This document shows, piece after piece, positions 1-64,000 of a DNA stretch of 64,000 bases (its first letter is position 1; every line of letters starts with the position of its first letter). Origin of the DNA: Deltaproteobacteria bacterium (GTDB lineage: Bacteria > Lernaellota > Lernaellaia > JACKCT01); assembly GCA_020845895.1 (NCBI GenBank), contig JADLEX010000057.1, positions 62,001-126,000 on the forward strand, given 5' to 3'. The position numbers were made by a program, and so were the translations under genes. The notes under the pieces are model-generated. The model made no database searches, was not told the DNA's origin, and was given only the letters and a program-made list of their open reading frames with translations.

Positions 1-2082
1 AAATCCGGCATCCGCCTCGTCGACGGACTCGAAGGTGTACTCGGTCGTCGGAGCCGGCGGTTCCACCGAACCCGTCATGTCGACGGTGATCGAGGAGGGA
101 ACGGCGGGAACGGATTCCTCCGCGGGGTGCGGGATGAATTCTGAACGCGTCGATTCCGCGACCGTTTCGTCTCGGGGCACGGGTGTCACGCGCGTCGGCG
201 CGGTCGATGGCGTCGCTCCTTCGGCCGGGCGCACGGATTTTGCGAGCGCCTGCAATCCCAGTTTCGCCGCTCCCTGCACGGCGGGCGACTTCGACTTCAC
301 CGCTTTTTCCAGCACGTCTTTCGCGGCGGGATCGCCCATTTTGCCGAGCGCCGCGCAAGCGGCGACCTGCACGGGGTCCTTGCTTTTTGATCCGCCGAAG
401 ATGCCGAACAGGCCCGATTTGCCCGACAGAAGCTGCGAGAGCGCGGCGAGGGCTTCCGGACCGCCGATGCCGCCGAGGGCGGTCGCGGCCGCGGCCTCGA
501 CCTCGGGGGTCGCGTATTTCGCCAGCACACCCTTGCCGGCGAGCAATTCGATCAGGACGGGCGCGAGCCCCTTGTTGCGAAACGTCCCGAAATCCTTGAT
601 CCGCGCCTCGACAAATTTCGCGTCGGCGGAACCCTTGCCGATTTCCTCGAGCATCTTGTTTTCGGCCGCGGGCCCGCCGATGCGCGACAGGGCGCGAAAT
701 GCGGCCGCGCGAACGTCCGGGTTGTAGTGCGAGGCCATCGGCGCGAGCTTGACGACGCTCTTGACGTTGCCGACCTCGCCGATCACGTCGATGAACGCGA
801 CGCGGTAGCGGTCGTCCATGTTTTCGCCGAGTTCGGCGTAGAGCTCGGGCAACGCGGCCGCGCCGATGCCCTTGAGCGTGGCCACCGCGCGCTCGAGCGC
901 CACGGGGCTGTCCGTCGTGTAAATGAAATCGACCAGCGCGGGCACCGACTTGTCGCCCATGCCGGAAAGAGCGGTGATCGGCGCGCCCTCGGCGCCTCGC
1001 GGCGCTTCCTCGAGATTTTGAATCAGCTTCGCCACCGACTGCGGCGACGCGATCTTGGTGAGCGCGAATTCCGCGCGCTTCTTCACCGGGGCCGACGCCG
1101 CGGCGGATTCGGCGGTGGCGTCGAACCCCGCGATGATCTTCATCGCCGCTTCGTAATCGCCCTTGGCGATGTGCACCTCGGCGGCTTTTTCGAGCCCGGT
1201 CGCCAGCGCCGAATACACCTCGGGATCGTCCTCGCGGGCGATGCCCTTCGACATGACGGACCCGACGCTGTTATGCAGGCCGTAGAGCGTGTAATCGACG
1301 GCCTTTTCGGCGATCTGCGAAAACGCCTTCGCCGACTGCAGGCGGCTGTTGCGGTCGTGGCTCGTCAGCGAGTCGGCGAGCCGGTCGATGATGCGTTGCG
1401 AGGCGGCGTCCTGCTTCGCGTAGCTCAGGTTCGTCACCACCGACGCGATCTCGCCGACCTTCGAGAGCGTGTTCACGTCGATCTGCGAGAGGATGTTCGC
1501 CTTTTCGAGCAGCTCCTCGACGTTGAGCTTGGCGAGTTGCCGCGACAGTTCGTCGCTGATCTTCGTCTTGATGATGACGTTGTCGAGCACCAGCTCCGAG
1601 GAGATGTTGATGTGCTTGATGCCCATGCGCTTGAGCGAACGCGGCAGGTTCTTTTTCGCCACGATCTCCTTGGCCGGTTTGCCGAAATACTCGAAGAAGC
1701 GCTGGATCTCGTCTTTGTCCGCGCCCACGCGCAGGTCGAGCGTGCGCACGTTGCGTTCGGTCAGGTAGAACAGAAACGCCTGGGCGAAGTCCTTTTTCGT
1801 GGACGCCATCGACAAGACGGACTTGTTGACCTGAAGGTTGCCGTGAAACGCCTCGAAGGTCAGCGTCTTGTGCGTGCGAAGCCACGTCAGGATCTGACGA
1901 CCGGCCTCGTCGATCGCCTCGAACACGATCTCGTTGAGCGTCGGGTACTGCTGCACCTTTCCGAGCGCGGCCATGGTCGCGTTCAGGATGTCCATGACCT
2001 TCTGCTCTTCCTGGGCGGTCAGCGGGCGCTGCGACGGATCGCCGCCGATCACGATGGTGCCGCGCGACTCCAGACTCTCCAT
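1..2082 (-). CDS. HEAT-repeat protein (3' end beyond the window)
   Basis: The 694 codons visible begin at the ATG at 2082, with GGGGAG seven bases upstream; the stop lies off the left edge. No signal peptide or membrane helix is seen, so the protein is probably cytoplasmic. Residues 1-300 are helical and not assignable by eye. From about residue 340 to 640 there are repeated helical hairpins with the A-A-x-A-L-x-x-I/L-G pattern of HEAT/PBS-lyase-type repeats (for example VEAAAATALGGIGGPEAL and VQVAACAALGKMGDPAA). These usually form a curved scaffold for protein-protein contacts. The last visible part, after about residue 645, is Pro/Thr-rich and disordered. The gene is transcribed alone from its own promoter. 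A partner or pathway cannot be named. HEAT call: confident; role: unknown. Confidence 0.8.
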   Translation of the reverse strand, partial: MESLESRGTIVIGGDPSQRPLTAQEEQKVMDILNATMAALGKVQQYPTLNEIVFEAIDEAGRQILTWLRTHKTLTFEAFHGNLQVNKSVLSMASTKKDFAQAFLFYLTERNVRTLDLRVGADKDEIQRFFEYFGKPAKEIVAKKNLPRSLKRMGIKHINISSELVLDNVIIKTKISDELSRQLAKLNVEELLEKANILSQIDVNTLSKVGEIASVVTNLSYAKQDAASQRIIDRLADSLTSHDRNSRLQSAKAFSQIAEKAVDYTLYGLHNSVGSVMSKGIAREDDPEVYSALATGLEKAAEVHIAKGDYEAAMKIIAGFDATAESAAASAPVKKRAEFALTKIASPQSVAKLIQNLEEAPRGAEGAPITALSGMGDKSVPALVDFIYTTDSPVALERAVATLKGIGAAALPELYAELGENMDDRYRVAFIDVIGEVGNVKSVVKLAPMASHYNPDVRAAAFRALSRIGGPAAENKMLEEIGKGSADAKFVEARIKDFGTFRNKGLAPVLIELLAGKGVLAKYATPEVEAAAATALGGIGGPEALAALSQLLSGKSGLFGIFGGSKSKDPVQVAACAALGKMGDPAAKDVLEKAVKSKSPAVQGAAKLGLQALAKSVRPAEGATPSTAPTRVTPVPRDETVAESTRSEFIPHPAEESVPAVPSSITVDMTGSVEPPAPTTEYTFESVDEADAGF

Positions 2083-2148
2083 GATACAGCTCCCCGCCGG
2101 CCGGAACGGCCGACCGCACACGTGCGGATGCTCTCGGTATGAGGGGAA

Positions 2149-2177
2149 ATGATAGGAAAGCCCCGTGGCGATTTCAA
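2149..2177 (-). promoter_or_regulatory. Promoter of the HEAT-repeat gene
   Basis: On the minus strand a TTGAAA -35 box (2177-2172), a 17-base spacer and a TATCAT -10 box (2154-2149) lie about 67 bases before the ATG at 2082. The match to sigma-70 spacing is exact. A perfect 7-bp inverted repeat (2160-2166 with 2184-2190) brackets the -35 box and could be an operator. Confidence 0.6.
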
Positions 2178-2220
2178 GGGGCGACGGGGCATTTCGGCGA
2201 GGTCGGTGACGTGTTCCTCC

Positions 2221-2250
2221 AAAAAAACAAGGCCGCCCGAAGGCGGCCCT
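2221..2250 (-). terminator. Rho-independent terminator after the 2274-4553 lipoprotein gene
   Basis: A perfect 7-bp G+C stem (2231-2237 with 2242-2248) closes a four-base loop. On the minus strand it is followed, after TTG, by a run of seven T (2227-2221). It begins 26 bases after the TGA at 2274. Confidence 0.85.
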
Positions 2251-2273
2251 GCGTGAACGATCCCCGAAATTCG

Positions 2274-4553
2274 TCAGGGCGCGGCGACGAGATCGCCGTA
2301 GAGGCCGATGAATTCCCCCTGAGCGCCGATCGGAATCAGTGCGTCGATGTCAAGCGTGTAACCCTCAAAGGACGGGATTTCGATCGCGCCCAGCAGGTCG
2401 TCGAGATAGGGAACCAGGAGATCCACCACCGTCGGCATGAAGTCTTCGAGGAGCGCGTCGTTGAAGTCGTAGGCTTCGTCGATGATCGTCACCTCGAAGA
2501 AGTAATTCTCGGTGTCGATCGTCAGCGTGATCGCCCCGTCGGCATCGACACCCACGGTGGTGGGCAGCGATATCGACATGGCGGCGGACAGCGCATGGAC
2601 CTCTCCGTCGCTCGGATGATCGACGAGGAGACTGAGCAGGAAATCGCCCAGTTGCAGCGTGGGGCTCACGTCGCGCGAAGAGTTCATGTTCAGTACGGGC
2701 TGCAGCATCGGCTCCGTCCGCAAAATCACCGGCGCATTCGGATGAATGAGCAGGAGCTGCGGGAAGAACGGAGACAGGATGAGCGTTGTGAGGGCGTCGT
2801 CGGTGAACTCGAAGTTGAGCACGCCCGACCGGAAGATTTCGTAGAGGACCTGATTCACGATGTCGTCATCGAGCGCGACCCCGAATGCGTAGGGCGTCCC
2901 CATGCCGGGGATCGTGCCCCCCATGGCCGGCAGCGCACCGTCGATCTTCCACGAACCGGGCATGTCGGGCACGTCCGGGTCGATCGAGTCCGCCGTCATC
3001 TGGGCGTCCATCCAGATGAGCAGGCCGGTCGAATCCGTCACCACGTTTCCGAAATCCGCGGCGAGGAAGAATGTCTTGTCGAGGAACGAGAAGTCAGTGG
3101 ACAGGTCGAGATCGGAGAGCGCGTCCTGGATCGCCTCGTTGATCTCGGGCGCGATCAGGTCGGGCAGAATTGACTCGATGATCGGCTCCACGACGCCCGT
3201 GAACAGGCTCAGGATGTCGCCGAGCAGGCCGAAGTTGTCGAAGGACAATCCGTTGATGGTCGGCGCGACATCGACGACGGAAACGGCCAGCGTGCCGTCG
3301 GGGTTGGCGGTGATGACCGCCCGCGCCGTCAGCGTCAGGCTGTCCGCGGTGATATTGCCCGTCGTGGAGCCCCCGATGCCCAGGATCTCAAATTCGACAT
3401 GGACACCGATGTCGAGATTCGGGATCTCGGCGTAGAGCATCAGGCCGAGATCGGAACCGGTGAGTTCGATGTTCGCGGGACCGATGTTCACGCCCTCGAT
3501 ATCGGCCGTCGCGCCGGTGCAAATGTCCCAGAAGCAGTCGTAGCTGTCGTAGAGGTGGCACTGGGACGGATCGGTCGGGCACTCCGGGTTGTTGGGACCC
3601 GGCAGGAACTCGTTGAGATCGAGCTCGTCAATCAGCGTCTCGGCGATCAGTTCCACCGTGGCGAGTCCGTTCTGCGTGATGCGCATGCCGATCGCGTCCT
3701 CGGCGACGGCGTCGTTCGTCAGGTAATCGCCGTAGAGCACGCTCGTGTTGGCGTCGCCGAGCGTCTCGTCCTGATCGGTGAATCCTTCGGCGACGATCGT
3801 GTTGAGCCCGTCATCGAGCCCGAAGACCGTTTCGAATTCACCCGAGAGATCGTCGTAATCGTCGGGTGCGGTGCCGTTGATCTCGACGTGATCGCAGGGA
3901 TTGCCTTCCATCGTGCATTCGCCGCGCACGGTCACCGTGCCGCCGGGGTTGTCGTCGCGCGTGCTGAAGAGCCCGCGCGGCGGCGATGTGAAGGTGATGT
4001 CGGCCTGCAGGAGTTCCTTGATGGTGACGGTTACCTCGTTCGTGAACCCCGCGTCGCCGGTCAGAACCTCCGCCTTCATCGTCCATTCGCCGTCGCGGTT
4101 GAACGTGATCGTTCGGGCGCCGTCGTCGTGCGTGAATCCGGTTCCCGGCGCAATGGACATCTCGTAGTTGTCCGAATCGCCGAGGTAGTTGCCCTGCGCG
4201 TCCTCGAATCCGACCACGTAAGTGAAGGTCGAACCTTCGTAGTAATCGACCAGCGGGTCCTCGGGATCGGGCGTGACAATCAGGACCGGGTGGTTGCCGC
4301 CGGTGTCGTCGTCATCGATGTCGTCGTCGTTGTCATCGTCCGCATCATCGTCGTCATCGTCGTCATCGCCACCGCCGTCATCGTCGCCATCGTCGTCCGG
4401 CGGAACGTAGGGCCCGGTGTCGTCGTCATCGCCCGTCCCGCGTTGCTCGGTCTCTTCGCCCGAATCGCTGCCGCCACTGGAACACGCGGCGAGCGCGAAC
4501 ACCGCCACGATCATCCACGCGAAAAAACCAAACCGCCATTGCACGCTGCGCAT
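2274..4553 (-). CDS. Large surface lipoprotein with Asp-rich spacer
   Basis: The 759-residue protein starts at the ATG at 4553, preceded by GAGGTG at six bases. Upstream in-frame codons are dropped because the signal peptide begins here: positive n-region, hydrophobic core, and a lipobox ending LAAC with the lipidated Cys at residue 24. Residues 40-90 are nearly pure Asp with Gly/Thr, a flexible acidic spacer. After it come beta-rich segments that look like bacterial Ig-like domains (about 95-280), then a long Gly/Asp/Leu-rich region with a paired-helix feel. No catalytic motif is visible. It is probably anchored to a membrane, most likely the outer one. It has its own promoter (4723-4752) and terminator (2221-2250), so it is monocistronic. 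Function not recognised. Confidence 0.8.
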   Translation of the reverse strand: MRSVQWRFGFFAWMIVAVFALAACSSGGSDSGEETEQRGTGDDDDTGPYVPPDDDGDDDGGGDDDDDDDDADDDNDDDIDDDDTGGNHPVLIVTPDPEDPLVDYYEGSTFTYVVGFEDAQGNYLGDSDNYEMSIAPGTGFTHDDGARTITFNRDGEWTMKAEVLTGDAGFTNEVTVTIKELLQADITFTSPPRGLFSTRDDNPGGTVTVRGECTMEGNPCDHVEINGTAPDDYDDLSGEFETVFGLDDGLNTIVAEGFTDQDETLGDANTSVLYGDYLTNDAVAEDAIGMRITQNGLATVELIAETLIDELDLNEFLPGPNNPECPTDPSQCHLYDSYDCFWDICTGATADIEGVNIGPANIELTGSDLGLMLYAEIPNLDIGVHVEFEILGIGGSTTGNITADSLTLTARAVITANPDGTLAVSVVDVAPTINGLSFDNFGLLGDILSLFTGVVEPIIESILPDLIAPEINEAIQDALSDLDLSTDFSFLDKTFFLAADFGNVVTDSTGLLIWMDAQMTADSIDPDVPDMPGSWKIDGALPAMGGTIPGMGTPYAFGVALDDDIVNQVLYEIFRSGVLNFEFTDDALTTLILSPFFPQLLLIHPNAPVILRTEPMLQPVLNMNSSRDVSPTLQLGDFLLSLLVDHPSDGEVHALSAAMSISLPTTVGVDADGAITLTIDTENYFFEVTIIDEAYDFNDALLEDFMPTVVDLLVPYLDDLLGAIEIPSFEGYTLDIDALIPIGAQGEFIGLYGDLVAAP

Positions 4554-4722
4554 GTCTACACCTCTATCCCGATCGCCGCGAACCCTCGACGCCCATCGCG
4601 TCGTCGGGACGCGTCGAAACCGCCCGGTTCTCGCCCCTGTCATGGAATCTGCATTCGGTCAAAACCGGTGCGCGCGGGGATGTCCCGGTCGGAACGTTTC
4701 GCGCCGCCGCACCCTATTTGCC

Positions 4723-4752
4723 ATTATAAATCCAGCCTTGCCGCGAAGTCAA
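4723..4752 (-). promoter_or_regulatory. Promoter of the 2274-4553 lipoprotein gene
   Basis: TTGACT (4752-4747), an 18-base spacer and a perfect TATAAT (4728-4723) on the minus strand. Transcription would start near 4716, leaving a leader of about 160 bases. It overlaps the divergent promoter of the 4775 gene. Confidence 0.65.
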
Positions 4753-4766
4753 AATAAGTCTAGCGT
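4738..4766 (+). promoter_or_regulatory. Promoter of the VTT-domain gene, probably leaderless
   Basis: TTGCCG (4738-4743), 17 bases, then TAGCGT (4761-4766). The GTG start at 4775 is only eight bases after the -10 box, so the transcript would begin at or next to the start codon. No ribosome binding site is present. The box overlaps the opposing lipoprotein promoter, so the two may compete for polymerase. Confidence 0.4.
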
Positions 4767-4774
4767 CCGCCGCC

Positions 4775-5464
4775 GTGAAAACGCGGATTCCGCCGATCTC
4801 CGTCGCCAAATTCGCCGCACTCGCGGCGATCGTCGCCGCGCTGTTCGCACTGGCGTGGCGATTCAACCTGCCGCTCGACGACCTGCGCGCGCTGGTCGCG
4901 GGCATCGACCCCGCGGTCCAATACCCCGCGTTCGTGGCCATCTACGCCCTCGTCAGCGTCGCGCCCGTGCCGGGGCGCGACGTCGTCAAGCTGACCGGCG
5001 CGTTTCTTTACGGCGGATGGGCGAGCGCCTGGCTCGTGTACTTCGGGGAAATCGCGGCGGTTCTCGTCACCTGGGGCCTCGGCCAGTCGCTGGGCCGCGA
5101 CCTGATCGAACGTCTGCTTGCGGGCCGACTCGACACGCTTCAGGCGAAAATTCGAGTTGCGAACTGGCGACAGATCGCTCTCCTGCGCGTGTTTCCCGGC
5201 ACACCCTACCGATTCATGAACTACGCCGCCGCCATCACCCCGATTCGTGGTGCGCCCTATCTGGTCGGGTGCGTCGTCGGCACTTGGCCGCGCACGGTTT
5301 TCTTTCAACTCGTCTTCGGCGCCACCGGCGCCACCCTCGCCGCGCGCGGCGTGACGACCCTGCAAATCGTGGCGGTTTCCGTGGGTTTCGTCGTGGCGGC
5401 GGCCGCGGTCTGGGCGCTTGGGCGGCGTCTGCGAGCCCGGCGAACCGCGACTCGCGTCAGGTGA
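4775..5464 (+). CDS. VTT-domain (TVP38/TMEM64, DedA-like) membrane protein
   Basis: This 229-residue integral membrane protein has a helix near residues 11-28 and four to five more between 50 and 218. The middle carries the features of the VTT/SNARE-associated family: a re-entrant segment with PGRDVVKLTGAFLYGG (about 66-81), then the E-I/G-Q pattern of the following helix, and RVFPGTPYRFMNYAA (about 140-154). Family members are lipid scramblases or membrane-homeostasis proteins at the inner membrane. Substrate cannot be told from sequence. It starts with GTG at 4775, needed to include the first helix. It is not cotranscribed closely with ispG, which lies about 115 bases downstream with its own ribosome binding site. 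Confidence 0.8.
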   Translation: MKTRIPPISVAKFAALAAIVAALFALAWRFNLPLDDLRALVAGIDPAVQYPAFVAIYALVSVAPVPGRDVVKLTGAFLYGGWASAWLVYFGEIAAVLVTWGLGQSLGRDLIERLLAGRLDTLQAKIRVANWRQIALLRVFPGTPYRFMNYAAAITPIRGAPYLVGCVVGTWPRTVFFQLVFGATGATLAARGVTTLQIVAVSVGFVVAAAAVWALGRRLRARRTATRVR

Positions 5465-5580
5465 ACGCGGGCTCGCGCTATGACGCAGCTTATCCCTTTT
5501 TCGCGCGTTTTCGGTAATATGCGGGAGAAATACCGGCCGTTTGCGGGGCTCTTTGTTCCCCGCCCGGTGGAGGAATGTCG

Positions 5581-6672
5581 ATGAGTTCCCGACGTCAGAC
5601 TCGACAGTTTCGACTAGGATCGACCACGATCGGCGGCAGCGCGCCGGTGACCGTTCAGACCATGACCAAGACCGACACGCACGACGTGCCGGCGACGATC
5701 GCGCAGATCCACGAGATCGCCACCGCGGGATGCGACATCGTACGTCTCGCGGTGACGGACATGGAAGCCGCCGAGGCACTCGGTCCGATCAGGAAAGCGT
5801 CGCCGATTCCGATCATCGCGGACATCCATTTCCAGTACAAACAGGCCCTCCAGGCGCTCGAGTCGGGCGTGGACGGACTTCGTCTGAATCCGGGCAATAT
5901 CGGCGCGCGCTGGAAGGTCGAGGAGGTCGTGAAATCCGCCCGGGAGCGCGACGTACCGATCCGCATCGGCGTGAACTCAGGCTCCATCGACAAGGACCTT
6001 CTGAAAAAGCACGGCGGCCCCACGGTCGAAGCCATGGTGGAATCCGCCATGGAGCACGTGCGGATTCTCGAGGAGCTCGACTTTCACAATGTGAAGGTCA
6101 GCCTGAAGGCGACCAACGTGGACCGGTTCATCGAGGCGAACCGGCGCTTCGCCGAGCTCACGGACATCCCCCTGCACCTCGGCGTGACGGAAGCCGGCAC
6201 GATCTGGTCGGGCACGATCAAGAGCACCGCCGGACTCGCCGTGCTGCTCCACGAGGGCATCGGCGACACGCTGCGCGTCAGCCTCACCGGCAATCCGGTC
6301 GAGGAGGTGCGCGTCGGCTGGCAGATCCTCAAGTCGATGGGACTTCGCGACCGGGGGATCGAAATCATCTCGTGCCCGACGTGCGGGCGGCTCGAGATCC
6401 CCATCGAGGAGATGTGCCACACCTTCGAGCAGCGGCTCGCGCACATCGATCACCCGTTCCACCTCGCGATCATGGGCTGCGCGGTGAACGGCCCGGGCGA
6501 GTCGCAGGAGGCGGACATCGGCATCGTCGCCCACCACCGCGCCGAGATGCAGCTCTTCAAGGACGGCAAGTTCTGGCGCCGCGCGAGTTACGACGAGACG
6601 ATTCCGCTCGTGGTCGAGGAGTTCGACCGCAAGCTCCGGGAAGTCCGCGAAAAGGGCGAACAAGTCCAGTAA
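5581..6672 (+). CDS. ispG: 4-hydroxy-3-methylbut-2-enyl-diphosphate synthase IspG
   Basis: IspG (GcpE) carries out the penultimate step of the MEP isoprenoid pathway, converting MEcPP to HMBPP with a [4Fe-4S] cluster. The 363-residue protein matches the usual bacterial length. The N-terminal TIM barrel shows GSTTIGGSAPVTVQTMTKTD and the downstream GLRLNPGNIG motif. The C-terminal cluster ligands are visible as CPTCGR (Cys265, Cys268) and GCAVNGPGES (Cys300, Glu307). I chose the ATG at 5581 over the ATG at 5575 because GGAGG (5569-5573) is seven bases from 5581 but only one from 5575. A TAATAT -10-like box lies at 5515-5520. The stop is eight bases from the stop of the converging ten-gene operon. 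IspH for the next step is fused to UbiA at 48284-50029. Confidence 0.95.
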   Translation: MSSRRQTRQFRLGSTTIGGSAPVTVQTMTKTDTHDVPATIAQIHEIATAGCDIVRLAVTDMEAAEALGPIRKASPIPIIADIHFQYKQALQALESGVDGLRLNPGNIGARWKVEEVVKSARERDVPIRIGVNSGSIDKDLLKKHGGPTVEAMVESAMEHVRILEELDFHNVKVSLKATNVDRFIEANRRFAELTDIPLHLGVTEAGTIWSGTIKSTAGLAVLLHEGIGDTLRVSLTGNPVEEVRVGWQILKSMGLRDRGIEIISCPTCGRLEIPIEEMCHTFEQRLAHIDHPFHLAIMGCAVNGPGESQEADIGIVAHHRAEMQLFKDGKFWRRASYDETIPLVVEEFDRKLREVREKGEQVQ

Positions 6673-6680
6673 AGCCCGCC

Positions 6681-8441
6681 TCAGTTGGTCCGGCGCTTCA
6701 TGGACTTCTCGTATCGATAGAGACTGTTGAAGGTCCGTGACGCCGCGAGCAGGTTGAGGGCGACGACACGAACCGCTGCCGCGATCCCCATGGCGACCAC
6801 CGCGAACAGCACCCAACGTCCGATGGTTCCGGCTCCCGACGACGCGATCTCCCGAACCAACCGCGCATCGGCCGGCAATCGTTTCACGACATCGTCGAAT
6901 TCGGGGAGCTTGGAAATATCCGCGATCCGGGATGCGCGGTCCAGCAACGCCGTCGCCTCGTCGGTTTGCCCCTGATCCAAATATTTCCCCGCCTCTCGGA
7001 CCATGGGCGCGGCGATGTCGAGCAATGCGGCTTCCCGCCACTCTCCGGCGAAATGAGCGAACCGCCCCTGGCCGATCGCGTTCATCCCGCGATCCTCGAT
7101 CCGAACACCGCGAATCACCTCGCCGTGCCGATCCCTGCACAGCTCGATCCAGCGGGCGCGCTCGGCGAAATCGCCGCCCGCGGCGGCGAGGGCGGATTCC
7201 GAACACACGGCCCCCCGTTCGAGGGCCGAGACGCACCCGAGGGCTGCAAAAATGCCGCCCAATTCGCCGACCCCCGACCGATCACTCGACACGAATGGCT
7301 TGCTCGTGAGCAACGCCTCCATGACGGGAGACGAACGGCCGGAACCGGCGGAATCGCTCTTGACCCGCTCGACGAGATCCGCCGCAGCCCGGTTCGCGAG
7401 CCCGATGTCGGTCGAAGAAAACGCCATGACGCGATCGTATCCCCAAAGGACCCAGAATTCGCGCCCATCGTCGCCCGCATCCGGGCTTGCACGATCGGCG
7501 TACCGTTCCCGCAGCATCCGGGCGATCGGCCGATCGACGTCGTCCAGCGTCCGCAGGGCGATCGCGCGGTCACCGTCCAATTCGCGCATGTCCGCAAACC
7601 GTTTCGCGGTGATGGCGATGCCGGCCCAGATCCACGCCGGATCGAAATCGAACCTCTCGCCGATTTGCATGACCTCGACGCAGTCGGCCGCGGCGCGACG
7701 CCCGTAAATGCCGCAGAGTCGATCCGCGATCGTTGCGGCGTTTCTCCATGCCTCGAATGCCAGGGCGCCGTTTTGCGCGGCCAGTCCGGCCACCCCGACG
7801 GCGTGGAAGGTTGCGACCTGCGCCCTCAGGGATTCCCGATCCTCGGGCGTTTCCAGAAGGATCCCGGATGCCCGGTTCAGTTCGCGCGTCGCCCTTTCCA
7901 CGTTTCCCGCACGAAGTTCCGCAAGACCGAGATTGTAAAAGATCGGCCAACGATCGTCGTGCTCGCGACCTCGGGCGATGCCGTCGAGGATCGCGGCGCA
8001 TGATCTGAACGACTCGGTTGCGGATCGGCCGTCGTGCGGGCCCAGCTCTCGAAGTCCGGTCTCGCAGGCGCTTTTCGCCTCGTGGAAACGGCGAGCCGAG
8101 GCCGGCTTCTTCACGCGAAACGTCCTCGCCACGCCCTCCTGCCAGATCATCGCCGGCGGCGGGGGTTCGGCGGTGGGCGAGCCTGGATCGAGGGCGGCGA
8201 TCAGCGATGCGGTCTCGAAGGCCCTGAGCATGCGGGTCTCCGAGACCTCCGACTCCACGATCGCGCCCTGCGTCATGGTGTCCGCCTCGATCTTCCGTCG
8301 TTCGGCGTCGTCGTACTTCGGCACGATCAACAACCACGCCGCGAACGAGAGAACCGCGAAAACGAGCAGGGAACCGAGCGTAATCGCCGTCGCCGGCGGC
8401 AGAAATCGGCCCGGACCGAATAGTCGTTTGCTTCGTGACAT
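6681..8441 (-). CDS. Membrane protein with helices at both ends and a TPR-like middle (operon gene 10)
   Basis: The 586-residue protein has one membrane helix near 17-40 and another near 541-566. The large region between them is helical and rich in A-x-x-x-L/A-G patterns (for example IFYNLGLAELRAGNVERATR, about 168-187) that resemble tetratricopeptide repeats. A short Arg/Lys-rich tail follows the second helix. With both helices spanning, the middle would lie in the periplasm. No catalytic motif is seen. It is the last gene of the ten-gene operon, 43 bases after the GTPase gene. A sensor or scaffold across the membrane is a plausible role, by position only. I do not recognise a named family. 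Confidence 0.65.
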   Translation of the reverse strand: MSRSKRLFGPGRFLPPATAITLGSLLVFAVLSFAAWLLIVPKYDDAERRKIEADTMTQGAIVESEVSETRMLRAFETASLIAALDPGSPTAEPPPPAMIWQEGVARTFRVKKPASARRFHEAKSACETGLRELGPHDGRSATESFRSCAAILDGIARGREHDDRWPIFYNLGLAELRAGNVERATRELNRASGILLETPEDRESLRAQVATFHAVGVAGLAAQNGALAFEAWRNAATIADRLCGIYGRRAAADCVEVMQIGERFDFDPAWIWAGIAITAKRFADMRELDGDRAIALRTLDDVDRPIARMLRERYADRASPDAGDDGREFWVLWGYDRVMAFSSTDIGLANRAAADLVERVKSDSAGSGRSSPVMEALLTSKPFVSSDRSGVGELGGIFAALGCVSALERGAVCSESALAAAGGDFAERARWIELCRDRHGEVIRGVRIEDRGMNAIGQGRFAHFAGEWREAALLDIAAPMVREAGKYLDQGQTDEATALLDRASRIADISKLPEFDDVVKRLPADARLVREIASSGAGTIGRWVLFAVVAMGIAAAVRVVALNLLAASRTFNSLYRYEKSMKRRTN

Positions 8442-8484
8442 GGCTCATCCGTGTCGTCGTTCGGCAAAGGCCGTAACGATCGCG

Positions 8485-9732
8485 TCAGAGACGCACCGGC
8501 TTCCAGTGCGACTTGTGGAACCACTGATGAAAACGCATCAGATCCACCGTCGGCAGGGTCGCGCGACCGGGACGTGTGGAGGTGATGTAGTCCAGCGCGG
8601 GCAAAACGCCGATGTCGTCGTCGGGGTATAGGTGCCGGTCCTCCTTGCGAAAGGACTGCACGAAGTCGAACTTGAAATGCCGGACGTTCATGCGCATGAG
8701 GTTGTAAATGTCCTCGGCGTTGCGCATGGCGAACTCGGTCGGGTTCGGCGGATTCGGGTTCAGGCTGTATCTGCGTTCGTCCGTGCCGCGAATCCACCCG
8801 ACGCTCTCCAGTCGATCCGCTTTGGAGAACAGGATCAGGAACGGCGCTCGAATCCTTGGGCACTCCTTGGCGATATTCCAGATGTTGTTTCGGGTCAGAC
8901 CGGCGGAGGACAGCTCGATCCGGTCGAGAATCGCCGCCCGGATGAACGACACCGCATCGCGGAACAGGTCGAACTGCTGCTGAATGTTCTCTTTCGCGAC
9001 AATGTCCACGAGGTCCACCATCATGACGAACCCGCGGCATTGTTTTGCCCATCGCTGAAAGAATCGGTACGAGTCCTTCGCGTGCTCCGGGTTCAACATC
9101 AGTTTCCCGAATGCCTCGCCCGCGACGTCGATGAAGTGCCGCCCGCCGAACGAGAACAGATTGGCGTCGTCGGCCTGTGTGGGCGCCACGCTGTCGATGC
9201 TTGGGATTGCGTAGATCAGCTCCTGCTCGGCCTCCGTGAACGGAACTCCGGTCAATTTTGCGTGACGCAAACGGGCCACCGCCATCAGGGTCGTCTTGCC
9301 CGACTGCGACGTGCCAAGAACGCCGTAGCACTCGTCGCCGCCGGCGAGGGCGGCCTCGATCTCGGGAATCGTCCTTTCCCACGGCAGCCGTTCGTGCGTT
9401 TCCTGCACGGGCGAAACGGTCTCGACCGGAGGCGCCCATCGAGGCAGGGGATCGATTCTCGAAGACCTCGGCACCGGGTCCGGCAAAACCGGGACCTCGA
9501 ATTCCTCGACCCTTGACGACTGCTCCGCGACATCGGCGGCTCTGCCGGCGCGGTATTCGTGGTCGACACCCGCGCTCCCGTCGTCGCCGTCATGGCCGCC
9601 GTCGGATCCGTTTTCGTCTTCCCCATCTCCGTCGCTGTCGCCGTCGTTCTCGTCCGTTTCCATTCTCATGTCCCACTCACCGGGAGCCGATTCGAATGGC
9701 GATTCCGGCGTCCCGGGTTTTTTCCTTGTCAT
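8485..9732 (-). CDS. P-loop GTPase, DO-GTPase-like (operon gene 9)
   Basis: This 415-residue protein starts at the ATG at 9732, which overlaps the TGA of the upstream gene (ATGA) and follows GGAGGAGC at a good distance. Earlier in-frame codons lie inside that gene and are rejected. Residues 27-58 are an Asp/Gly-rich, disordered acidic tract. The GTPase domain shows a Walker A motif GTSQSGKT (140-147), a Walker B-like hhDVAGE (202-206) where classical GTPases have DxxGQ, and SKAD (303-306) in place of NKxD, which gives guanine specificity. This layout fits TRAFAC GTPases and, from memory, the double-GTPase (DO-GTPase) families of bacterial conflict systems. The coupling to the GAP1-like gene fits that pairing. 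GTPase: confident; subfamily: probable. Confidence 0.8.
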   Translation of the reverse strand: MTRKKPGTPESPFESAPGEWDMRMETDENDGDSDGDGEDENGSDGGHDGDDGSAGVDHEYRAGRAADVAEQSSRVEEFEVPVLPDPVPRSSRIDPLPRWAPPVETVSPVQETHERLPWERTIPEIEAALAGGDECYGVLGTSQSGKTTLMAVARLRHAKLTGVPFTEAEQELIYAIPSIDSVAPTQADDANLFSFGGRHFIDVAGEAFGKLMLNPEHAKDSYRFFQRWAKQCRGFVMMVDLVDIVAKENIQQQFDLFRDAVSFIRAAILDRIELSSAGLTRNNIWNIAKECPRIRAPFLILFSKADRLESVGWIRGTDERRYSLNPNPPNPTEFAMRNAEDIYNLMRMNVRHFKFDFVQSFRKEDRHLYPDDDIGVLPALDYITSTRPGRATLPTVDLMRFHQWFHKSHWKPVRL

Positions 9733-12700
9733 GACGCTCCTCCTGTCGTGAAGAGATCGCGGCGCATGAGATCGAGCCGCGCGCGCTCCAGCGGCGACTC
9801 GCTCACCGTTTCGACACGCAATTCGTTTCCGTCGAGACGCGGTGCGCCCGCCAGGTCGTGCTCCCGGACCGGACGGTTCGCGGCCACCTCGAACGCTTTG
9901 GAGATTCTCTCCCCGGTCGATTCGATCGCTTGATGCCGAATGAACGAACGGTCGATATCCTCCCAGCGGAAAGACATTCGTCGGACGGCGTGCCACGGAG
10001 CGTGTTGCAATATCTGAACGACGACGCGTCCGAGGGCGGGCTGACAGCCGAGAACCTCAGGCGAACGCATTAGATCGTCGATCGCACCGTGAATCTCGGA
10101 TCGTCGTCGCGGCGACCCGACACCGGGTGAGCTCCCGCCGAGGGGATCGACGCCGACCAGGTCGCGGACAAAGAGATCAAAGGTTTCCGCCGCCCAGGTT
10201 CGATCCCGGTATCGGCGCGCGGCGACGTCGATGCCGAGTACGCGAAAAGTATTCGCGCACGGCGTATCCACGAGCCGCAACTGCGCGAGCAGCGTCCGAA
10301 AGTTTCCCGCGGCCATGCCCGACGAGGGACCGCGCGCGCCGCTCCCGAGCTGACCGATGATGTCCCCGAGCGTGGTTTTCAGCGCGATCGTCCCTTCCCG
10401 CGTGTCGCCGCACGACAGCCTCCATCGCCACATCGCGAGGTCTTCTGCGAGGGAAGCCGCTCGCCCTTCGTCAAGCGCTCCGGTGTCGGAGAGCGAATAA
10501 CGGGTTCGCGCGATCAGAAAAGGTGAGAAGTGTTTCCAGCCCGTGGTGTCCTGTCTGAAGACCGTGCGGCACCGGTGCTTGACGACATCCCAGACGTCAT
10601 TTTCCGCGAGCGCGGCGCTGCCGGCGATCACCTCGCAGATCCACGGCAGGATCGCTGGGTCCCCACGGGTCAACCAGTCCTCGACGAAGACGCAAAACGC
10701 TTGACCTTTCAGGCGGCGCGCGAGCGTTTTCACCTTCTCCCGCTCCTCCCGGGGGGAGCGGCTGACGGAGAATGGCCCCCGCAGAATTCGCGTGGCGAAC
10801 AGAGCGCCGAACCCTGTCAGATGCGCGGACGACGCCTCGGCACTCCGCAATCGGACCTGCTGTTCCGGCGTCAGTCGCGCGATCAGCCGCTCCAGGTGGT
10901 CGAGCGCGCCACACACGCGATCGTCGGTCGGATGGCTCCCCTGCAGCCACGTCCGCGCATCGTCTTCGACGACCGTTGACGACAGCGGGTGCATCCCGAC
11001 GGCGTCGCGAAGTGCGTCCTCGATCTCGGGCGATCGTTCCACCGAACACGTCCAATAACGTCGCGCGAGATCGAGGATCGTTTTCGTCCCAACGTCCGCA
11101 TCGAAATCCAGCAAATTCCCGGCGAGGCGAATGAGCAGATGCGCCGCCTCGACGGGATTCGCATACGTAGTGCGGTCGCCAAAGAACCCGTTCGCCGCGT
11201 CCTTCGCGAACTTTCGCACGCGCTCGTCCCCGAGCCACTTCGATTCGGGCCGGAGTCGTCGGAGGAGTTCGACAACCGATTCGCCGCTGATGAACGCCGA
11301 GTCCAGATCGTCGATCTGCGTTTCGAGCGGAGCGAGAGCCGCCTGGACGTCCCGAAAGCGGCGCGTCCAATAGTCCAGCGGTGTCAGGATGTCCTTAAGG
11401 AGCAGGGCGTCGGCGACCACAACCGCGGCGTCCCCCGTGTCGCGACGCAGGTGCGGAAAAACGCGATCGAGGAACCCCGGTTCCTCGCGCTCCCGTTGGC
11501 CGAGCGCGTCGATGTACCGAAACGCGGCTTCGTGACCGACCGCCGCCAGTCGGCCGATGGCCATGGCCGCGACGCGGCGCAGTCGCTCGGAATCGGTGGC
11601 GGCGAGTCGTTCGCCCCACTCGGCCAAGCGGTCCGGTCCGACAACTTCGACGAAAATCGGCACCGCGCCATCGGAAAAAGAAGTCCCTCCGCGACGCACC
11701 AAGATCGGTTCGAGTTCGAAGAGGACCTCGAGAAGCGCAAGGCGTTCGCGGTCATCGGCCCGGCGAATCCGCGTCCCGATCGAAGTGACGCAGATTTGAA
11801 GGAGCGGCAAATCGACGTGTTCCCCGATCCGCGCGACTTTATCGCCGCCGACGATCGGCCCCCAGTCCGGCGTCGACACCTCGTCGTGCGTCCCAACGTC
11901 GCCGTCCCCCGAAACGGCTGCGGAATGGCCGAGCACCAACGCCTCGGAGAGTCTCGGCCACGCCGCGTCGAGCCAGCCGAACGGAGCACCCGCCTCGGAG
12001 TTCCAGGCGACCGCGAAAGCCTCGCGCACCTTTGGAATGTCCCCGGGTTTGGTCGCGGCGGCATCGAGCAGCGCGTGACAGCGGATCAGCGTTCGTGCGG
12101 CCCGGCGTCGCTCGTCGTCGGCCAGCAACGAAACCGTCGCACCGGCCGTGGACACGATGGAGTACAGGCGCGCGGGCCGCTTCACGCGCTCGGCCGCCTC
12201 TCCCTCACGCGGCCATCGCGCGAGGCCGAACGATTCGGCCAGCCATTCACGCATGTCGTCGTCGAGCGGTGGTTGGTCGTCGTCGCGTTCGGGGAGAGGC
12301 CGGATGGCGGAACCCGCGGTTTTCGCGACGGCCTTCACACAGTTCGACGGGCTCCACGCGAAGCCCGGTTCGAGCGGAAATTCCGCGCAGGCGAAGGTGT
12401 CGTACGCCAGCCGGCCGCGATCGGCTGGGGGAAGGACCAGAGCGGCGTGCGCGGCGACGATCGCGTCGCAGTCCAAGTCGCAGAGCAACACGGTCCCCGT
12501 CGCGGATGCCGCGCGCGCGATTCGTTCCGCGAGGATCGCCGTCGTGACCGGATCGGACTTCCACCATTCCCCGAGCTGCCAGCGACGGGCGGACTCGTCC
12601 GTAATTCCCGCCGGCAGGTGAAGGAGGAACCGGGATGCCTCTCCCAGAGCGTGCGTACGGGTGAGCAGATCCTGGCAGGTGATGCGCGGGCCCGTCGCTC

Positions 12701-13070
12701 CCGATTCGGACACCGGCGCGAGTTCGACGCCCTGCGCCAGCAGCAGTCGGGGGTTGAACCCGAGCCGCGACGCCGTCTCCGCGATCAGGACCAGCGCGAC
12801 GCAAGCGATCCGGTGATTCGGCCCCTCGCCACGACGGCCGACACTGCGACGAACGGAAAATACGTATCGGCGCTCGTCGAACCGTCGAAACGCCCAGGCG
12901 TTCCCGTTCGGTTGCGCCTGAATAGCGCCTCCCACGCCCGATCGTCGCTCCAGCGCACGGACATCCGCACTGCCTAGACCGGCGGACGCGGCCACCGTCT
13001 GGTAGCCCGGCACGCGCGCGTTCGGCGGAGCGTCGTAGCTCCAGATGTCGATCAGTTCGGCTTCGGGCAT
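9729..13070 (-). CDS. Large GAP1-like GTPase-associated protein (operon gene 8)
   Basis: The 1113-residue protein is predicted cytoplasmic, with no signal peptide or helix. I chose the ATG at 13070: the longer reading frame would run 157 bases into the preceding gene, and homology-like sequence begins just after it. Residues 10-130 (SYDAPPNARVPGYQTVAASA, later FRRFDERRYVFSVRR and NHRIACVALVLI) resemble the N-terminal domain of GTPase-associated protein 1 (GAP1-N), recalled from conflict operons where it sits beside a DO-GTPase. The remaining 950 residues are mostly helical with no motif I can name; they may correspond to the GAP1 middle and C-terminal regions. The stop overlaps the GTPase start by four bases, so the two are translationally coupled. 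Family call rests on recall of the pattern and needs a profile search. Confidence 0.6.
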   Translation of the reverse strand: MPEAELIDIWSYDAPPNARVPGYQTVAASAGLGSADVRALERRSGVGGAIQAQPNGNAWAFRRFDERRYVFSVRRSVGRRGEGPNHRIACVALVLIAETASRLGFNPRLLLAQGVELAPVSESGATGPRITCQDLLTRTHALGEASRFLLHLPAGITDESARRWQLGEWWKSDPVTTAILAERIARAASATGTVLLCDLDCDAIVAAHAALVLPPADRGRLAYDTFACAEFPLEPGFAWSPSNCVKAVAKTAGSAIRPLPERDDDQPPLDDDMREWLAESFGLARWPREGEAAERVKRPARLYSIVSTAGATVSLLADDERRRAARTLIRCHALLDAAATKPGDIPKVREAFAVAWNSEAGAPFGWLDAAWPRLSEALVLGHSAAVSGDGDVGTHDEVSTPDWGPIVGGDKVARIGEHVDLPLLQICVTSIGTRIRRADDRERLALLEVLFELEPILVRRGGTSFSDGAVPIFVEVVGPDRLAEWGERLAATDSERLRRVAAMAIGRLAAVGHEAAFRYIDALGQREREEPGFLDRVFPHLRRDTGDAAVVVADALLLKDILTPLDYWTRRFRDVQAALAPLETQIDDLDSAFISGESVVELLRRLRPESKWLGDERVRKFAKDAANGFFGDRTTYANPVEAAHLLIRLAGNLLDFDADVGTKTILDLARRYWTCSVERSPEIEDALRDAVGMHPLSSTVVEDDARTWLQGSHPTDDRVCGALDHLERLIARLTPEQQVRLRSAEASSAHLTGFGALFATRILRGPFSVSRSPREEREKVKTLARRLKGQAFCVFVEDWLTRGDPAILPWICEVIAGSAALAENDVWDVVKHRCRTVFRQDTTGWKHFSPFLIARTRYSLSDTGALDEGRAASLAEDLAMWRWRLSCGDTREGTIALKTTLGDIIGQLGSGARGPSSGMAAGNFRTLLAQLRLVDTPCANTFRVLGIDVAARRYRDRTWAAETFDLFVRDLVGVDPLGGSSPGVGSPRRRSEIHGAIDDLMRSPEVLGCQPALGRVVVQILQHAPWHAVRRMSFRWEDIDRSFIRHQAIESTGERISKAFEVAANRPVREHDLAGAPRLDGNELRVETVSESPLERARLDLMRRDLFTTGGAS

Positions 13071-14041
13071 GGATTCGGAGGGGTTGTGAGCTTGCGATCC
13101 TTTTCCTTCGGCTTCCAGAGGTCGTCCGTAGAAGTCGAAATTTGGGACATGATTATAATCCGACGAAAGTCGGCCGTTCCAGGAAGGACTTTTTCGTAAC
13201 CGATGCAACGCTTCTGAATTTGTTGTCGAAAATATTCAACCGCATGCCCCATTCGGCCCGACCAGTTATCTTTATTTATTTGACTGGGGTTAAGAGATTT
13301 TTCTAAACCGTGAACAACTACACTATAGATGAGTTTTTCGAAATCTTCTATTTTCAGTTCATCTGACTTCAAATCCACGATCCCACTACCACCCTTTGAC
13401 AAATTATTCAATTTGTCATGTTGATCGCCGTCAAACAAATAAGTTCTATTCGTTTGGCCATATACCTGATGAAATATAATGTACGACAACGTCTCCGCGT
13501 TTATATTTTCAAAAAGCCATTTCCGAAATTGCCCTTTCAGATCGGGAGTGTCAGACTCACTGAGCAAAGTGGAAGTGCCTTCCCGCTTTTCAGACTCAGT
13601 CTTGGCGTTGCTTTCACGCGAGACTTCACTTCGTCCGACATCGTAAGTTCTTTCATCGCTATCTTCTGCTCCTGAGCCTGCAATAGATTGCCTGGGCTGA
13701 ACTCCTGGATTCCACCTCTCCTGCATAATCATCCAAAAATTGAAAACACCAAGCCCCAGAAGGCTGATGACGAATGATAGCTGCACGAAAGGAGAGACAC
13801 GGGACCACCAAGCACCTTTCCTTTCTAATTCACTGCCAACATTTTTCTGATAGTACCTTCCAATTTCGTCTCTGACGATGCGTGGAATATCCTTAACGAC
13901 TTGATTGCACGACATGCGTATTTCGTCGTCGATCCTGGCGACGCATTCATCTAGACGACCGGCGGCGGACTCCAATCGTCGAAGTTTCCTTTCGAAATCG
14001 TCGTCCACCGGCTGTGTCACTTCAAATTCTTCGTTAGACAT
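13052..14041 (-). CDS. AT-rich membrane protein of unknown function (operon gene 7)
   Basis: The 329-residue protein has a charged, coiled-coil-like N-terminus (1-70), one membrane helix near 83-107 (FVQLSFVISLLGLGVFNFWM), a Ser/Glu-rich linker (115-165), and a C-terminal globular part (170-310) ending in a basic, Pro-rich tail. No enzyme motif is visible. It is clearly unlike its neighbours in base use: hand counts of three 60-base stretches (13261, 13381, 13441) give 32-40% G+C, with many A/T-ending codons. The rest of the operon is G+C-rich. It sits in frame with the operon order, 16 bases after the gene before it and overlapping the GAP1-like gene by 19 bases. It may be a recently acquired or exchangeable component. 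Function unknown. Confidence 0.75.
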   Translation of the reverse strand: MSNEEFEVTQPVDDDFERKLRRLESAAGRLDECVARIDDEIRMSCNQVVKDIPRIVRDEIGRYYQKNVGSELERKGAWWSRVSPFVQLSFVISLLGLGVFNFWMIMQERWNPGVQPRQSIAGSGAEDSDERTYDVGRSEVSRESNAKTESEKREGTSTLLSESDTPDLKGQFRKWLFENINAETLSYIIFHQVYGQTNRTYLFDGDQHDKLNNLSKGGSGIVDLKSDELKIEDFEKLIYSVVVHGLEKSLNPSQINKDNWSGRMGHAVEYFRQQIQKRCIGYEKVLPGTADFRRIIIMSQISTSTDDLWKPKEKDRKLTTPPNPCPKPN

Positions 14042-14057
14042 TTCCGTGCCTCCTTAA

Positions 14058-14609
14058 TCAATTTCCCTTCATCACCGCGATCACAAATGGCAGCACATCG
14101 TTCCAGCCCCACTCCGGCGAGGTGTCCGGATAGAGCGTCTCCCGAAGCTGCTCCGCGCGGCGATCGAGCCGGGCGAAATCGACGATCGACGGGGCGAGCC
14201 GCTCGTCCAGGAAAAACGCCGTCATGTCATTGGTGAGCAGGGGGATCTTTCCACCTTCGGCATGTTCGCGAATCATCCACGCGAAGATCCGCCGGTCGAC
14301 CTCCTCGACGCCGTGAACCGCTGTTTCTCGCAGCAACTCGCACAGGGGCAGTGAGAGCCCCGATTCACAACGACTCAGGACCGACATCGTCCCGTCGCGA
14401 ATCGCGGCGGACATCGTTGTCGGCTGATATCGCACGTACAGCGAACGCAGAAGCAGATCCCGTTCGCGGCTTACGCGGGTCAGTTCCCGTTCGGGCGATG
14501 ACTCGCATCGCGCGTTCATGGCGATGACTCCGAGAATCAACGCCACCGCGGCCGCGCCGCAGACGGCGATGACGATCGACTCGGGATCTCGGCGGCGTTC
14601 GTTGCGCAA
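14058..14609 (-). CDS. Small single-helix membrane protein (operon gene 6)
   Basis: The 183-residue protein has a basic start followed by a membrane helix near residues 12-31 (IVIAVCGAAAVALILGVIAM). The remaining 150 residues are charged and helical and would face the periplasm. Cys residues at the helix end and at about 81 and 89 could form disulfides. I see no known domain. It lies 12 bases after the vWA gene stop and 16 bases before the next gene, firmly inside the operon. A structural role in a membrane complex is an inference from context only. Confidence 0.65.
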   Translation of the reverse strand: MRNERRRDPESIVIAVCGAAAVALILGVIAMNARCESSPERELTRVSRERDLLLRSLYVRYQPTTMSAAIRDGTMSVLSRCESGLSLPLCELLRETAVHGVEEVDRRIFAWMIREHAEGGKIPLLTNDMTAFFLDERLAPSIVDFARLDRRAEQLRETLYPDTSPEWGWNDVLPFVIAVMKGN

Positions 14610-14621
14610 GGGCGTCGTCTC

Positions 14622-16067
14622 CTACTCAACCTCGAGGGCGTAATTGACGGAGGGGCAGCGAGCGTTCAGTCCGGCTTGGCCCAGAGCCTCGACCACTCGG
14701 TCGAGATAGAGCGTTCGACCGAGGTTTTCCGGGCGCGTGTCGTCGTCCGTGGACCATTGTCGCCACCAGACTTCCGGCGACGCGGAGGGTCTCGCGTGAA
14801 AGATCGCTTTCGTCGCGAACGGCGGATCGGCTCCGCCGCCACGGTCGGGCACTCGGGAACAGTCCACCTTCAGCAGGATCCGCGACTCCCGATCGACGAG
14901 CGCAACGACGTCCTGCTCCTGTTTGTCGAACGCCAATTCGGTCTCCAATTCGCGGAAAAGGTTCTGCACGTTCGGAAACGCCGACTCGCCGTTAAAGCCG
15001 AACGTTCCGGCGACCGGCGTATACTTCTCTCCTTTTCGATTGACGCAGATCAGCCGATGTCGCAGCGTCCGCGGCTCCGGCGCTTCCAACTGTTTCGTGA
15101 TGAGCGGCCATTCGCCGGCGGCGAGCTTGAATCCGGAATGCCGCGTGGCGCGAAAGCGGCATTCGGGCATCGGGGCGAACTCGACCGCGTGAATCTCGGA
15201 TTCGACGTCGGGATCCACGGTCGCGAGCCTGTTCGCCGAGTCTTGGAGATCGACAACGACCTGGTTGACGAAACGCCGCCCGGCGTCGGGATGATTTGCG
15301 ACGACCCAAATGTACGCGGGACGGAAAACCCGTGTGCCGGGAGGCGGGTCCACGACGACATGATGACCGTTCACATCGAGCCGCTCCGAGGGGATCGGAC
15401 CGACCAACTCGCTGCGGAACGCCACGAGCCAAAGGCCGCGTCCCTCGCCCAGCACCCGGCGATCCACCGCGTCGATCAGGCATCCATAGTCGTTGCCCCG
15501 CACGCAGCTCGCGGCGGCGCCCTCGGTCGAGGCGACGTTGCGAAAAGTAACCGACTGCGTGCCGTCGGTGACGAGGACGAGCAGGTCGTATTCGGCCGGA
15601 TCGACCTTCTCGAACACATCGGCCAGCCGCGTACTTCCGCCGTCGAACGTGCGGTTGCGCTCGAAGTCGGTGTCCGGCAGGGCGTATTCGCGGAGCGACG
15701 CGATCGGTTTTGGGACGCTGAATTCGCCTCCGATCGACGACATCATCGGTTCGCGAACACCTCCGAAGGCGCTCATGTCGTTGAGCAGGTGCTCGGCGAG
15801 GTAGAGTTGGATCACCGTACGCCGATGACGCCGGTCGGACCCAAAATACGAGCGCATGCTCTGCGAGGTATCGAGCACGATCAGAGCGTTGCCCGCGGGC
15901 GGCGAAGATTGCGCGTTCTCGACATAAAGGGGGACGTCGAAAGTCTTCGGGAGCGGCGGCGTCCGCGGACCGCCGCAGGCGGCGAGACAGGCCGCGAAAG
16001 CGACCAACGCCGGACATCGGGCAAAACGCGGGAGCACCTTCCGCGGGACTGCGACATCAGTGCACAT
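14622..16067 (-). CDS. von Willebrand factor A domain lipoprotein (operon gene 5)
   Basis: The 481-residue protein begins with a signal peptide whose lipobox LAAC places the lipidated Cys at residue 31. The vWA domain starts at about 60. Its metal-ion-dependent adhesion site is complete: DTSQS (66-70), the Thr in the GGSTR loop (about 146), and TDGT (167-170). A C-terminal half of about 250 residues has several Cys and beta-like segments and no motif I recognise. vWA domains bind partner proteins through a Mg ion. The lipid anchor puts this one outside the inner membrane, unlike the cytoplasmic GTPases of the same operon. The start overlaps the preceding stop by 11 bases. vWA: confident; partner: unknown. 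Confidence 0.85.
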   Translation of the reverse strand: MCTDVAVPRKVLPRFARCPALVAFAACLAACGGPRTPPLPKTFDVPLYVENAQSSPPAGNALIVLDTSQSMRSYFGSDRRHRRTVIQLYLAEHLLNDMSAFGGVREPMMSSIGGEFSVPKPIASLREYALPDTDFERNRTFDGGSTRLADVFEKVDPAEYDLLVLVTDGTQSVTFRNVASTEGAAASCVRGNDYGCLIDAVDRRVLGEGRGLWLVAFRSELVGPIPSERLDVNGHHVVVDPPPGTRVFRPAYIWVVANHPDAGRRFVNQVVVDLQDSANRLATVDPDVESEIHAVEFAPMPECRFRATRHSGFKLAAGEWPLITKQLEAPEPRTLRHRLICVNRKGEKYTPVAGTFGFNGESAFPNVQNLFRELETELAFDKQEQDVVALVDRESRILLKVDCSRVPDRGGGADPPFATKAIFHARPSASPEVWWRQWSTDDDTRPENLGRTLYLDRVVEALGQAGLNARCPSVNYALEVE

Positions 16068-16857
16068 TCACGACGCCCTTGTTGGTGACCTTCCACCTGC
16101 CGTCCGGTCCCCTCTCCACTTCAGACAGGGAGACCAATTCGTTGACGTAAATGTCCGCATTCCCGGACGGAGGATGCCGGTCGTACCATTCGACGATTTC
16201 GGAGCCGTGACCGCTCGGTCGTGGAATGCAGACGCTGCGCTGACGATGGTCTCCGGCGAGACCCACGAAGATCGCTGCCCACGATTCGATCGATTTCCTG
16301 ACGTCCGACAAGGCAAGGTTCATCCGTATGCGATCGTTGAAGATCTTGAATGCGTCTTCTCCGCCCGCGGCCTTCTTCAACTGCTCGCGCTGGGAATCCC
16401 AGACTTCTTTCATTCGAACTCTGAGTTCACCGAACAACGCGTCGAAATCGATCGGTGGCTGCTCGTGGGCCACGTCCGATTCCCGAACCATCGCGCCGGC
16501 CGCCAAGGAACCGGGAGAGCGCTGTTCAAGGGAACGAAGCCGTTCCTTCAAACCTCGGATAGCGGTCTCAGTTCCGAAATTTGCTGTCACGCACTCGCGG
16601 ATCTGCCGCTCGACGTCATTCACCCTAAACAAACTCGCACTCTTCGCTGCCGCCTGTTCCGCCGAGGAAATTCGGGAAATGACGTCGTTCAGGTTCTGTT
16701 CGATTCTCTGGAACCGCCGATCAATGTCGCCGTCACCTGTGGTCGGCATTCGCCAACGTCGATACAGATCGTGCAGAATCCAAACGAGCACCACCGCATA
16801 CGCAAGCACTCCCGTTGCGCCGATGGCGAGCATGAGGATCGAAAGCGCGGCGTTCAT
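16057..16857 (-). CDS. Membrane-anchored coiled-coil protein (operon gene 4)
   Basis: The 266-residue protein starts at the ATG at 16857, forming an ATGA overlap with the stop of the Hsp70-like gene; upstream in-frame codons are rejected. A membrane helix spans about 4-28. Residues 40-115 have the heptad pattern and low Gly/Pro content of a coiled coil (RRFQRIEQNLNDVISRISSA and onward). Residues 125-266 look globular and begin with IDFDALFGELRVRMKEVWDS. No catalytic residues are evident. The topology (short outside, coiled coil inside or the reverse) cannot be fixed. Its coupling to the Hsp70-like gene suggests a membrane tether for that ATPase. Confidence 0.65.
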   Translation of the reverse strand: MNAALSILMLAIGATGVLAYAVVLVWILHDLYRRWRMPTTGDGDIDRRFQRIEQNLNDVISRISSAEQAAAKSASLFRVNDVERQIRECVTANFGTETAIRGLKERLRSLEQRSPGSLAAGAMVRESDVAHEQPPIDFDALFGELRVRMKEVWDSQREQLKKAAGGEDAFKIFNDRIRMNLALSDVRKSIESWAAIFVGLAGDHRQRSVCIPRPSGHGSEIVEWYDRHPPSGNADIYVNELVSLSEVERGPDGRWKVTNKGVVNVH

Positions 16858-19800
16858 TTCGTTCCCGACAGCGCCCGATCCCTCGCGATACTGCTGTAGT
16901 GCCACTTGAGATGAGGCAGGTAGTACCGCGTGAGAAAAATCTTCAAAGGGCTTTCGAACAGCGTCGTCTTGCCGTGTACGGAGTTGTCGAAAAAGACCGG
17001 AATGTCGCTTCCGAACTGCTGCGCCATTCGTTCGTCGATGTGCAGGAACTCTTCACAGTTTCGGAATCGCTCGCGAAGGACTGCCGCATCGACCGTAACC
17101 GTCGGAGCTGATGTCTCGATCACAGCCGGAACGCGATCGTTTTCGTGAAGGTCGCGGTCCGCGATCCGGACGGGGAGCCCGATGACCGAACATACGCCCG
17201 ACCTCGGCGACAGGGGCCACTGGGGGTTCATTCGTCGGTTTGCCCCGGTCTGAAGGGCCCGAAGCGCTCCGATGGCGGTCGTGGCCTTCGTGTTCAGCGT
17301 CCGGTCCGTCGGCCCGGAGACTTCGATATCGTACGTCCGGCCGCCGTCCATTCGCGCATTCAGATTCGATTGAATGTCGGGGTAGATGGTGTCGAGCGAC
17401 GAGAGACCGCGCCACATCCGCCAACCGTTGCCGAGTGCGTGGACGTGAATCTTCTTGGCGTGTTGACCGCCGTCGAAGGTGTCCCATGCGCGAATGAGGG
17501 AGGTCACGTATTCGAGAATGCCGTTGAAAAAATGATAAATCGCCTGTTCGAGGATGTCACGGGCCGACTTGTCCGGGAGGTTTTTTACCCAGGGAGCGCC
17601 CGACTGAATCCACTCTCGCGTCAGGGCCATTCGCAACATCTGGTCGATGCGGTTGTCGTCGTGTTCATTGTCCTTCACGACGCCGTCGAGATGTCGTCTG
17701 ATGGTGTTCCATCGCGACTGCGCCGCCGCGGGCATCGCGTGTTTGTCGGCCAGGATTTCGACGAGGTCATCTCCACCAAATCGAAGGCTGTCGATGAAAA
17801 ACAGCTTGTCGGGATTGAGAAAGAACGCGATGTCGGTGGTGCCACCCCCCACGTCGATCACGACGTGGCGGGAATCATCTTCGGATCCCGCCGAACCCAA
17901 CGCTCCCGCCCGGGACTCGTCGATCATGTCCGCGCGCGTGAGGGAGATCCCCGTGACGTCGCTGATCTCTTTCTGGATGTCGTCCCACGCCTTCACGTAT
18001 TCGGCGCGCATGGACTCGTCGAAAGCCAATGGGAACGTCACGACCGCGGACACCGATTCGCAGTGGTCTCTGGCCACCAGACTCGCGACCACCAGTTCCA
18101 GAATTCCCGTCAGGTATTGGACGATGAATCGGGCGCGGGCACTGTCCCACCCGAACAATTCGTTCTCCATCGTCCACTTGAAGTTGGTGACGTAGCGTCG
18201 GCGAACCGCCTTGTCCGCCTCGGTCGCCGTGAACGACTCGTCGCCCGCGTCCTGTTGCGGCAACAAGTACGCGATCCTCGGGTTTCGGATCGTGAAAGCG
18301 TCGAGCGGTCGGTCCAAATCGGGAAGTTGGATCGTGGGACGATGGAACACGAGTTCGGACGGGAAGGTTTGGGGCGCCGGGCGAAAACGGGTGAGACAAA
18401 GCCATCGCCGCGTACTTTCGACCACGGCGCGCGCCGTTTCGTCCGCGTCGAGCGATTCACCGGTAAAGGCGTCGTAACTGAGTTCAAGATAACCGGGAGT
18501 CGTTTCCTTGGTCGAATCCACCGCCACGTACGTGTTCGATGTGCCGAAATCGACCGCGATTCGACGCAGGGCCCCAGGGATTTTCTTGATCTCGGGAACA
18601 TACGAATCCGGAATCCGAAAGTACCCGGTTTCGGCATCTTGAACGTCGTTTCGATCCGGTCGCCACTCCATTCCGAAGTAGCTGGGTATGAACCCCATCC
18701 TTCGCGCGGGGGCGCTGTGCATTTGGCCGGTGGTTCTTTCGTCCGTCGGCAAATCGGAAACGAATGTGGTGGTTGCGCGATCCTCGCCCACGAGCCAGAT
18801 GCGCGGGTGGTTTTCGTGCAGCGCAGTCTGCGTGAATAGGGCGTAATGGAGGTTCCAACCCTCGACTCGGAACCTCGGCCAGAGTGTGAGGCGTACGTTG
18901 TATCCATCATCCCCTTTGACCGGCAGTGTCACGCGCTTGTCGCCCGTCATCCCCTTCAAGCGGAACCGATAGGCGGCTGTCGAGCCGGTCGGCTGCGTGC
19001 ATTCGCTGGATTCGACGATCGGAAGGTATTCGCGATAAAATGGCAGGTCCGGGAGACGAGTTCTGCCCGGCGGGCCAAGGCGTACGACATGGGGAACTAG
19101 AGTGTCTTCCGGTTTGAGAATTCTTCCCCGAACGATGACCACGAACTTGCCGATGTGATATGCCACCTGCTGTTGACCGGGATCGGGGGCCACACGTACG
19201 AAGTGCGGCGGTCGCCAGTCGGGATCGTTCCAGATCAGGAATTCCTTGCGTCCATTGCGTTCGAGTAACGCGAGTCCTCCGGGCAGCACAGACTCCCATG
19301 CGTGACGACTCCCGCACACGCACGGCACGCTCGGCGCCGCGCCATGGATGACCGGGGCTTCCGTGTGCTGGATATCCAACAGGTTCTTCACGCATTTCGG
19401 GCAGTAAAAGATGTGCCCAATGAACTGCGGAATCCGCGATCCCGGCGGCGTGGAGCGCAGCAGATCCGGATTGGCCGGCGGGATGATGGTGCGCGACTCG
19501 ACCCAATTTCGCGCCAGTTCGGACACGATCCGGAGCGCGTTGACGTCCTCGACGAGCACGCTCTGCGCCATCGCCCTCGCCCACTCATCGAAGATCCACG
19601 CCGCCCGGGTTTCCAGATTTTGGTGCTCGTGCGCGTCCGTTCGATGTTTGTAGTCGTCCAGGAGCTTCACGACCGCGGCGTCGATGTCGGCGATGTCGCG
19701 GGCTTCGAGATTCGGGGTTGGAAACAGAAATGTGGGATCGTCGGCGACGGCGACGACACGGCGATCCCACGAGTAGAGCACGAGGTGGGTCTTCCCCCTT

Positions 19801-20144
19801 CGCCTCGGATCCTGCCCGATCAGTTCGCCGAATACGCCGAGCCGCCCGATCGGAATCTCCGTCACGTCGAGCACGCCGAGAAACGCGGCGCGCACGAGCG
19901 TTTCGAGCTGCGTGCGAGCGGCTATATGCTCCGGCTTGGTCACGGGGAGCCGAAGAGCCCACTGAAACATGAACTGGCGCGCGTAAATCGCCGGAATGCC
20001 AGTGGGGTCAAGCCCATCGTGCGGCATCAGAATCGATTCGATGTTCTGCGGGTCGATCCGATTGCGTCCAGGATCGTTGAATACCGGCCACTCCCGATCG
20101 GGATCGGGCAGGACGGGGCGGATCGCACTCGCATGTCCGTTCAT
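16854..20144 (-). CDS. Hsp70-like ATPase with long zinc-knuckle N-terminal extension (operon gene 3)
   Basis: The 1096-residue protein starts at the ATG at 20144 behind GGAG at seven bases. Its C-terminal half is an actin/Hsp70-fold nucleotide-binding domain: phosphate-1 motif DFGTSNTY (532-539), connect-1-like ESRAGAL (743-749), and phosphate-2 motif DVGGGTTD (764-771). There is no DnaK-type substrate-binding domain after it. The first 520 residues are an extension with a zinc-knuckle pattern, CPKC at 248-251 and CVC at 275-277, and otherwise no family I recognise. Normal DnaK is about 640 residues, so this is a specialised member. It probably hydrolyses ATP to drive a conformational switch. 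It lies 23 bases after the tubulin-like gene and overlaps the coiled-coil gene by four bases. Confidence 0.8.
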   Translation of the reverse strand: MNGHASAIRPVLPDPDREWPVFNDPGRNRIDPQNIESILMPHDGLDPTGIPAIYARQFMFQWALRLPVTKPEHIAARTQLETLVRAAFLGVLDVTEIPIGRLGVFGELIGQDPRRRGKTHLVLYSWDRRVVAVADDPTFLFPTPNLEARDIADIDAAVVKLLDDYKHRTDAHEHQNLETRAAWIFDEWARAMAQSVLVEDVNALRIVSELARNWVESRTIIPPANPDLLRSTPPGSRIPQFIGHIFYCPKCVKNLLDIQHTEAPVIHGAAPSVPCVCGSRHAWESVLPGGLALLERNGRKEFLIWNDPDWRPPHFVRVAPDPGQQQVAYHIGKFVVIVRGRILKPEDTLVPHVVRLGPPGRTRLPDLPFYREYLPIVESSECTQPTGSTAAYRFRLKGMTGDKRVTLPVKGDDGYNVRLTLWPRFRVEGWNLHYALFTQTALHENHPRIWLVGEDRATTTFVSDLPTDERTTGQMHSAPARRMGFIPSYFGMEWRPDRNDVQDAETGYFRIPDSYVPEIKKIPGALRRIAVDFGTSNTYVAVDSTKETTPGYLELSYDAFTGESLDADETARAVVESTRRWLCLTRFRPAPQTFPSELVFHRPTIQLPDLDRPLDAFTIRNPRIAYLLPQQDAGDESFTATEADKAVRRRYVTNFKWTMENELFGWDSARARFIVQYLTGILELVVASLVARDHCESVSAVVTFPLAFDESMRAEYVKAWDDIQKEISDVTGISLTRADMIDESRAGALGSAGSEDDSRHVVIDVGGGTTDIAFFLNPDKLFFIDSLRFGGDDLVEILADKHAMPAAAQSRWNTIRRHLDGVVKDNEHDDNRIDQMLRMALTREWIQSGAPWVKNLPDKSARDILEQAIYHFFNGILEYVTSLIRAWDTFDGGQHAKKIHVHALGNGWRMWRGLSSLDTIYPDIQSNLNARMDGGRTYDIEVSGPTDRTLNTKATTAIGALRALQTGANRRMNPQWPLSPRSGVCSVIGLPVRIADRDLHENDRVPAVIETSAPTVTVDAAVLRERFRNCEEFLHIDERMAQQFGSDIPVFFDNSVHGKTTLFESPLKIFLTRYYLPHLKWHYSSIARDRALSGTK

Positions 20145-20167
20145 GGCGGATCTCCGGTTTCAGGAAT

Positions 20168-21670
20168 TCAGGCGCCTGCGCGAACGATGCCTTCCAGCGC
20201 CGTTTGAAATACCGATTCGATCTGATTCGCCAGCGCTTCCACGTTGCGGATCTGGGGCGTGCGGGCGTCGCCGATCTTCAGGCCGCCGTCACCCCGGAAC
20301 GCATCGTGGAAAAACGTGGTCGGAAATCGCTGATAATCCTCGAACTTCGATCCGCGCGGTCGCAGATCGTCGCGCGTGAATTCGAGAAACCGCTCTCGCT
20401 GGATCCCCTCGCGAGACTCGCCCTGCGGGGCACGCGGACCGCCGAAAAGCCAGTCCATGACGCTTTTGTAGTGCTTGAGTCGCGCCTCGACGACGCCGCG
20501 AAGACGCCCGATGACCGCGTCTTTGCTAGTGCCGGTTTCCCGTGCAATCCGTTCCACCGCGAGCCGGAGTCGCGCGGGCACGACGCGGTTGGGGAAAAAA
20601 TCGAGGGTCGTGGAGGGCAACGGAGACAGGAACTCTCGAAAACTGCGCATCATGCTTTCGCGGCCGATGAACACGGTGATGGCCTTGCCGAACGCAATTG
20701 CGGGCGCGTCGTTTCCCAGTCCCTTGCGAACCGGATAGTCGAGCAGATCCGCGCCGTTCTCTTTTTTCCAGTACGACATGAAATTCCCGGTCCCCAGTGC
20801 GTCTCGCACGGTCGGCGCGGAATCCGCCGACAGGCTCTCGTGCGCCATCAGAGCGGCCAGCAGATTGATGGGATGCTGATGCTCGGGCTGATCCCGATAG
20901 GCGCGTGAATAGACCCGCTCCTCGAAGTCCGATCGGCCCAAAAACACAAATTCGTCGATCCCTCGCCTAAACTCGTCGCCGTAGTACGCGAGGCCGCCCT
21001 CGGAGTTGCGGATCAACTGCTCGTGTCGGATCGTCGGTTCGCCCTGTTGAGCGGGATGCTCCGAAACTCGAAGTTGGAACCAGGGCATCAGGCACAGCAC
21101 GGACACGCGGTTGTGCGTGGGCGCCAGTCGTTTGAAGTATCGGGCGAACGTCGGCATGACGCCGGCGCCCGTTCCGCCGTAGTTCGAGCCGACGAACGCC
21201 ACCGATTTCGTCTCCTGGCGTTTGAGAGCCTCCGACACGTTTTTGAATTCGACGTCACCGCCGAAGTCCGCGGCGTTCTCGACCAGATGGATCTTTTTCG
21301 CGGCGATCGCGCTGGCGATGGCAGGAAGACCGAAAAATCCGTGATGCGGGTCGCCGTTCAACTCATCTGCCGAGTAGAATGCGCGAAGAACCAGGTCGAT
21401 TTCCTCGGCGCCGCCATCCGCCAAAACGCGCGCGTTGGATGAATCCTGCCGCGCGAGATGCGGAAACGGCACGATGTGCGGAGTTCCTTCGCCCCGCTCG
21501 CGGCCGGTCAGATTCGCGTACAGCGCGATCGACTCTGTGAGCGGCCCCGAAACATCGGCGTCGATGACGTAGAACGGCGCCGGCTTGAACCCGGCGATGA
21601 ACGCGAGGCGCAGGTAATTCAGCAGGACGGTCTGACCGGTGCCGCCCACGGCAAAAAAATAACAACTCAT
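20168..21670 (-). CDS. Tubulin-like GTPase (operon gene 2)
   Basis: This 500-residue protein has the glycine loops of the tubulin/FtsZ fold: GGTGQ at residues 9-13 at the end of the first strand, and the tubulin signature in the form NYGGTGAG (163-170). The first strand, SCYFFAVGGTGQ, and the spacing of these loops fit the bacterial tubulin-like family (Pfam Tubulin_2, from memory) and not cell-division FtsZ, which is shorter and has GGGTGTG. It would bind GTP and may polymerise or act as a switch. The ATG at 21670 overlaps the stop of the upstream gene (ATGA). The C-terminal third (340-500) is helical and basic and has no clear match. Fold: confident; polymerisation: unknown. Confidence 0.8.
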   Translation of the reverse strand: MSCYFFAVGGTGQTVLLNYLRLAFIAGFKPAPFYVIDADVSGPLTESIALYANLTGRERGEGTPHIVPFPHLARQDSSNARVLADGGAEEIDLVLRAFYSADELNGDPHHGFFGLPAIASAIAAKKIHLVENAADFGGDVEFKNVSEALKRQETKSVAFVGSNYGGTGAGVMPTFARYFKRLAPTHNRVSVLCLMPWFQLRVSEHPAQQGEPTIRHEQLIRNSEGGLAYYGDEFRRGIDEFVFLGRSDFEERVYSRAYRDQPEHQHPINLLAALMAHESLSADSAPTVRDALGTGNFMSYWKKENGADLLDYPVRKGLGNDAPAIAFGKAITVFIGRESMMRSFREFLSPLPSTTLDFFPNRVVPARLRLAVERIARETGTSKDAVIGRLRGVVEARLKHYKSVMDWLFGGPRAPQGESREGIQRERFLEFTRDDLRPRGSKFEDYQRFPTTFFHDAFRGDGGLKIGDARTPQIRNVEALANQIESVFQTALEGIVRAGA

Positions 21671-22188
21671 TTTTCTTCTCCGATGGAGGAGATTCCCCGA
21701 CCCAAGAGACCCAGAATCCAGTAAACCGCGTAAATCGCGAACCCGCCCAACAGAAGGGGGAGGAGCAGGATTGTCCCTGGCATGTTGTTGAACATCATCC
21801 AGCGGGCAAAATCCGGCATGCTTGTCGCTTTACAGCCCGAAAATTCGATCAGGCGCCAAAAACTGACGGCCACCGCGAAGGCATTCCACATCCAAAGCAT
21901 CGGAGTGAAGTGCCGCCAGAGATCGTCCTTGTCCGACGCAAGATCGTTCTCTCCGAAACGATAGGGGCGCATTCGTTTTGCGAAGACGAACGCCAGCGCC
22001 ACCGCCAGACCCGCGCAGACAAAGACCAGCGAGCCCAGCAGCACCGGCGACCTGGCGCCCGCGGAGTTGCATACGTTCTCGTCGATGGGCGGCGCAAGGG
22101 AAGGAAACCATCGTTCCACTCCGGATGCGAAGATCGCCAGCAAAAGACAGAAAAATCCAACGACAAATACCGTCGATTTTCGAAACAT
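21667..22188 (-). CDS. Four-helix membrane protein (operon gene 1)
   Basis: The 173-residue protein starts at the ATG at 22188; GAGG lies seven bases before it, which is better than the in-frame TTG at 22191. Hydrophobic helices are near 4-22, 47-68, 93-113 and 133-157, with a periplasmic loop after the first helix containing a Cys. No enzyme motif is present. It is the first gene of the ten-gene operon and its stop overlaps the start of the tubulin-like gene by four bases. A membrane anchor or channel for the complex is possible; this is inference from position. Confidence 0.65.
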   Translation of the reverse strand: MFRKSTVFVVGFFCLLLAIFASGVERWFPSLAPPIDENVCNSAGARSPVLLGSLVFVCAGLAVALAFVFAKRMRPYRFGENDLASDKDDLWRHFTPMLWMWNAFAVAVSFWRLIEFSGCKATSMPDFARWMMFNNMPGTILLLPLLLGGFAIYAVYWILGLLGRGISSIGEEK

Positions 22189-22222
22189 CAAAAGACCTCG
22201 TGAAGATTTGCCTGTCTTTTTT

Positions 22223-22251
22223 TACTTAACCCTCAACGCGGAACCTGTCAA
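22223..22251 (-). promoter_or_regulatory. Candidate promoter of the ten-gene operon
   Basis: A perfect TTGACA (22251-22246) on the minus strand is followed after 17 bases by TAAGTA (22228-22223), a poor -10 box. It lies 35 bases before the first ATG. A strong -35 with a weak -10 could mean an activator is needed. The flanking DNA is A+T-rich. Confidence 0.35.
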
Positions 22252-22326
22252 CATAAAATTTTTTCCACAACGCGATGAATTAGGATTGCCATAATCTAGT
22301 CGATCACCTAATAATATATTTATGAA

Positions 22327-22452
22327 TTGCGATAGCTCACAAGCTGAGCGAAGTTATTTCGACATAACATATCAAGACTTCGCGGCGTCTCTTCCCGGAG
22401 GCGCGAAGAGGCTTGAAAGATCTTTCGGGGCTTGTGATGTTCTCTATCGCAA
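22327..22452. repeat. Inverted repeat pair upstream of the ten-gene operon
   Basis: TTGCGATAG, two bases, CACAAG (22327-22343) recurs inverted as TTGCGATAG, seven bases, CACAAG on the minus strand (22452-22431). The right arm overlaps the stop codon of the PAP2 gene. Between the arms lie a perfect 12-bp palindrome GAAAGATCTTTC (22415-22426) and two shorter 5-bp inverted repeats (22335-22349 and 22353-22368). The 22189-22443 interval holds no gene. The repeats may be regulator sites or the scar of an insertion boundary. Confidence 0.45.
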
Positions 22453-23361
22453 ATTCGCGATGCGGCTCGCGTAGCGTTCCCACCACTCGCGGCCGTAGTT
22501 CGCCGTGCGTTCGAACGCGGCGTACCGATAGACGGCCAGATAGACCACGGTGACCGTGGCCATGGAGGCAACGCTGTCCACCACGTAATGCTGTTTGGTG
22601 AGCACGGTCGACGCCGCGATGGACAATGCATAAGCGATCGCGAGAGCGCCCCATCCCCGGTGGACTTCCCAGATCACGAGACCGCACATGAGCACCATGG
22701 CGACGTGCATCGAAGGCAGGCAGTTCACGGGCGGCGTATCGGCCCGGTAGATGACGTCGAGCACCCATGTCGCGAAATCGGTAACGGCGAATTCGGGCCT
22801 CGCGATGGTGACGGGATAGAGAAGGAAGATCGGCCAGCAGATCCCCATGACGGCCAGATAGGCGACCACCGCCTTTTTGTACGCCATGTCGTCTCGAATC
22901 AGGACCAGCGGGATGAAGTACATCGGATAAAGGCCGAGGTACACAAAGGTCCAGTTGACGGCGAAGGGAATCCGCCTCTCCAGCGCGAAGTCGAACGAGT
23001 GCAACTCATTGTAATTGAGGAACTTTTTGATGACGAAGTAGCCGGCCGCCCAAACGCCGAACATCAGGAGCGTCACGACACCCTGCCCGTACGGCGCGAA
23101 CGAAACGGACGGGCGATACCCCGCGCGACGCAGTCGCCACGCGGTCCACAACAACACGGCGACCGCCGGCCACGCCGTGCCGAGCAGAATCCAGTTGAGC
23201 GACGTCAAATGGACGTGGAAAACTTGATCGAGCGCCAGCAGGACCAGCATGTGCGGGCACAGAACGATCATGTAAGTCAGGACGGCGGAACGAACGGGAT
23301 TGTCCCTCAAGGAAATCGTCAATTGTCCGTTCGACTGCGCAAATCGGTCCAGTATCGACAT
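22444..23361 (-). CDS. PAP2-superfamily membrane phosphatase or transferase
   Basis: The 305-residue integral membrane protein has about six helices. The PAP2 catalytic motifs are clear in the C-terminal part: CLPSMH (214-219; the PSxH motif) and S251-x6-H258-x3-D262 (STVLTKQHYVVD). The K-x6-RP motif is not evident, as in the inositol-phosphoceramide-synthase-like branch of the family. Such proteins cleave or transfer phosphate groups on lipids or isoprenoid carriers at the membrane. The substrate cannot be told. It starts at the ATG at 23361 after an AAGGAG site. A possible promoter, TTGACA at about 23518-23513 on the minus strand, lies upstream, so it seems to be its own unit, downstream of the secreted-protein operon. 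Confidence 0.8.
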   Translation of the reverse strand: MSILDRFAQSNGQLTISLRDNPVRSAVLTYMIVLCPHMLVLLALDQVFHVHLTSLNWILLGTAWPAVAVLLWTAWRLRRAGYRPSVSFAPYGQGVVTLLMFGVWAAGYFVIKKFLNYNELHSFDFALERRIPFAVNWTFVYLGLYPMYFIPLVLIRDDMAYKKAVVAYLAVMGICWPIFLLYPVTIARPEFAVTDFATWVLDVIYRADTPPVNCLPSMHVAMVLMCGLVIWEVHRGWGALAIAYALSIAASTVLTKQHYVVDSVASMATVTVVYLAVYRYAAFERTANYGREWWERYASRIANLR

Positions 23362-23544
23362 GCGCTGCTCCTTGGCGCGCCCCGGCGCGCGCGAATTGCC
23401 GGTCCTTCAAGCCATACGACAACCGGTTTGTTCGGCGGTTCGACCGCACCGGCCGGAAAGTCGTTTCGGGTTCCGCGCCTTGTGTACGCGACGCGGCAAG
23501 GTCGTGTCAATTCTAGCACGAAACTTCGCGACCGGAGCGGGGAC

Positions 23545-25596
23545 TTAGCTGCCCGGACCCGACCCGCGCTGCGCGATTACCGGATCGAGTTCGCACCGGA
23601 CGATTTCGCTGCGCCCTGTCACATAAAGCCGTCGATGCCCCGCGTCCCAGACCATGGTGCGGGCTTCCTTTTCGGGTCCCTGCCAAGTGGCGACGAGATC
23701 ACCGGACCTGGAATCGAGTGCGATCACCTGGCCCGAGAAAAAGTTGGCCGTGAACAGAAGTCCGACCTCCGGCGCGGAGGCTACGGCTCGAATCCACGGC
23801 AGCGCCGGGAGGCGGCGTCGACGAGTCAGGGTGTCCATGTCCATCACGTCGATCGCCCACGCCGTCGGCCTCGCGACGAACAGGGATCGTTGCGGGTCGT
23901 CGCTCGCCATGCCCAATGAAAACGGACCGAGCCATGCGGCGCGCGCCTCGCCGATTGCTCCGTGAGGATACCGATCCACCCTCGACAAAATCGACGAATA
24001 GAACCAGCCGGACACGAAATAGTGCTGGTTCGCGTCGGACATGGTGAGGTCATAAGGCAACATCGTGCCGATTCCGACATCGTGGATGCCGCAGGACTCC
24101 ATATCCATCTCGTAAATCTTGCCGACCATTTCCTGAATCGCGACGAAACGCCCCGTCCGCCCTGACGGGGCAATATCGACCCAGCGCCCCATCGGACATG
24201 CACGGATTCTCGACAGGGATTCCAGGTCGAATTCGGCCGTCGCCGCGGGCCGAATCGGCAGCGGCTCCTTTAAAAAAGCGATCACACGGCCAGCGGACTC
24301 GTCCACGAGCAGGCGCTCGGGAAGCATGTCGAGTCGTTCCGACCACTGGATCGTCCCCGTTTCCAGATCGAGCCGTCCGATGCGCCGGCCGAATTTGTCG
24401 CAAAACAACAACGTCCGCCCGTCCGCCATCAACTTGATGTCGTAGATCTTGTGTGGACCCGATCGCTCCCCCTCCGGCAGCGATGCGATTGGAAAGAACG
24501 AGGTGCAGGGGACTGGCGGTGTGCTCCGGTAGTTGGTCGGCGTTCGGCCCCAATCCTGCGCAAGGCCGAAGATCGAGAAGACGACCGCGACCGCGACCGC
24601 TTTGCGAATTATGACGTTACTCCCCGCAAGATATCGGCCCACAAGCCGGTTCGTGAGGAGGAGCACCCCCAGCAGGGTCGAAACGGCCAGCCAATGGATC
24701 AGGACACTGGGATCGGACACGACCATGCGGTTTTGCGCGGGGTGTCCGATCACCGCGATGATCGTCGCGGTCGCACCGGCGATCAGCGCACCCGATGCGC
24801 CGCCGCCAAGGCGCCAGACAACGAGCGCCACAGCCGCGACCGCCGACGCCGACCACATGGCCGGCGCGAAAATGAGCAGTGCCAAGATCGTGAAGAAGAT
24901 GGAGGCGGCAGTCAACACGCGCAATCCCAACTCGAACCATGGGCGGAAGTCGTCGATCAGGACCACCCCGAGCAGCGTCGCGATCCCGACCCAAGTTGCG
25001 GCATCGCCGAACGTCGAGGGATTTCCGGGCTCGGAGAAGCCCACTCGGATCAGGAGCGCGACGACGATCAGGACGAAAATTGCTTTCGCCGCGCCCATTC
25101 CACCTCGCCGGGCCTCCCGCCCCACGAGCACGCATACCAAGCACGCACGCACCGTCGGTCCGGAGAGCAGGACGGTCAGGAGGAAGCATGCGAACACGCC
25201 CCACGCCAACGATCGCGCCAGCCAGCCGAACCACGCGAGGACTCGATCGGGATCGTCGGCGCGCAAGGGATGTCGGCGTATCCGGCGAAGGATCCACCGT
25301 CCGATCGCCGCAATCGCCAGGGGCGGCAGCAACGCGAAACCGATCGCCAGCGCGATGGAACCCGCCAGCCAGAGCCCGCCGACCACGTACTCGCGTCCCC
25401 ACGAGACGAACGACGAAAGGGCGCACACGATCAACGTCGCGGGCAGCCATCGCGCCCAGCGGGTGCGTACATCGAGTCCGCCGAAAAACAGCTCGCGAAT
25501 TCCGACGGATTCGGTGTCCGCGACAGGACGCCGGCTACCGGGCTCGCGTGTCGGAATCGCGAAGATTCGTCTCGCCTTGTCGATCAACGATTTCAC
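23545..25596 (-). CDS. Polytopic membrane protein with a C-terminal beta-propeller
   Basis: The 683-residue protein has two parts. Residues 50-360 contain about nine or ten hydrophobic helices separated by short basic loops. Residues 385-670 are beta-rich and repeat a pattern of 40-45 residues with D-x-x-T/S and strand-like segments (for example GRIGRLDLETGTIQWSERL, ILSRVDRYPHG, QVIALDSRSGDLVATWQ), as in YVTN/PQQ-type beta-propellers. The propeller would face the periplasm. No catalytic site is seen. It is the last gene of an operon that starts at 29856, six bases after the preceding gene. A role in sensing or in assembly of the secreted proteins upstream is possible but unproven. Confidence 0.65.
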   Translation of the reverse strand: MKSLIDKARRIFAIPTREPGSRRPVADTESVGIRELFFGGLDVRTRWARWLPATLIVCALSSFVSWGREYVVGGLWLAGSIALAIGFALLPPLAIAAIGRWILRRIRRHPLRADDPDRVLAWFGWLARSLAWGVFACFLLTVLLSGPTVRACLVCVLVGREARRGGMGAAKAIFVLIVVALLIRVGFSEPGNPSTFGDAATWVGIATLLGVVLIDDFRPWFELGLRVLTAASIFFTILALLIFAPAMWSASAVAAVALVVWRLGGGASGALIAGATATIIAVIGHPAQNRMVVSDPSVLIHWLAVSTLLGVLLLTNRLVGRYLAGSNVIIRKAVAVAVVFSIFGLAQDWGRTPTNYRSTPPVPCTSFFPIASLPEGERSGPHKIYDIKLMADGRTLLFCDKFGRRIGRLDLETGTIQWSERLDMLPERLLVDESAGRVIAFLKEPLPIRPAATAEFDLESLSRIRACPMGRWVDIAPSGRTGRFVAIQEMVGKIYEMDMESCGIHDVGIGTMLPYDLTMSDANQHYFVSGWFYSSILSRVDRYPHGAIGEARAAWLGPFSLGMASDDPQRSLFVARPTAWAIDVMDMDTLTRRRRLPALPWIRAVASAPEVGLLFTANFFSGQVIALDSRSGDLVATWQGPEKEARTMVWDAGHRRLYVTGRSEIVRCELDPVIAQRGSGPGS

Positions 25597-25602
25597 GAAG
25601 GA

Positions 25603-26361
25603 TCAATCCGAATCGCCGATGCCCCATTCGAGCGCGATGTGGCTCGACTGGCTGACCGTACCGTCGTCGCCGCTGCCGCTCGTCTGCTGGACGAAGATCT
25701 GCACGTCTCCCGCGATCGGGTCCGCTGCGGTGGATTGGAACATCGCCGTCACCGCGTCGGGGACGGCCCCTTCGACGGAAACGATCTCGAAGTCGCCCGC
25801 GAGTGCGTATGGATCGAAATCGGTCGCGACTGACGGCGTGGCGAGTCCAGAGCCGCCCGAAGCCAGGGATTGCACCAGCGTTGCCGGAATGCTCTCCGCG
25901 AACGCTCCGTCGTCCGTCTCGACGCCGAGAGCGATGTCAATCTCCAATCGGTGCAGGCAATCCATGGCGATCTCCGGTCCACCCCCGTCGTCGTTCGGAA
26001 CCGATTCGACCTCGCGGACTTCGCCGCCTTCATGATCGAAGGTGACGGTGAGCTGCGTCTCGCCGCCCAGCGGCGACTGCGTCAACAACGAGGTGTCGTC
26101 GCTCCACGTCGCGGTTACGGTAAAACCGCCGCCGGTGACGTCCAGCACGTCGTCCGCCGACACGCCGACCAGAGCGCTGACCGCGTCCGACCCACCCATA
26201 ATCGTCGACGTTTCGTCACAAACCTCGTAAGCGTTTTCGTCGTCGTCATCATCGTCGTCATCGCCCGACGAGTCGTCATCGTCATCATCGCCGCAGGCCG
26301 GGGCGCACGCGATCAGCGCAACGACCAGTCCGAACAAAAGCCATCTTTTCGCGAACGACAT
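25603..26361 (-). CDS. Small Asp-rich lipoprotein
   Basis: The 252-residue protein has a signal peptide with a lipobox at ALIAC or APAC (Cys19 or Cys23), followed at once by an Asp/Ser spacer (24-42). The rest (45-252) is acidic with beta-type segments and two Cys. I recognise no domain. A purine-rich ribosome binding site precedes the ATG at 26361. It is in the same operon as the 451-codon-scale lipoprotein upstream (28-base gap) and the propeller protein downstream (6-base gap). Likely surface-exposed; function unknown. Confidence 0.75.
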   Translation of the reverse strand: MSFAKRWLLFGLVVALIACAPACGDDDDDDSSGDDDDDDDDENAYEVCDETSTIMGGSDAVSALVGVSADDVLDVTGGGFTVTATWSDDTSLLTQSPLGGETQLTVTFDHEGGEVREVESVPNDDGGGPEIAMDCLHRLEIDIALGVETDDGAFAESIPATLVQSLASGGSGLATPSVATDFDPYALAGDFEIVSVEGAVPDAVTAMFQSTAADPIAGDVQIFVQQTSGSGDDGTVSQSSHIALEWGIGDSD

Positions 26362-26389
26362 GTGCGTCCTCCTCTCCCGACATCGAAGG

Positions 26390-27727
26390 TCAGGGAAGCG
26401 TCAGATCGTAAAGCGCCTGGACCAGGAGCTGAGCCACCGGTTTGAGGCCGTCCGGCGAAGGATTGTAGAACCAATACCCGACCGGAACGGGGATCGCGGG
26501 CAGCGTCAGTCCCGGGACGTAAGACGCGATGAGTTCGAGCACGAAGTTCAGGTCGTCCAGCGGCAGCCAATCCGGAAGCAGCGGATGAAGATCCTCGGGC
26601 CCGGAATCGAGCAACGCGGGACCGAGATCCTGCGTCAGGATCAGAGCATCGACGAGCACGTTGTTCTGATGCGGCGCGAATACGCCCATGTACGGCAGAC
26701 GGTAGGGCTCGCCCTCGTCCCACGCGCCGTTTTCGTTTTCATCGACGTACGCCGTCACGTCGTCTTCCTGCGGGTCCGTTTCCGCGCGCACCGCCGCAAA
26801 ACCCGCCGTCACGTCGAGACACGCGAAGCCGAGCGACACCGCGCCGCCCTCGAAATCCTGCTCGCCGCCGGACACGAACTTCAGGAAGTCGGGGTAGTTC
26901 GGATCGGCGAGCATGTCGAGCAGAATTCCCGCGAAGTAGTGCGCGATCTCGACCGGATCGTACCCGCCGGGCCATACCGTCAGCGCTTCCCAATCCGCTT
27001 CCAGGTCGATCGACACGAGGAAGTGCTCCACGGCGTCCGCGGCGTTCACGATCGCCGACAGGTTGTGCACGTCGGCGATGTCCCACTCACCGCCGGCGTC
27101 GATCACCACCGTCTCGCCGTCCACCCACAGCGGCATCGGGCTCACGAAAAGGCGCACGTCTTCGTGTTGCGCGACGATCTCGGCGGCCAGCGAGATCAGA
27201 TCCGCATTCATCGGCAAGAGTTGATCGCGAATCGTCTGCTGGAGAGCCGTCCAATCGATGTCCGGAAATCCACCTGCCATCGCGAGCACGACCGGCAGTT
27301 CGGCGAAGAGATCCTGAACGCCGGCGAGGAGTAGCCCGAGCTTGGCGTCGCCAAATTCCGGGCATACGTCGATCGCGTCCTCGAAGGCGTCCATCGCCGC
27401 GTCGACATCGCGGATTCCGAGGGCGTCGATGCCGTCCTCGACCAGCGGGTCGTACGTGGACCAGTCGCAGACCGGCGTCGTGTCGTCGTCGCCCGTGTCG
27501 TCGTCCGCGTCGTCGTCGGCATCGTCATCCGGCAGCGGCGGCCACGTATCGTCATCGCCGGTATCGTCGTCGCCCGTATCGTCGTCCGCGTCGTCATCCG
27601 TGTCGTCGTCGGAATCCGCTTCCGGCGAATCGTCATCATCGTCGTCGCCGCATCCGCAGCCCGCGACGACGAAATTGAGCAACACGAGCAAAATCACGAA
27701 TACGAAGCGCTGGAGTTGCGTCGTCAT
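26390..27727 (-). CDS. Asp-rich lipoprotein with helical C-terminal domain
   Basis: The 445-residue protein starts at the ATG at 27727, seven bases after GGGAGGG and two bases after the preceding stop; the in-frame codon at 27745 lies inside that gene. The signal peptide ends in VAGC (Cys near residue 24). Residues 27-80 are a D/T/A-rich spacer of repeated DDDT and DDDA units. The following region begins with a TPR-like pair of helices (VEDGIDALGIRDVDAAMDA) and continues as a mainly helical domain of 330 residues. One DENENGAWDEGE segment (about 345-356) resembles a dockerin-like or EF-hand calcium loop. Function not recognised. It is probably exposed on the cell surface. Confidence 0.75.
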   Translation of the reverse strand: MTTQLQRFVFVILLVLLNFVVAGCGCGDDDDDDSPEADSDDDTDDDADDDTGDDDTGDDDTWPPLPDDDADDDADDDTGDDDTTPVCDWSTYDPLVEDGIDALGIRDVDAAMDAFEDAIDVCPEFGDAKLGLLLAGVQDLFAELPVVLAMAGGFPDIDWTALQQTIRDQLLPMNADLISLAAEIVAQHEDVRLFVSPMPLWVDGETVVIDAGGEWDIADVHNLSAIVNAADAVEHFLVSIDLEADWEALTVWPGGYDPVEIAHYFAGILLDMLADPNYPDFLKFVSGGEQDFEGGAVSLGFACLDVTAGFAAVRAETDPQEDDVTAYVDENENGAWDEGEPYRLPYMGVFAPHQNNVLVDALILTQDLGPALLDSGPEDLHPLLPDWLPLDDLNFVLELIASYVPGLTLPAIPVPVGYWFYNPSPDGLKPVAQLLVQALYDLTLP

Positions 27728-27729
27728 CG

Positions 27730-29856
27730 TCAGGCCCTCCCGCAAGCGCAGGCGCCGGTGTGGTCCGCGTCCTCTACCGACTCGACCTCAACTCCATTCG
27801 GGTTGTGGACGTCATCGTCTCCCGCGTCGTCGTCACCGTCGTCGCTCTCGGCTGCGTCGCCGGGCGCTTGCCCGACCGCGTCGATTCCTGCGAGCGGCGT
27901 CGCGGTGACGACCTCGCTCGAATCCGACCGGTTCCCCGCGTCGTCGAACGCGTGGACCCACACGCGGTGCTCGCGGCCTGCGGTGAGCCCCGTGATGGTT
28001 GCGCCGTCTGCATCGGCATCCACCGCACCGCCGAAGTACTCGTCGTGCTCGTAAATGCCGTACCACACGTCGAATCCGGCGAGATCGGCATCGTCCGGTG
28101 CGGTCCACGTCACGTGAATCGACTCCTGCTCGCCGATGGCGGCCATGCCCGTCGGGGCATCGGGTGCGATTTCATCGAGCGTACCCAGAATCTTGCCCGC
28201 CACCTTCTCGCGCCAGTCGAGCAGCGCCTGCCAATCGTGCTCCCACTGATAGGTCTTGGGCGAGACGGTGCGGACGACGCCGTCCACCCAGTCGCCGTCA
28301 CCGCGCTCGTCGAGCAGGTGGAAGTATTCGTAGTCTTCCATCGATTCGCGGATGTACTTCATGCGCAGCGACGCGACCGGGATATCCGTCGTGCCGCCGA
28401 TCCGATCGATGGTGCCCGGGTAGATCAGATTTCCGTCGCCCTGCGCAAAGGGCGGTGCGTACTGCGAGTCCCACGGATCGAGGCCGAGGCCGGGCAGATA
28501 GACCGTGTGCCAGAAGAGAAGACCCTGAAAGTCGTATCGCCGCGTCAGCCACGTCCAGATGCGCTGGTAGGACGACTCGAAATCGACGAAGTGGTTGGCG
28601 AAGTCGAACCACACGACGGCGCTGATGCAGTTGTACCACCACGTCTTTTCGCCCAGCGCGCGCCGTTCCTCGTAAACCTCGGGAAACGGCGGAGTGGGGA
28701 GCGAGTCGGAAAACAGCGGTTCGTCCGGGCACCAGATGTCGATGTCGCCGGCGAGTCCCGCCTCGAACTGCTCCGTCACGAGCGGTTGCAGGTCTTCGTC
28801 CGCGGCGTGCAACCGCGCGGCGAGGTCGCGCAGGTCGGCGTACTGCTCGGGGCGCGGCTCGTCGGGCAGGTAGTAAAATAGCACGTCGTTCCAACCGCTT
28901 TCGCGGAAGTGCTCGGCCCAACCGCGCCAGTACTCGCGCTCCCAGACCGTGGCGTCCACGTCGCCGGGCCGCCCTCCGGGCGCGCCGGGCAGGGTCATCG
29001 TGTTGAACCGGAACCCGTCGCTGTAAAATGTTCCGTCGAGAAACGGCGCGTGGAAATTGTCGAAGTCCGACCAGTCCCAATCGAAGGTCTGCTCGGCGTC
29101 ATTCCATGCGTATTCCGGCGAGTTCTGCTGCCAGGTGTCGAGACCGATGCGATGCCGCGCGAACTCCTCGAAGTACCGTTCGGTCAGCGTGGTGCAATCC
29201 GTGATTCCACCGCGCGCGCCGTGCCAACCGCACATCGTCCCGGCACTGAAACCATACGCGCCGGCGAGCGACATCTCGCTCGGGATCTCGAAGTTCCACA
29301 CGGTCAGCGTCAGTTCGCCCTGCCACGTCGTGCGTCCGTCCGCCGTCACGGTGACCGTGGCGGTGTAAGTCCCCGGCGTCTGACCCGCCGGGATGAAGAT
29401 GTCGCCGAAGACGGCCATCGTGTAGCCCGCGGGCAGATCGAAGGGCGCGCCGCCCCGGTTCTCGCCGACGAAGTGATCTTCGAAGGGAACAAGCCCGTCC
29501 GGCCAGTCGCCCGCCTTGGACGGGTCCGGCGGGAAGCTGCTGATGCGATCGGCGGGCACGGGGACGTAGTGGATGCGATAGAGTTCCACCGGCCCGATTG
29601 GACTCCCCGGACCCGCGAAATCGGTCACCGTCACATCGACGTTCGTCGTGCCGTCGTCGTCGCGAATCAGCACCTGAAACGGTTCCCACTCGTTTCGCGC
29701 CGCCTTCAAATGAAACGCGCTCGACGCGTCGAATCCAACCTCCGGCCGCTGCTTGGCGGTGCCGTGCGTGAGCGCCACGGTGTATTCGGCGGCGGAGATG
29801 GAAGGAATCGCCCCGATCGCGGCGATGAGCAACGCAACCCACGGATATCGACGCAT
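27730..29856 (-). CDS. Secreted DUF4091/GH123-like protein with fibronectin III domain
   Basis: The 708-residue protein has a signal peptide cleaved near residue 22 (SISA-AEY). Residues 25-190 are a beta domain. Residues 195-560 look like the DUF4091/GH123-type glycoside hydrolase domain, with aromatic-rich strands and the DEP motif in YLPDEPRP (332-334), where the family's acidic residues usually lie. A fibronectin III-like domain follows (about 583-675, APTGMAAIGEQESIHVTW onward). The tail is Asp-rich and ends HTGACACGRA, a Cys-rich end reminiscent of sorting tags but without the usual helix after it. It is first in a four-gene operon. A role in breaking down an amino-sugar glycan is the family's suggestion; the specificity is not visible. 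Confidence 0.7.
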   Translation of the reverse strand: MRRYPWVALLIAAIGAIPSISAAEYTVALTHGTAKQRPEVGFDASSAFHLKAARNEWEPFQVLIRDDDGTTNVDVTVTDFAGPGSPIGPVELYRIHYVPVPADRISSFPPDPSKAGDWPDGLVPFEDHFVGENRGGAPFDLPAGYTMAVFGDIFIPAGQTPGTYTATVTVTADGRTTWQGELTLTVWNFEIPSEMSLAGAYGFSAGTMCGWHGARGGITDCTTLTERYFEEFARHRIGLDTWQQNSPEYAWNDAEQTFDWDWSDFDNFHAPFLDGTFYSDGFRFNTMTLPGAPGGRPGDVDATVWEREYWRGWAEHFRESGWNDVLFYYLPDEPRPEQYADLRDLAARLHAADEDLQPLVTEQFEAGLAGDIDIWCPDEPLFSDSLPTPPFPEVYEERRALGEKTWWYNCISAVVWFDFANHFVDFESSYQRIWTWLTRRYDFQGLLFWHTVYLPGLGLDPWDSQYAPPFAQGDGNLIYPGTIDRIGGTTDIPVASLRMKYIRESMEDYEYFHLLDERGDGDWVDGVVRTVSPKTYQWEHDWQALLDWREKVAGKILGTLDEIAPDAPTGMAAIGEQESIHVTWTAPDDADLAGFDVWYGIYEHDEYFGGAVDADADGATITGLTAGREHRVWVHAFDDAGNRSDSSEVVTATPLAGIDAVGQAPGDAAESDDGDDDAGDDDVHNPNGVEVESVEDADHTGACACGRA

Positions 29857-30001
29857 GTCCCGACCCCAAATGGCGGATTCGAAAAGCGACAGGACTTTAA
29901 CACTTTCACCATTTCGCCGTCCAACGAAATTCCGTCCCCGCCATCGATCGGGGGATCACGTCGGATGTCGATCCGCACGGGGGAACCAACCCGACTTCGC
30001 C

Positions 30002-30029
30002 TTGATTTTTCGTACTTCGCCCCTAGAAT
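30002..30029 (+). promoter_or_regulatory. Promoter of the 30061 lipoprotein gene
   Basis: TTGATT (30002-30007), 16 bases, TAGAAT (30024-30029), about 31 bases before the ATG at 30061. A GGGGAA ribosome binding site precedes the ATG. Confidence 0.55.
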
Positions 30030-30060
30030 GCGCGCAGGTTCGCACCACGCGGGGAATTGC

Positions 30061-30546
30061 ATGCGCCGACTGGTTTTCGTTCTCGTTCTGATCGCGTCCG
30101 TTTCGGCGCTCGCCCTCGCTTGCAGCAAGGGCGGCGAGGACGATCGCGATCTGGCGCCGGAACTGTTCGCCGAAAGCATCCGCGTGTATCCCAATCCCGC
30201 GTGGCTTTACGAAAAGGCCCTCTTCTACTTCGGGTTCGAGGATTTCGACGGCGACATGGACAATCCGACGCTGATCGTTCGTTTCGAGGAAGAGGACGGC
30301 GGATCGAAGGTCGTCGAGATCGCGTCGTTCGACATCGAGGGCGAAACGGCGGGCACCGTGGAATTCGAGATCGTGGTGCGTGACGGCGACGAGGGCACCT
30401 ACTTCGTGGCCATCGCCGACGACGCGGGGAATCTGAGCAACGAAATCCCCGTCTTCCTCTACGTCAATCCGGAGCCGCGCGACGAAGAGAACTACTTCGC
30501 CGACGACGACGACGCGGACGACGATACCGACGACGACGCGGCCTGA
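30061..30546 (+). CDS. Small lipoprotein with acidic C-terminal tail
   Basis: The 161-residue protein starts at the ATG at 30061, where the signal peptide begins; an upstream open frame is a shadow of the opposite strand. The lipobox is LALAC (Cys21). Residues 35-140 form a beta-sandwich-like domain (YPNPAWLYEKALFYFGFEDF, VVRDGDEGTYFVAIADDAGN). The final 20 residues are almost all Asp, Ala and Thr. In contrast to the other lipoproteins here, the Asp tract is at the C-terminus. No function is recognised. It has its own promoter and faces msrP tail to tail with a 27-base gap. Confidence 0.75.
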   Translation: MRRLVFVLVLIASVSALALACSKGGEDDRDLAPELFAESIRVYPNPAWLYEKALFYFGFEDFDGDMDNPTLIVRFEEEDGGSKVVEIASFDIEGETAGTVEFEIVVRDGDEGTYFVAIADDAGNLSNEIPVFLYVNPEPRDEENYFADDDDADDDTDDDAA

Positions 30547-30573
30547 CGCCCCGTTCCCACGAGCGCTTCGGCG

Positions 30574-31557
30574 CTATTTCCGATAGAGCGACGCCACGAG
30601 TTCGCCGTACCCGTTGAAGGGGAGCGTGGCGATCTTCGTCTTCGTGCCGAGATCCACCTCGCGGGCCTGCGACCAGCGTGGGTGCGGCACGGCCGGGTCC
30701 ACATTGGCGTCGAAGTCGTACTCCGCGGGAGCGAGGTCGTTCCAGAAGGTTCGCGGTCGGTCTCGCACGAACTCGATGGCGACGATCGACTTGATGCTCT
30801 TGTAGCCGTACTTCCACGGAACAACGAGGCGGATCGGCGCGCCGTTTTGCGGCGGCAGCGGCTTGCCGTAAATGCCCGTCGCCAGCATCGTCAGGTCGTG
30901 CGCGGCCTCGTCGATGCGCAGCGCCTCGTAATACGGCCACGGGTACCAGTAGTCGTTTTTTTGCCCGGGCGCGACGCCGGGATCGAGGAAGGTCCAGAAG
31001 CGCACATACCGCGCGGCGGCGAGCGGACGCGCGAGGTCCATCAGCGCGCGCATCGGGAACCCCGTCCACGGCAGCACCATCGACCACGCCTCGACGCACC
31101 GCATGCGATACACGCGCTCTTCCAGGTCAAACCGACGCGTCAGGTCGTCGACGTCCAACACCATCGGCCGCTCGACCAGCCCGCCGATCTCGAGGCTCCA
31201 AGGGCGCGTGACGAGCCTCGCCGCGAGGTCCTTCACTTTTTTCTTCGACGCCGTGAACTCGTAGAAGTTGTTGTATCCCGTCCCGCGCGATTCGGGCGTG
31301 ACAATTCGGCCGGTCTCATCCGCGGCCCAATGCGGATTGGTCGGCGCGGGGTATCGCTCGGCAATATCGGCGGGAACGATGGGCGACGCGGTGGCCGCGG
31401 AAGGGCCGCGAAGGCCGAACCTCGACGCGGCAAGGCCGACGGCGGACACCGCGCCGAACCCCAGCTTGCGCAGGATCTCGCGCCGGTTGTCGTGATCGCC
31501 CTGGGGCGTCACCAGCGACTCGCGCATCGCGGGGATTTTCGAATTTCGATGAAACAC
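30574..31557 (-). CDS. msrP: Protein-methionine-sulfoxide reductase catalytic subunit MsrP
   Basis: MsrP (YedY) is a periplasmic molybdenum-cofactor enzyme that repairs oxidised methionines in envelope proteins. The 327-residue length is normal. A twin-arginine signal is visible as NRREILRKLGFGA followed by a hydrophobic stretch (about 24-45), which fits folding with cofactor before export. The molybdenum ligand is Cys154 in YRMRCVEAWSM, and the flanking RWVLPWTGF-type segment is conserved as MVLPWTGFP. The usual membrane heme partner MsrQ is not adjacent; the next gene is divergent lptF. Electron supply must come from elsewhere or from an unlinked partner. Strong call. Confidence 0.9.
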   Translation of the reverse strand: MFHRNSKIPAMRESLVTPQGDHDNRREILRKLGFGAVSAVGLAASRFGLRGPSAATASPIVPADIAERYPAPTNPHWAADETGRIVTPESRGTGYNNFYEFTASKKKVKDLAARLVTRPWSLEIGGLVERPMVLDVDDLTRRFDLEERVYRMRCVEAWSMVLPWTGFPMRALMDLARPLAAARYVRFWTFLDPGVAPGQKNDYWYPWPYYEALRIDEAAHDLTMLATGIYGKPLPPQNGAPIRLVVPWKYGYKSIKSIVAIEFVRDRPRTFWNDLAPAEYDFDANVDPAVPHPRWSQAREVDLGTKTKIATLPFNGYGELVASLYRK

Positions 31558-31643
31558 GTCTCACTCCGTCCCCGCAGCGTCGCCGCTCGCCGCGCACGCC
31601 GCCATGACCGCCGTCAGTCGATTCCGGCGAAACGCCCCGAACT

Positions 31644-31671
31644 TTGCACCCCGGATCAAAATCCCTAGACT
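31644..31671 (+). promoter_or_regulatory. Promoter of lptF-lptG, probably leaderless
   Basis: TTGCAC (31644-31649), 16 bases, TAGACT (31666-31671). The ATG at 31679 is seven bases beyond the -10 box, so transcription would start at the first codon. No ribosome binding site is present. Confidence 0.4.
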
Positions 31672-31678
31672 GCGCGCC

Positions 31679-32926
31679 ATGGCGCTTCGGCTCATCCGAC
31701 GATACGTGGCCCGCGAGATCCTTGTGCCTTTCGGCCTCGGGCTCTTCATCCTCACGTTCGTCATCATGATGTTTCAGATTCTCAAGGTCACCGACCTGAT
31801 GGTCAACTACGGCCTGCGCCTTGCCGACGTGCTGCGCGTCTTCATGTATCTGCTCCCACCCTTCACCGTGTTCACGATCCCCATGGCGTTCCTGCTGGGC
31901 GTCATGCTCGCGGTGGGGCGGCTGTCCTCGGACTCCGAGATCGTCGCGATGAAGGCGTCCGGTGTGAGCCTCGTGCAGCTTCTGCCGCCGGTCATGGTTC
32001 TCGCGGCGGCGGCTTACGTGTTCTCCTCGGCGCTGTCGCTCTATGCCGATCCGTGGGGCAAGCTGCAATCGAAACTGATGCTGGAGCGGGTCGGCACGCA
32101 GTTCGCCGGGGCGCTGCTCAAGGAAAAGGTCTTCAACACCGACATCAGCAACCTCGTCATCTATATCGAGGAAATCGACCCCGCGACGAAGGACCTCTCG
32201 GGGATCTTCATCTCGGACGAGAGCCAGCCCGACCTGCCGATCGTCATCACCGCCGCACGCGGAAAGATCACGCATTCGCCGACGGGCGGGAAGGTCGCGT
32301 TTCAGCTCGAGGACGGCGCGATCCACCGCACGCTCGCCGACGCGTCGATCTACGACGCCGCGCACTTCGAGCGCAACGAAATCGTGTACGACATCCGCAA
32401 GGGGCTCGCCGGCGAAGCCGGGAAGAAGTCGTACCTGGAGATGACGCTGCCCGAGTTGTCGACGTACATCGAAAGCCTGCGCGTCGACCTGCGCGCGGGC
32501 GGCCTCGACGACGGCGCGATGAAAGACAAGACGCGCGAGATGCGCCGCGCGTGGGTCGAGTACCACCGCAAGTTCTCGTTCCCGTTCGCGTGCGTCGTCT
32601 TCGGGATTCTCGGGCTGCCGCTCGGGGTGGTCGCGCCGCGCTCGGGACGCGGCCAGGGTTTCACGATGGCCATCGTCGTCCTGTGCGCGTACTACCTGCT
32701 CTTTCGAGTCGGCGAAAACCTCGGTTGGAAGGGCGTCGTTCATCCCTTCTTCGCGATGTGGGCACCCAACCTGCTCTACCTCGTCGCGGGCGCATACCTC
32801 GTCTGGAGTAAGACGCGCGAGCGCCCCGTGTGGGTGATCGAGAAGCTCGGCGCGGTCTCGACGCGCGTCGTGGAAATCGCGCGCCGCCGAGTGGCGGGGC
32901 ACGGCCCCGGGGAGAGTGCGTCATGA
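31679..32926 (+). CDS. lptF: LPS export permease LptF
   Basis: LptF is one of two inner-membrane permease subunits of the LptB2FGC complex that extracts lipopolysaccharide and passes it towards the outer membrane. The 415-residue protein has the family layout: three helices in the first 115 residues, a periplasmic beta-jellyroll region (about 130-290), and three helices at the end. The start LIRRYVAREILVPFGLGLF and the motif GVMLAVGRLSSDSEIVAMKASGVS (coupling helix region) are typical of YjgP/YjgQ. I chose the ATG at 31679. The stop overlaps the start of lptG by four bases. Assignment between F and G follows order in the operon. Confidence 0.9.
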   Translation: MALRLIRRYVAREILVPFGLGLFILTFVIMMFQILKVTDLMVNYGLRLADVLRVFMYLLPPFTVFTIPMAFLLGVMLAVGRLSSDSEIVAMKASGVSLVQLLPPVMVLAAAAYVFSSALSLYADPWGKLQSKLMLERVGTQFAGALLKEKVFNTDISNLVIYIEEIDPATKDLSGIFISDESQPDLPIVITAARGKITHSPTGGKVAFQLEDGAIHRTLADASIYDAAHFERNEIVYDIRKGLAGEAGKKSYLEMTLPELSTYIESLRVDLRAGGLDDGAMKDKTREMRRAWVEYHRKFSFPFACVVFGILGLPLGVVAPRSGRGQGFTMAIVVLCAYYLLFRVGENLGWKGVVHPFFAMWAPNLLYLVAGAYLVWSKTRERPVWVIEKLGAVSTRVVEIARRRVAGHGPGESAS

Positions 32927-34008
32927 AGCCGCGCATCCTCGACCGCTACATCGGCGGCGGGTTTCTCAAGATGTTCGCCACGTGCCTCGGCGGCTTCACG
33001 GCGCTCTACATCCTCGTGGATTTCATCGAGCGCTCGAGCCAGATCTTCAAGTCCGATCCCGCGCCCATCGCCATCGCCCTCTACTTCGCCTACAAGCTGC
33101 CGCTGATCGTGTTTCAGATGATCCCTGTCGCCTGCCTGCTCGGTTCGCTCCTGTCGCTCCTGATCCTGGCGCGCAATTCGGAACTCACGGCGATCAAGGC
33201 GGGCGGCGTGCCGATCCTGCGCGCCTCGGCGCCGATCATCGCGATGGCCGCGCTCATCAGCACGCTGGGATTTCTCCTCAATGAATACGTCGTTCCCGCG
33301 GCGACGCAAAAACGCGAATACATCTACAAGGTCGACATCAAAAAGCAGGTCTGGCGAGCGAAGTATCGCAAGGAAAACGTGTTCTACCGCTCGGGCAGCG
33401 CGATCTATTCGTTCGGCCTCTTCGTGCCAGAGCAGAATAAGATCAGCGACGTGCGCATGTACCGGCTCGACGACCGCTTCCGCATCGCCGAGCGCGCGGT
33501 GGCCGCGTCGGCGCAGTACCAGAACGGCCACTGGATGCTCGTGGACGGCTATCGGTGGATGTTCGAGGGGCACCGGCTCGTGGACACCGCCGCGTTTTCC
33601 GTGCTGCCGATCGAGCTGATGGAATCGCCCGACGACCTGAAGATCTACCAGCGCGATCCCGAGGAGATGAGCTGGCGCGAACTGCGGTCCTACGTCGGCG
33701 ATCTACGACGGCAGGGGTACGACGTCACCAACTACGAGGTCGAGCTGCACGGCAAACTCGCGTTTCCGCTCGTGCCGATCATCATGGCGATCATCGGTGT
33801 GCCCTTCGCCGTGCGCGTCGGGCGGTCGGGCGGCGTCGCGGCGGGAGTCGGCATCGCCATCGTCATCGGCGTCGTGTACTGGATCGTGCACGGTCTCGCG
33901 CTCGCCGTGGGCAAGTCGGGCGCAATCGGTCCGATCATGGCCGCGTGGAGCGCGCACGCGGTCTTCGGGATCGGCGGGCTCGTCGGCCTCGTCAAGGTGC
34001 GGCAATAG
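32923..34008 (+). CDS. lptG: LPS export permease LptG
   Basis: This 361-residue partner of LptF has the same 3+3 helix layout around a periplasmic domain (about 130-265). The N-terminus RILDRYIGGGFLKMFATCLG and the segment LLSLLILARNSELTAIKAGG are typical of the family. It starts at the ATG at 32923, in ATGA overlap with lptF, so the two permease subunits are made in equal amounts. Its 3' end overlaps the converging lpxL-type gene by 17 bases, an unusually tight arrangement for two LPS genes on opposite strands. The F versus G naming is by order. Confidence 0.9.
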   Translation: MKPRILDRYIGGGFLKMFATCLGGFTALYILVDFIERSSQIFKSDPAPIAIALYFAYKLPLIVFQMIPVACLLGSLLSLLILARNSELTAIKAGGVPILRASAPIIAMAALISTLGFLLNEYVVPAATQKREYIYKVDIKKQVWRAKYRKENVFYRSGSAIYSFGLFVPEQNKISDVRMYRLDDRFRIAERAVAASAQYQNGHWMLVDGYRWMFEGHRLVDTAAFSVLPIELMESPDDLKIYQRDPEEMSWRELRSYVGDLRRQGYDVTNYEVELHGKLAFPLVPIIMAIIGVPFAVRVGRSGGVAAGVGIAIVIGVVYWIVHGLALAVGKSGAIGPIMAAWSAHAVFGIGGLVGLVKVRQ

Positions 34009-34996
34009 GTGCGTCAGGTGCGCCCTTCTCATTCATTCGCGCGAGGATCGCATCGAGTTCGGCGTTCAGTTCCGCGAGAAACGCCGCCGTCTGTTCCTCG
34101 TCGTCGGGGCGGCGCTTCCAGCGGCGATGCAGCCACAGCCAGTCCTCGGGCTTCTCCAATATCACGCGCTCGAAAACGCGCGAGTAGTGCTGCGCGTTGA
34201 GCAGGTTCTCGCGCGCTTCGTCGGGATGCGCAATCCACGGGACCTCGGGATCGACGCACAGCTTGTAGCGGCCCGGGGCGACGCGGCGCGCATACCCGCT
34301 GATCACCACGCACCCCGTTTCGCGCACGATTCCCGGAGTCGAACGCACCGTGGACGCCGCGCGGCCCATGACATCGACAAAAGTTCCGAGGCGGGCCGTC
34401 ATGTTCTGATCGACGGCCTGCGTCACGAGCCGTCCGGCGCGCAGTTCCGCCACGACGACCGGTCGCGAGTCCTTGGGCGGAATCGTGCTTTCCCCATGGT
34501 CCATGCGCACGCGCTTCGTCCACTCGTCGAACACGGGGTTCTTGATGTTCTTGCCGATGATCGAGTTGGGATAGCCGAGCCGCCCCACCTTCATGAGCGC
34601 GACGTCCCAGATGCCCACGTGCCCGCCGATGGCAATCACGCCGCGCCCGGCTGCATGTGCTCGGCGCAGGGTCTCCAGCGACGCCGCATCCGCCTCGAAT
34701 CGATCCTCGAAAAACTTCGCATCCATGCGCTGGGCGCGCGCGAACATGACGAACGTGGCGAACGCGTTTTCGTACGCCTTGATCGCAATTTCGCGAATCT
34801 GGTCGGGGGTGCGTCGGCGCTCGGGCGGCGTGGTCGGCGAAGCGAAAACCCGCGTGAGGTTGTCGAGCACCAGTTCGCGCCGAATGCCGAGTCGAAACGC
34901 GAGCCGACCGAGCGCAAACCCGAAACGGTCCGCGGCTTCCCAACTCGGCCACGAAAATATCGCGGTCACGAGCTTCAGAATGAATCGGGACATCAT
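33992..34996 (-). CDS. Lipid A acyltransferase, LpxL/HtrB family
   Basis: The family transfers a secondary acyl chain from acyl-ACP to the lipid A precursor at the inner membrane. The 334-residue protein has an N-terminal hydrophobic segment and the HxxxxD catalytic motif, His126 and Asp131 in GGHVGIWD. The end carries WLWLHRRWKRRP (about 300-311), a strong family signature. LpxL, LpxM and related enzymes cannot be told apart here. It is the last gene of the deoA-ribF-flippase operon, with its ATG in ATGA overlap with the flippase gene stop. It converges with lptG. Confidence 0.85.
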   Translation of the reverse strand: MMSRFILKLVTAIFSWPSWEAADRFGFALGRLAFRLGIRRELVLDNLTRVFASPTTPPERRRTPDQIREIAIKAYENAFATFVMFARAQRMDAKFFEDRFEADAASLETLRRAHAAGRGVIAIGGHVGIWDVALMKVGRLGYPNSIIGKNIKNPVFDEWTKRVRMDHGESTIPPKDSRPVVVAELRAGRLVTQAVDQNMTARLGTFVDVMGRAASTVRSTPGIVRETGCVVISGYARRVAPGRYKLCVDPEVPWIAHPDEARENLLNAQHYSRVFERVILEKPEDWLWLHRRWKRRPDDEEQTAAFLAELNAELDAILARMNEKGAPDAPIAAP

Positions 34997-36012
34997 GCGT
35001 CCTCCGACGCGCCGCCGCCTCTGACCGAGCGCAGGTCCGAAATGCGCAGGCCCTCATACGCGAATCGCGCGAGGCCAACCGCCGTCTGCGGAATGTAATT
35101 CGAGGCGTGCACAACGACGGCCATGGACAGAGCCATCGATGGCTCGACCCCCGCATAGCGGATGAGCGCCTGCTGTGCAAGGTAGTGATAGACGCCCACG
35201 TAGCCCGGCGCGGCGGGCACGGCCACCGCGACAACGATCGCCATCACGAGAATCACCGTGGCCTCGCGGTTCAGGTACAGGCCGAAGGTCGCCACCGACC
35301 AGCGGATCTGAAATGCCGAAATGATCCAGATGATGACGGAGATCGCCAGGATTACCGCGATGTCGAAGGGCTTGGTGGACTGCGTGAATCCGCCGACGAA
35401 GGACCGGAATCCCCGCTCGATTTTCGCGGTCCACGCATCGGGCAGCGGCCGCGCCACGGTGCGAAAGATCGACATGGCGAAGTCGGTCTTCCATTTCAGG
35501 ACGACGATACCCGCGAGCAGCACCGCGCCGCCCGCGCCGAGCGTCGCCGCGACCTTCTCGGGGCCGACGCCGAACACCGATTCCATGTCGCCGAAATCGA
35601 AGACGAGAATTGCCGCGACGAACAGAAACAGCGCGGAAAATGTGTCGTAGAGCCGCTCGACAACGATGGTCCCGAACGCCGCGCCGAAGGGCGCGCCCCC
35701 GCGCCGATGCGCCGAATACGCCCGGGCGACCTCGCCGAGACGCGCGGGCAGCACGTTGTTGACCGCGAAACCGATGGTCGTGGACCAGAAAAGCGTGACG
35801 GGCGAAACCGGCGTCACCGGTTTGAGCAGGTAATGCCAGCGCAAGCCGCGAATCGCGAGCGTGAACACGACGATCAGCATGACGAAGACGAACAGCGGCA
35901 GCGAGATCGTCGCCATCGACGACTTGAAAAGCGCCCAGTCGATATTGCCGAGCGCCATGGACAGGAACGCGATGGAGAGCGCGACGCCGAGCCAGGTCTT
36001 CCAGGATTTCAT
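34993..36012 (-). CDS. Flippase-like (UPF0104/MprF-type) membrane protein
   Basis: The 339-residue polytopic protein has about eight helices and matches the lysylphosphatidylglycerol-synthase transmembrane/UPF0104 family. Recognisable segments are RGLRWHYLLKP (about 55-65), NNVLPARLGEVARAY (85-99) and VVERLYDTFSAL (117-128), plus the PAAPGYVGVYHYLAQQA loop near 268-284. Relatives move or modify lipids across the membrane; no aminoacyl-transfer domain is present, so it is not full MprF. It is between ribF and the lipid A acyltransferase, each overlapping by four bases. An envelope-lipid role fits this context. Confidence 0.85.
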   Translation of the reverse strand: MKSWKTWLGVALSIAFLSMALGNIDWALFKSSMATISLPLFVFVMLIVVFTLAIRGLRWHYLLKPVTPVSPVTLFWSTTIGFAVNNVLPARLGEVARAYSAHRRGGAPFGAAFGTIVVERLYDTFSALFLFVAAILVFDFGDMESVFGVGPEKVAATLGAGGAVLLAGIVVLKWKTDFAMSIFRTVARPLPDAWTAKIERGFRSFVGGFTQSTKPFDIAVILAISVIIWIISAFQIRWSVATFGLYLNREATVILVMAIVVAVAVPAAPGYVGVYHYLAQQALIRYAGVEPSMALSMAVVVHASNYIPQTAVGLARFAYEGLRISDLRSVRGGGASEDA

Positions 36013-36956
36013 GGATCGAGCCCGCCGTCATGGCGCGCGGCAATCGTCCGCGCCGTGTCGATGTCGGCGCGCATTTGCGCGACGAGCGCTTCCACGTTCG
36101 GAAAACGGATTTCGTCGCGCAGCCGCGCGAGGAAGTGCACGGAGATCTCGCACCCATAGATGTCGCCGCTCCAGTCGATCAGGTGCGCCTCGATGCGCCG
36201 TCCGTCGTCGCCGAACGTCGGGTTCGTGCCCACGCTGATTCCGGTCGCCACGCGCGTGCCGTCCACCACGGCGATTCCCGCGTAAACGCCGTTCGCCGGA
36301 ATCAGTTCCCAGTCCGTCTGAAGATTCGCAGTGGGGAAGCCGAGCGTGCGCCCGCGTTTCGCGCCGACGGCCACGAACCCGCGCACGTGAAACGGCCGGT
36401 CGAGCAACCGCGCGGCGGTCTCGACATCCCCCGCGCCGATCGCGCGGCGGATGCGGGAACTCGACACCTTGAGTCCGTCCGACGCCACCGGCTCCATCAC
36501 CTCGACCTGCACGCCCCGCGTCGCCGCGTATTCCTGCAGCATCGCCGCGTCGCCCCGCGCCATGTGCCCGAAGCGAAAGTCGTAGCCGACCACCACGTGC
36601 GCGGCGCCGAGCGCGCCGAGCAGGATGCCCTCGATCCACGCCTCGGGCTCGGTGTCGGCCGTATCTCGGGTGAACTCCTCCACCGCCACCGCGTCCATGC
36701 CCGCCGCGGCGAGCTGCCGATAACGCTCGGCGTGCGGATAAATCATCGCGAAAACCTTCTCCGGACGCAGGACCCGCAAGGGGTGCGGCTCGAACGTCAG
36801 GGCCACGCACGCCTCGCCGTGGTTACCGGCCAGTTCGCGCGCGCGGGCGAGGATCGACCGATGGCCGAGGTGCAGGCCGTCGAAATTGCCGACGCACACG
36901 GTGCACGCGCGGCCCGGCGACGGCGCCGCGCCGATGACGCGAAGGCGATCATTCAT
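36009..36956 (-). CDS. ribF: Bifunctional riboflavin kinase/FAD synthetase RibF
   Basis: RibF makes FMN from riboflavin and then FAD. The 315-residue length is standard. The N-terminal nucleotidyltransferase domain shows VGNFDGLHLGHRSIL (about 21-35; the HxGH-type motif) and later VVGYDFRFGHMARGD. The C-terminal kinase domain begins near 185 and has GRTLGFPTANLQ and the downstream GNPTFGDDGRRIEAHLIDW. It is second in the operon: the ATG overlaps the stop of the phosphorylase gene by eight bases and its own stop overlaps the flippase start. Confident call. Confidence 0.95.
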   Translation of the reverse strand: MNDRLRVIGAAPSPGRACTVCVGNFDGLHLGHRSILARARELAGNHGEACVALTFEPHPLRVLRPEKVFAMIYPHAERYRQLAAAGMDAVAVEEFTRDTADTEPEAWIEGILLGALGAAHVVVGYDFRFGHMARGDAAMLQEYAATRGVQVEVMEPVASDGLKVSSSRIRRAIGAGDVETAARLLDRPFHVRGFVAVGAKRGRTLGFPTANLQTDWELIPANGVYAGIAVVDGTRVATGISVGTNPTFGDDGRRIEAHLIDWSGDIYGCEISVHFLARLRDEIRFPNVEALVAQMRADIDTARTIAARHDGGLDP

Positions 36957-38256
36957 TCGCGATGATCCCCTTCACGAGCGCCGGCGGCGAGACCCGTTCC
37001 GGCCCGATTCGAAATGCCGCCCGAAGGCGCGATTCGACCGCCGGCAGGCGCGATTCGTCGTTGACATGAATCTCGAGGATCGTCTCGCCGCGCGTCACGG
37101 CGTCGCCGACGGACTTTTTCAGCACGAATCCGACGGCGGGGTCGATGACATCCTCCGCCGTGCGTCGCCCCGCGCCGAGTTCCATTGCCGCGACGCCGAC
37201 CTCGCGCGTTTCGATCCCGACGATGAATCCGTTGTCTTCTGCCAGCAAGGGCTTCACGTGCGTCGCCCGGGGCAGGAGCGAGGCGTCGTCCGCCACGCGC
37301 GCGTCGCCGCCCTGCGCCGCGATCATGTCGCGAATTTTCGCGAGCGCACGACCGCTCGACACGGCCTCCGTCGCCTCCCGGCGCGCCGATTCGAGCGACG
37401 GATGAACGCCCGCAAGCTCCAGCATGTGCGCGGCGAGCAGCAGGTTGATCTCCTCGTACATGGGATCGACATCGCCCTGCAGATAGCGGATCGCCTCGGC
37501 GGTTTCGAGCGCGTTGCCCACGGTGCGCCCGAGCGGCCGACTCATGTCGGTGACGAGAGCGCGCACGGCGAGACCCATCTCGCGCCCCGTGTCGCACAGC
37601 GCGCGCGAGAGAACCGTGGCCTCGGCCTCGCTCTCCATGAAAGCACCGCCGCCGCACTTCACGTCCATCACCAGCGCGCGGGCGCCCTCGGCGGATTTTT
37701 TCGACAGAATCGAACTGACGATCAAGGGCACGCACTCCACCGTCGCGGTCACATCGCGAAGCGCGTAGAGCCGCCGGTCCGCCGGGCACAGGCGCTCGGT
37801 CTGGCCGCCGATCGCGCAGCCGACCGTGGTGACGATCCGCCGAAATTCGTCGAGGTCGAGGGCCGTGCGAAAACCGGGAATCGCCTCCAGCTTGTCGATC
37901 GTGCCGCCCGTGTGCCCGAGGCCGCGTCCCGCGATCATCGGCACATATCCGCCACATGCCGCGACGATCGGCGCGAGCGAGATGGAGACCTTGTCGCCCA
38001 CGCCGCCGGTGCTGTGCTTGTCGACGGTGGGGGTCGCTGAATCGAAAACGACGCGGTCGCCCGAATCGCGCATCGCGAGGGTCATGGCCGAGGTTTCCGC
38101 CGCGCTCATCCCGCGAAAAAACACCGCCATCAGGAACGCCGTGACCTGGTAGTCGGGAATCTCGCCGCGCGCCGCGCCAAGCGCGAACGCACGAATGTCC
38201 TCCGCCGACAGCGGTTCGCCGCCGCGCTTGGCCCGAATGAGATCCACAATGCGCAA
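36949..38256 (-). CDS. deoA: Pyrimidine-nucleoside (thymidine) phosphorylase
   Basis: The enzyme cleaves thymidine, and in some members uridine, with phosphate to give base and (deoxy)ribose 1-phosphate. The 435-residue length fits. Signatures are VDKHSTGGVGDKVS (about 79-92), GRGLGHTGGTIDKLEAIPG (110-128), and the C-terminal domain with EVGVAAMELGAGR. Whether it is thymidine-specific (DeoA) or a broader Pdp cannot be decided by eye, so the gene symbol is provisional. It is the first gene of a four-gene operon with ribF, the flippase and lpxL. The upstream 128 bases are shared with the divergent 38385 gene. Confidence 0.9.
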   Translation of the reverse strand: MRIVDLIRAKRGGEPLSAEDIRAFALGAARGEIPDYQVTAFLMAVFFRGMSAAETSAMTLAMRDSGDRVVFDSATPTVDKHSTGGVGDKVSISLAPIVAACGGYVPMIAGRGLGHTGGTIDKLEAIPGFRTALDLDEFRRIVTTVGCAIGGQTERLCPADRRLYALRDVTATVECVPLIVSSILSKKSAEGARALVMDVKCGGGAFMESEAEATVLSRALCDTGREMGLAVRALVTDMSRPLGRTVGNALETAEAIRYLQGDVDPMYEEINLLLAAHMLELAGVHPSLESARREATEAVSSGRALAKIRDMIAAQGGDARVADDASLLPRATHVKPLLAEDNGFIVGIETREVGVAAMELGAGRRTAEDVIDPAVGFVLKKSVGDAVTRGETILEIHVNDESRLPAVESRLRAAFRIGPERVSPPALVKGIIANE

Positions 38257-38384
38257 GAATCGCCCCGAAGCCCAAAAAAAGCGCCTATATCAATCCCGCC
38301 GCGCCGCGCTTTGTCAATCGACGCGGCGCGACGGCGCGCTGCGCGACTGGCCCCGCGCCGGGCCGTGCGTTATGGTGCGCGGCG

Positions 38385-39650
38385 ATGAATGGCGAGTCCG
38401 AAAAAGACCGCGTCCTGCGCGAGCTGCGCGAGCGGACGAAGGCGATCATCGGGCGTGAGGAAATTCCGCCCGACACGCCCTGCGTGGAGCCTGAGGGTGC
38501 GCGGGTGTGGTTTGCCGGATCGAACGCGGTGACGCCGCACGGGTCGGCGTTCGTTACCGAAACCCGCTTCGAACCGGGCGACATTTTCGGCCTGTGTCGT
38601 TTGTCGGATTTCGTCGACGCGCCGCTCGGCGATCTCGCCCGTTGGTCGGGCCAACACTGGCTCGCGGACCTTCGTGCCCGCGACCTGCTCTTCTTCGATA
38701 TCGAAACGGCGGGCGCACCGGGAAACCCGGCAATGTTCGCCTTTCTCACGGGACTCGGCGGCTTCGAGGACCGCGCCTTCGTGGTGCGGCAGGTCTTCGC
38801 CGAGGACCCGGACGACGAAGCCGCGTGCATGCACGCCGTCGCGGAGATCGTCGCGAAATACGCGGCGCTCGTGAGCTTCAATGGGATCGGTTTCGATGTG
38901 CCGGTGCTCGCCGGTCGCATGCGCCGCATGCGTCTCGATCCCACGGTGATGGACCGGCCGCACCTCGATCTGCTGCCGTACTCGCGGCGGCTGTGGCGCG
39001 GCGCATTCGACAACTGCCGCCTCGCGACGCTGGAGCACGAAGTCGTCGGACATGCCCGCGTCGGCGACGTTCCCGGCGTCCTCATTCCGTCGATCTACGA
39101 AGACTATCTGACGCACAAGGATGTGCGGCGCATCCGCGCGGTTTTCGACCACAACATATGGGATGTCGCCGCCATGCCAGCGCTGGCGCTTCGAATGGCG
39201 CGCTGCGCGGCGGCGTCGAGCCCGGACGCCGAGGACCTTTCCCCCGCGGAATCGGCTGCGATTGGGCGCGACCGACTCGCGCGCGGCGAAATCGACGCGG
39301 CCACCGTATTTCTGGATCATGGACGCAACGCGCGCGGAAAGATCGGTCGGCGCGCCGCCGAGGATCTCGTGAAGATCTATAAGACCACGCGCCGTATGGA
39401 CGAGGCCGTGGCGCTTTGGCAGGGCATGATCGACCGGCAGGAGGCGGAGGGCGAGTTCGACCCTCATCCCTACATCGAGCTGGCGAAGTATCGGGAGCAT
39501 TGGGAAGGGCAGTATCAGGCGGCACTCGACGTGGCGGCGCGCGCCGAGTCGCGCTGCCCCACGGAAAAAAAGCACTGGCGCGAGGATCTGGCGAAGCGCA
39601 CCATGCGGCTTCGGTGGCGGCTCGCGGGCAAGCGGACCATCCGCCAGTAA
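38385..39650 (+). CDS. Ribonuclease H-like/DEDD nuclease, YprB family
   Basis: The 421-residue protein has a DEDD-type exonuclease domain at about 95-270: DIETAG (the first DxE), SFNGIGFDVPVL with the second Asp, and HNIWDVAAM with the third-motif His and Asp. This arrangement is that of the RNase_H_2 (YprB) family. The C-terminal 130 residues are helical and resemble tetratricopeptide repeats. It is likely a 3'-5' exonuclease on DNA or RNA; the substrate is not known. The ATG at 38385 has no ribosome binding site, but TATGGT (38371-38376) lies eight bases before it, which suggests a leaderless mRNA. Confidence 0.8.
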   Translation: MNGESEKDRVLRELRERTKAIIGREEIPPDTPCVEPEGARVWFAGSNAVTPHGSAFVTETRFEPGDIFGLCRLSDFVDAPLGDLARWSGQHWLADLRARDLLFFDIETAGAPGNPAMFAFLTGLGGFEDRAFVVRQVFAEDPDDEAACMHAVAEIVAKYAALVSFNGIGFDVPVLAGRMRRMRLDPTVMDRPHLDLLPYSRRLWRGAFDNCRLATLEHEVVGHARVGDVPGVLIPSIYEDYLTHKDVRRIRAVFDHNIWDVAAMPALALRMARCAAASSPDAEDLSPAESAAIGRDRLARGEIDAATVFLDHGRNARGKIGRRAAEDLVKIYKTTRRMDEAVALWQGMIDRQEAEGEFDPHPYIELAKYREHWEGQYQAALDVAARAESRCPTEKKHWREDLAKRTMRLRWRLAGKRTIRQ

Positions 39651-39685
39651 CGGCGTCGCCCCGGACCGAATCGGTCGAATCGACG

Positions 39686-39714
39686 TTGATTTGACCGGTT
39701 CGGTCCATTAATGT
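39686..39714 (+). promoter_or_regulatory. Candidate promoter of the mutS operon
   Basis: TTGATT (39686-39691), 17 bases, TAATGT (39709-39714), 38 bases before the ATG at 39753. Moderate match only. Confidence 0.4.
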
Positions 39715-39752
39715 GTCGCGCGTCCGTCACGACCATCAGGACCGCCGCTCCG

Positions 39753-42386
39753 ATGAGCAAAATGCAACTGACGCCCGCGATGCGCCAGTGGTACGAGGTG
39801 AAGCAGCGTTACCCCGACCACCTCGTGCTGTTTCGCATGGGCGATTTCTACGAGACCTTTTACGAGGACGCCGAGCGCGCCTCGAAGCTGCTCGATATCG
39901 CCCTCACCTCGCGCGCCAAGGAAGCCGATCAGCCGATCCCCCTCGCGGGCGTGCCCTTTCACGCGCTGAACGGCTACCTTTCCAAGCTCGTGCGCGCCGG
40001 CGTGAAGGTCGCGATCTGCGAGCAGGTCGAGGACCCGAAGGCCGCCAAGGGCCTCATCAAGCGCGAAGTGACGCGCGTCGTCACGCCCGGCGTGGCGCTC
40101 GAATCCGAGACCCTCGACGAGCGCGCGAACAACTACCTGATGGGGATCGTGCGCGACCGCGACCGGTGGGGCTTCACCATCGCGGAACTGACCACCGGCG
40201 AATTCCTGATGGGCCACTTCGTGGACGATCAAAAACTCGTCGCCGAGATCGTGCGTCGCGAGCCCGCCGAGATCGTCGCGCCCGAGTCGCTGCGTGAAGA
40301 CGCGGCGCTCACCGCCGTCATCAAAGCCGCGGGCGTGGGCATGGTGTCGTGGCTTCGCGACGACGCGTTCGCGCTCGAAACCGCCCTCGCCTCGCTCGAC
40401 GTGCAATTTCCCGAAGACAAGATCCGCGACATGGACGCGGACAAACTCGGCCCCGCCCTGCGCACAGCCGGCGGCGTGCTCTCGTATCTGCTCGAGACGC
40501 AGCTTCGCGAACTGGGGCACATCAACCGGCTGCGCGTCTTTACCGACGAGCAGTTCATGGTCGTCGACGAGACGACCAAGCGCAATCTGGAACTCGTGTC
40601 GAGCATGCGCGAAGGCGGGCGGCGCGGCAGCCTGCTCGGCCTGCTCGACGAAACCGTGACGGCCATGGGCGCGCGGCTGTTGCGCCAGTGGATTCTCTAT
40701 CCGCTGCTCTCCGTGAAGGAGATCGCTCGGCGCCACGACGCGGTCGAGAGCCTTTTTCGCGCGCCGGTGTCGCGCCGCGCCCTGCGCGAACTGCTCTCGC
40801 GCATCGCCGACCTCGAGCGCCTCGCCGGGCGCATCAGTCTTGCCGCGTGCAACGCGCGCGACCTCGTTTCGCTTCGCACGAGTCTGGAGATGCTGCCGCA
40901 AGTGCGCGGTCGACTCGCCGATTTCGACGCGCCGCTACTCACCGAGATGGCGCGGCAGCTCGACGACCTGCACGACGTGCGCGAACTGGTGGACGCGGCG
41001 ATCGACGACGAACCGCCGATCACGCTGCGCGACGGCGGTCTCATCAAAGCGGGCTGGAACGCCGAGCTGGACGACCTGCGCGCGATCGAACGCGACGGCA
41101 AATCGTACCTGTCGGAGATGGAGGCGCGCGAGCGCGAACGCTCGGGCATCGGGAGCCTGAAGATCCGTTACAATTCGGTCTTCGGCTACTACATCGAAAT
41201 CAGCAACGCGCACAAAGACCGCATCCCCATCGACTACACGCGCAAGCAGACGCTCGTGAACGCCGAACGTTACATCACCGAGGAACTCAAGATTTACGAG
41301 GAAAAGGTCCTCACGGCGCGCGACCGGATCGTTGATCTCGAGTACACGCTGTTCGGCGCGGTGCGCGAGCGCGTCGCGGCCGAGGTCACGCGCATCCAGG
41401 CGACCGCCGCGCGGCTCGCGACGCTCGACGTGCTCGCGACCTTTGCCGAGCTCGCCGAGGCGAACGCGTACGTCAAGCCCGCGATCGACGAGTCGGACCG
41501 CATCGACATCTCCGAGGGGCGACACCCGGTCGTCGAGCGCACGAACCCGGGCGAGCGTTTCGTCCCCAACGACACAATCCTCGATCCCGAGGGCGACCAG
41601 ATCCTCGTCATCACCGGGCCCAACATGGCGGGCAAATCGACATACATCCGCCAGGTCGCGCTCGTCGTGCTGATGGCGCAGATCGGCTCGTTCGTGCCGG
41701 CCCGCGAGGCGCGCATCGGCGTCGTCGATCGCATCTTCACGCGCGTCGGCGCGTCCGACAACCTCGCGCGCGGCCAGTCCACGTTCATGGTCGAGATGAT
41801 GGAAACGGCGCACATCCTGCGCGAGGCGACGGCGAAGAGCCTCGTCATCCTCGATGAGATCGGTCGCGGCACCAGCACCTTCGACGGCCTGTCCATCGCT
41901 TGGGCCGTGACGGAGTACCTGCACGACGTGCCCGAGCGCCGCGCGAAGACGCTGTTCGCCACGCACTTCCACGAGCTCGTCGATATCGGCCGCGAGCGCA
42001 AGCGCGTTCGCAACTACAACATCGGCATCATCGAGCGCGATGACCGGCTGATTTTCCTTCACCGCATCCTGCCCGGCGGCACGAACCGCAGCTACGGCAT
42101 CCAGGTCGCGCGGCTCGCCGGCCTGCCCGATCCCGTCGTCTCCCGCGCGAAAGAGATTCTCGCGAATCTGGAGAAGGGCGAGCTCGACGAGATCGGCCGC
42201 GCTAGGCTCGCCCACCACGCCGCGGAGGACGGCAACGGCCGCCGGGGGCAGCTCCAGCTCTTCGCGGCGACGCCGGCGCGATCGCCGATGGAGGACGAGC
42301 TTCGCGCGCTCGACACGAACGGGCTGACCCCGCTGCAGGCCCTGCAATTCCTCTGCGAACTCAAGGCCCGGATCGAGCGCGCATGA
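39753..42386 (+). CDS. mutS: DNA mismatch repair protein MutS
   Basis: MutS recognises mismatches and starts repair. The 877-residue length is normal. I chose the ATG at 39753, since family similarity begins with MQLTPAMRQWYEVKQRYPD and not before. The mismatch-contacting Phe-x-Glu is seen as Phe32 and Glu34 in GDFYETF. The core and clamp follow. The ATPase domain has Walker A GPNMAGKST (about 621-629), the Walker B LVILDEIGRGTSTFDG, and the FATHFHEL His loop. The end (QLQLFA, then a short helix pair) is typical of the dimerisation tail. It is first of a run with amidase, xerD and cca. Confidence 0.97.
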   Translation: MSKMQLTPAMRQWYEVKQRYPDHLVLFRMGDFYETFYEDAERASKLLDIALTSRAKEADQPIPLAGVPFHALNGYLSKLVRAGVKVAICEQVEDPKAAKGLIKREVTRVVTPGVALESETLDERANNYLMGIVRDRDRWGFTIAELTTGEFLMGHFVDDQKLVAEIVRREPAEIVAPESLREDAALTAVIKAAGVGMVSWLRDDAFALETALASLDVQFPEDKIRDMDADKLGPALRTAGGVLSYLLETQLRELGHINRLRVFTDEQFMVVDETTKRNLELVSSMREGGRRGSLLGLLDETVTAMGARLLRQWILYPLLSVKEIARRHDAVESLFRAPVSRRALRELLSRIADLERLAGRISLAACNARDLVSLRTSLEMLPQVRGRLADFDAPLLTEMARQLDDLHDVRELVDAAIDDEPPITLRDGGLIKAGWNAELDDLRAIERDGKSYLSEMEARERERSGIGSLKIRYNSVFGYYIEISNAHKDRIPIDYTRKQTLVNAERYITEELKIYEEKVLTARDRIVDLEYTLFGAVRERVAAEVTRIQATAARLATLDVLATFAELAEANAYVKPAIDESDRIDISEGRHPVVERTNPGERFVPNDTILDPEGDQILVITGPNMAGKSTYIRQVALVVLMAQIGSFVPAREARIGVVDRIFTRVGASDNLARGQSTFMVEMMETAHILREATAKSLVILDEIGRGTSTFDGLSIAWAVTEYLHDVPERRAKTLFATHFHELVDIGRERKRVRNYNIGIIERDDRLIFLHRILPGGTNRSYGIQVARLAGLPDPVVSRAKEILANLEKGELDEIGRARLAHHAAEDGNGRRGQLQLFAATPARSPMEDELRALDTNGLTPLQALQFLCELKARIERA

Positions 42387-44137
42387 AACGCCTCCTCGCG
42401 GCCGCGCTGGTTCTGGTGGCTCTCGCGGCAGCAGGGAGCGTCGCCGCAGCGGCGGACGGCCAAACGCAGTTCGCCAAGGCCAAGGCCGCCTACCTCGCCT
42501 TCCTCAAGGAGGACGGCAAGAAGGTCTATCGTCACAACTGGGTGCGTCACATCGATCAGTTCCGGCGCTTGCACAAGGCCGCGCCCAAAGCCGCGTACGC
42601 CGACGACGCCTTGTTTCTGGCGGCGAGCGCGTATCTGGAACTCCACGCGTGGAGCGGCCAAGCGGCCGACGCGAAGCAGGCCGTGACGATCTACGATCAA
42701 CTGTTGAAGGGCTATCCCAAGAGCCCCTTCGCCGACGACGCGCTGGTGAAAAGCGGCGCGGCGCTCGAAAAGCTGAATCGCCCCGCCGAGGCGCAAGAGC
42801 ATTACGCGCGATGCGTGAAGAGTTATCCCAAAGGCGACCTGACCTTGAAGGCCCGCGAGGGCGCAAAGCGCCTGGCCAAGCACGCGGCGAAACCGCCGCC
42901 GACGAACATCGCGGAGACGAAGCCGCCCGCCGCGGCGCCGTCGCCGTCGCCGTCTCCCGGACCGGTCGGCACGCCCGCGCCTGACAGCCCCGTGGCGCAG
43001 CCGGGCGAGCCGGCGGCCGCGACACCGGTCGCGGAAGCGTTCGCCGACGGGGACACAATCCCGCTCGAGATCTTCACCGCGCCGACGATCGTGGGCGTGC
43101 AGAACTGGACGAACCCCGACTACACGCGCATCGTCATCGAACTCTCCGACGAAACGCCGTACACCACGAACCTGCTGGAACAGCAGCCCGGCCAGAACCT
43201 GCCGCGCCGTCTGTACATCGACTTTCGCGACTGCGGCATCGCGTCCGCGGTGGCCAAGGAGATGCCGCTCGCCGACGGCCTGTTGCAGCGCGTCCGCGTC
43301 GGGCAATTCGACGAAAAAACCGCGCGCGTCGTGCTCGACATCGAGAGCATCGAAAACTATCAGATCTTCCCGATGCTCGAACCGTTTCGCATCGTCATCG
43401 ACGTACAGGGGCGAACCAAGACCGCCGCGACGCCCACGCCGCCGCCGGACCAGCCCAAGCCGAAAAAGACGTTTCTCGTCGTGCTCGACGCGGGGCACGG
43501 CGGCAAAGACACCGGCGCGATGAGCCGAGGCGGCGACCGCGAATCGCTTCTCACGCTTTCCATCGTGAAACGCGTGGAAAAAGAACTGAAAAAAGATGCC
43601 CACATCCGCACGCTGCTCTCGCGCCCGACGGATCACTTCATCACGCTGCCGCAGCGGCCCGCGATCGCGAACAAGGCGAACGCCGACCTGTTCGTCTCGG
43701 TGCACATCAACGCCGCGCGCAACGTCGGCGCATCCGGCATCGAGACGTTCCACTTCTCGCCCAAGGCGAACCGAGAGGACTGGGCGCTCGTCGCCGCGGA
43801 AAACGCCACGGCCGAGGAGCGCGTGGAGCAGATGAACGCCGTGCTCGCCGCGCTGTCGCTGTCGTACAAAAAGGTCGAAAGCAACCACCTCGCCGCGCTG
43901 GTGCAGAAGAACATGCTGACGCACACGCGGCGAATGCACTCCAATGTCGTCTCCAGGCCCGTGCGCAGCGCGCCGTTTTATGTTCTGCTGGGCGCGAAGA
44001 TGCCGGCGATTCTGGTGGAGTGCGGGTTCATCACGAACAAGACCGAACTCGCGCGGCTCAAGAGCGACGCCTATCAGGACGCGCTGGCGAAGGGCATCGC
44101 GGACGGCATCCGCGAATACCTGTCGGGCTATCAATGA
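42383..44137 (+). CDS. N-acetylmuramoyl-L-alanine amidase, AmiC-type with AMIN domain
   Basis: The enzyme cuts the amide bond between MurNAc and the stem peptide and helps daughter-cell separation. The 584-residue protein has a signal peptide (1-25), a TPR-like helical region (30-165), a Pro/Ala linker (170-215), an AMIN domain (about 235-345, which targets the septum in relatives), and an Amidase_3 catalytic domain (365-580). Zinc ligands are in VVLDAGHGGKDTGA (His), RESLLTLSIV (Glu) and FVSVHINAA (His); the catalytic Glu is in LVECGFITN. It starts in ATGA overlap with mutS and its stop overlaps xerD. The TPR-like extension before AMIN is less common. Confidence 0.92.
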   Translation: MKRLLAAALVLVALAAAGSVAAAADGQTQFAKAKAAYLAFLKEDGKKVYRHNWVRHIDQFRRLHKAAPKAAYADDALFLAASAYLELHAWSGQAADAKQAVTIYDQLLKGYPKSPFADDALVKSGAALEKLNRPAEAQEHYARCVKSYPKGDLTLKAREGAKRLAKHAAKPPPTNIAETKPPAAAPSPSPSPGPVGTPAPDSPVAQPGEPAAATPVAEAFADGDTIPLEIFTAPTIVGVQNWTNPDYTRIVIELSDETPYTTNLLEQQPGQNLPRRLYIDFRDCGIASAVAKEMPLADGLLQRVRVGQFDEKTARVVLDIESIENYQIFPMLEPFRIVIDVQGRTKTAATPTPPPDQPKPKKTFLVVLDAGHGGKDTGAMSRGGDRESLLTLSIVKRVEKELKKDAHIRTLLSRPTDHFITLPQRPAIANKANADLFVSVHINAARNVGASGIETFHFSPKANREDWALVAAENATAEERVEQMNAVLAALSLSYKKVESNHLAALVQKNMLTHTRRMHSNVVSRPVRSAPFYVLLGAKMPAILVECGFITNKTELARLKSDAYQDALAKGIADGIREYLSGYQ

Positions 44138-45030
44138 GCGAACTGGACGGATGGATCGACCGCTACTTCGTGTACCTTCGGGCCGAGAAGGGGCTCGCGG
44201 ACAACACGCTCGACGCCTACGCCCGCGACCTCGCCCTCTTCGTCGACTACTGCGAGCGCGAGGGCATCGACCGGCCGGACCGCGTCGACCGCGCCCACCT
44301 GATGCAGTTCACCGGCGAGCGCCGCGAGGCGGGGCGCAGCGCGCGAACGGCCGCGCGAAACCTGATCGCCGTGCGCGGATTTCTGCGTTTTCTGGAAATC
44401 GAGGGCGGCGTGAAGACCGATCCGTCCGAACTCGTCGCCCTGCCGCGCGCGCGCACCGACCTGCCCGACGTGCTCACCGTGGACGAAGTCGACGCGCTCA
44501 TCGCCGCGCCCGACCGAAAGACGCCCGCCGGACTGCGCGATGCGGCCATGCTGGAACTGTTGTACGCGACCGGCCTTCGCGTCTCGGAGTTGATCGGCCT
44601 GGCGACGACGCAGGTCCACTTCGATGCTGGGTTCGTACGCACCTTCGGCAAGGGCGCGAAGGAGAGACTGGTGCCTTTCGGCGACGGGGCCGAGCGCGCG
44701 TTGCGCGACTACCTCGAACTGGGACGCGGCGCGCTGCTCAAGGGCCGAATGAGCGAGGCGCTTTTCGTGACGAATCGAGGCGGCCCGATGACGCGGCAGA
44801 ACTTCTGGACGCTGGTCGGCAAGCTCGCGTCGAGGGCGGGAATCCGAAAAAAGATCCACCCGCACACGCTGCGCCACAGCTTCGCGACACACTTGCTGGA
44901 GCACGGCGCGGACCTGCGCGTCGTGCAGACTTTGCTCGGTCACTCGGACATTTCGACGACCTCGATCTACACGCACGTCGAACGCGAGCGACTCAAGCGC
45001 GTGCACAAATCGGCGCATCCGAGGGGGTGA
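44134..45030 (+). CDS. xerD: Site-specific tyrosine recombinase XerD
   Basis: XerD with XerC resolves chromosome dimers at dif during division. The 298-residue length is exact for the family. The catalytic set is complete: Arg149 (ATGLRVSEL), Lys173 (GKGAKERLVP), His244 and Arg247 (HTLRHSFATHLL), His270 (LGHSDISTT) and nucleophile Tyr279. The C-terminal RLKRVHKSAHPRG resembles XerD more than XerC. It starts at the ATG at 44134, overlapping the amidase stop; an upstream in-frame start lies inside that gene. It is a housekeeping recombinase by context, not a phage integrase. Confidence 0.92.
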   Translation: MSELDGWIDRYFVYLRAEKGLADNTLDAYARDLALFVDYCEREGIDRPDRVDRAHLMQFTGERREAGRSARTAARNLIAVRGFLRFLEIEGGVKTDPSELVALPRARTDLPDVLTVDEVDALIAAPDRKTPAGLRDAAMLELLYATGLRVSELIGLATTQVHFDAGFVRTFGKGAKERLVPFGDGAERALRDYLELGRGALLKGRMSEALFVTNRGGPMTRQNFWTLVGKLASRAGIRKKIHPHTLRHSFATHLLEHGADLRVVQTLLGHSDISTTSIYTHVERERLKRVHKSAHPRG

Positions 45031-45032
45031 TC

Positions 45033-46340
45033 GTGAAAACTTCCGACGACACGCTGGAAGACCTCGCCGCGAGATTTCGGACGTCCGTCCCGGCCGCAAT
45101 CCTGCGCCGCGTGCGCGCGATCGCGACGTGGACGCGCGAAGACGCAGCGCGCTGCGCCCTGGTGGGCGGACCCGTGCGCGATCTGCTGTTGGGTGCGCCG
45201 AACATCGACATCGACCTCGCCGTCGAGACGGACGTTCGCGCCCTCGTCCGTCGCGCCGAACGCGAGTGGGGCTGCGAAGCTCGCTATTACGACGCGTTCG
45301 AGACGGCGACGCTGCTCTTCGAAGACGGTTCGAAGATCGACCTCGCGCGTACCCGCACGGAGACCTACGCGCAGCCCGGCGCACTGCCCGACGTCGAGCC
45401 GGCATCGCTCGACGACGACCTGCGGCGACGCGATTTTACGATCAACGCGATGGCCCTCGTCGTTCGCGGCGATGGATTCGAGCGCCTGCTCGATCCCTTT
45501 GACGGTCGGTCCGATCTCGCACGACGATGGGTTCGGATGCTGCACCGGGCGTCGTTTCTCGACGATCCCACGCGCATCTACCGCGCGGCCCGATTCGCCG
45601 GTCGATTGAATTTTCGCGTCGAGACGAAAACGGCCCGACGGATTCTCTCGGCCGTCGCGGCCTTCGCTCCGGCAAGCGTGAGCGCGGCGCGGCTGGCCCG
45701 CGAGATGCGGCTGATCCTCTCGGAGGCGCACCCCGTTCCGGCGCTATGGCTCGTGCAGCAGTTTCGCGCCGAGCGTTTCGTTTTCCCGAATCTGGACCGT
45801 GATACGAAGCCGCTGCGTCGATTGGCCTGCACGGACGCCTTTGTGAGGCGCTTGGATCACGCACCGCTTCTCGACTTCGTAACGATGCGCGCGGTCGCGC
45901 TGGCCTGGGACTGGCCGGAGGCGGCTGCCGTCGAATGGCTCATCGCGCTCGGCGTTCCGTCCTCCGCGGCGCAACGACTTGCGGCCGATGCCGCTCGCGC
46001 TCCTGAGGTCGTGCGCGAGCTGCTCGCATTTCCGCGACAGCGAAGAGACGAGCGGTTGTTGGCTTTCGACGGTATGCGCGACGAGGCGCTCGCGGTCGTG
46101 GCGTTCTTGTCGAACGAAGTCGTTCGCCATTGCGTGGCGCGGTATTGGGAGATTCGACCCCTGAAGAAAGTCCAATTGACCGGCGACGACCTGCAGGCGA
46201 TGGGAATTCGGCCCGGGCCGGGGATCGGACGGGCGTTGGCGGAGCTGCGACGGGCGGTCTGGCGCGGCGATGCGGGCGCTGATCGCGAGACGCAACACCG
46301 CTGGATGGAAGAGAGCTTGAAAAAACTATCCCAGCGTTGA
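45033..46340 (+). CDS. CCA tRNA nucleotidyltransferase / poly(A) polymerase family
   Basis: Class II nucleotidyltransferase that adds CCA to tRNA 3' ends, or poly(A). The 435-residue protein shows VGGPVRDLL (44-52), the catalytic DxD Asp59 and Asp61 in NIDIDLAVE, RRDFTINAMAL (132-142), and DDPTRIYRAARFAGRLNF. There is no C-terminal CBS or HD domain, so it is a compact form. The start is the GTG at 45033, with GAGGGGG at 45021-45027; a GTG at 45027 is the alternative. It follows xerD by two bases. CCA-adding versus poly(A) activity cannot be decided from sequence. Confidence 0.88.
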   Translation: MKTSDDTLEDLAARFRTSVPAAILRRVRAIATWTREDAARCALVGGPVRDLLLGAPNIDIDLAVETDVRALVRRAEREWGCEARYYDAFETATLLFEDGSKIDLARTRTETYAQPGALPDVEPASLDDDLRRRDFTINAMALVVRGDGFERLLDPFDGRSDLARRWVRMLHRASFLDDPTRIYRAARFAGRLNFRVETKTARRILSAVAAFAPASVSAARLAREMRLILSEAHPVPALWLVQQFRAERFVFPNLDRDTKPLRRLACTDAFVRRLDHAPLLDFVTMRAVALAWDWPEAAAVEWLIALGVPSSAAQRLAADAARAPEVVRELLAFPRQRRDERLLAFDGMRDEALAVVAFLSNEVVRHCVARYWEIRPLKKVQLTGDDLQAMGIRPGPGIGRALAELRRAVWRGDAGADRETQHRWMEESLKKLSQR

Positions 46341-46354
46341 TGCCGATCCGGAAA

Positions 46355-46384
46355 GAACGACCGGGGGCGGACCCCCGGTCGTTC
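46355..46384. terminator. Terminator hairpin between cca and flagellin genes
   Basis: A perfect 13-bp stem (46355-46367 with 46372-46384) closes a CGGA loop. It lies between two converging genes. The T-run is short on the minus strand (TTTCC) and absent on the plus strand, but the stem is very stable. Likely serves the flagellin transcript and possibly both. Confidence 0.75.
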
Positions 46385-46406
46385 ATGTCGTCGATGGAAA
46401 CTCGGT

Positions 46407-47219
46407 TTAGCCGAGCAGCGAGAGGGCGACGGTCGGCGACTGGTTCGCCTGGGACAGAACCGACACACCGGCCTGCTGCAGGATGCTGAACTTGGTCAGG
46501 TTCGCCGTCTCGGCCGCGATATCGACGTCGCGGATACGGGATTCGGCGCCCGTCAGGTTTTCCACCTGGTTTTCGATGTTCGCCACGATCGACTCGAACC
46601 GGTTCTGCAAGGCGCCGAGGGCGGAACGGCGGCTCGACACGGTGCCGATGGCCGTCGTGACCGACGACAGAGCGCTCTGCGCGTTCGTGACGGTGCTGAT
46701 CGAGGTGGTCAGGGTCAGGGCGGCGGAGTCGACGTCCGAAACCGAAATGCTGATCGTCTCGGTCGAGGTGACGCCGATCTGGATCGTCGTGTCGAGGGAG
46801 CCGTCGAGCAGCGAGGTGTCGTTGAACCGCGTGTTGTCCGCGATTCGCGTGATTTCCGTGCGCAGCGCCTGGAATTCCTGATTCAGGAACCCTCGCTCCT
46901 GCGTGCCGACCGTGCCGGTCGCGGCCTGCTCGGCCAGTTCCTTCATGCGGATCAGCGAGCTGCTGATTTCGTTCATCGATCCTTCAGCGGTCTGGATCAA
47001 CGAAATCGCGTCCGAGGCGTTGCGGCCGGCCTGGCTGAGGGCGCGGACGTTGGAACGCAATTTCTCGGAAATCGCGAGACCCGCGGCGTCGTCGCCGGCG
47101 CGGTTGATGCGGAGACCGGAAGACAGGCGCTCGAGGCTTTTCGACAAGCCGCCCTGCGACTTGTTGATGTTGCGCTGAGCGTTCAGAGACGAGACGTTAT
47201 TGGTGATAACGAGACCCAT
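46407..47219 (-). CDS. fliC: Flagellin
   Basis: Flagellin polymerises into the flagellar filament. The 270-residue protein has the conserved N-terminal D0/D1 region (MGLVITNNVSSLNAQRNINK, then LSSGLRINRAGDDAAGLAI) and the C-terminal half (ESRIRDVDIAAETANLTKFS, ending VALSLLG). The variable D2/D3 domains are missing: only about 70 residues of Ser/Thr-rich sequence separate the conserved ends, so the filament subunit is minimal. AAGGAGGA precedes the ATG at 47219. It is transcribed alone from a sigma-28 promoter at 47386-47412. No other flagellar gene is in the window. Confidence 0.95.
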   Translation of the reverse strand: MGLVITNNVSSLNAQRNINKSQGGLSKSLERLSSGLRINRAGDDAAGLAISEKLRSNVRALSQAGRNASDAISLIQTAEGSMNEISSSLIRMKELAEQAATGTVGTQERGFLNQEFQALRTEITRIADNTRFNDTSLLDGSLDTTIQIGVTSTETISISVSDVDSAALTLTTSISTVTNAQSALSSVTTAIGTVSSRRSALGALQNRFESIVANIENQVENLTGAESRIRDVDIAAETANLTKFSILQQAGVSVLSQANQSPTVALSLLG

Positions 47220-47248
47220 GAGAATCCTCCTTGATTCGCGTCCGTGTG

Positions 47249-47269
47249 GGTAACAATCCTTTGTTATCC
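47249..47269 (-). promoter_or_regulatory. CsrA-type hairpin in the flagellin 5' leader
   Basis: On the transcript, TAACAA (47266-47261) pairs with TTGTTA (47256-47251) to present AGGA in the loop; GG/CC extends the stem past a bulged base. The loop and flanks, ACAAAGGATTGT, are close to the CsrA consensus ACARGGAUGU. A second GGA lies in the ribosome binding site (47222-47230). This two-site arrangement matches the way CsrA represses flagellin translation in Bacillus. Inference from sequence; no csrA gene is in the window. Confidence 0.5.
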
Positions 47270-47385
47270 ATTTCGATTTTTAGAGTTGGGTGTCCTTCGT
47301 GGATCCCCAACTTTGCGCCCGGTCAAGGCGTTGATTTTGGCGGTGTTGACCTGGCCGACCCCCCAATTCCGTGTTCGCAGTCTTT

Positions 47386-47412
47386 TTATCGGCCCCGCCG
47401 CACCCGGGCTTA
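47386..47412 (-). promoter_or_regulatory. Sigma-28 (FliA) promoter of flagellin
   Basis: TAAG (47412-47409), 15 bases, and a perfect GCCGATAA (47393-47386) on the minus strand, the class-3 flagellar promoter form. Transcription would begin near 47378, leaving a leader of about 160 bases with at least two hairpins. Confidence 0.85.
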
Positions 47413-47491
47413 AGTTCTTTTTTTGGGATTTCGCGGTCTTGCAGCCGTTCGCCGGCGCCTCCATGATGTCGTCGTTGGGGGTCCAACCGCC

Positions 47492-48271
47492 ATGCTCCAC
47501 GTCACGCGACTCGATGCCGCGACGATGATTGTCGAGATTGGGTCCGTGCGTCTGGTGACCGACCCGGTGTTCGATCCGGTCGGAACCGAGTCCCACTTCG
47601 GTTTCGGGACCCGTTCGCGAAAACTGACGAATCCGCCAATAAAGCCGAATGAAATCGGCCCGATTGACGCGGTACTGCTCTCCCACGATCACCATGCCGA
47701 CAATCTCGACGACGCCGGGCGCACCCTGCTGCCCGGCGCCCGCACCGTCCTGACGACGCACTCAGGGGCCGCCCGGCTACGGGGGAACGCACAGTGATTG
47801 CAGGCTGGGCAACAAATCTTCGTCACGGGTTCCGACGGCTTTCGGGTCCGCGTCACCGCCGCGCCGGCCCGGCATGGACCGCCGTTTTCCCTGCCGTTCG
47901 TCGGACCGGTGATTGGATTTTTTCTCGAATGGGACGGGCAGCGGGACGGCGGGTTGTGGATCTCCGGGGACACGGTGTGGTACGGCGCGCTGGCGTCGTT
48001 TTTCGTCAGGCGAAGGGTCGGAACCGCCATTTTGCACCTCGGCCGGGCGGCGTTTTCTTCCACGGGTCCGATCCGCTACACGATGAACACCCGCGACGCG
48101 ATTCAGGCGACGCACGCCATCGGCGCCGCGCGCATCGTGCCGGTCCACTTCGATGGATTCACGCATTTTTCCGAGGGTCGAAAGGACGTGGAACGAGCCT
48201 TCGCGGTCGCGGGGCTCGCCGACCGATTGCTTTGGCTGCCGCACGCGCAGCGAACGGCCGTCGAATGTTAG
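47492..48271 (+). pseudogene. Metallo-beta-lactamase-fold hydrolase interrupted by an in-frame TGA
   Basis: The frame from the ATG at 47492 runs 101 codons, meets TGA at 47795-47797, and continues in the same frame to 48271 with strong family character, so one gene of 259 codons is split by one base change. The first part holds the metal-binding motif SHDHHADNLD (64-73) and the second the ISGDTVWY and VPVHFDGFTHF segments with the later metal ligands. This matches the HHxDNLD branch of the MBL fold seen in many bacteria. The stop falls where, from memory, relatives have Gly (GNAxGL), so GGA to TGA would explain it. It could be a real nonsense mutation, a sequencing or assembly error, or readthrough. 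Function of the family is not settled. Confidence 0.7.
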
Positions 48272-48283
48272 TCCGGATCGCGG

Positions 48284-50029
48284 TCAGATTCCGCCGAGCA
48301 GGAACATCAGCAGTGCGGCGGCGAGAAAGTGCGAATCGACGACGAGATCGCGCATGACGACCCCCCGCTCAAAGGTCGGCGGATGGGAGATCAGGTAGAC
48401 GAGTTCCCCGAGCGCCCAGGCCCCGAGCGCCCACGCGGATAGCGGGAACAACCCCACCGCCGCAAAGCCCATGAGTCCGACGCCGAGTCCCCCGGCCGCG
48501 TGTAGCAGGTACCGGGCCGTTTTTTTCTCGCCGAGCACGAGCGGCAGCGTCTCACGACCGACGAGCCGGTCCGCGTTCATATCGGTCAGATCCACGACCA
48601 CCGAACGCATCGCGGTGACGACGAAGAGGAATACGAACGCGAGAATCGTTCGCACGAAATCGGGATCTGCGGAGAGGAAGAAGATCGGAAAAATGGACAC
48701 CATCGCCCAGGCCGAGGCGACGAAGAAGTTTTTGCTGGCGGCGATGTCCTTGAGCCGGCGGAAGCCAACGGTTTTCATGAATCGTTTGGGAACGATTTTT
48801 ACGGAGTAGAGCACGCCGATCACGCTCGCGCCGAGAATCAGCAGGAACGGCAACACGCCCATCCACACGCTGATGGCGAGGGCGATCGCACCCGAACCGA
48901 CGCCGATCACCCGCATCAGCTTGCCGTGCTTTTCGTAGAACCGAACGCGGGCCGGGTCGTCGCGGAACTGGTCGAGATTGCGTTCCGTGAACCGGTTGAG
49001 CACGTGCATCGACAGCACGTAGAAGAACGCCAACCAGAAGAACGGCGACGAAAACGGCACGCCCTGAAGCGCCGCGCCCACATAACACAACGCGCCCGCC
49101 GCAAGGCTCGTGAACACGTTGGTGACGACCATCGTGGTCAACGCGAATTTGATCTTGGAGAGTACCGGATTCTTGCTGCGGTCCTCGAGCGTCTTGAGGT
49201 ACGCCATGACGCGGTCGATGCTCCACGCGGGCGTGGACGCGCCGGCGGTGACGCCGATCTTCGCGTAAGGCGTGAAGTCCACGCCCATGAGCTCGTCCTC
49301 GCTCTCGACGTGCCACGTCGGCAGGCGGAACTCCTCGGCGGCGATCTGCGCGAGGCGCGTCGTGTTGCCCGAGTTCTTTCCGCCGATGACGATCATCGCC
49401 TCGACCTCGCGGCACAGTTCCAGAATGTCGTCCTGCCGCTCGATCGTCGCGTCGCACATCGTGTCCTTCACGATGACCTCGGGAAACTCCTGACGGGCGA
49501 GCGCCATCGTCCGGTTCCACTCGGCGACGTTGGTCGTCGTCTGCGTGACGAGGATGATCCGCTCGTGCCCCATTTCTTTCACGCGGTAAAGATCCTCCGC
49601 CTTGTCGATGATGATCGAGTTGCCTTCGCCCGCGAACCCGATGAGGCCCTGCACCTCGGGGTGGTGGGGCTCGCCGTAAATCACGACGAAGTGGCCCTTG
49701 CGCTTGTAGACATCGACGAGCTTCTGGACCTTCACCACCACGGGGCAAGTCTGATCGAAGATCTTCTCGGCGCGGGTCTCGAGTTCGGCGCGGACCTGGG
49801 GCGAAACGCCGTGCGTGCGAATGATGGCGACACCGCCGCTGATCTCCTCGACGGTCTTCGCGACACCGATATCGCGGTGCTTGAGCAGGTCGATGACCTG
49901 CGGATTGTGGACGAGTGGACCGAGCGTGGTGACCTTCGTTCCGGGCGGAACGTCCACCTCGAGGGTCTTATTCAGGGCTCGCCTGACGCCCCAGCAGAAT
50001 CCGGCCGTTTTGGCCAGAACGAATTCCAT
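48284..50029 (-). CDS. ispH: IspH-UbiA fusion: HMBPP reductase joined to a prenyltransferase
   Basis: The 581-residue protein is two domains. Residues 1-285 are IspH, the last MEP-pathway enzyme, which turns HMBPP into IPP and DMAPP with an iron-sulfur cluster. Its ligands are Cys12 (GFCWGV), Cys95 (TCPVV) and Cys192 (MCDAT), with the conserved His41 and the HPEVQG motif near 123. Residues 290-581 are a UbiA-type membrane prenyltransferase with about eight helices. The first Asp-rich motif is altered (NRFTERNLD, 345-353, where NDxxD is expected) and the second is intact (DLTDMNAD, 480-487, followed by GRETLPLVLG). The fusion places isoprenoid synthesis and use at one membrane site. It follows lgt by 18 bases. 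Confidence 0.9.
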   Translation of the reverse strand: MEFVLAKTAGFCWGVRRALNKTLEVDVPPGTKVTTLGPLVHNPQVIDLLKHRDIGVAKTVEEISGGVAIIRTHGVSPQVRAELETRAEKIFDQTCPVVVKVQKLVDVYKRKGHFVVIYGEPHHPEVQGLIGFAGEGNSIIIDKAEDLYRVKEMGHERIILVTQTTTNVAEWNRTMALARQEFPEVIVKDTMCDATIERQDDILELCREVEAMIVIGGKNSGNTTRLAQIAAEEFRLPTWHVESEDELMGVDFTPYAKIGVTAGASTPAWSIDRVMAYLKTLEDRSKNPVLSKIKFALTTMVVTNVFTSLAAGALCYVGAALQGVPFSSPFFWLAFFYVLSMHVLNRFTERNLDQFRDDPARVRFYEKHGKLMRVIGVGSGAIALAISVWMGVLPFLLILGASVIGVLYSVKIVPKRFMKTVGFRRLKDIAASKNFFVASAWAMVSIFPIFFLSADPDFVRTILAFVFLFVVTAMRSVVVDLTDMNADRLVGRETLPLVLGEKKTARYLLHAAGGLGVGLMGFAAVGLFPLSAWALGAWALGELVYLISHPPTFERGVVMRDLVVDSHFLAAALLMFLLGGI

Positions 50030-50047
50030 CTCGCCGCTCCCGCGCGG

Positions 50048-50890
50048 TCAGCGCTTCGAAAATGCCTTCAGCGGCGGCGGTTCGCATACGTCCGCGCGCT
50101 TCAGCTTTCCGGCGGATACTAGGGCTTTTCTCCGGCGGACGATTATGGCGAGGATCATAGCGGCGGTCACGAGGGCGACGCTGATCCACTGGCTTGTGGT
50201 GAGAAACCCGTATCGTCCCCGGGCGGCGTCGCCGCGCACGAGCTCGATCAGGAACCGACCGACCCCGTAAAACATGAGTTGCAGCGCGAAGAGCTCACCG
50301 TAAAACCGATTCTTCTTTCGGTCGCGATACGCGACCATCACGCCGAACATCAGCAACCCCCAAAACGCCTCGTAGAGCTGCGTCGGGTGGACCGGCACCT
50401 CGCCGAAAGCTTTATGGGCTCGTGCGCCGACGGGATAGACCACACCCCAAGGCATGTCCGTCGGCGCGCCGTAGCAGCACCCCGCCATGAAACATGCCAG
50501 CGACCGGTGGACGAGCAGACCCAGTCCGAAATAGGTCGAGGCGATGTCCTGCATCGGCAGGATGGGGTGTCGTTTGTAGGCGAGGTATCCCCAACTTCCC
50601 GCGACGGCCCCGAGGTAACCGCCGTAAAGCACGACGCCGGTGTTGGCGATGAAAATGCGCTTGGGATCCTCGATGTACCAGCCGGTGTTGACGATCACGT
50701 CCAGCAGGCGCGATCCGACGAGCACACCGAAAAGCGTCCAGATGAACGCCTTGAGTGCGATCTCCTCGGAAAATCCCTCCTTTTTTGCCCGCCGGACCGT
50801 GAGGAAGATCCCGAGAAGCAGCGAGAGCGGATAGAAGACTTGGTAGAAGTGGATCTCTTTTCCGCCGATGGTCAGGAGAATGGGGTGCAT
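50048..50890 (-). CDS. lgt: Prolipoprotein diacylglyceryl transferase Lgt
   Basis: Lgt transfers a diacylglyceryl group from phosphatidylglycerol to the lipobox Cys, the first step for the several lipoproteins here. The 280-residue polytopic protein starts at the ATG at 50890; earlier in-frame codons add no helix. Signatures are HPILLTIG, IANTGVVLYGGYLGA (about 82-96), the segment RSLACFMAGCCYG (128-140), and HPTQLYEAFWGLLMF. The family's GRxxNF loop is replaced by the CFMAGCCYG type common in Gram-positives and deltaproteobacteria. It is first of a two-gene operon with ispH-ubiA. Confidence 0.92.
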   Translation of the reverse strand: MHPILLTIGGKEIHFYQVFYPLSLLLGIFLTVRRAKKEGFSEEIALKAFIWTLFGVLVGSRLLDVIVNTGWYIEDPKRIFIANTGVVLYGGYLGAVAGSWGYLAYKRHPILPMQDIASTYFGLGLLVHRSLACFMAGCCYGAPTDMPWGVVYPVGARAHKAFGEVPVHPTQLYEAFWGLLMFGVMVAYRDRKKNRFYGELFALQLMFYGVGRFLIELVRGDAARGRYGFLTTSQWISVALVTAAMILAIIVRRRKALVSAGKLKRADVCEPPPLKAFSKR

Positions 50891-51216
50891 GCGCCTGTGT
50901 GCTCCCGGTGAAATGCGCCCGTGAAAGGCGCGCACGCTGCTTAACGCAATCACCTCGATCCGTCAAAGGCGTCGCGATGGCCGGGAATTCGGGCGGATCT
51001 CGACCTTGTCGCCTTGTCATCCAAACGGCCATTTCGGCACAGGAAATGACGGTATTCGCGACGGAAAAAATCTCAAAAAAACTGAATTTACATAGTTTTT
51101 TCATATAGTTATCTTGCATCCCTGTGTGTCGGGCGGGAAAAAAGAATTTGACACTCTGGAGTTCGACCACTAGAATCCGCGCTGGTTTCGGCACCTACCT
51201 CAGGAGGGTTTTTATC
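50891..51216. other. Divergent intergenic region between lgt and the 51217 lipoprotein gene
   Basis: No gene is seen in these 326 bases. On the minus strand TTGACG (50966-50961) with a weak TTAAGC box may serve lgt. On the plus strand a strong promoter (51148-51176) serves the lipoprotein. Between them is an A+T-rich block with a perfect 8-bp inverted repeat (AAAAAACT at 51076-51083, AGTTTTTT at 51094-51101). It could insulate the two promoters, acting as a weak two-way terminator, or bind a regulator. Confidence 0.55.
51148..51176 (+). promoter_or_regulatory. Promoter of the 51217 lipoprotein gene
   Basis: Perfect TTGACA (51148-51153), 17 bases, TAGAAT (51171-51176). Start near 51183; leader about 34 bases with AGGAGGG before the ATG. 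The strongest sigma-70-type match in the window. Confidence 0.75.
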
Positions 51217-52671
51217 ATGCTTCGTTGGCAATGGACCTTGGCGCTCGTCGTGATGCTGGCGGCGAGCCTTTCCGTGACCGCTTGCGGCGGCGGCGATGAC
51301 GACGACGATGGCGGCGACGACGACGACACCATGACGGACGACGACACCACCGATGACGACACCACCGATGACGACACCACCGATGACGACACCACCGACG
51401 ACGACACCACCGACGACGACGACACCACCGACGACGACACGACCGACGACGATACCACCGACGACGACACCGACGACGACGAAGTCTTTTTGATCGACTT
51501 CGAGGATTACGCGGTCGGCGACCTCGGCGCCCCTTGGGACGTGTTGGTCAGCGGCGCCTCGACCCATGAAGTCGCGGCCCTGGTCAAAGACGGCTCCGGT
51601 AAAGCGCTGTTCCAGGACGGCGGCGTTGCGGAGCAGATCGACGGCTACGCGCTCGTTGAATACCAATTTCCCGATATCGACGAGGACTGCACGATCTCGT
51701 TCGACGTGAAACCGGTCGACAACAATGCCGACTGGGGCTTCCGCGTTCTGCAGAATTACGAAGATTTGGCTCTCACCGAGTCGCAGCTTGTCATCGAGGA
51801 CGGCGCGGTCAAGGCTTTTGACGCGACGACCTTCACGACCACCGACTGCGCCGCTTCGGTGGCAGGGGCGGACTGGACCAACGTGGCGCTGGTGTTCGAC
51901 TTCGCGGGCGGCACCTACTCGGTGGAGATCGACGGTACGCCGACCGATTGCGAAGACTTCGCGATGATTTACGCCGACGGCACGCCGCTGGGCTTCGTCC
52001 AGTTCATCGACTGGAGCGACCAGGGATACGTCGGCGACTTCCAGATTGACAACATCTTGGGCGAAGACACCACGCCCGCTACGTTGTTCTCGGTCGACTT
52101 CGAATCTTACAGCGTCGGACCGCTGACCACGCCGTGGTTCACCTCATATGGCGGCGGCGGAACGGCGGACATCGTCAGCCTCGTGGCCGGCGACGGCGCG
52201 GGCAAGGTGCTGGAGATCGACGGAGTCGACACGACGCCGGCGGATTACGTCCTCTCTACCTACCAATTTACCGACGTTTCCGATGACCTCGACATCAGCT
52301 TCGACGTCATGCTCGTCGATTCCAACGCCGACTTCGGATTCCGGACCTACCAGAATTATCTGGGGTACCCCGCACCCGAAACTCAGATCGAAGTGGAGAA
52401 CGAGACCCTCAGTGCCCAGGACTTCACGGGGGCGGTGCTGGTCGAGTGCGGCGATCTGTTGTCCGGCGCCTGGCACAACGTCAAGGTCCACCACGATTTC
52501 GCCGGAGGCACCTACTCGGTGCTGATCGATGAAACCGCCACGGATTGCACGGACATCGGCATGTATTGGGGCGACGGGACTCCGTTCGGCTACATCCAGG
52601 TCATCGACTGGGGCGACGTGGATTTGGGCGGAGACGTCTGGTTCGACAACTTCCTCGGCGTGATCCCCTGA
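51217..52671 (+). CDS. Lipoprotein with two tandem LamG-like domains and an Asp/Thr repeat spacer
   Basis: The 484-residue protein starts at the ATG at 51217, eight bases after CAGGAGGG. The lipobox is SVTAC (Cys23). Residues 27-89 are a spacer of repeated DDDTT units. Two related domains of about 195 residues follow (89-287 and 289-484); each begins with a D/V-D-F-E-x-Y/S-x-V-G element and has aligned blocks such as ISFDV, DFAGGTYSV and DWxD. The copies are diverged but clearly one duplication. The pattern is like concanavalin/LamG-type beta-sandwich domains. It is monocistronic with a strong promoter and terminator. Likely an abundant surface protein, perhaps carbohydrate-binding; no catalytic residues are visible. 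Confidence 0.8.
   Translation: MLRWQWTLALVVMLAASLSVTACGGGDDDDDGGDDDDTMTDDDTTDDDTTDDDTTDDDTTDDDTTDDDDTTDDDTTDDDTTDDDTDDDEVFLIDFEDYAVGDLGAPWDVLVSGASTHEVAALVKDGSGKALFQDGGVAEQIDGYALVEYQFPDIDEDCTISFDVKPVDNNADWGFRVLQNYEDLALTESQLVIEDGAVKAFDATTFTTTDCAASVAGADWTNVALVFDFAGGTYSVEIDGTPTDCEDFAMIYADGTPLGFVQFIDWSDQGYVGDFQIDNILGEDTTPATLFSVDFESYSVGPLTTPWFTSYGGGGTADIVSLVAGDGAGKVLEIDGVDTTPADYVLSTYQFTDVSDDLDISFDVMLVDSNADFGFRTYQNYLGYPAPETQIEVENETLSAQDFTGAVLVECGDLLSGAWHNVKVHHDFAGGTYSVLIDETATDCTDIGMYWGDGTPFGYIQVIDWGDVDLGGDVWFDNFLGVIP
51337..51481 (+). repeat. 15-bp tandem repeat encoding the Asp/Thr spacer
   Basis: The unit GATGACGACACCACC occurs in three exact head-to-tail copies at 51352-51396, flanked on both sides by diverged copies with GAC for GAT and single-codon changes. 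Every unit is a multiple of three bases, so gain or loss of units would change spacer length without breaking the frame. Confidence 0.85.
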
Positions 52672-52696
52672 AAGGCAATTTGACGGACTCTCGGAA

Positions 52697-52726
52697 GGGC
52701 GCGAGCGATCGCGCCCTTTCTCTTTT
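52697..52726 (+). terminator. Terminator of the 51217 lipoprotein gene
   Basis: An 8-bp perfect G+C stem (52697-52704 with 52709-52716), GCGA loop, then TTTCTCTTTT. It is 25 bases after the TGA at 52671 and before the ribosome binding site of the next small gene. Confidence 0.85.
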
Positions 52727-52738
52727 CGGAGGTCAACG

Positions 52739-52948
52739 GTGGACGGGCTCTACGAAACGCACGACCGGTCGATGGACACCGAGCTGAAATTCTGCCCGAT
52801 GATCCGCGAACGATGCCGGGGGGCCGAATGCCAGTGGTGGGTCCTCGACTTCGTGGAGGACAAACAGACGTATCGCGCGGACTGCGCCGTGACGCTCGCG
52901 GCGAAAGGACTGACCGACGAAAGCCTTCTGAGGCTCGCGCGAAGGTGA
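52739..52948 (+). CDS. Small Cys-containing protein
   Basis: The 69-residue protein starts with GTG at 52739 behind CGGAGG at six bases. Four Cys are spaced C19-x6-C26-x4-C31-x17-C49, in FCPMIRERCRGAECQWW and YRADCAVTLAAKG. The set looks like a metal or Fe-S site. Similar small proteins with the pattern CPxxxxxCxxxxCxWW...C-A-V occur in many anaerobes, from memory, without known function. It lies after the terminator of the lipoprotein gene, so it needs its own promoter or readthrough. Probably real because of the ribosome binding site and Cys pattern. Confidence 0.6.
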   Translation: MDGLYETHDRSMDTELKFCPMIRERCRGAECQWWVLDFVEDKQTYRADCAVTLAAKGLTDESLLRLARR

Positions 52949-52972
52949 ATCCGAGGCGTCTTCGTCCCGCGT

Positions 52973-53158
52973 CTAACGGCTGACGCGGTCGGACTGCTCG
53001 GCGTTCACCAGAACCTTGCGTTCGGACGACTTGCGCCTGCGATCGACCTCGTGGTGATGCCGGCGCAGGTTGCGCCGAACCATCCGGGCGATCTCTTCCT
53101 CCGTGAGCGTCGGGGACAACAATGCCGCGTCACGTTCCAAACGGTCGCTTGCCGACAT
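52973..53158 (-). CDS. Small basic helical protein
   Basis: The 61-residue protein starts at the ATG at 53158, six bases after a strong AAGGAGG. It is highly charged (Arg/His/Glu-rich) and mostly helical, with TLTEEEIARMVRRNLRRHHHE in the middle. It may be a regulator or nucleic-acid-binding peptide, but no known fold can be claimed. It has its own promoter (53249-53276). It converges with the 52739 gene with a 24-base gap. Confidence 0.5.
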   Translation of the reverse strand: MSASDRLERDAALLSPTLTEEEIARMVRRNLRRHHHEVDRRRKSSERKVLVNAEQSDRVSR

Positions 53159-53248
53159 CTTCGGCCTCCTTCCTCGACTTTTACGGCCCCCGCCTCGTCA
53201 ACATCCGGTATGACATGCCGCATTCATCATCATAATCGCACTATCGGT

Positions 53249-53276
53249 AGTATAGCACAGCTTCGAGAGATGCCAA
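53249..53276 (-). promoter_or_regulatory. Promoter of the small 52973 gene
   Basis: TTGGCA (53276-53271), 16 bases, TATACT (53254-53249) on the minus strand. The leader would be about 85 bases. Confidence 0.5.
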
Positions 53277-53294
53277 GGGAAATCCGTCATGGGG

Positions 53295-53310
53295 CGTGAC
53301 CGAGATCACA
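53295..53310. promoter_or_regulatory. CRP/FNR-type operator before hemB
   Basis: CGTGA, six bases, TCACA matches the TGTGA-N6-TCACA palindrome at nine of ten positions. An overlapping inverted repeat GACCGA-N9-TCGGTC spans 53298-53318. It is about 40 bases before the hemB -35 box and about 20 before the divergent small-gene promoter, so it could affect either. Confidence 0.4.
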
Positions 53311-53341
53311 ATTCGGTCAGTTTCGCGCGTCCCGCCGGGTC

Positions 53342-53369
53342 TGGACACGTGACCGCCCGCCCGTAATAT
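53342..53369 (+). promoter_or_regulatory. Promoter of hemB
   Basis: TGGACA (53342-53347), 16 bases, TAATAT (53364-53369). Start near 53376; AGGGGG precedes the ATG at 53403. Confidence 0.55.
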
Positions 53370-53402
53370 CCGTCGGGCCGGTCAACCGTAGGGGGCTCCA
53401 CG

Positions 53403-54362
<960 letters not shown>

Positions 54363-54374
<12 letters not shown>

Positions 54375-55895
54375 CACGGGCGGACCGATCCGCTCGTACG
54401 TCACCACGCCGTTTTTCTCGACGCGAAAGAGCCCGGGGGGGAGTCGAAGAGACGCACCCGCGGGAACATCCACAGCGCCCCACCGCGACGGGACGTCGAA
54501 CCCACCGGCCACGACACCGGACAAACCGACCTTCACGCGCTTCGCGGTCTTTTCGGTTCCGGGCTCGAAGATCATGTTCACGCCGACGGCGACCCGGCCC
54601 GGAAACGTCGTGCGTACCGGCAACTTCGCGCGTTTTTCCACAGCGACAGCCGCTCGCACCGGCGTGAATCCTATCGGCCGATCCCCCACGACGACCAACG
54701 TGCCCGGCGGATCGGCGTCGAGATTGAATGCCGTCGCCCCCGGACCTGGGCGCACCTGCGAGATCGGCGGCGGTACGGTTTCGATCTTCGCGTTTCGCCG
54801 CGAAAGCGCACCGCCGGAAAGCAGGACCCACGCGAGGACCAACGAAACCGCAGCGCCCGCCGTCGCAATCGCCAGGTCGCGCCATCGCCAATCCCGCTTG
54901 TCGCGCGCCCCAATCCGCGCCTGGTCGCCGATTTCGGACGCCATGACCGGCGTCGTCACACGGGCACGTACGTTTTCGCCGGCCTGATCGACGAGCCGCT
55001 CGCGCAGAAATGTCGAGAGCGTCGCCGCGTCAAGCGCGAATCCCGATTCGCGGGCGAATTCCAGAATTTCCCGGTAGAAGTCCTCGGCACTCGGGAAGCG
55101 ATCGGTCGGATCCGATCGCAGCGCGCGCAACACGATCGCCGCGAGTCGCATGGGAAGATCCGGGCGATGAAGATCCGGCCGCGGCACGCGGGCCGCGGCG
55201 ACTTTTGCCAGAATCTGACGCGTGTCGCCGCCATCGAAGAGGCGACCGCCGACCAGTATTTCCCAAAGCAGCACGCCGCACGCAAAAATGTCGCTTCGAA
55301 CCGTGGCCGTCTCGCCGCGCGCCTGTTCGGGCGAAAGGTACGGCGGTTTCCCCTTCACGAGCCCGGCACCCGTCGCCCCACGTCGCAGGGCCGCCCGCGA
55401 AATGCCGAAGTCACCGAGCTTCGCTTCGCCGGAAAAGGTCAGCAAAACGTTGGATGGCGAGATGTCGCGGTGCACGAGATCGAGCGGACGTCCCAGCGCG
55501 TCGCGGGCGTCGTGCGCGTAACGCAGTCCCTCCAGCACGCGCGCGAGAATCGTACATGCGATGGGAATGGGGATGCGTTCGCCGCGAACGGCCAGCGCGT
55601 GCATCAATCCCTCGAGGTCGCCCGCGTCGCACCACTCCATGGCGAGGTACAGCCGCCCGGCCTCCTCGCCAAAGTCGAAGGTGTGGACAATCGCTCCGTG
55701 GTCGAGGGAGAGCGCGAGGCGCGCCTCGTCGAAAAACGCCTCGCGAAAGGCGGAGTCCGCGGCAAGTTCCGGGCGAATGGTTTTGAGAACGCACAGTTTC
55801 GAAGCGCCGCCGGGCGCTTCCATCCGCGCCAGATGGGCCTCGGCCATGCCGCCTTCTCCGATTTTTTTCAGGAGTGCATACCGTGACAGGCTCAT
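54363..55895 (-). CDS. Membrane-anchored Ser/Thr protein kinase (Hanks type)
   Basis: The 510-residue kinase has a full catalytic domain (1-280): glycine loop [11 protein letters not shown] (13-23), ATP Lys38 (VLKTI), catalytic HRD (142-144) in [11 protein letters not shown] with Asn149, DFG (162-164) and the activation-segment YLSPEQARG. The HRDxSPxN form is typical of kinases from Myxococcota-like bacteria. A membrane helix is near 335-360, and the C-terminal 145 residues are beta-rich and periplasmic (PEGA-like segments such as [19 protein letters not shown]). That outside part may sense or bind the wall. TAAACT lies six bases before the ATG at 55895, with no ribosome binding site, so the mRNA is probably leaderless. 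Substrates unknown. Confidence 0.88.
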
Positions 55896-55975
55896 AACAT
55901 GAGTTTATCATGAGGGATTCGGGTCGTACAGGAACCTTGCCGCCCCGCGGCTGTCCACTTTGCCGAAAACGCTCT

Positions 55976-56004
55976 TTGACACAGTGCGTCAATTCGGATA
56001 GGAT
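55976..56004 (+). promoter_or_regulatory. Promoter of the PyrE-like gene
   Basis: Perfect TTGACA (55976-55981), 17 bases, TAGGAT (55999-56004). Start near 56011, with GGAG eight bases before the ATG at 56029. Confidence 0.7.
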
Positions 56005-56028
56005 CGCGCGACATTTGGAGACCCTCGA

Positions 56029-56673
56029 ATGATCGTGACCGCCAGGAAAGCAGAAATGACGCAGTTCGACGAACTCGTCGCGCGCGGCGTAATCATGGGA
56101 CCTGACCACTTCGTCCTCGGCGACGGGTATGGAAACCCCGGCCACCACTCAAGCCATTTCATTAGCGCGGCGAAGTTTTACGACGCCCGCGACCTGCTGC
56201 AGGACTTTTCGCGTCGTCTCACCGAGCGCGTCGCGCATTGGCGCGTCGAAACCATCGTTTCCCCGGACGATCAGTCTCTTCCGGTGGCCCGATTGCTGGG
56301 CCGATTGCTGGCCGGAACCTACCGCGTGCCGGCGGTTCCGTGTTGCTCCATGGAGTCCGACCCGCTTCCCACGGGACCCTTGCGCGCGATGATCCACGAC
56401 GACGTGGTGAGCCGCGGCCGTCAGGCCACCGAGTTGATGGGACGCCTTCGCGAGCGCGGCGTCGAGATCGTCGGCATCTCGTGCCTGTTCCGCCGGATCG
56501 ATTCGTCGCTGTTCGGCGATGTGCCGATCGCCGCGGCCCTCGCGGAACCGCTCGTCACCTACCCTGCCGCGATCTGCCCCCTGTGCCGCGCCGGAGTTCC
56601 GGTCAACACCGATTTCGGAAAAGGCCGTTTTTTTCAGGCCCAGCAGGACGAGCCGGCCGGTTTCGAGATCTGA
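56029..56673 (+). CDS. Orotate phosphoribosyltransferase-like protein with CxxC
   Basis: The 214-residue protein resembles type I phosphoribosyltransferases. The PRPP loop is MIHDDVVSRGRQATELM, with DDVVSRGRQ at 124-132 where PyrE has a hydrophobic run then DDV(V/I)TTG; Arg replaces the usual Thr next to Gly. The N-terminal HFVLGDGYGNPGHHSSHFI parallels the substrate loop of OPRT. A CPLC motif (183-186) near the end could bind zinc. It may be a PyrE paralogue or a specialised base-salvage or regulatory protein rather than the main PyrE. Start ATG 56029. It has its own promoter. Confidence 0.65.
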   Translation: MIVTARKAEMTQFDELVARGVIMGPDHFVLGDGYGNPGHHSSHFISAAKFYDARDLLQDFSRRLTERVAHWRVETIVSPDDQSLPVARLLGRLLAGTYRVPAVPCCSMESDPLPTGPLRAMIHDDVVSRGRQATELMGRLRERGVEIVGISCLFRRIDSSLFGDVPIAAALAEPLVTYPAAICPLCRAGVPVNTDFGKGRFFQAQQDEPAGFEI

Positions 56674-56805
56674 TTCCCGCGCACCAGAGACCGTGATTTC
56701 GCCCTCTCGCGCAAACGGCATCGGGGTTGCATAATTCGGACGGGCGGAAGCGATAAACCCCGAAAACCTCGGGTCCACGCGCTTTTGTGCGTAAGGAGGT
56801 TCGCG

Positions 56806-57291
56806 ATGCGTTTCTTCATGCTGAGAACACCGTTACACACGCGGGGAACCGCACTGCATGTCGCCGCGGCGGCGGGGCGCGCGGGCCGGCACGGTTCGGC
56901 CTCGGGTTTCACGCTGCTGGAAATCATGGTGGTCGTCATCATCATCGGCACAATCGCCGGTCTGGTCGGCGTCAAAGTGCTCGACCGTCTCGAGCAGGCG
57001 CGCGAAGAGTCGGCCAAGGCGCAGATGGCGTCGATCCGCAGCGGCCTCGACCTGTTCAAGATGGACAACGGCTTCTATCCGCCGACGGACATCGGCATTC
57101 TCGCGCTCGTGCAGCCAAAGCAGGCGGGTTTCGGCGGCGGCGCGGGCAAGGGCAGCTACCTGAACAGCGATCAGCTCCCGGTCGATCCGTGGGGCATGCC
57201 GTACGGCTACATGTCGGATGGATTCTCATACACCGTGTGGTCCGGCGGTCCCGACCGGCAGCCGAACACCCCGGACGACGTGCACCCCTGA
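56806..57291 (+). CDS. gspG: Type II secretion major pseudopilin GspG
   Basis: GspG forms the body of the type II secretion pseudopilus. The 161-residue protein starts at the ATG at 56806 behind AAGGAGG; an upstream start would place that site inside the gene. The prepilin site is SASG-FTLLEIMVVVIIIG with cleavage after Gly34 and the conserved Glu at +5 (Glu39). The 34-residue leader is unusually long. The C-terminal LPVDPWGMPYGY segment with Asp/Pro is the calcium-site region of GspG. It is the first gene of gspG-H-I-J-K. Processing is by the prepilin peptidase at 61674-62615. Confidence 0.93.
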   Translation: MRFFMLRTPLHTRGTALHVAAAAGRAGRHGSASGFTLLEIMVVVIIIGTIAGLVGVKVLDRLEQAREESAKAQMASIRSGLDLFKMDNGFYPPTDIGILALVQPKQAGFGGGAGKGSYLNSDQLPVDPWGMPYGYMSDGFSYTVWSGGPDRQPNTPDDVHP

Positions 57292-57358
57292 TCGTGCACG
57301 ACGCGCGTCCGGCCTCGCACGACGCGGGCCGACGCGGTATCATGTCGAGTCTTTCGAG

Positions 57359-57376
57359 CCCGGACGAAGGTCCGGG
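57359..57376 (+). other. Hairpin between gspG and gspH
   Basis: A perfect 7-bp stem CCCGGAC (57359-57365) / GTCCGGG (57370-57376) with loop GAAG; a run of five T begins nine bases after the stem. It could be a partial terminator or RNA-processing block that lets gspG be made in excess of the minor pseudopilins. Confidence 0.45.
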
Positions 57377-57400
57377 TTCGGACGTTTTTCGGACCTGACC

Positions 57401-58012
57401 ATGACGACGCCGTTCGGCCCGCGCCCCACGCGCTCCCCACGATCTCCGCGATCTCCGCGATCCCGCGGTTTTACGCTGCTGGAGATCATGGTCGTCGTCA
57501 TCATCATCGCGGCCATGGTCACCATCGTCATTCCCCGATTCGGCGACGTCTTCCAGACCAACGTCAAGGGCGCGCTGCGACGGCTCGGCGGAACCATCAA
57601 GTTCTGCTTCCACGAGTCGGTCATCAAGCAGTCGATGATCCGGCTGAACATCGACCCGGTGACCGGGGAATACTGGCCGTCGATTCTCGTCACCTCGGGC
57701 AACTACGGCGAATTCGTCGATTACGCCAACGAGGTCTTTTCGGGACGCTCGCAACTGCCCGAGGGACTACGTTTCGCGGATGTCGTCACGCCCCACAACA
57801 CGCAGAAGATGGACCGCGAGGCGGTCTTCATCAGTTTCTTCCCCACCGGCTACGCCGAGCGCGCGGTCATTCACCTCGTCGACGGCACGCAGCAGTTCTA
57901 TACGATGGTCATCCAGCCGCTGACCGGCGAGGTGGAGCTGCGCGAGGGGTACGTCGACTTCGTCGATCTCGGTCAGGGAACTGGTCCCTTCGGCAAGGGG
58001 GGCTCACCATGA
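57401..58012 (+). CDS. gspH: Type II secretion minor pseudopilin GspH
   Basis: The 203-residue protein starts at the ATG at 57401; the upstream in-frame extension lies over the gspG tail and intergenic region. The prepilin site is RSRG-FTLLEIM (Gly23 then Phe24; Glu28 at +5) after a leader with three SPR units. The rest fits a minor pseudopilin of the H type, with a helical N-terminus and beta-sheet C-terminal region. H is inferred by order between G and I. The stop overlaps gspI by four bases. Confidence 0.8.
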   Translation: MTTPFGPRPTRSPRSPRSPRSRGFTLLEIMVVVIIIAAMVTIVIPRFGDVFQTNVKGALRRLGGTIKFCFHESVIKQSMIRLNIDPVTGEYWPSILVTSGNYGEFVDYANEVFSGRSQLPEGLRFADVVTPHNTQKMDREAVFISFFPTGYAERAVIHLVDGTQQFYTMVIQPLTGEVELREGYVDFVDLGQGTGPFGKGGSP

Positions 58013-58548
58013 TCGGTCGGATGCACCGACGCGGCCGAGCGGGTTTCACGCTCATCGAGGTGCTCGTCTCGATGGCGATCTTGTCGATGGTGCTCGTTGT
58101 TCTGCTGCAGAACCACGGCATGTCGATTCGGTTGTCCGAACGCGCGCGCAAATCGTCGATCGCCGCGAACCTCGCCCGCGACCTGATGACCGAGGTCGAA
58201 CTCGAGGGCTTCCCCGAGATCGGCGTCGAGGAGGGCGATTTCACGCAGACCTACCCGGGCCTGTATCCCGGTTTCGTGTGGCAGCGCGAGGTGAACGAGA
58301 GCATTTTTCTCGATTACATCCGCGAGGTCACGGTGCGCGTCAGCTATATGGACGGCGATGAGCCGCGCGTGTTCGAGCTCATGGACATCATCGCCGCCAA
58401 AACATCGGAGGATCAGGACCTTGCGTCGGCTACGGCGGGTTCCGGCGGCGCGTCGCCATTCGAGAACGCGCTGATGGGCCAGTACGGCGGAGGTTCCGAA
58501 TCGGGCGGCACCTCGGGCACCACGTCGGGCGGCGAGGACGAGGAATGA
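58009..58548 (+). CDS. gspI: Type II secretion minor pseudopilin GspI
   Basis: The 179-residue minor pseudopilin has a short leader and the site GRAG-FTLIEVLV, cleaved after Gly12 with Glu17 at +5. The N-terminal helix continues to about residue 40 and the segment SMAILSMVLVVLLQNHG is typical of GspI. The C-terminus ends in a Gly/Ser-rich tail (about 145-175). The ATG overlaps the gspH stop and the stop overlaps gspJ. GspI caps the pseudopilus with J and K in other systems. Confidence 0.85.
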   Translation: MIGRMHRRGRAGFTLIEVLVSMAILSMVLVVLLQNHGMSIRLSERARKSSIAANLARDLMTEVELEGFPEIGVEEGDFTQTYPGLYPGFVWQREVNESIFLDYIREVTVRVSYMDGDEPRVFELMDIIAAKTSEDQDLASATAGSGGASPFENALMGQYGGGSESGGTSGTTSGGEDEE

Positions 58549-59396
58549 CGCACGCGAGCCGCCGGGGATTCACGCTTCTCGAAGTGCTCGTGGCGGTCGC
58601 CGTCACGGGCATGGTGCTCGCGATCGTGTATTCGGCGTTCGGCCGCACGATCGAGTCGAAGGAGTACGTCGAGATCGGCAACGAGACCTACCACAAGATC
58701 CGCTGGGCGATGGACAAGATCACGATGGACCTCGCTTCGGCCTTCGTCTTCCGCGAGGAGGGCAGCAACACGATCTTTTACGGCGTCTCGCACCTCGTCG
58801 GCTCCATGCCGATGGACGAAATTCATTTCACGAGTTTTTCCCATATTCGCTACAACCCCGAGGCGCACGAGTCGGACCAGTGCGAGATCTCGTACAAGGT
58901 CGCGTGGATTCCCGACGACCAGCGTTTCCAGCTCTGGCGGCGCGAGGACGCGACCCTCGACGACCAGAACCAGACGGGCGGCGAGGAGCTGCAACTGCTC
59001 GACGACGTGCTCGCTTTCAATATCCGCTATTACGACGGCTATGAGTGGCGCGACGACTGGGATTCGCGCCCGCTCGCACTCCTCGCCGAGGCGACCGAGG
59101 ACGACGGATCGGAAGAGGAAACCCAGGTCGAGCAGACAGAGGAGATGGTGCAGGCCGTGCCGATCGCGGTCGAGGTCACGCTCGCCGTCATGGGACCCGA
59201 CGGATCGCCCATCGTCTTCACGTCGAAGACCAAGCTCGAAATGTCCACGATCGACCTCAACGCCGAGGACGAGGAAACGGACGATGAAACGGGTGGGGCC
59301 GAAAAGACCGACGACGAAGGGTCGGGAGGAACCGGCAAGGCGACCGGCGGGTCGGGACGCAGCACGGGCGGCGGCCTGACGGTGGGGGCGGGATGA
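58545..59396 (+). CDS. gspJ: Type II secretion minor pseudopilin GspJ
   Basis: The 283-residue protein has the prepilin site SRRG-FTLLEVLV (Gly8 then Phe9; Glu13 at +5). The body includes AFVFREEGSNTIFYGV and the later LDDVLAFNIRYYDGYEW, close to the GspJ pattern of a beta-rich C-terminal domain. About 80 extra residues at the end are acidic and Gly/Thr-rich, longer than usual (about 200 residues in most species). It overlaps gspI and gspK by four bases each. Confidence 0.85.
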   Translation: MTHASRRGFTLLEVLVAVAVTGMVLAIVYSAFGRTIESKEYVEIGNETYHKIRWAMDKITMDLASAFVFREEGSNTIFYGVSHLVGSMPMDEIHFTSFSHIRYNPEAHESDQCEISYKVAWIPDDQRFQLWRREDATLDDQNQTGGEELQLLDDVLAFNIRYYDGYEWRDDWDSRPLALLAEATEDDGSEEETQVEQTEEMVQAVPIAVEVTLAVMGPDGSPIVFTSKTKLEMSTIDLNAEDEETDDETGGAEKTDDEGSGGTGKATGGSGRSTGGGLTVGAG

Positions 59397-60502
59397 CCAC
59401 GCGCGCCGCCGGCGATCGAGTTCCCTTCGCGCGCGGACGTTTTCCACGTTCCGTGGGTCGTGCATCGCGCCGCGGCGTGGCGCTGCTCGTCGTGCTGCTC
59501 GTGACGGCGATTCTCACCATCGTCGTCCTCGATTTCGCGCAGTCCACGCGCATCGACTTCTACATCGCGTCGAATATCCAAAACGGCATGCGCGCCTTTT
59601 TTCTGGCCAAGAGCGGCGTGCAGGTCGCGTCGGGCGCGCTGCTCAAGGACATCCGGGACAACGACGAAGACCACATCAACGAGGAGTGGAACAACCCGAT
59701 GTATTCGATGATTCCGCTCTCGGACACGGAGTTCATTTCCGTCGAGATCACGGACGAATCGGGCAAATTCAACCTCAACCACCTCGTCACGGTCGCGGGA
59801 ACGGTGAACCAGGGGAATCTCGAAGTCTTTCGCCAGCTTCTGATTCTCCTCAACCTCGACGCCAAGGTCGGCGACGCGATCGTGGACTGGATCGACAAGG
59901 ACTCGGAGGCGCTTGCCGGGGGCGGGGTCGAGGATCAGTTCTACGGCTACAGCGCGATGCAACCCTCGGGGATCGAGGTCAAGAACGGACGGCTCGGCTC
60001 GCTGGCGGAACTGCGCATGATCGCGGGCGTGAACGATGAGGTTTACGGCCAGCTCTCTCAGGTGTGCACGATCTACTCCGACCACAAGTTCAACATTAAC
60101 ACCATCGACGAGAAGGTGCTGACGGCGCTGATCCTCTATCTCGATCCCAAGGCGGCCGCCGATGATCTGGTCCAGAAGATCGTGGCGCAGCGCGAGGGCG
60201 AGGATACGTATTTCAAGAAAGGCAACCTGCGCCAGCAGTTGCAGGACGCGGGCGTCGATCCGGCGATTTCCGGTCGCCTCGCGCAGCGCGTCGCCACCAA
60301 GACCCGCTACTTTTCGGTGGATGTGAGCGCGAACGTCGGTCCGACGGTCAAGACGGTGCACGCCGTCATTGAGCGCGACAAAAAAAAGGTGAAGACGATC
60401 TACTTTCGCCCGGGCGAGCTGCTCAAGAATCCGATTCCCTCGACAGGCGGGGCCGGGGCCGCGGGTGCGGCCGGCGCGCTCGGCTCGGCACTCGGCCAGT
60501 AG
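59393..60502 (+). CDS. gspK: Type II secretion minor pseudopilin GspK
   Basis: The 369-residue GspK sits at the pseudopilus tip with GspI and GspJ. The prepilin site is SRRG-VALLVVLL (Gly28 then Val29) and, as usual for GspK, it lacks Glu at +5. The large globular domain includes LVTVAGTVNQG, DWIDKDSEAL and INTIDEKVLTAL, matching the helical GspK insert with calcium-binding Asp residues. A Gly/Ala-rich tail closes the protein. It is the last gene of the operon. The gene for the outer-membrane secretin and ATPase are not in the window. Confidence 0.9.
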   Translation: MTTRAAGDRVPFARGRFPRSVGRASRRGVALLVVLLVTAILTIVVLDFAQSTRIDFYIASNIQNGMRAFFLAKSGVQVASGALLKDIRDNDEDHINEEWNNPMYSMIPLSDTEFISVEITDESGKFNLNHLVTVAGTVNQGNLEVFRQLLILLNLDAKVGDAIVDWIDKDSEALAGGGVEDQFYGYSAMQPSGIEVKNGRLGSLAELRMIAGVNDEVYGQLSQVCTIYSDHKFNINTIDEKVLTALILYLDPKAAADDLVQKIVAQREGEDTYFKKGNLRQQLQDAGVDPAISGRLAQRVATKTRYFSVDVSANVGPTVKTVHAVIERDKKKVKTIYFRPGELLKNPIPSTGGAGAAGAAGALGSALGQ

Positions 60503-60565
60503 CTCAGCGCGGCCCGCTCACCGCCTCAGCGCGGCCCGCTCACCGCCTCAGCGCGGCCCGCTCAC
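60503..60565. repeat. Three tandem 22-bp repeats at the gspK / hydrolase junction
   Basis: The unit CTCAGCGCGGCCCGCTCACCGC occurs at 60503-60524 and 60525-60546, and 19 bases of a third copy at 60547-60565. The third copy contains the last codons and the TGA of the converging hydrolase gene, so the repeat copies that gene end into the gap after gspK. The unit is longer than 20 bases as printed only in outline: two identical units and one partial. Confidence 0.85.
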
Positions 60566-61660
60566 GGTCGCCCACGCGGGCGTCCCCGCCAGAAACTCGG
60601 CCACGGCCTTTGCGACGCGCGCGTTCGCGGCCTCGCGCGGGTGGCACTGATCGAAGAACTGGTCCTCGTCCGCGTGCGCGCGAAAGAGCGGCAACAAGTC
60701 GAGTGCCGGCCAGCCGTGCTCGGCGGCAAGCTCGGCGACGCGTCGTTGCGGCTCATCGTGGGGCGCGGTCGCCAACACCTGATACTTGACGGGAAAGGTC
60801 GTCAGCGCGACCGCGAAGCCGCCGCGCGCCGCGAGATCGCGGATCTCGTCAAACGCCTTCGCAACGGTCTGCCACGTCGCGTCATCCCACGCCGCGCCCC
60901 AGTCCACGCGCGCCGCCTCGGCAAATCGCGCGAACACGGCGGGATCGCTGCGCCAGTCGACGGTGTTTTCCATGCGCAGCCAACCGAGCTTCTGATACCC
61001 CGACCGCTTCATCCAGCCGCGCAGCTTGGCCGTCTTGTAGACGCCGTCCACGATGGCGCTGTGCCGTCGCCACCAGCCGCGATGGGTTAGCTCGTGCCGG
61101 AACCCCCACGGCGGGCGCGCGTCGTTGAGGTAGAACGCGACGAGCACCAAATCGGGCAGAAGACGCATGCCCACGTCGCGCAGAATCGCGACCTCCTCGC
61201 GCACGCCGATGCCCGTGACACCCGCGTTGAGCACGCGGATCGTGTGGCCCGGCGCATGCGGTGCGAGTTCCTTCTCCAGCCGCCGCGTCCAGACCTCGTC
61301 GTCGTCGAGATAGTCCCCGATTGTGATCGAGTCGCCGAGCACGAGCACGCGGATCTCGCCCGGCGGCTTCGCCTCGGAAATCTCGGGACCGCGCATCCCC
61401 CAGGAGTTGGTCACGACGTGCGTCGTGCGTTTCGAAACGGGGTGGTTTTCCAGGACGACATCGACATTGGGCCGCAGTCGCCAGCCGCCCTCGGTCTCGC
61501 GCAAAAAGGCGTGGCTCCAGTCGGGCAAGCCGCCCTCTTTCTCCACCACGCGCGGCTGCCGGGCACGCAGCGCGATTTCGAGCGCGACGACGCCGACGAG
61601 GAGCGTGACGAGCGAGATGCCGAGGACGCGGACGAGCGATCGCGGACGGTCGCCGCTCAT
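60548..61660 (-). CDS. SGNH/GDSL-type hydrolase with N-terminal membrane anchor
   Basis: The 370-residue protein has a signal-anchor helix (about 11-31). The SGNH hydrolase domain shows block I VLGDSIT (Asp110, Ser111 nucleophile), block II Gly in LNAGVTGIG (about 145-153), block III Asn in YLNDAR, and block V Asp337/His340 in DQCHP. These give an esterase or lipase-like active site facing the periplasm. Relatives act on acetyl groups of glycans or on lipids; substrate not visible. It is the last gene of the operon that begins at the right edge, 13 bases after the prepilin peptidase gene. Its 3' end is copied in the tandem repeats. Confidence 0.8.
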   Translation of the reverse strand: MSGDRPRSLVRVLGISLVTLLVGVVALEIALRARQPRVVEKEGGLPDWSHAFLRETEGGWRLRPNVDVVLENHPVSKRTTHVVTNSWGMRGPEISEAKPPGEIRVLVLGDSITIGDYLDDDEVWTRRLEKELAPHAPGHTIRVLNAGVTGIGVREEVAILRDVGMRLLPDLVLVAFYLNDARPPWGFRHELTHRGWWRRHSAIVDGVYKTAKLRGWMKRSGYQKLGWLRMENTVDWRSDPAVFARFAEAARVDWGAAWDDATWQTVAKAFDEIRDLAARGGFAVALTTFPVKYQVLATAPHDEPQRRVAELAAEHGWPALDLLPLFRAHADEDQFFDQCHPREAANARVAKAVAEFLAGTPAWATVSGPR

Positions 61661-61673
61661 GGGCGTATCCGCG

Positions 61674-62615
61674 TCAGCCGAAGCTGCCGGTGTACCAGCC
61701 GACGAGCTGCGGTCCGACCAGCATGTACACCATCGCGCCGAGCGAGAGGAACGGCCCGAAGGGGATGAGCGTGCGCGCCTCGCGCCGTGTCGCGAGAATC
61801 CAGCCGAGACCGACGACGGAGCCCACCGCCGACGCGACGAGCAGCACGACGACGACGCCCTGCCAGCCGAAAAACGCCCCGATCATCGCAAGCAGTTTGA
61901 CGTCGCCGAAGCCCATGCCCTCGCGTTTGGTGACGAGCAGGTAGCCCTTGGCGATCGCGTAGGGCAGCGCGCCGCCGACCACCGCGCCGATGGCCGCGTC
62001 GCGCAGGCTGACGGGCAGCACGAATGACGCGAGGATCCCGAGCGGGATGCCGGGCAGCACGATCTCGTCGGGGATTTCGTAGATGGCGAGATCGACGCCG
62101 GTCACCACAAGCAGCGCCGCGTAGATCGCGAAGTAGATGGGTCCGACGACGAGGCCGAAATGCCACACGAGGAGCGCGAGCGCGAGACCCGAGAGCAGTT
62201 CGACCGCGGGGTACACCGGGCTGATGCGCTCTCGGCAATGGCGACAACGCGCACCGAGCAGAATCCACGACGCGAGCGGGATGTTGTCGTACCAGACGAT
62301 GGGCTGCTGGCAGGTCGGGCAGTGCGAGCGCGGCTTCGCGAGGCCGAGGCGCGCTTCGACCATTTTTGACATCATCCCGCGCGCCGTGTCGGGGTCCTCG
62401 TCGAGACTTTCGACGATTTCCTTGCGCACCGTCTCGTCGCCCGATTTGTACTGCGACACGAGCGACATGATCGGCATGCGCGCAACACACACGTTGAGAA
62501 AGCTGCCGATGGACGTTCCGAACGCGAACGCCGATCCGGTCACGAGCGCGATCACCATCGGATCGGACGCAAGATCGGGTCCGTAGAGCTTGGCGAGCAT
62601 CTGGGGGAGATTCAC
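61674..62615 (-). CDS. pilD: Prepilin peptidase (PilD/GspO)
   Basis: The enzyme cleaves and N-methylates type IV prepilins and pseudopilins. The 313-residue protein starts with GTG at 62615 in GTGA overlap with the small gene upstream; a longer frame to 62807 would run over that gene and into the next. The N-terminal domain has the zinc cysteines CPTC and CRHC, and the first conserved GSFLNVCVARMP. The catalytic Asp pair is in VTGVDLAIYEIPDEI and GMGFGDVK. It lies opposite gspG-K and processes those pseudopilins. No pilus ATPase gene is in the window, so it may serve a type IV pilus too. Confidence 0.92.
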   Translation of the reverse strand: MNLPQMLAKLYGPDLASDPMVIALVTGSAFAFGTSIGSFLNVCVARMPIMSLVSQYKSGDETVRKEIVESLDEDPDTARGMMSKMVEARLGLAKPRSHCPTCQQPIVWYDNIPLASWILLGARCRHCRERISPVYPAVELLSGLALALLVWHFGLVVGPIYFAIYAALLVVTGVDLAIYEIPDEIVLPGIPLGILASFVLPVSLRDAAIGAVVGGALPYAIAKGYLLVTKREGMGFGDVKLLAMIGAFFGWQGVVVVLLVASAVGSVVGLGWILATRREARTLIPFGPFLSLGAMVYMLVGPQLVGWYTGSFG

Positions 62616-62782
62616 GCGAAAAACCCCGGCACCGCCCACGCGATTGCGCCGGCAAGCGCCACGAGCACGCCGATCGGCGCGAGCCACGCGGCGATGTCGG
62701 CCTTTTTCCCGGGAAGTCGATGCGCGAGATCGAGCCCCGCGGCGACCATGCCAAGACCCGCGATTGTCAGCACGACGCTCAC
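62612..62782 (-). CDS. Small two-helix membrane protein
   Basis: The 56-residue protein starts with GTG at 62782, overlapping the stop of the glycosyltransferase gene (GTGA), and ends overlapping the GTG of prepilin peptidase (again GTGA). It has hydrophobic segments near 2-20 and 32-55 (SVVLTIAGLGMVAAG and WLAPIGVLVALAGAIAWAV) joined by HRLPGKKADI. It is too short for most gene finders. The double overlap makes translation likely. Function unknown. Confidence 0.55.
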   Translation of the reverse strand: MSVVLTIAGLGMVAAGLDLAHRLPGKKADIAAWLAPIGVLVALAGAIAWAVPGFFA

Positions 62783-64000
62783 GGGTTCGCGTCCCCGATG
62801 CGCGCAACGACGTAGTCGCCGCCGACGCTGACGCCGGAATAGCGCGCGAGCATTTCGAATTTCGTCGGAGGGTCGTTTTGCGACCAGAGTGCGTAGGTCT
62901 CGATGAGTCCCTGATGGTCGATCAGGACATCGACGCCGATGCCGCGCGCGTAGCTCATGAAACGCCCTTCACGCATGGCGGCGATTATAGGGGGGTGCAC
63001 TACACCGTCAAGGTTGATGACGCGATTCGGCGCGAAGGCACCGAGGATTCCCGCGTTGAATGCGCCGATCATGTCGCCCGCGCCGATGCCCGGCACGCGG
63101 CCATCGGCGAGATCTCTCGCGACCTGAAGATAGCTCGACTGCCAGGGGTGAAATCCGTTGCGATAGAAGTCCGGCGAAATCCACGCGAAGGATCCCAGCA
63201 TGACGACCGCGACCGAAGCGAACGCGATTCCCCGCGCAAGTGACCGCTCCGCGAGCGCGGCGCGCGCCGTGGCGCACCAACGGGCCAGCAGCAGTGCCGC
63301 CGCGAGGTTGACGGGGGAGAAGTACCAGTATTTCTGCTGCCGAAAGACAAGGATGTAGAAGGTCCAGATCCCCGCAGCGAAGATCGCGTAGATGATGGGG
63401 AACGATCCGGACGCGCGCACTCCCCGAGCGCGCAACACGATGTACGCGACCACGAGGTGCACAAGCGTGATGATCGTGAATCGTTCGTCCGGGCCACCCA
63501 TTAGGCGCACGCCGTAGTCGCGCGCGCCGTGCACGGCGCAGGCGAACAGGTACGCTGCGCCCCCCTGCCCCGTTGCCGTTTCGATCGCATGTTGGCGCAA
63601 CATCAGCACGCGGCCCGAGTCCTGCCAGATCGTCCCGAATCGCGCGAGACTCCATTCGAGCCACGGGGCGGCCATCGCGAACGCCACGAGGGCGAATACG
63701 AGGAAATGCGTTCCCGTGATTCGAGGCCGGGTCGATACGTCGTCACCCGTCGGTTTCACCGCGCGGCGCACGACGTCGAGGCCGATGAGAAGGACGAGAA
63801 GTCCGAGGTCGGTGCGAGCGAGAAACGCGAGCCCGCAGGCCGCACCCGTCGCGACGGCGAGTCGCGCGCGCGGCGCGCGCGTGAACGCATCGTGCGCGGT
63901 GAGAGCGAGCAGACCGCAAAAAGCGGCGAGCGGGGCCTCGACGCCCATCAGATCCGTTCCCACGACGAAAGGATTGAACGCGAGAAATGCGGCCGCCAGC
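62779..64000 (-). CDS. GT39-like membrane glycosyltransferase (5' end beyond the window)
   Basis: About 407 codons are visible; the frame continues past the right edge, so the in-frame GTG at 63963 is not the start. The visible part has about eight helices and the family-like segment FNPFVVGTDLMGVEAPLAA before a helix, as in dolichyl-phosphate-mannose-protein mannosyltransferase (GT39/PMT_2) relatives. The C-terminal 150 residues are less hydrophobic and include DVLIDHQGLIETYAL, likely periplasmic. Such enzymes transfer a sugar from a lipid carrier to a protein or lipid outside the inner membrane. It leads the operon with the small protein, prepilin peptidase and the SGNH hydrolase. Confidence 0.7.
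   Translation of the reverse strand, partial: LAAAFLAFNPFVVGTDLMGVEAPLAAFCGLLALTAHDAFTRAPRARLAVATGAACGLAFLARTDLGLLVLLIGLDVVRRAVKPTGDDVSTRPRITGTHFLVFALVAFAMAAPWLEWSLARFGTIWQDSGRVLMLRQHAIETATGQGGAAYLFACAVHGARDYGVRLMGGPDERFTIITLVHLVVAYIVLRARGVRASGSFPIIYAIFAAGIWTFYILVFRQQKYWYFSPVNLAAALLLARWCATARAALAERSLARGIAFASVAVVMLGSFAWISPDFYRNGFHPWQSSYLQVARDLADGRVPGIGAGDMIGAFNAGILGAFAPNRVINLDGVVHPPIIAAMREGRFMSYARGIGVDVLIDHQGLIETYALWSQNDPPTKFEMLARYSGVSVGGDYVVARIGDANP

What the first reader, a model, noticed from the sequence alone, without database searches (positions are those of the whole stretch)
6681..22188. Ten-gene operon joining a tubulin-like GTPase, an Hsp70-like ATPase, a vWA lipoprotein, a GAP1-like protein and a P-loop GTPase
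Seen: ten leftward genes over 15.5 kb with gaps of 43 bases or less and several 4-base overlaps, holding three different nucleotide-binding folds (tubulin GGTGAG at 165-170; Hsp70 DFGTSNTY and DVGGGTTD; Walker A GTSQSGKT) plus five or six membrane or lipid-anchored partners. Known: from memory, DO-GTPase/GAP1 modules and tubulin-like proteins occur in GTPase-centred conflict systems of social and filamentous bacteria. Inference: this is one membrane-spanning sensor-effector machine, possibly antiviral or signalling, and this full combination may be undescribed.
Basis: partly seen in the sequence, partly recalled or inferred. Interest (0 to 1): 0.92.

Follow-up and report, generated by a model that had tools for sequence, protein, structure and literature searches.

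The report
Tubulin/actin-like envelope machine with GTPase switch
This ten-gene bacterial operon joins a tubulin-like protein and an actin/Hsp70-like ATPase to membrane and surface proteins and a GTPase switch; its five-gene core recurs across distant bacteria, plasmids and a phage genome, so it is probably a mobile, membrane-anchored conflict (possibly anti-phage) machine with exchangeable parts.

Summary
The ten-gene operon is real. Genes g1-g5 are the window's copy of a conserved core: vWA lipoprotein, small 3-TM protein, tubulin-like GTPase, ~1100-aa actin/Hsp70-superfamily ATPase, TM coiled-coil protein. I recovered this core at 21 other loci: Bacteroidota, cyanobacterial plasmids, several unnamed phyla and one phage contig. 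Profiles built without the window recover g2 (7e-25), g3 (4e-39) and g5 (1e-15). In 12 of the 21 loci a ZorA/ZorB-like motor pair follows, three of them with a staphylococcal-nuclease gene next to it. The window has no motor; instead g9 is a DO-GTPase-type P-loop GTPase, g8 is probably a GAP1-like partner, and g6, g7 and g10 were found nowhere else (g7 is a low-GC newcomer).

The parts were described before: FtsZ-like/vWA/GTPase/OmpA operons (Makarova and Koonin 2010) and DO-GTPase/GAP1 systems with tubulin or HSP70 (Kaur et al. 2020). What I did not find described is the constant tubulin-like plus actin-like pair, its link to a Zorya-type motor, and this one-operon combination with DO-GTPase. 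I judge it a new variant of a known kind, most likely an envelope-anchored conflict system; its function is untested.

The parts
21667..22188 (-). g1: 173-aa protein with 3 TM segments; positional counterpart of the small 3-TM core protein
   Evidence: TM prediction; sits directly before the tubulin-like gene as in relatives; profile E only 0.014
20168..21670 (-). g2: 500-aa tubulin/FtsZ-fold GTPase (core)
   Evidence: leave-one-out profile 7.4e-25; T1 GGTG and T4 GGTGAG loops; top PDB fold matches all FtsZ/CetZ/tubulin despite low pLDDT
16854..20144 (-). g3: 1096-aa actin/Hsp70-superfamily (ASKHA) ATPase with a ~530-aa N-terminal extension (core)
   Evidence: leave-one-out profile 4.3e-39; phosphate motifs DFGTSNT and DVGGGTTD conserved; PDB profile hits MreB, Hsp70, FtsA
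16057..16857 (-). g4: 266-aa N-terminal TM protein, positional counterpart of the TM coiled-coil adaptor (core)
   Evidence: TM 1-32; position after g3; profile E 0.003
14622..16067 (-). g5: 481-aa vWA lipoprotein with MIDAS DTSQSM (core; in relatives it usually comes first)
   Evidence: leave-one-out profile 1.2e-15, hhalign 98.3%; lipobox FAAC and DxSxS
14058..14609 (-). g6: 183-aa single-TM protein, TTG start, unknown
   Evidence: no relative found
13052..14041 (-). g7: 329-aa single-TM protein of unknown family; GC 45.5% (GC3 47%) against 56-67% in the other nine genes, probably a recent insertion
9729..13070 (-). g8: 1113-aa probable GAP1-N2-like protein with a long helical remainder
   Evidence: Pfam GAP1-N2 E 0.013, below cut-off; own small GAP1-N profile: 1 of 200 shuffles scores as high
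8485..9732 (-). g9: 415-aa DO-GTPase-type P-loop GTPase with an acidic N-terminal region
   Evidence: Pfam DO-GTPase2 4.5e-5; GTSQSGKT, DVAGE, SKAD motifs; DO-GTPase profile 3.6e-6, hhalign 93%
6681..8441 (-). g10: 586-aa protein with TM segments at both ends and TPR-like stretches between them (inferred periplasmic)
22189..22443 (-). 255-base intergenic leader with one sigma-70-like site (22342-22313)
   Evidence: consensus match only

Best explanation
The operon encodes one envelope-anchored, nucleotide-switched machine. Shown: a conserved core (vWA lipoprotein, 3-TM protein, tubulin-like GTPase, actin/Hsp70-like ATPase, TM coiled-coil adaptor) plus, in this genome, a DO-GTPase with a probable GAP1 partner and three membrane-anchored accessory proteins. 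Inferred: the vWA lipoprotein and the TPR protein g10 sense an envelope event such as phage adsorption, DNA injection or damage. The TM proteins pass this inwards. The DO-GTPase/GAP1 pair sets a threshold. The tubulin-like and actin-like NTPases then assemble at the membrane, as FtsZ and FtsA do, and block, remodel or sacrifice the site. In relatives a ZorA/ZorB-like proton motor, sometimes with a lipoprotein nuclease or protease, stands where the GTPase module stands here, which points to a conflict (anti-phage) role.
For: Core synteny at 21 loci and 0 of 11 controls; leave-one-out profiles for g2, g3, g5; correlated tubulin/ATPase distances; FtsZ/tubulin fold for g2; separate ordinary FtsZ in the genome, so g2 is accessory. 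Conflict role: ZorA/ZorB-like pair in 12 of 21 loci with TM aspartate kept; SNase beside it in three loci and a trypsin-like protease in one, all with lipobox-like signals; patchy distribution; on cyanobacterial plasmids and beside phage tail genes. GTPase switch: g9 motifs and profile.
Against: No phage challenge or any functional datum exists. The DO-GTPase/GAP1 + core combination was seen in one genome only. g8 as GAP1 is below every cut-off. No motor, nuclease or other recognisable effector lies in the window operon. g1 and g4 are core members mainly by position. The g3 model failed.
Confidence: 0.5

Rival explanations
1. A membrane-remodelling or envelope-maintenance machine, not a conflict system (the 2010 FtsZl1 proposal): the tubulin-like and actin-like proteins form membrane-attached filaments that shape membranes or vesicles, and vWA, OmpA and TPR partners couple them to the wall and outer membrane.
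For: Same component classes as the FtsZl1 operons (PMC2875224); tubulin/actin-type pair as in FtsZ-FtsA; most partners are membrane-bound.
Against: Patchy within phyla (5 of 125, 2 of 39), carried by plasmids and a phage contig, and linked to nuclease and protease genes, which fits cargo better than maintenance.
Confidence: 0.3
2. Two cassettes side by side: g1-g5 are the tubulin/ATPase/vWA system, and g6-g10 (with GAP1/DO-GTPase) are a separate system that landed in the same transcription unit.
For: No other core locus carries g6-g10 homologues, and GAP1-N2 loci in the same genome sample lack the core.
Against: Gaps of 12-16 bases and overlaps throughout. Published DO-GTPase/GAP1-N2 systems carry tubulin or HSP70 genes, and L053/L054 pair GAP1 and DO-GTPase with a Tubulin_2 protein. 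g6-g10 lie where relatives carry the motor pair.
Confidence: 0.15
3. A chaperone system: g3 works as an Hsp70 that folds or disaggregates clients at the membrane, with g9/g8 as regulators.
For: Superfamily match of g3; Kaur et al. describe HSP70/GrpE/DnaJ themes in GAP1-N2 systems.
Against: No Pfam HSP70 hit at E<=1, no GrpE or DnaJ match among the ten proteins, and MreB and FtsA match the family as well as Hsp70 does.
Confidence: 0.05

Closest known systems
FtsZl1 (Tubulin_2) operons with vWA, GTPase, OmpA; Makarova and Koonin 2010, PMC2875224
   Same: Divergent tubulin-fold GTPase next to a vWA protein, a P-loop GTPase and membrane proteins; OmpA proteins in relatives. Accessory to a normal FtsZ.
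   Different: Here the tubulin-like protein is ~500 aa, lies beside a constant ~1100-aa actin/Hsp70-like ATPase, and in relatives beside a ZorA-like as well as an OmpA/ZorB-like gene. The 2010 main text mentions no Hsp70/DnaK, MotA or TolQ partner. The window protein itself has no Tubulin_2 hit.
GTPase-centric conflict systems (DO-GTPase/GAP1-N2); Kaur et al. 2020, PMC7159879
   Same: DO-GTPase with Walker B glutamate, GAP1-like partner, tubulin, vWA, membrane proteins.
   Different: Tubulin-like and actin/Hsp70-like genes stand together, where the paper describes tubulin and HSP70 themes as non-overlapping; no FNIII protein, no GrpE, no zinc ribbon; the core also occurs without any DO-GTPase, including on cyanobacterial plasmids (the paper notes near absence of these systems from cyanobacteria).
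Zorya anti-phage system (ZorA/ZorB proton motor)
   Same: 12 of 21 related loci carry ZorA/ZorB-like genes; the TM aspartate is kept.
   Different: The window has no motor genes; relatives carry the tubulin/ATPase/vWA core, not known Zorya effector genes. Comparison with Zorya effectors rests on my own knowledge.
FtsZ-FtsA pair of the divisome
   Same: Tubulin-fold GTPase beside an actin-fold ATPase and a membrane adaptor.
   Different: Analogy only: accessory, patchy, with a separate ordinary FtsZ in this genome.
vWA proteins coupled to TolQ-type motors; PMC12204202 (2025)
   Same: vWA protein associated with a 5:2 proton-motor gene pair in the envelope.
   Different: Those vWA proteins are TM-tethered force transducers next to tolQ-like genes; no tubulin is mentioned there.

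Membership tests
FtsZl1 / Tubulin_2 system | Tubulin-fold protein with G-rich T4 loop | tested here: met
   YGGTGAG loop; FtsZ/tubulin fold matches
FtsZl1 / Tubulin_2 system | Pfam Tubulin_2 (PF13809) match | tested here: inconclusive
   none for g2 at E<=1; relative L020 1.7e-5, 24.7 bits against cut-off 27
FtsZl1 / Tubulin_2 system | vWA neighbour | tested here: met
   g5
FtsZl1 / Tubulin_2 system | P-loop GTPase neighbour (frequent) | tested here: met
   g9
FtsZl1 / Tubulin_2 system | OmpA-family neighbour (several genomes) | tested here: not met
   absent from the window operon; present in relatives
DO-GTPase/GAP1-N2 system | TRAFAC GTPase with conserved Walker B glutamate (DO-GTPase) | tested here: met
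   DVAGE in g9, aligned to four-to-five DO-GTPases; Pfam score 23.7 is under the curated 27
DO-GTPase/GAP1-N2 system | GAP1 protein with GAP1-N2 domain | tested here: inconclusive
   E 0.013 under cut-off; full-length profile negative; N-terminal profile weakly positive
DO-GTPase/GAP1-N2 system | FNIII-repeat protein | tested here: not met
   no fn3 match in any of the ten proteins at E<=1
DO-GTPase/GAP1-N2, tubulin theme | tubulin-domain gene with vWA gene(s) | tested here: met
   g2 and g5
DO-GTPase/GAP1-N2, HSP70 theme | HSP70 with GrpE | tested here: not met
   no HSP70 or GrpE match at E<=1
Hsp70 chaperone (DnaK) | HSP70 family match including a substrate-binding domain | tested here: not met
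   no Pfam HSP70; NCBIfam DnaK 0.013 over ~90 residues only; profile equally near MreB
Zorya | ZorA and ZorB genes | tested here: not met
   absent from the window; present in 12 related loci
MoxR-vWA ternary systems | MoxR AAA+ ATPase paired with vWA | tested here: not met
   no AAA+ match among the ten proteins

The most novel reading that the evidence does not exclude
A widespread, undescribed family of envelope immune machines built on a constant tubulin-like plus actin-like NTPase pair under a vWA lipoprotein, into which either a Zorya-type proton motor with a lipoprotein nuclease or a DO-GTPase/GAP1 switch is plugged. It would unite the FtsZl1, Zorya and GTPase-centric systems, with the window as the GTPase-type example.
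Probability: 0.35. Interest if true: 0.85.

Novelty: new variant of a known kind. Interest (0 to 1): 0.62.

Why it matters
It would show that bacteria run an accessory tubulin/actin-type pair at the envelope, mobile between phyla and carried by plasmids and phages, whose power or switch module can be a proton motor or a GTPase. That would make the untested 2010 (membrane remodelling) and 2020 (conflict) predictions directly testable with compact five- to seven-gene operons from culturable Bacteroidota.

Tried and rejected
The weak g9 match in relative G001 (L002/L032) is not a related operon. Eleven genome loci that matched only generic actin motifs (L016-L018, L022-L029) carry none of the core profiles and served as controls. 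The g3 model failed (pLDDT 33) and was not used. ZorA/ZorB remnants were sought in g6 and g7 and not found. PADLOC and PHROGs gave no usable match for the window proteins. GAP1-N2 loci L053-L057 lack the core profiles. Two phyla of 195 and 199 genomes searched with the ATPase profile were empty, but without a positive control there.
Full report
Observation. The ten minus-strand genes at 6681-22188 are present as described, with gaps of at most 43 bases and overlaps of 4, 4, 11, 19 and 4 bases. A 255-base AT-rich leader with one promoter-like site separates g1 from an upstream PAP2-type gene. The operon ends 8 bases from the convergent ispG/GcpE gene.

Direct family searches are nearly silent. 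Pfam gives sub-threshold matches only: DO-GTPase2 for g9 (4.5e-5), GAP1-N2 for g8 (0.013), MreB and Ppx-GppA for g3, TPR for g10. NCBIfam, PADLOC and PHROGs add no assignment. Recurrence therefore had to be tested by homology.

Recurrence. tblastn of g3 and g2 against plasmids hit the same cyanobacterial plasmid with the two genes adjacent. Two more cyanobacterial plasmids show the same order. A six-frame profile scan shows the order vWA, small 3-TM, tubulin-like, ATPase, TM coiled-coil. Tubulin-like and ATPase genes are adjacent in all 19 loci, although only the ATPase was searched for; eleven loci found only through generic actin motifs have none of the core profiles. Exceptions: L030 starts at a contig edge; short membrane genes miss the profiles at a few loci (small 3-TM in L047, coiled-coil in L043-L045, L030 and L047), though ORFs with TM segments sit in place; in L005 the vWA gene is divergent. 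Two more loci, a phage contig and a Prevotella record, came later, giving 21. Several of the 21 are close relatives (for example the Hymenobacter group), so they are fewer independent events.

Is the window a member? With profiles built without it, g2 scores 7.4e-25, g3 4.3e-39 and g5 1.2e-15 (hhalign 98.3%). g1 (0.014) and g4 (0.003) are supported mainly by position. Identity to relatives is 15-22%, so the window is a deep branch. Tubulin and ATPase distance matrices correlate at 0.97, with none of 2000 permutations as high; this includes ordinary species relatedness.

Fold. A model of g2 from nine sequences has low confidence (mean pLDDT 50), yet its best PDB fold matches are FtsZ, CetZ and tubulins. 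The ATPase profile matches MreB (2.2e-6), mitochondrial Hsp70 (5.9e-6) and FtsA (0.0018). I therefore call g3 an actin/Hsp70-superfamily ATPase, not an Hsp70. The genome has one ordinary FtsZ elsewhere, so g2 is an accessory tubulin.

Swappable modules. In 12 of the 21 related loci the core is followed by a ZorA/MotA-like and a ZorB/OmpA-like gene. ZorB-like proteins match PADLOC ZorB (6.9e-27 in L031, 6.5e-12 in L020, 8.4e-9 in L013), keep an aspartate in the TM helix, and in one group carry the EGHTD peptidoglycan motif. A staphylococcal-nuclease gene follows the pair directly in L031 and L042 and stands two genes down in L020, with a trypsin-like gene between; all have lipobox-like signals, suggesting action outside the cytoplasm (inference). 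Other loci have the bare five genes (L037, L058, L062), extra coiled-coil proteins (cyanobacteria) or an FN3-repeat protein (L030). In the window g6-g10 take this place: g9 is a DO-GTPase by motif and profile, g8 a probable GAP1, and g7 a 45% GC newcomer in an operon otherwise at 56-67%. No other core locus has DO-GTPase or GAP1. Conversely, five GAP1-N2 loci from the same genome sample lack this core; two of them carry a long Tubulin_2 or Tubulin_2-like protein beside GAP1 and DO-GTPase (L053, tested, and its near relative L054) and one a MotA/ExbB protein (L055). So GTPase modules, tubulins and proton motors have been mixed more than once.

Mobility. The system is patchy: 4 of 386 sampled genomes, 5 of 125 and 2 of 39 within two phyla, and 1 of 7 in its own phylum. 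It sits on cyanobacterial plasmids and, on contig IMGVR_UViG_3300034171_000222, next to phage tail-fibre and tail-collar genes. This pattern is typical of conflict cargo.

Mechanism. Shown: tubulin-like and actin-like NTPases, a P-loop GTPase, membrane proteins and a vWA lipoprotein encoded as one tight gene run. Inferred from charges around TM segments: g4's C-terminal part faces the cytoplasm, while g6, the C-terminal part of g7 and the middle of g10 face the periplasm. Inferred: an envelope event is sensed outside, passed through g1/g4, thresholded by g9/g8 and converted into NTP-driven assembly of g2/g3 at the membrane; relatives use a proton motor and a secreted nuclease at this step. My confidence: g1-g5 one system about 0.9; g8/g9 part of it about 0.75; conflict role about 0.5.

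Known work. Makarova and Koonin 2010 (PMC2875224) described FtsZl1 with vWA, GTPase and OmpA genes and proposed membrane remodelling. Kaur et al. 2020 (PMC7159879) described DO-GTPase/GAP1-N2 conflict systems with tubulin or HSP70 in 'non-overlapping' themes, nearly absent from cyanobacteria; the main text does not mention MotA, TolQ or Zorya. PMC12204202 (2025) describes vWA proteins tied to TolQ-type motors. I found no paper in the held library that links Zorya motors with tubulin-like and vWA genes; subscription journals and preprints could not be searched. Hence: new variant of a known kind.

Noticed in passing
window 13052-14041 (-): g7 has 45.5% GC and GC3 47% inside an operon of 56-67% GC: a foreign gene apparently inserted without breaking the operon.
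   Followed up: partly
L058:815-8116 with 8210-16008 (IMGVR_UViG_3300034171_000222): The complete five-gene core lies beside phage tail-collar and tail-fibre genes and a DNA methyltransferase, as if carried as phage cargo.
   Followed up: partly
   Followed up: partly
L020:14256-15599, L031:3986-4741, L042:4574-5314: SNase nuclease genes (and one trypsin-like gene) with lipobox-like signals close behind the ZorA/ZorB-like pair.
   Followed up: partly
window 48284-50029 (-): One ORF fuses LytB/IspH with a UbiA prenyltransferase domain, an unusual fusion of isoprenoid genes.
   Followed up: no
window 27730-29856 (-): GH123-type glycoside hydrolase catalytic domain followed by an FN3 domain.
   Followed up: no
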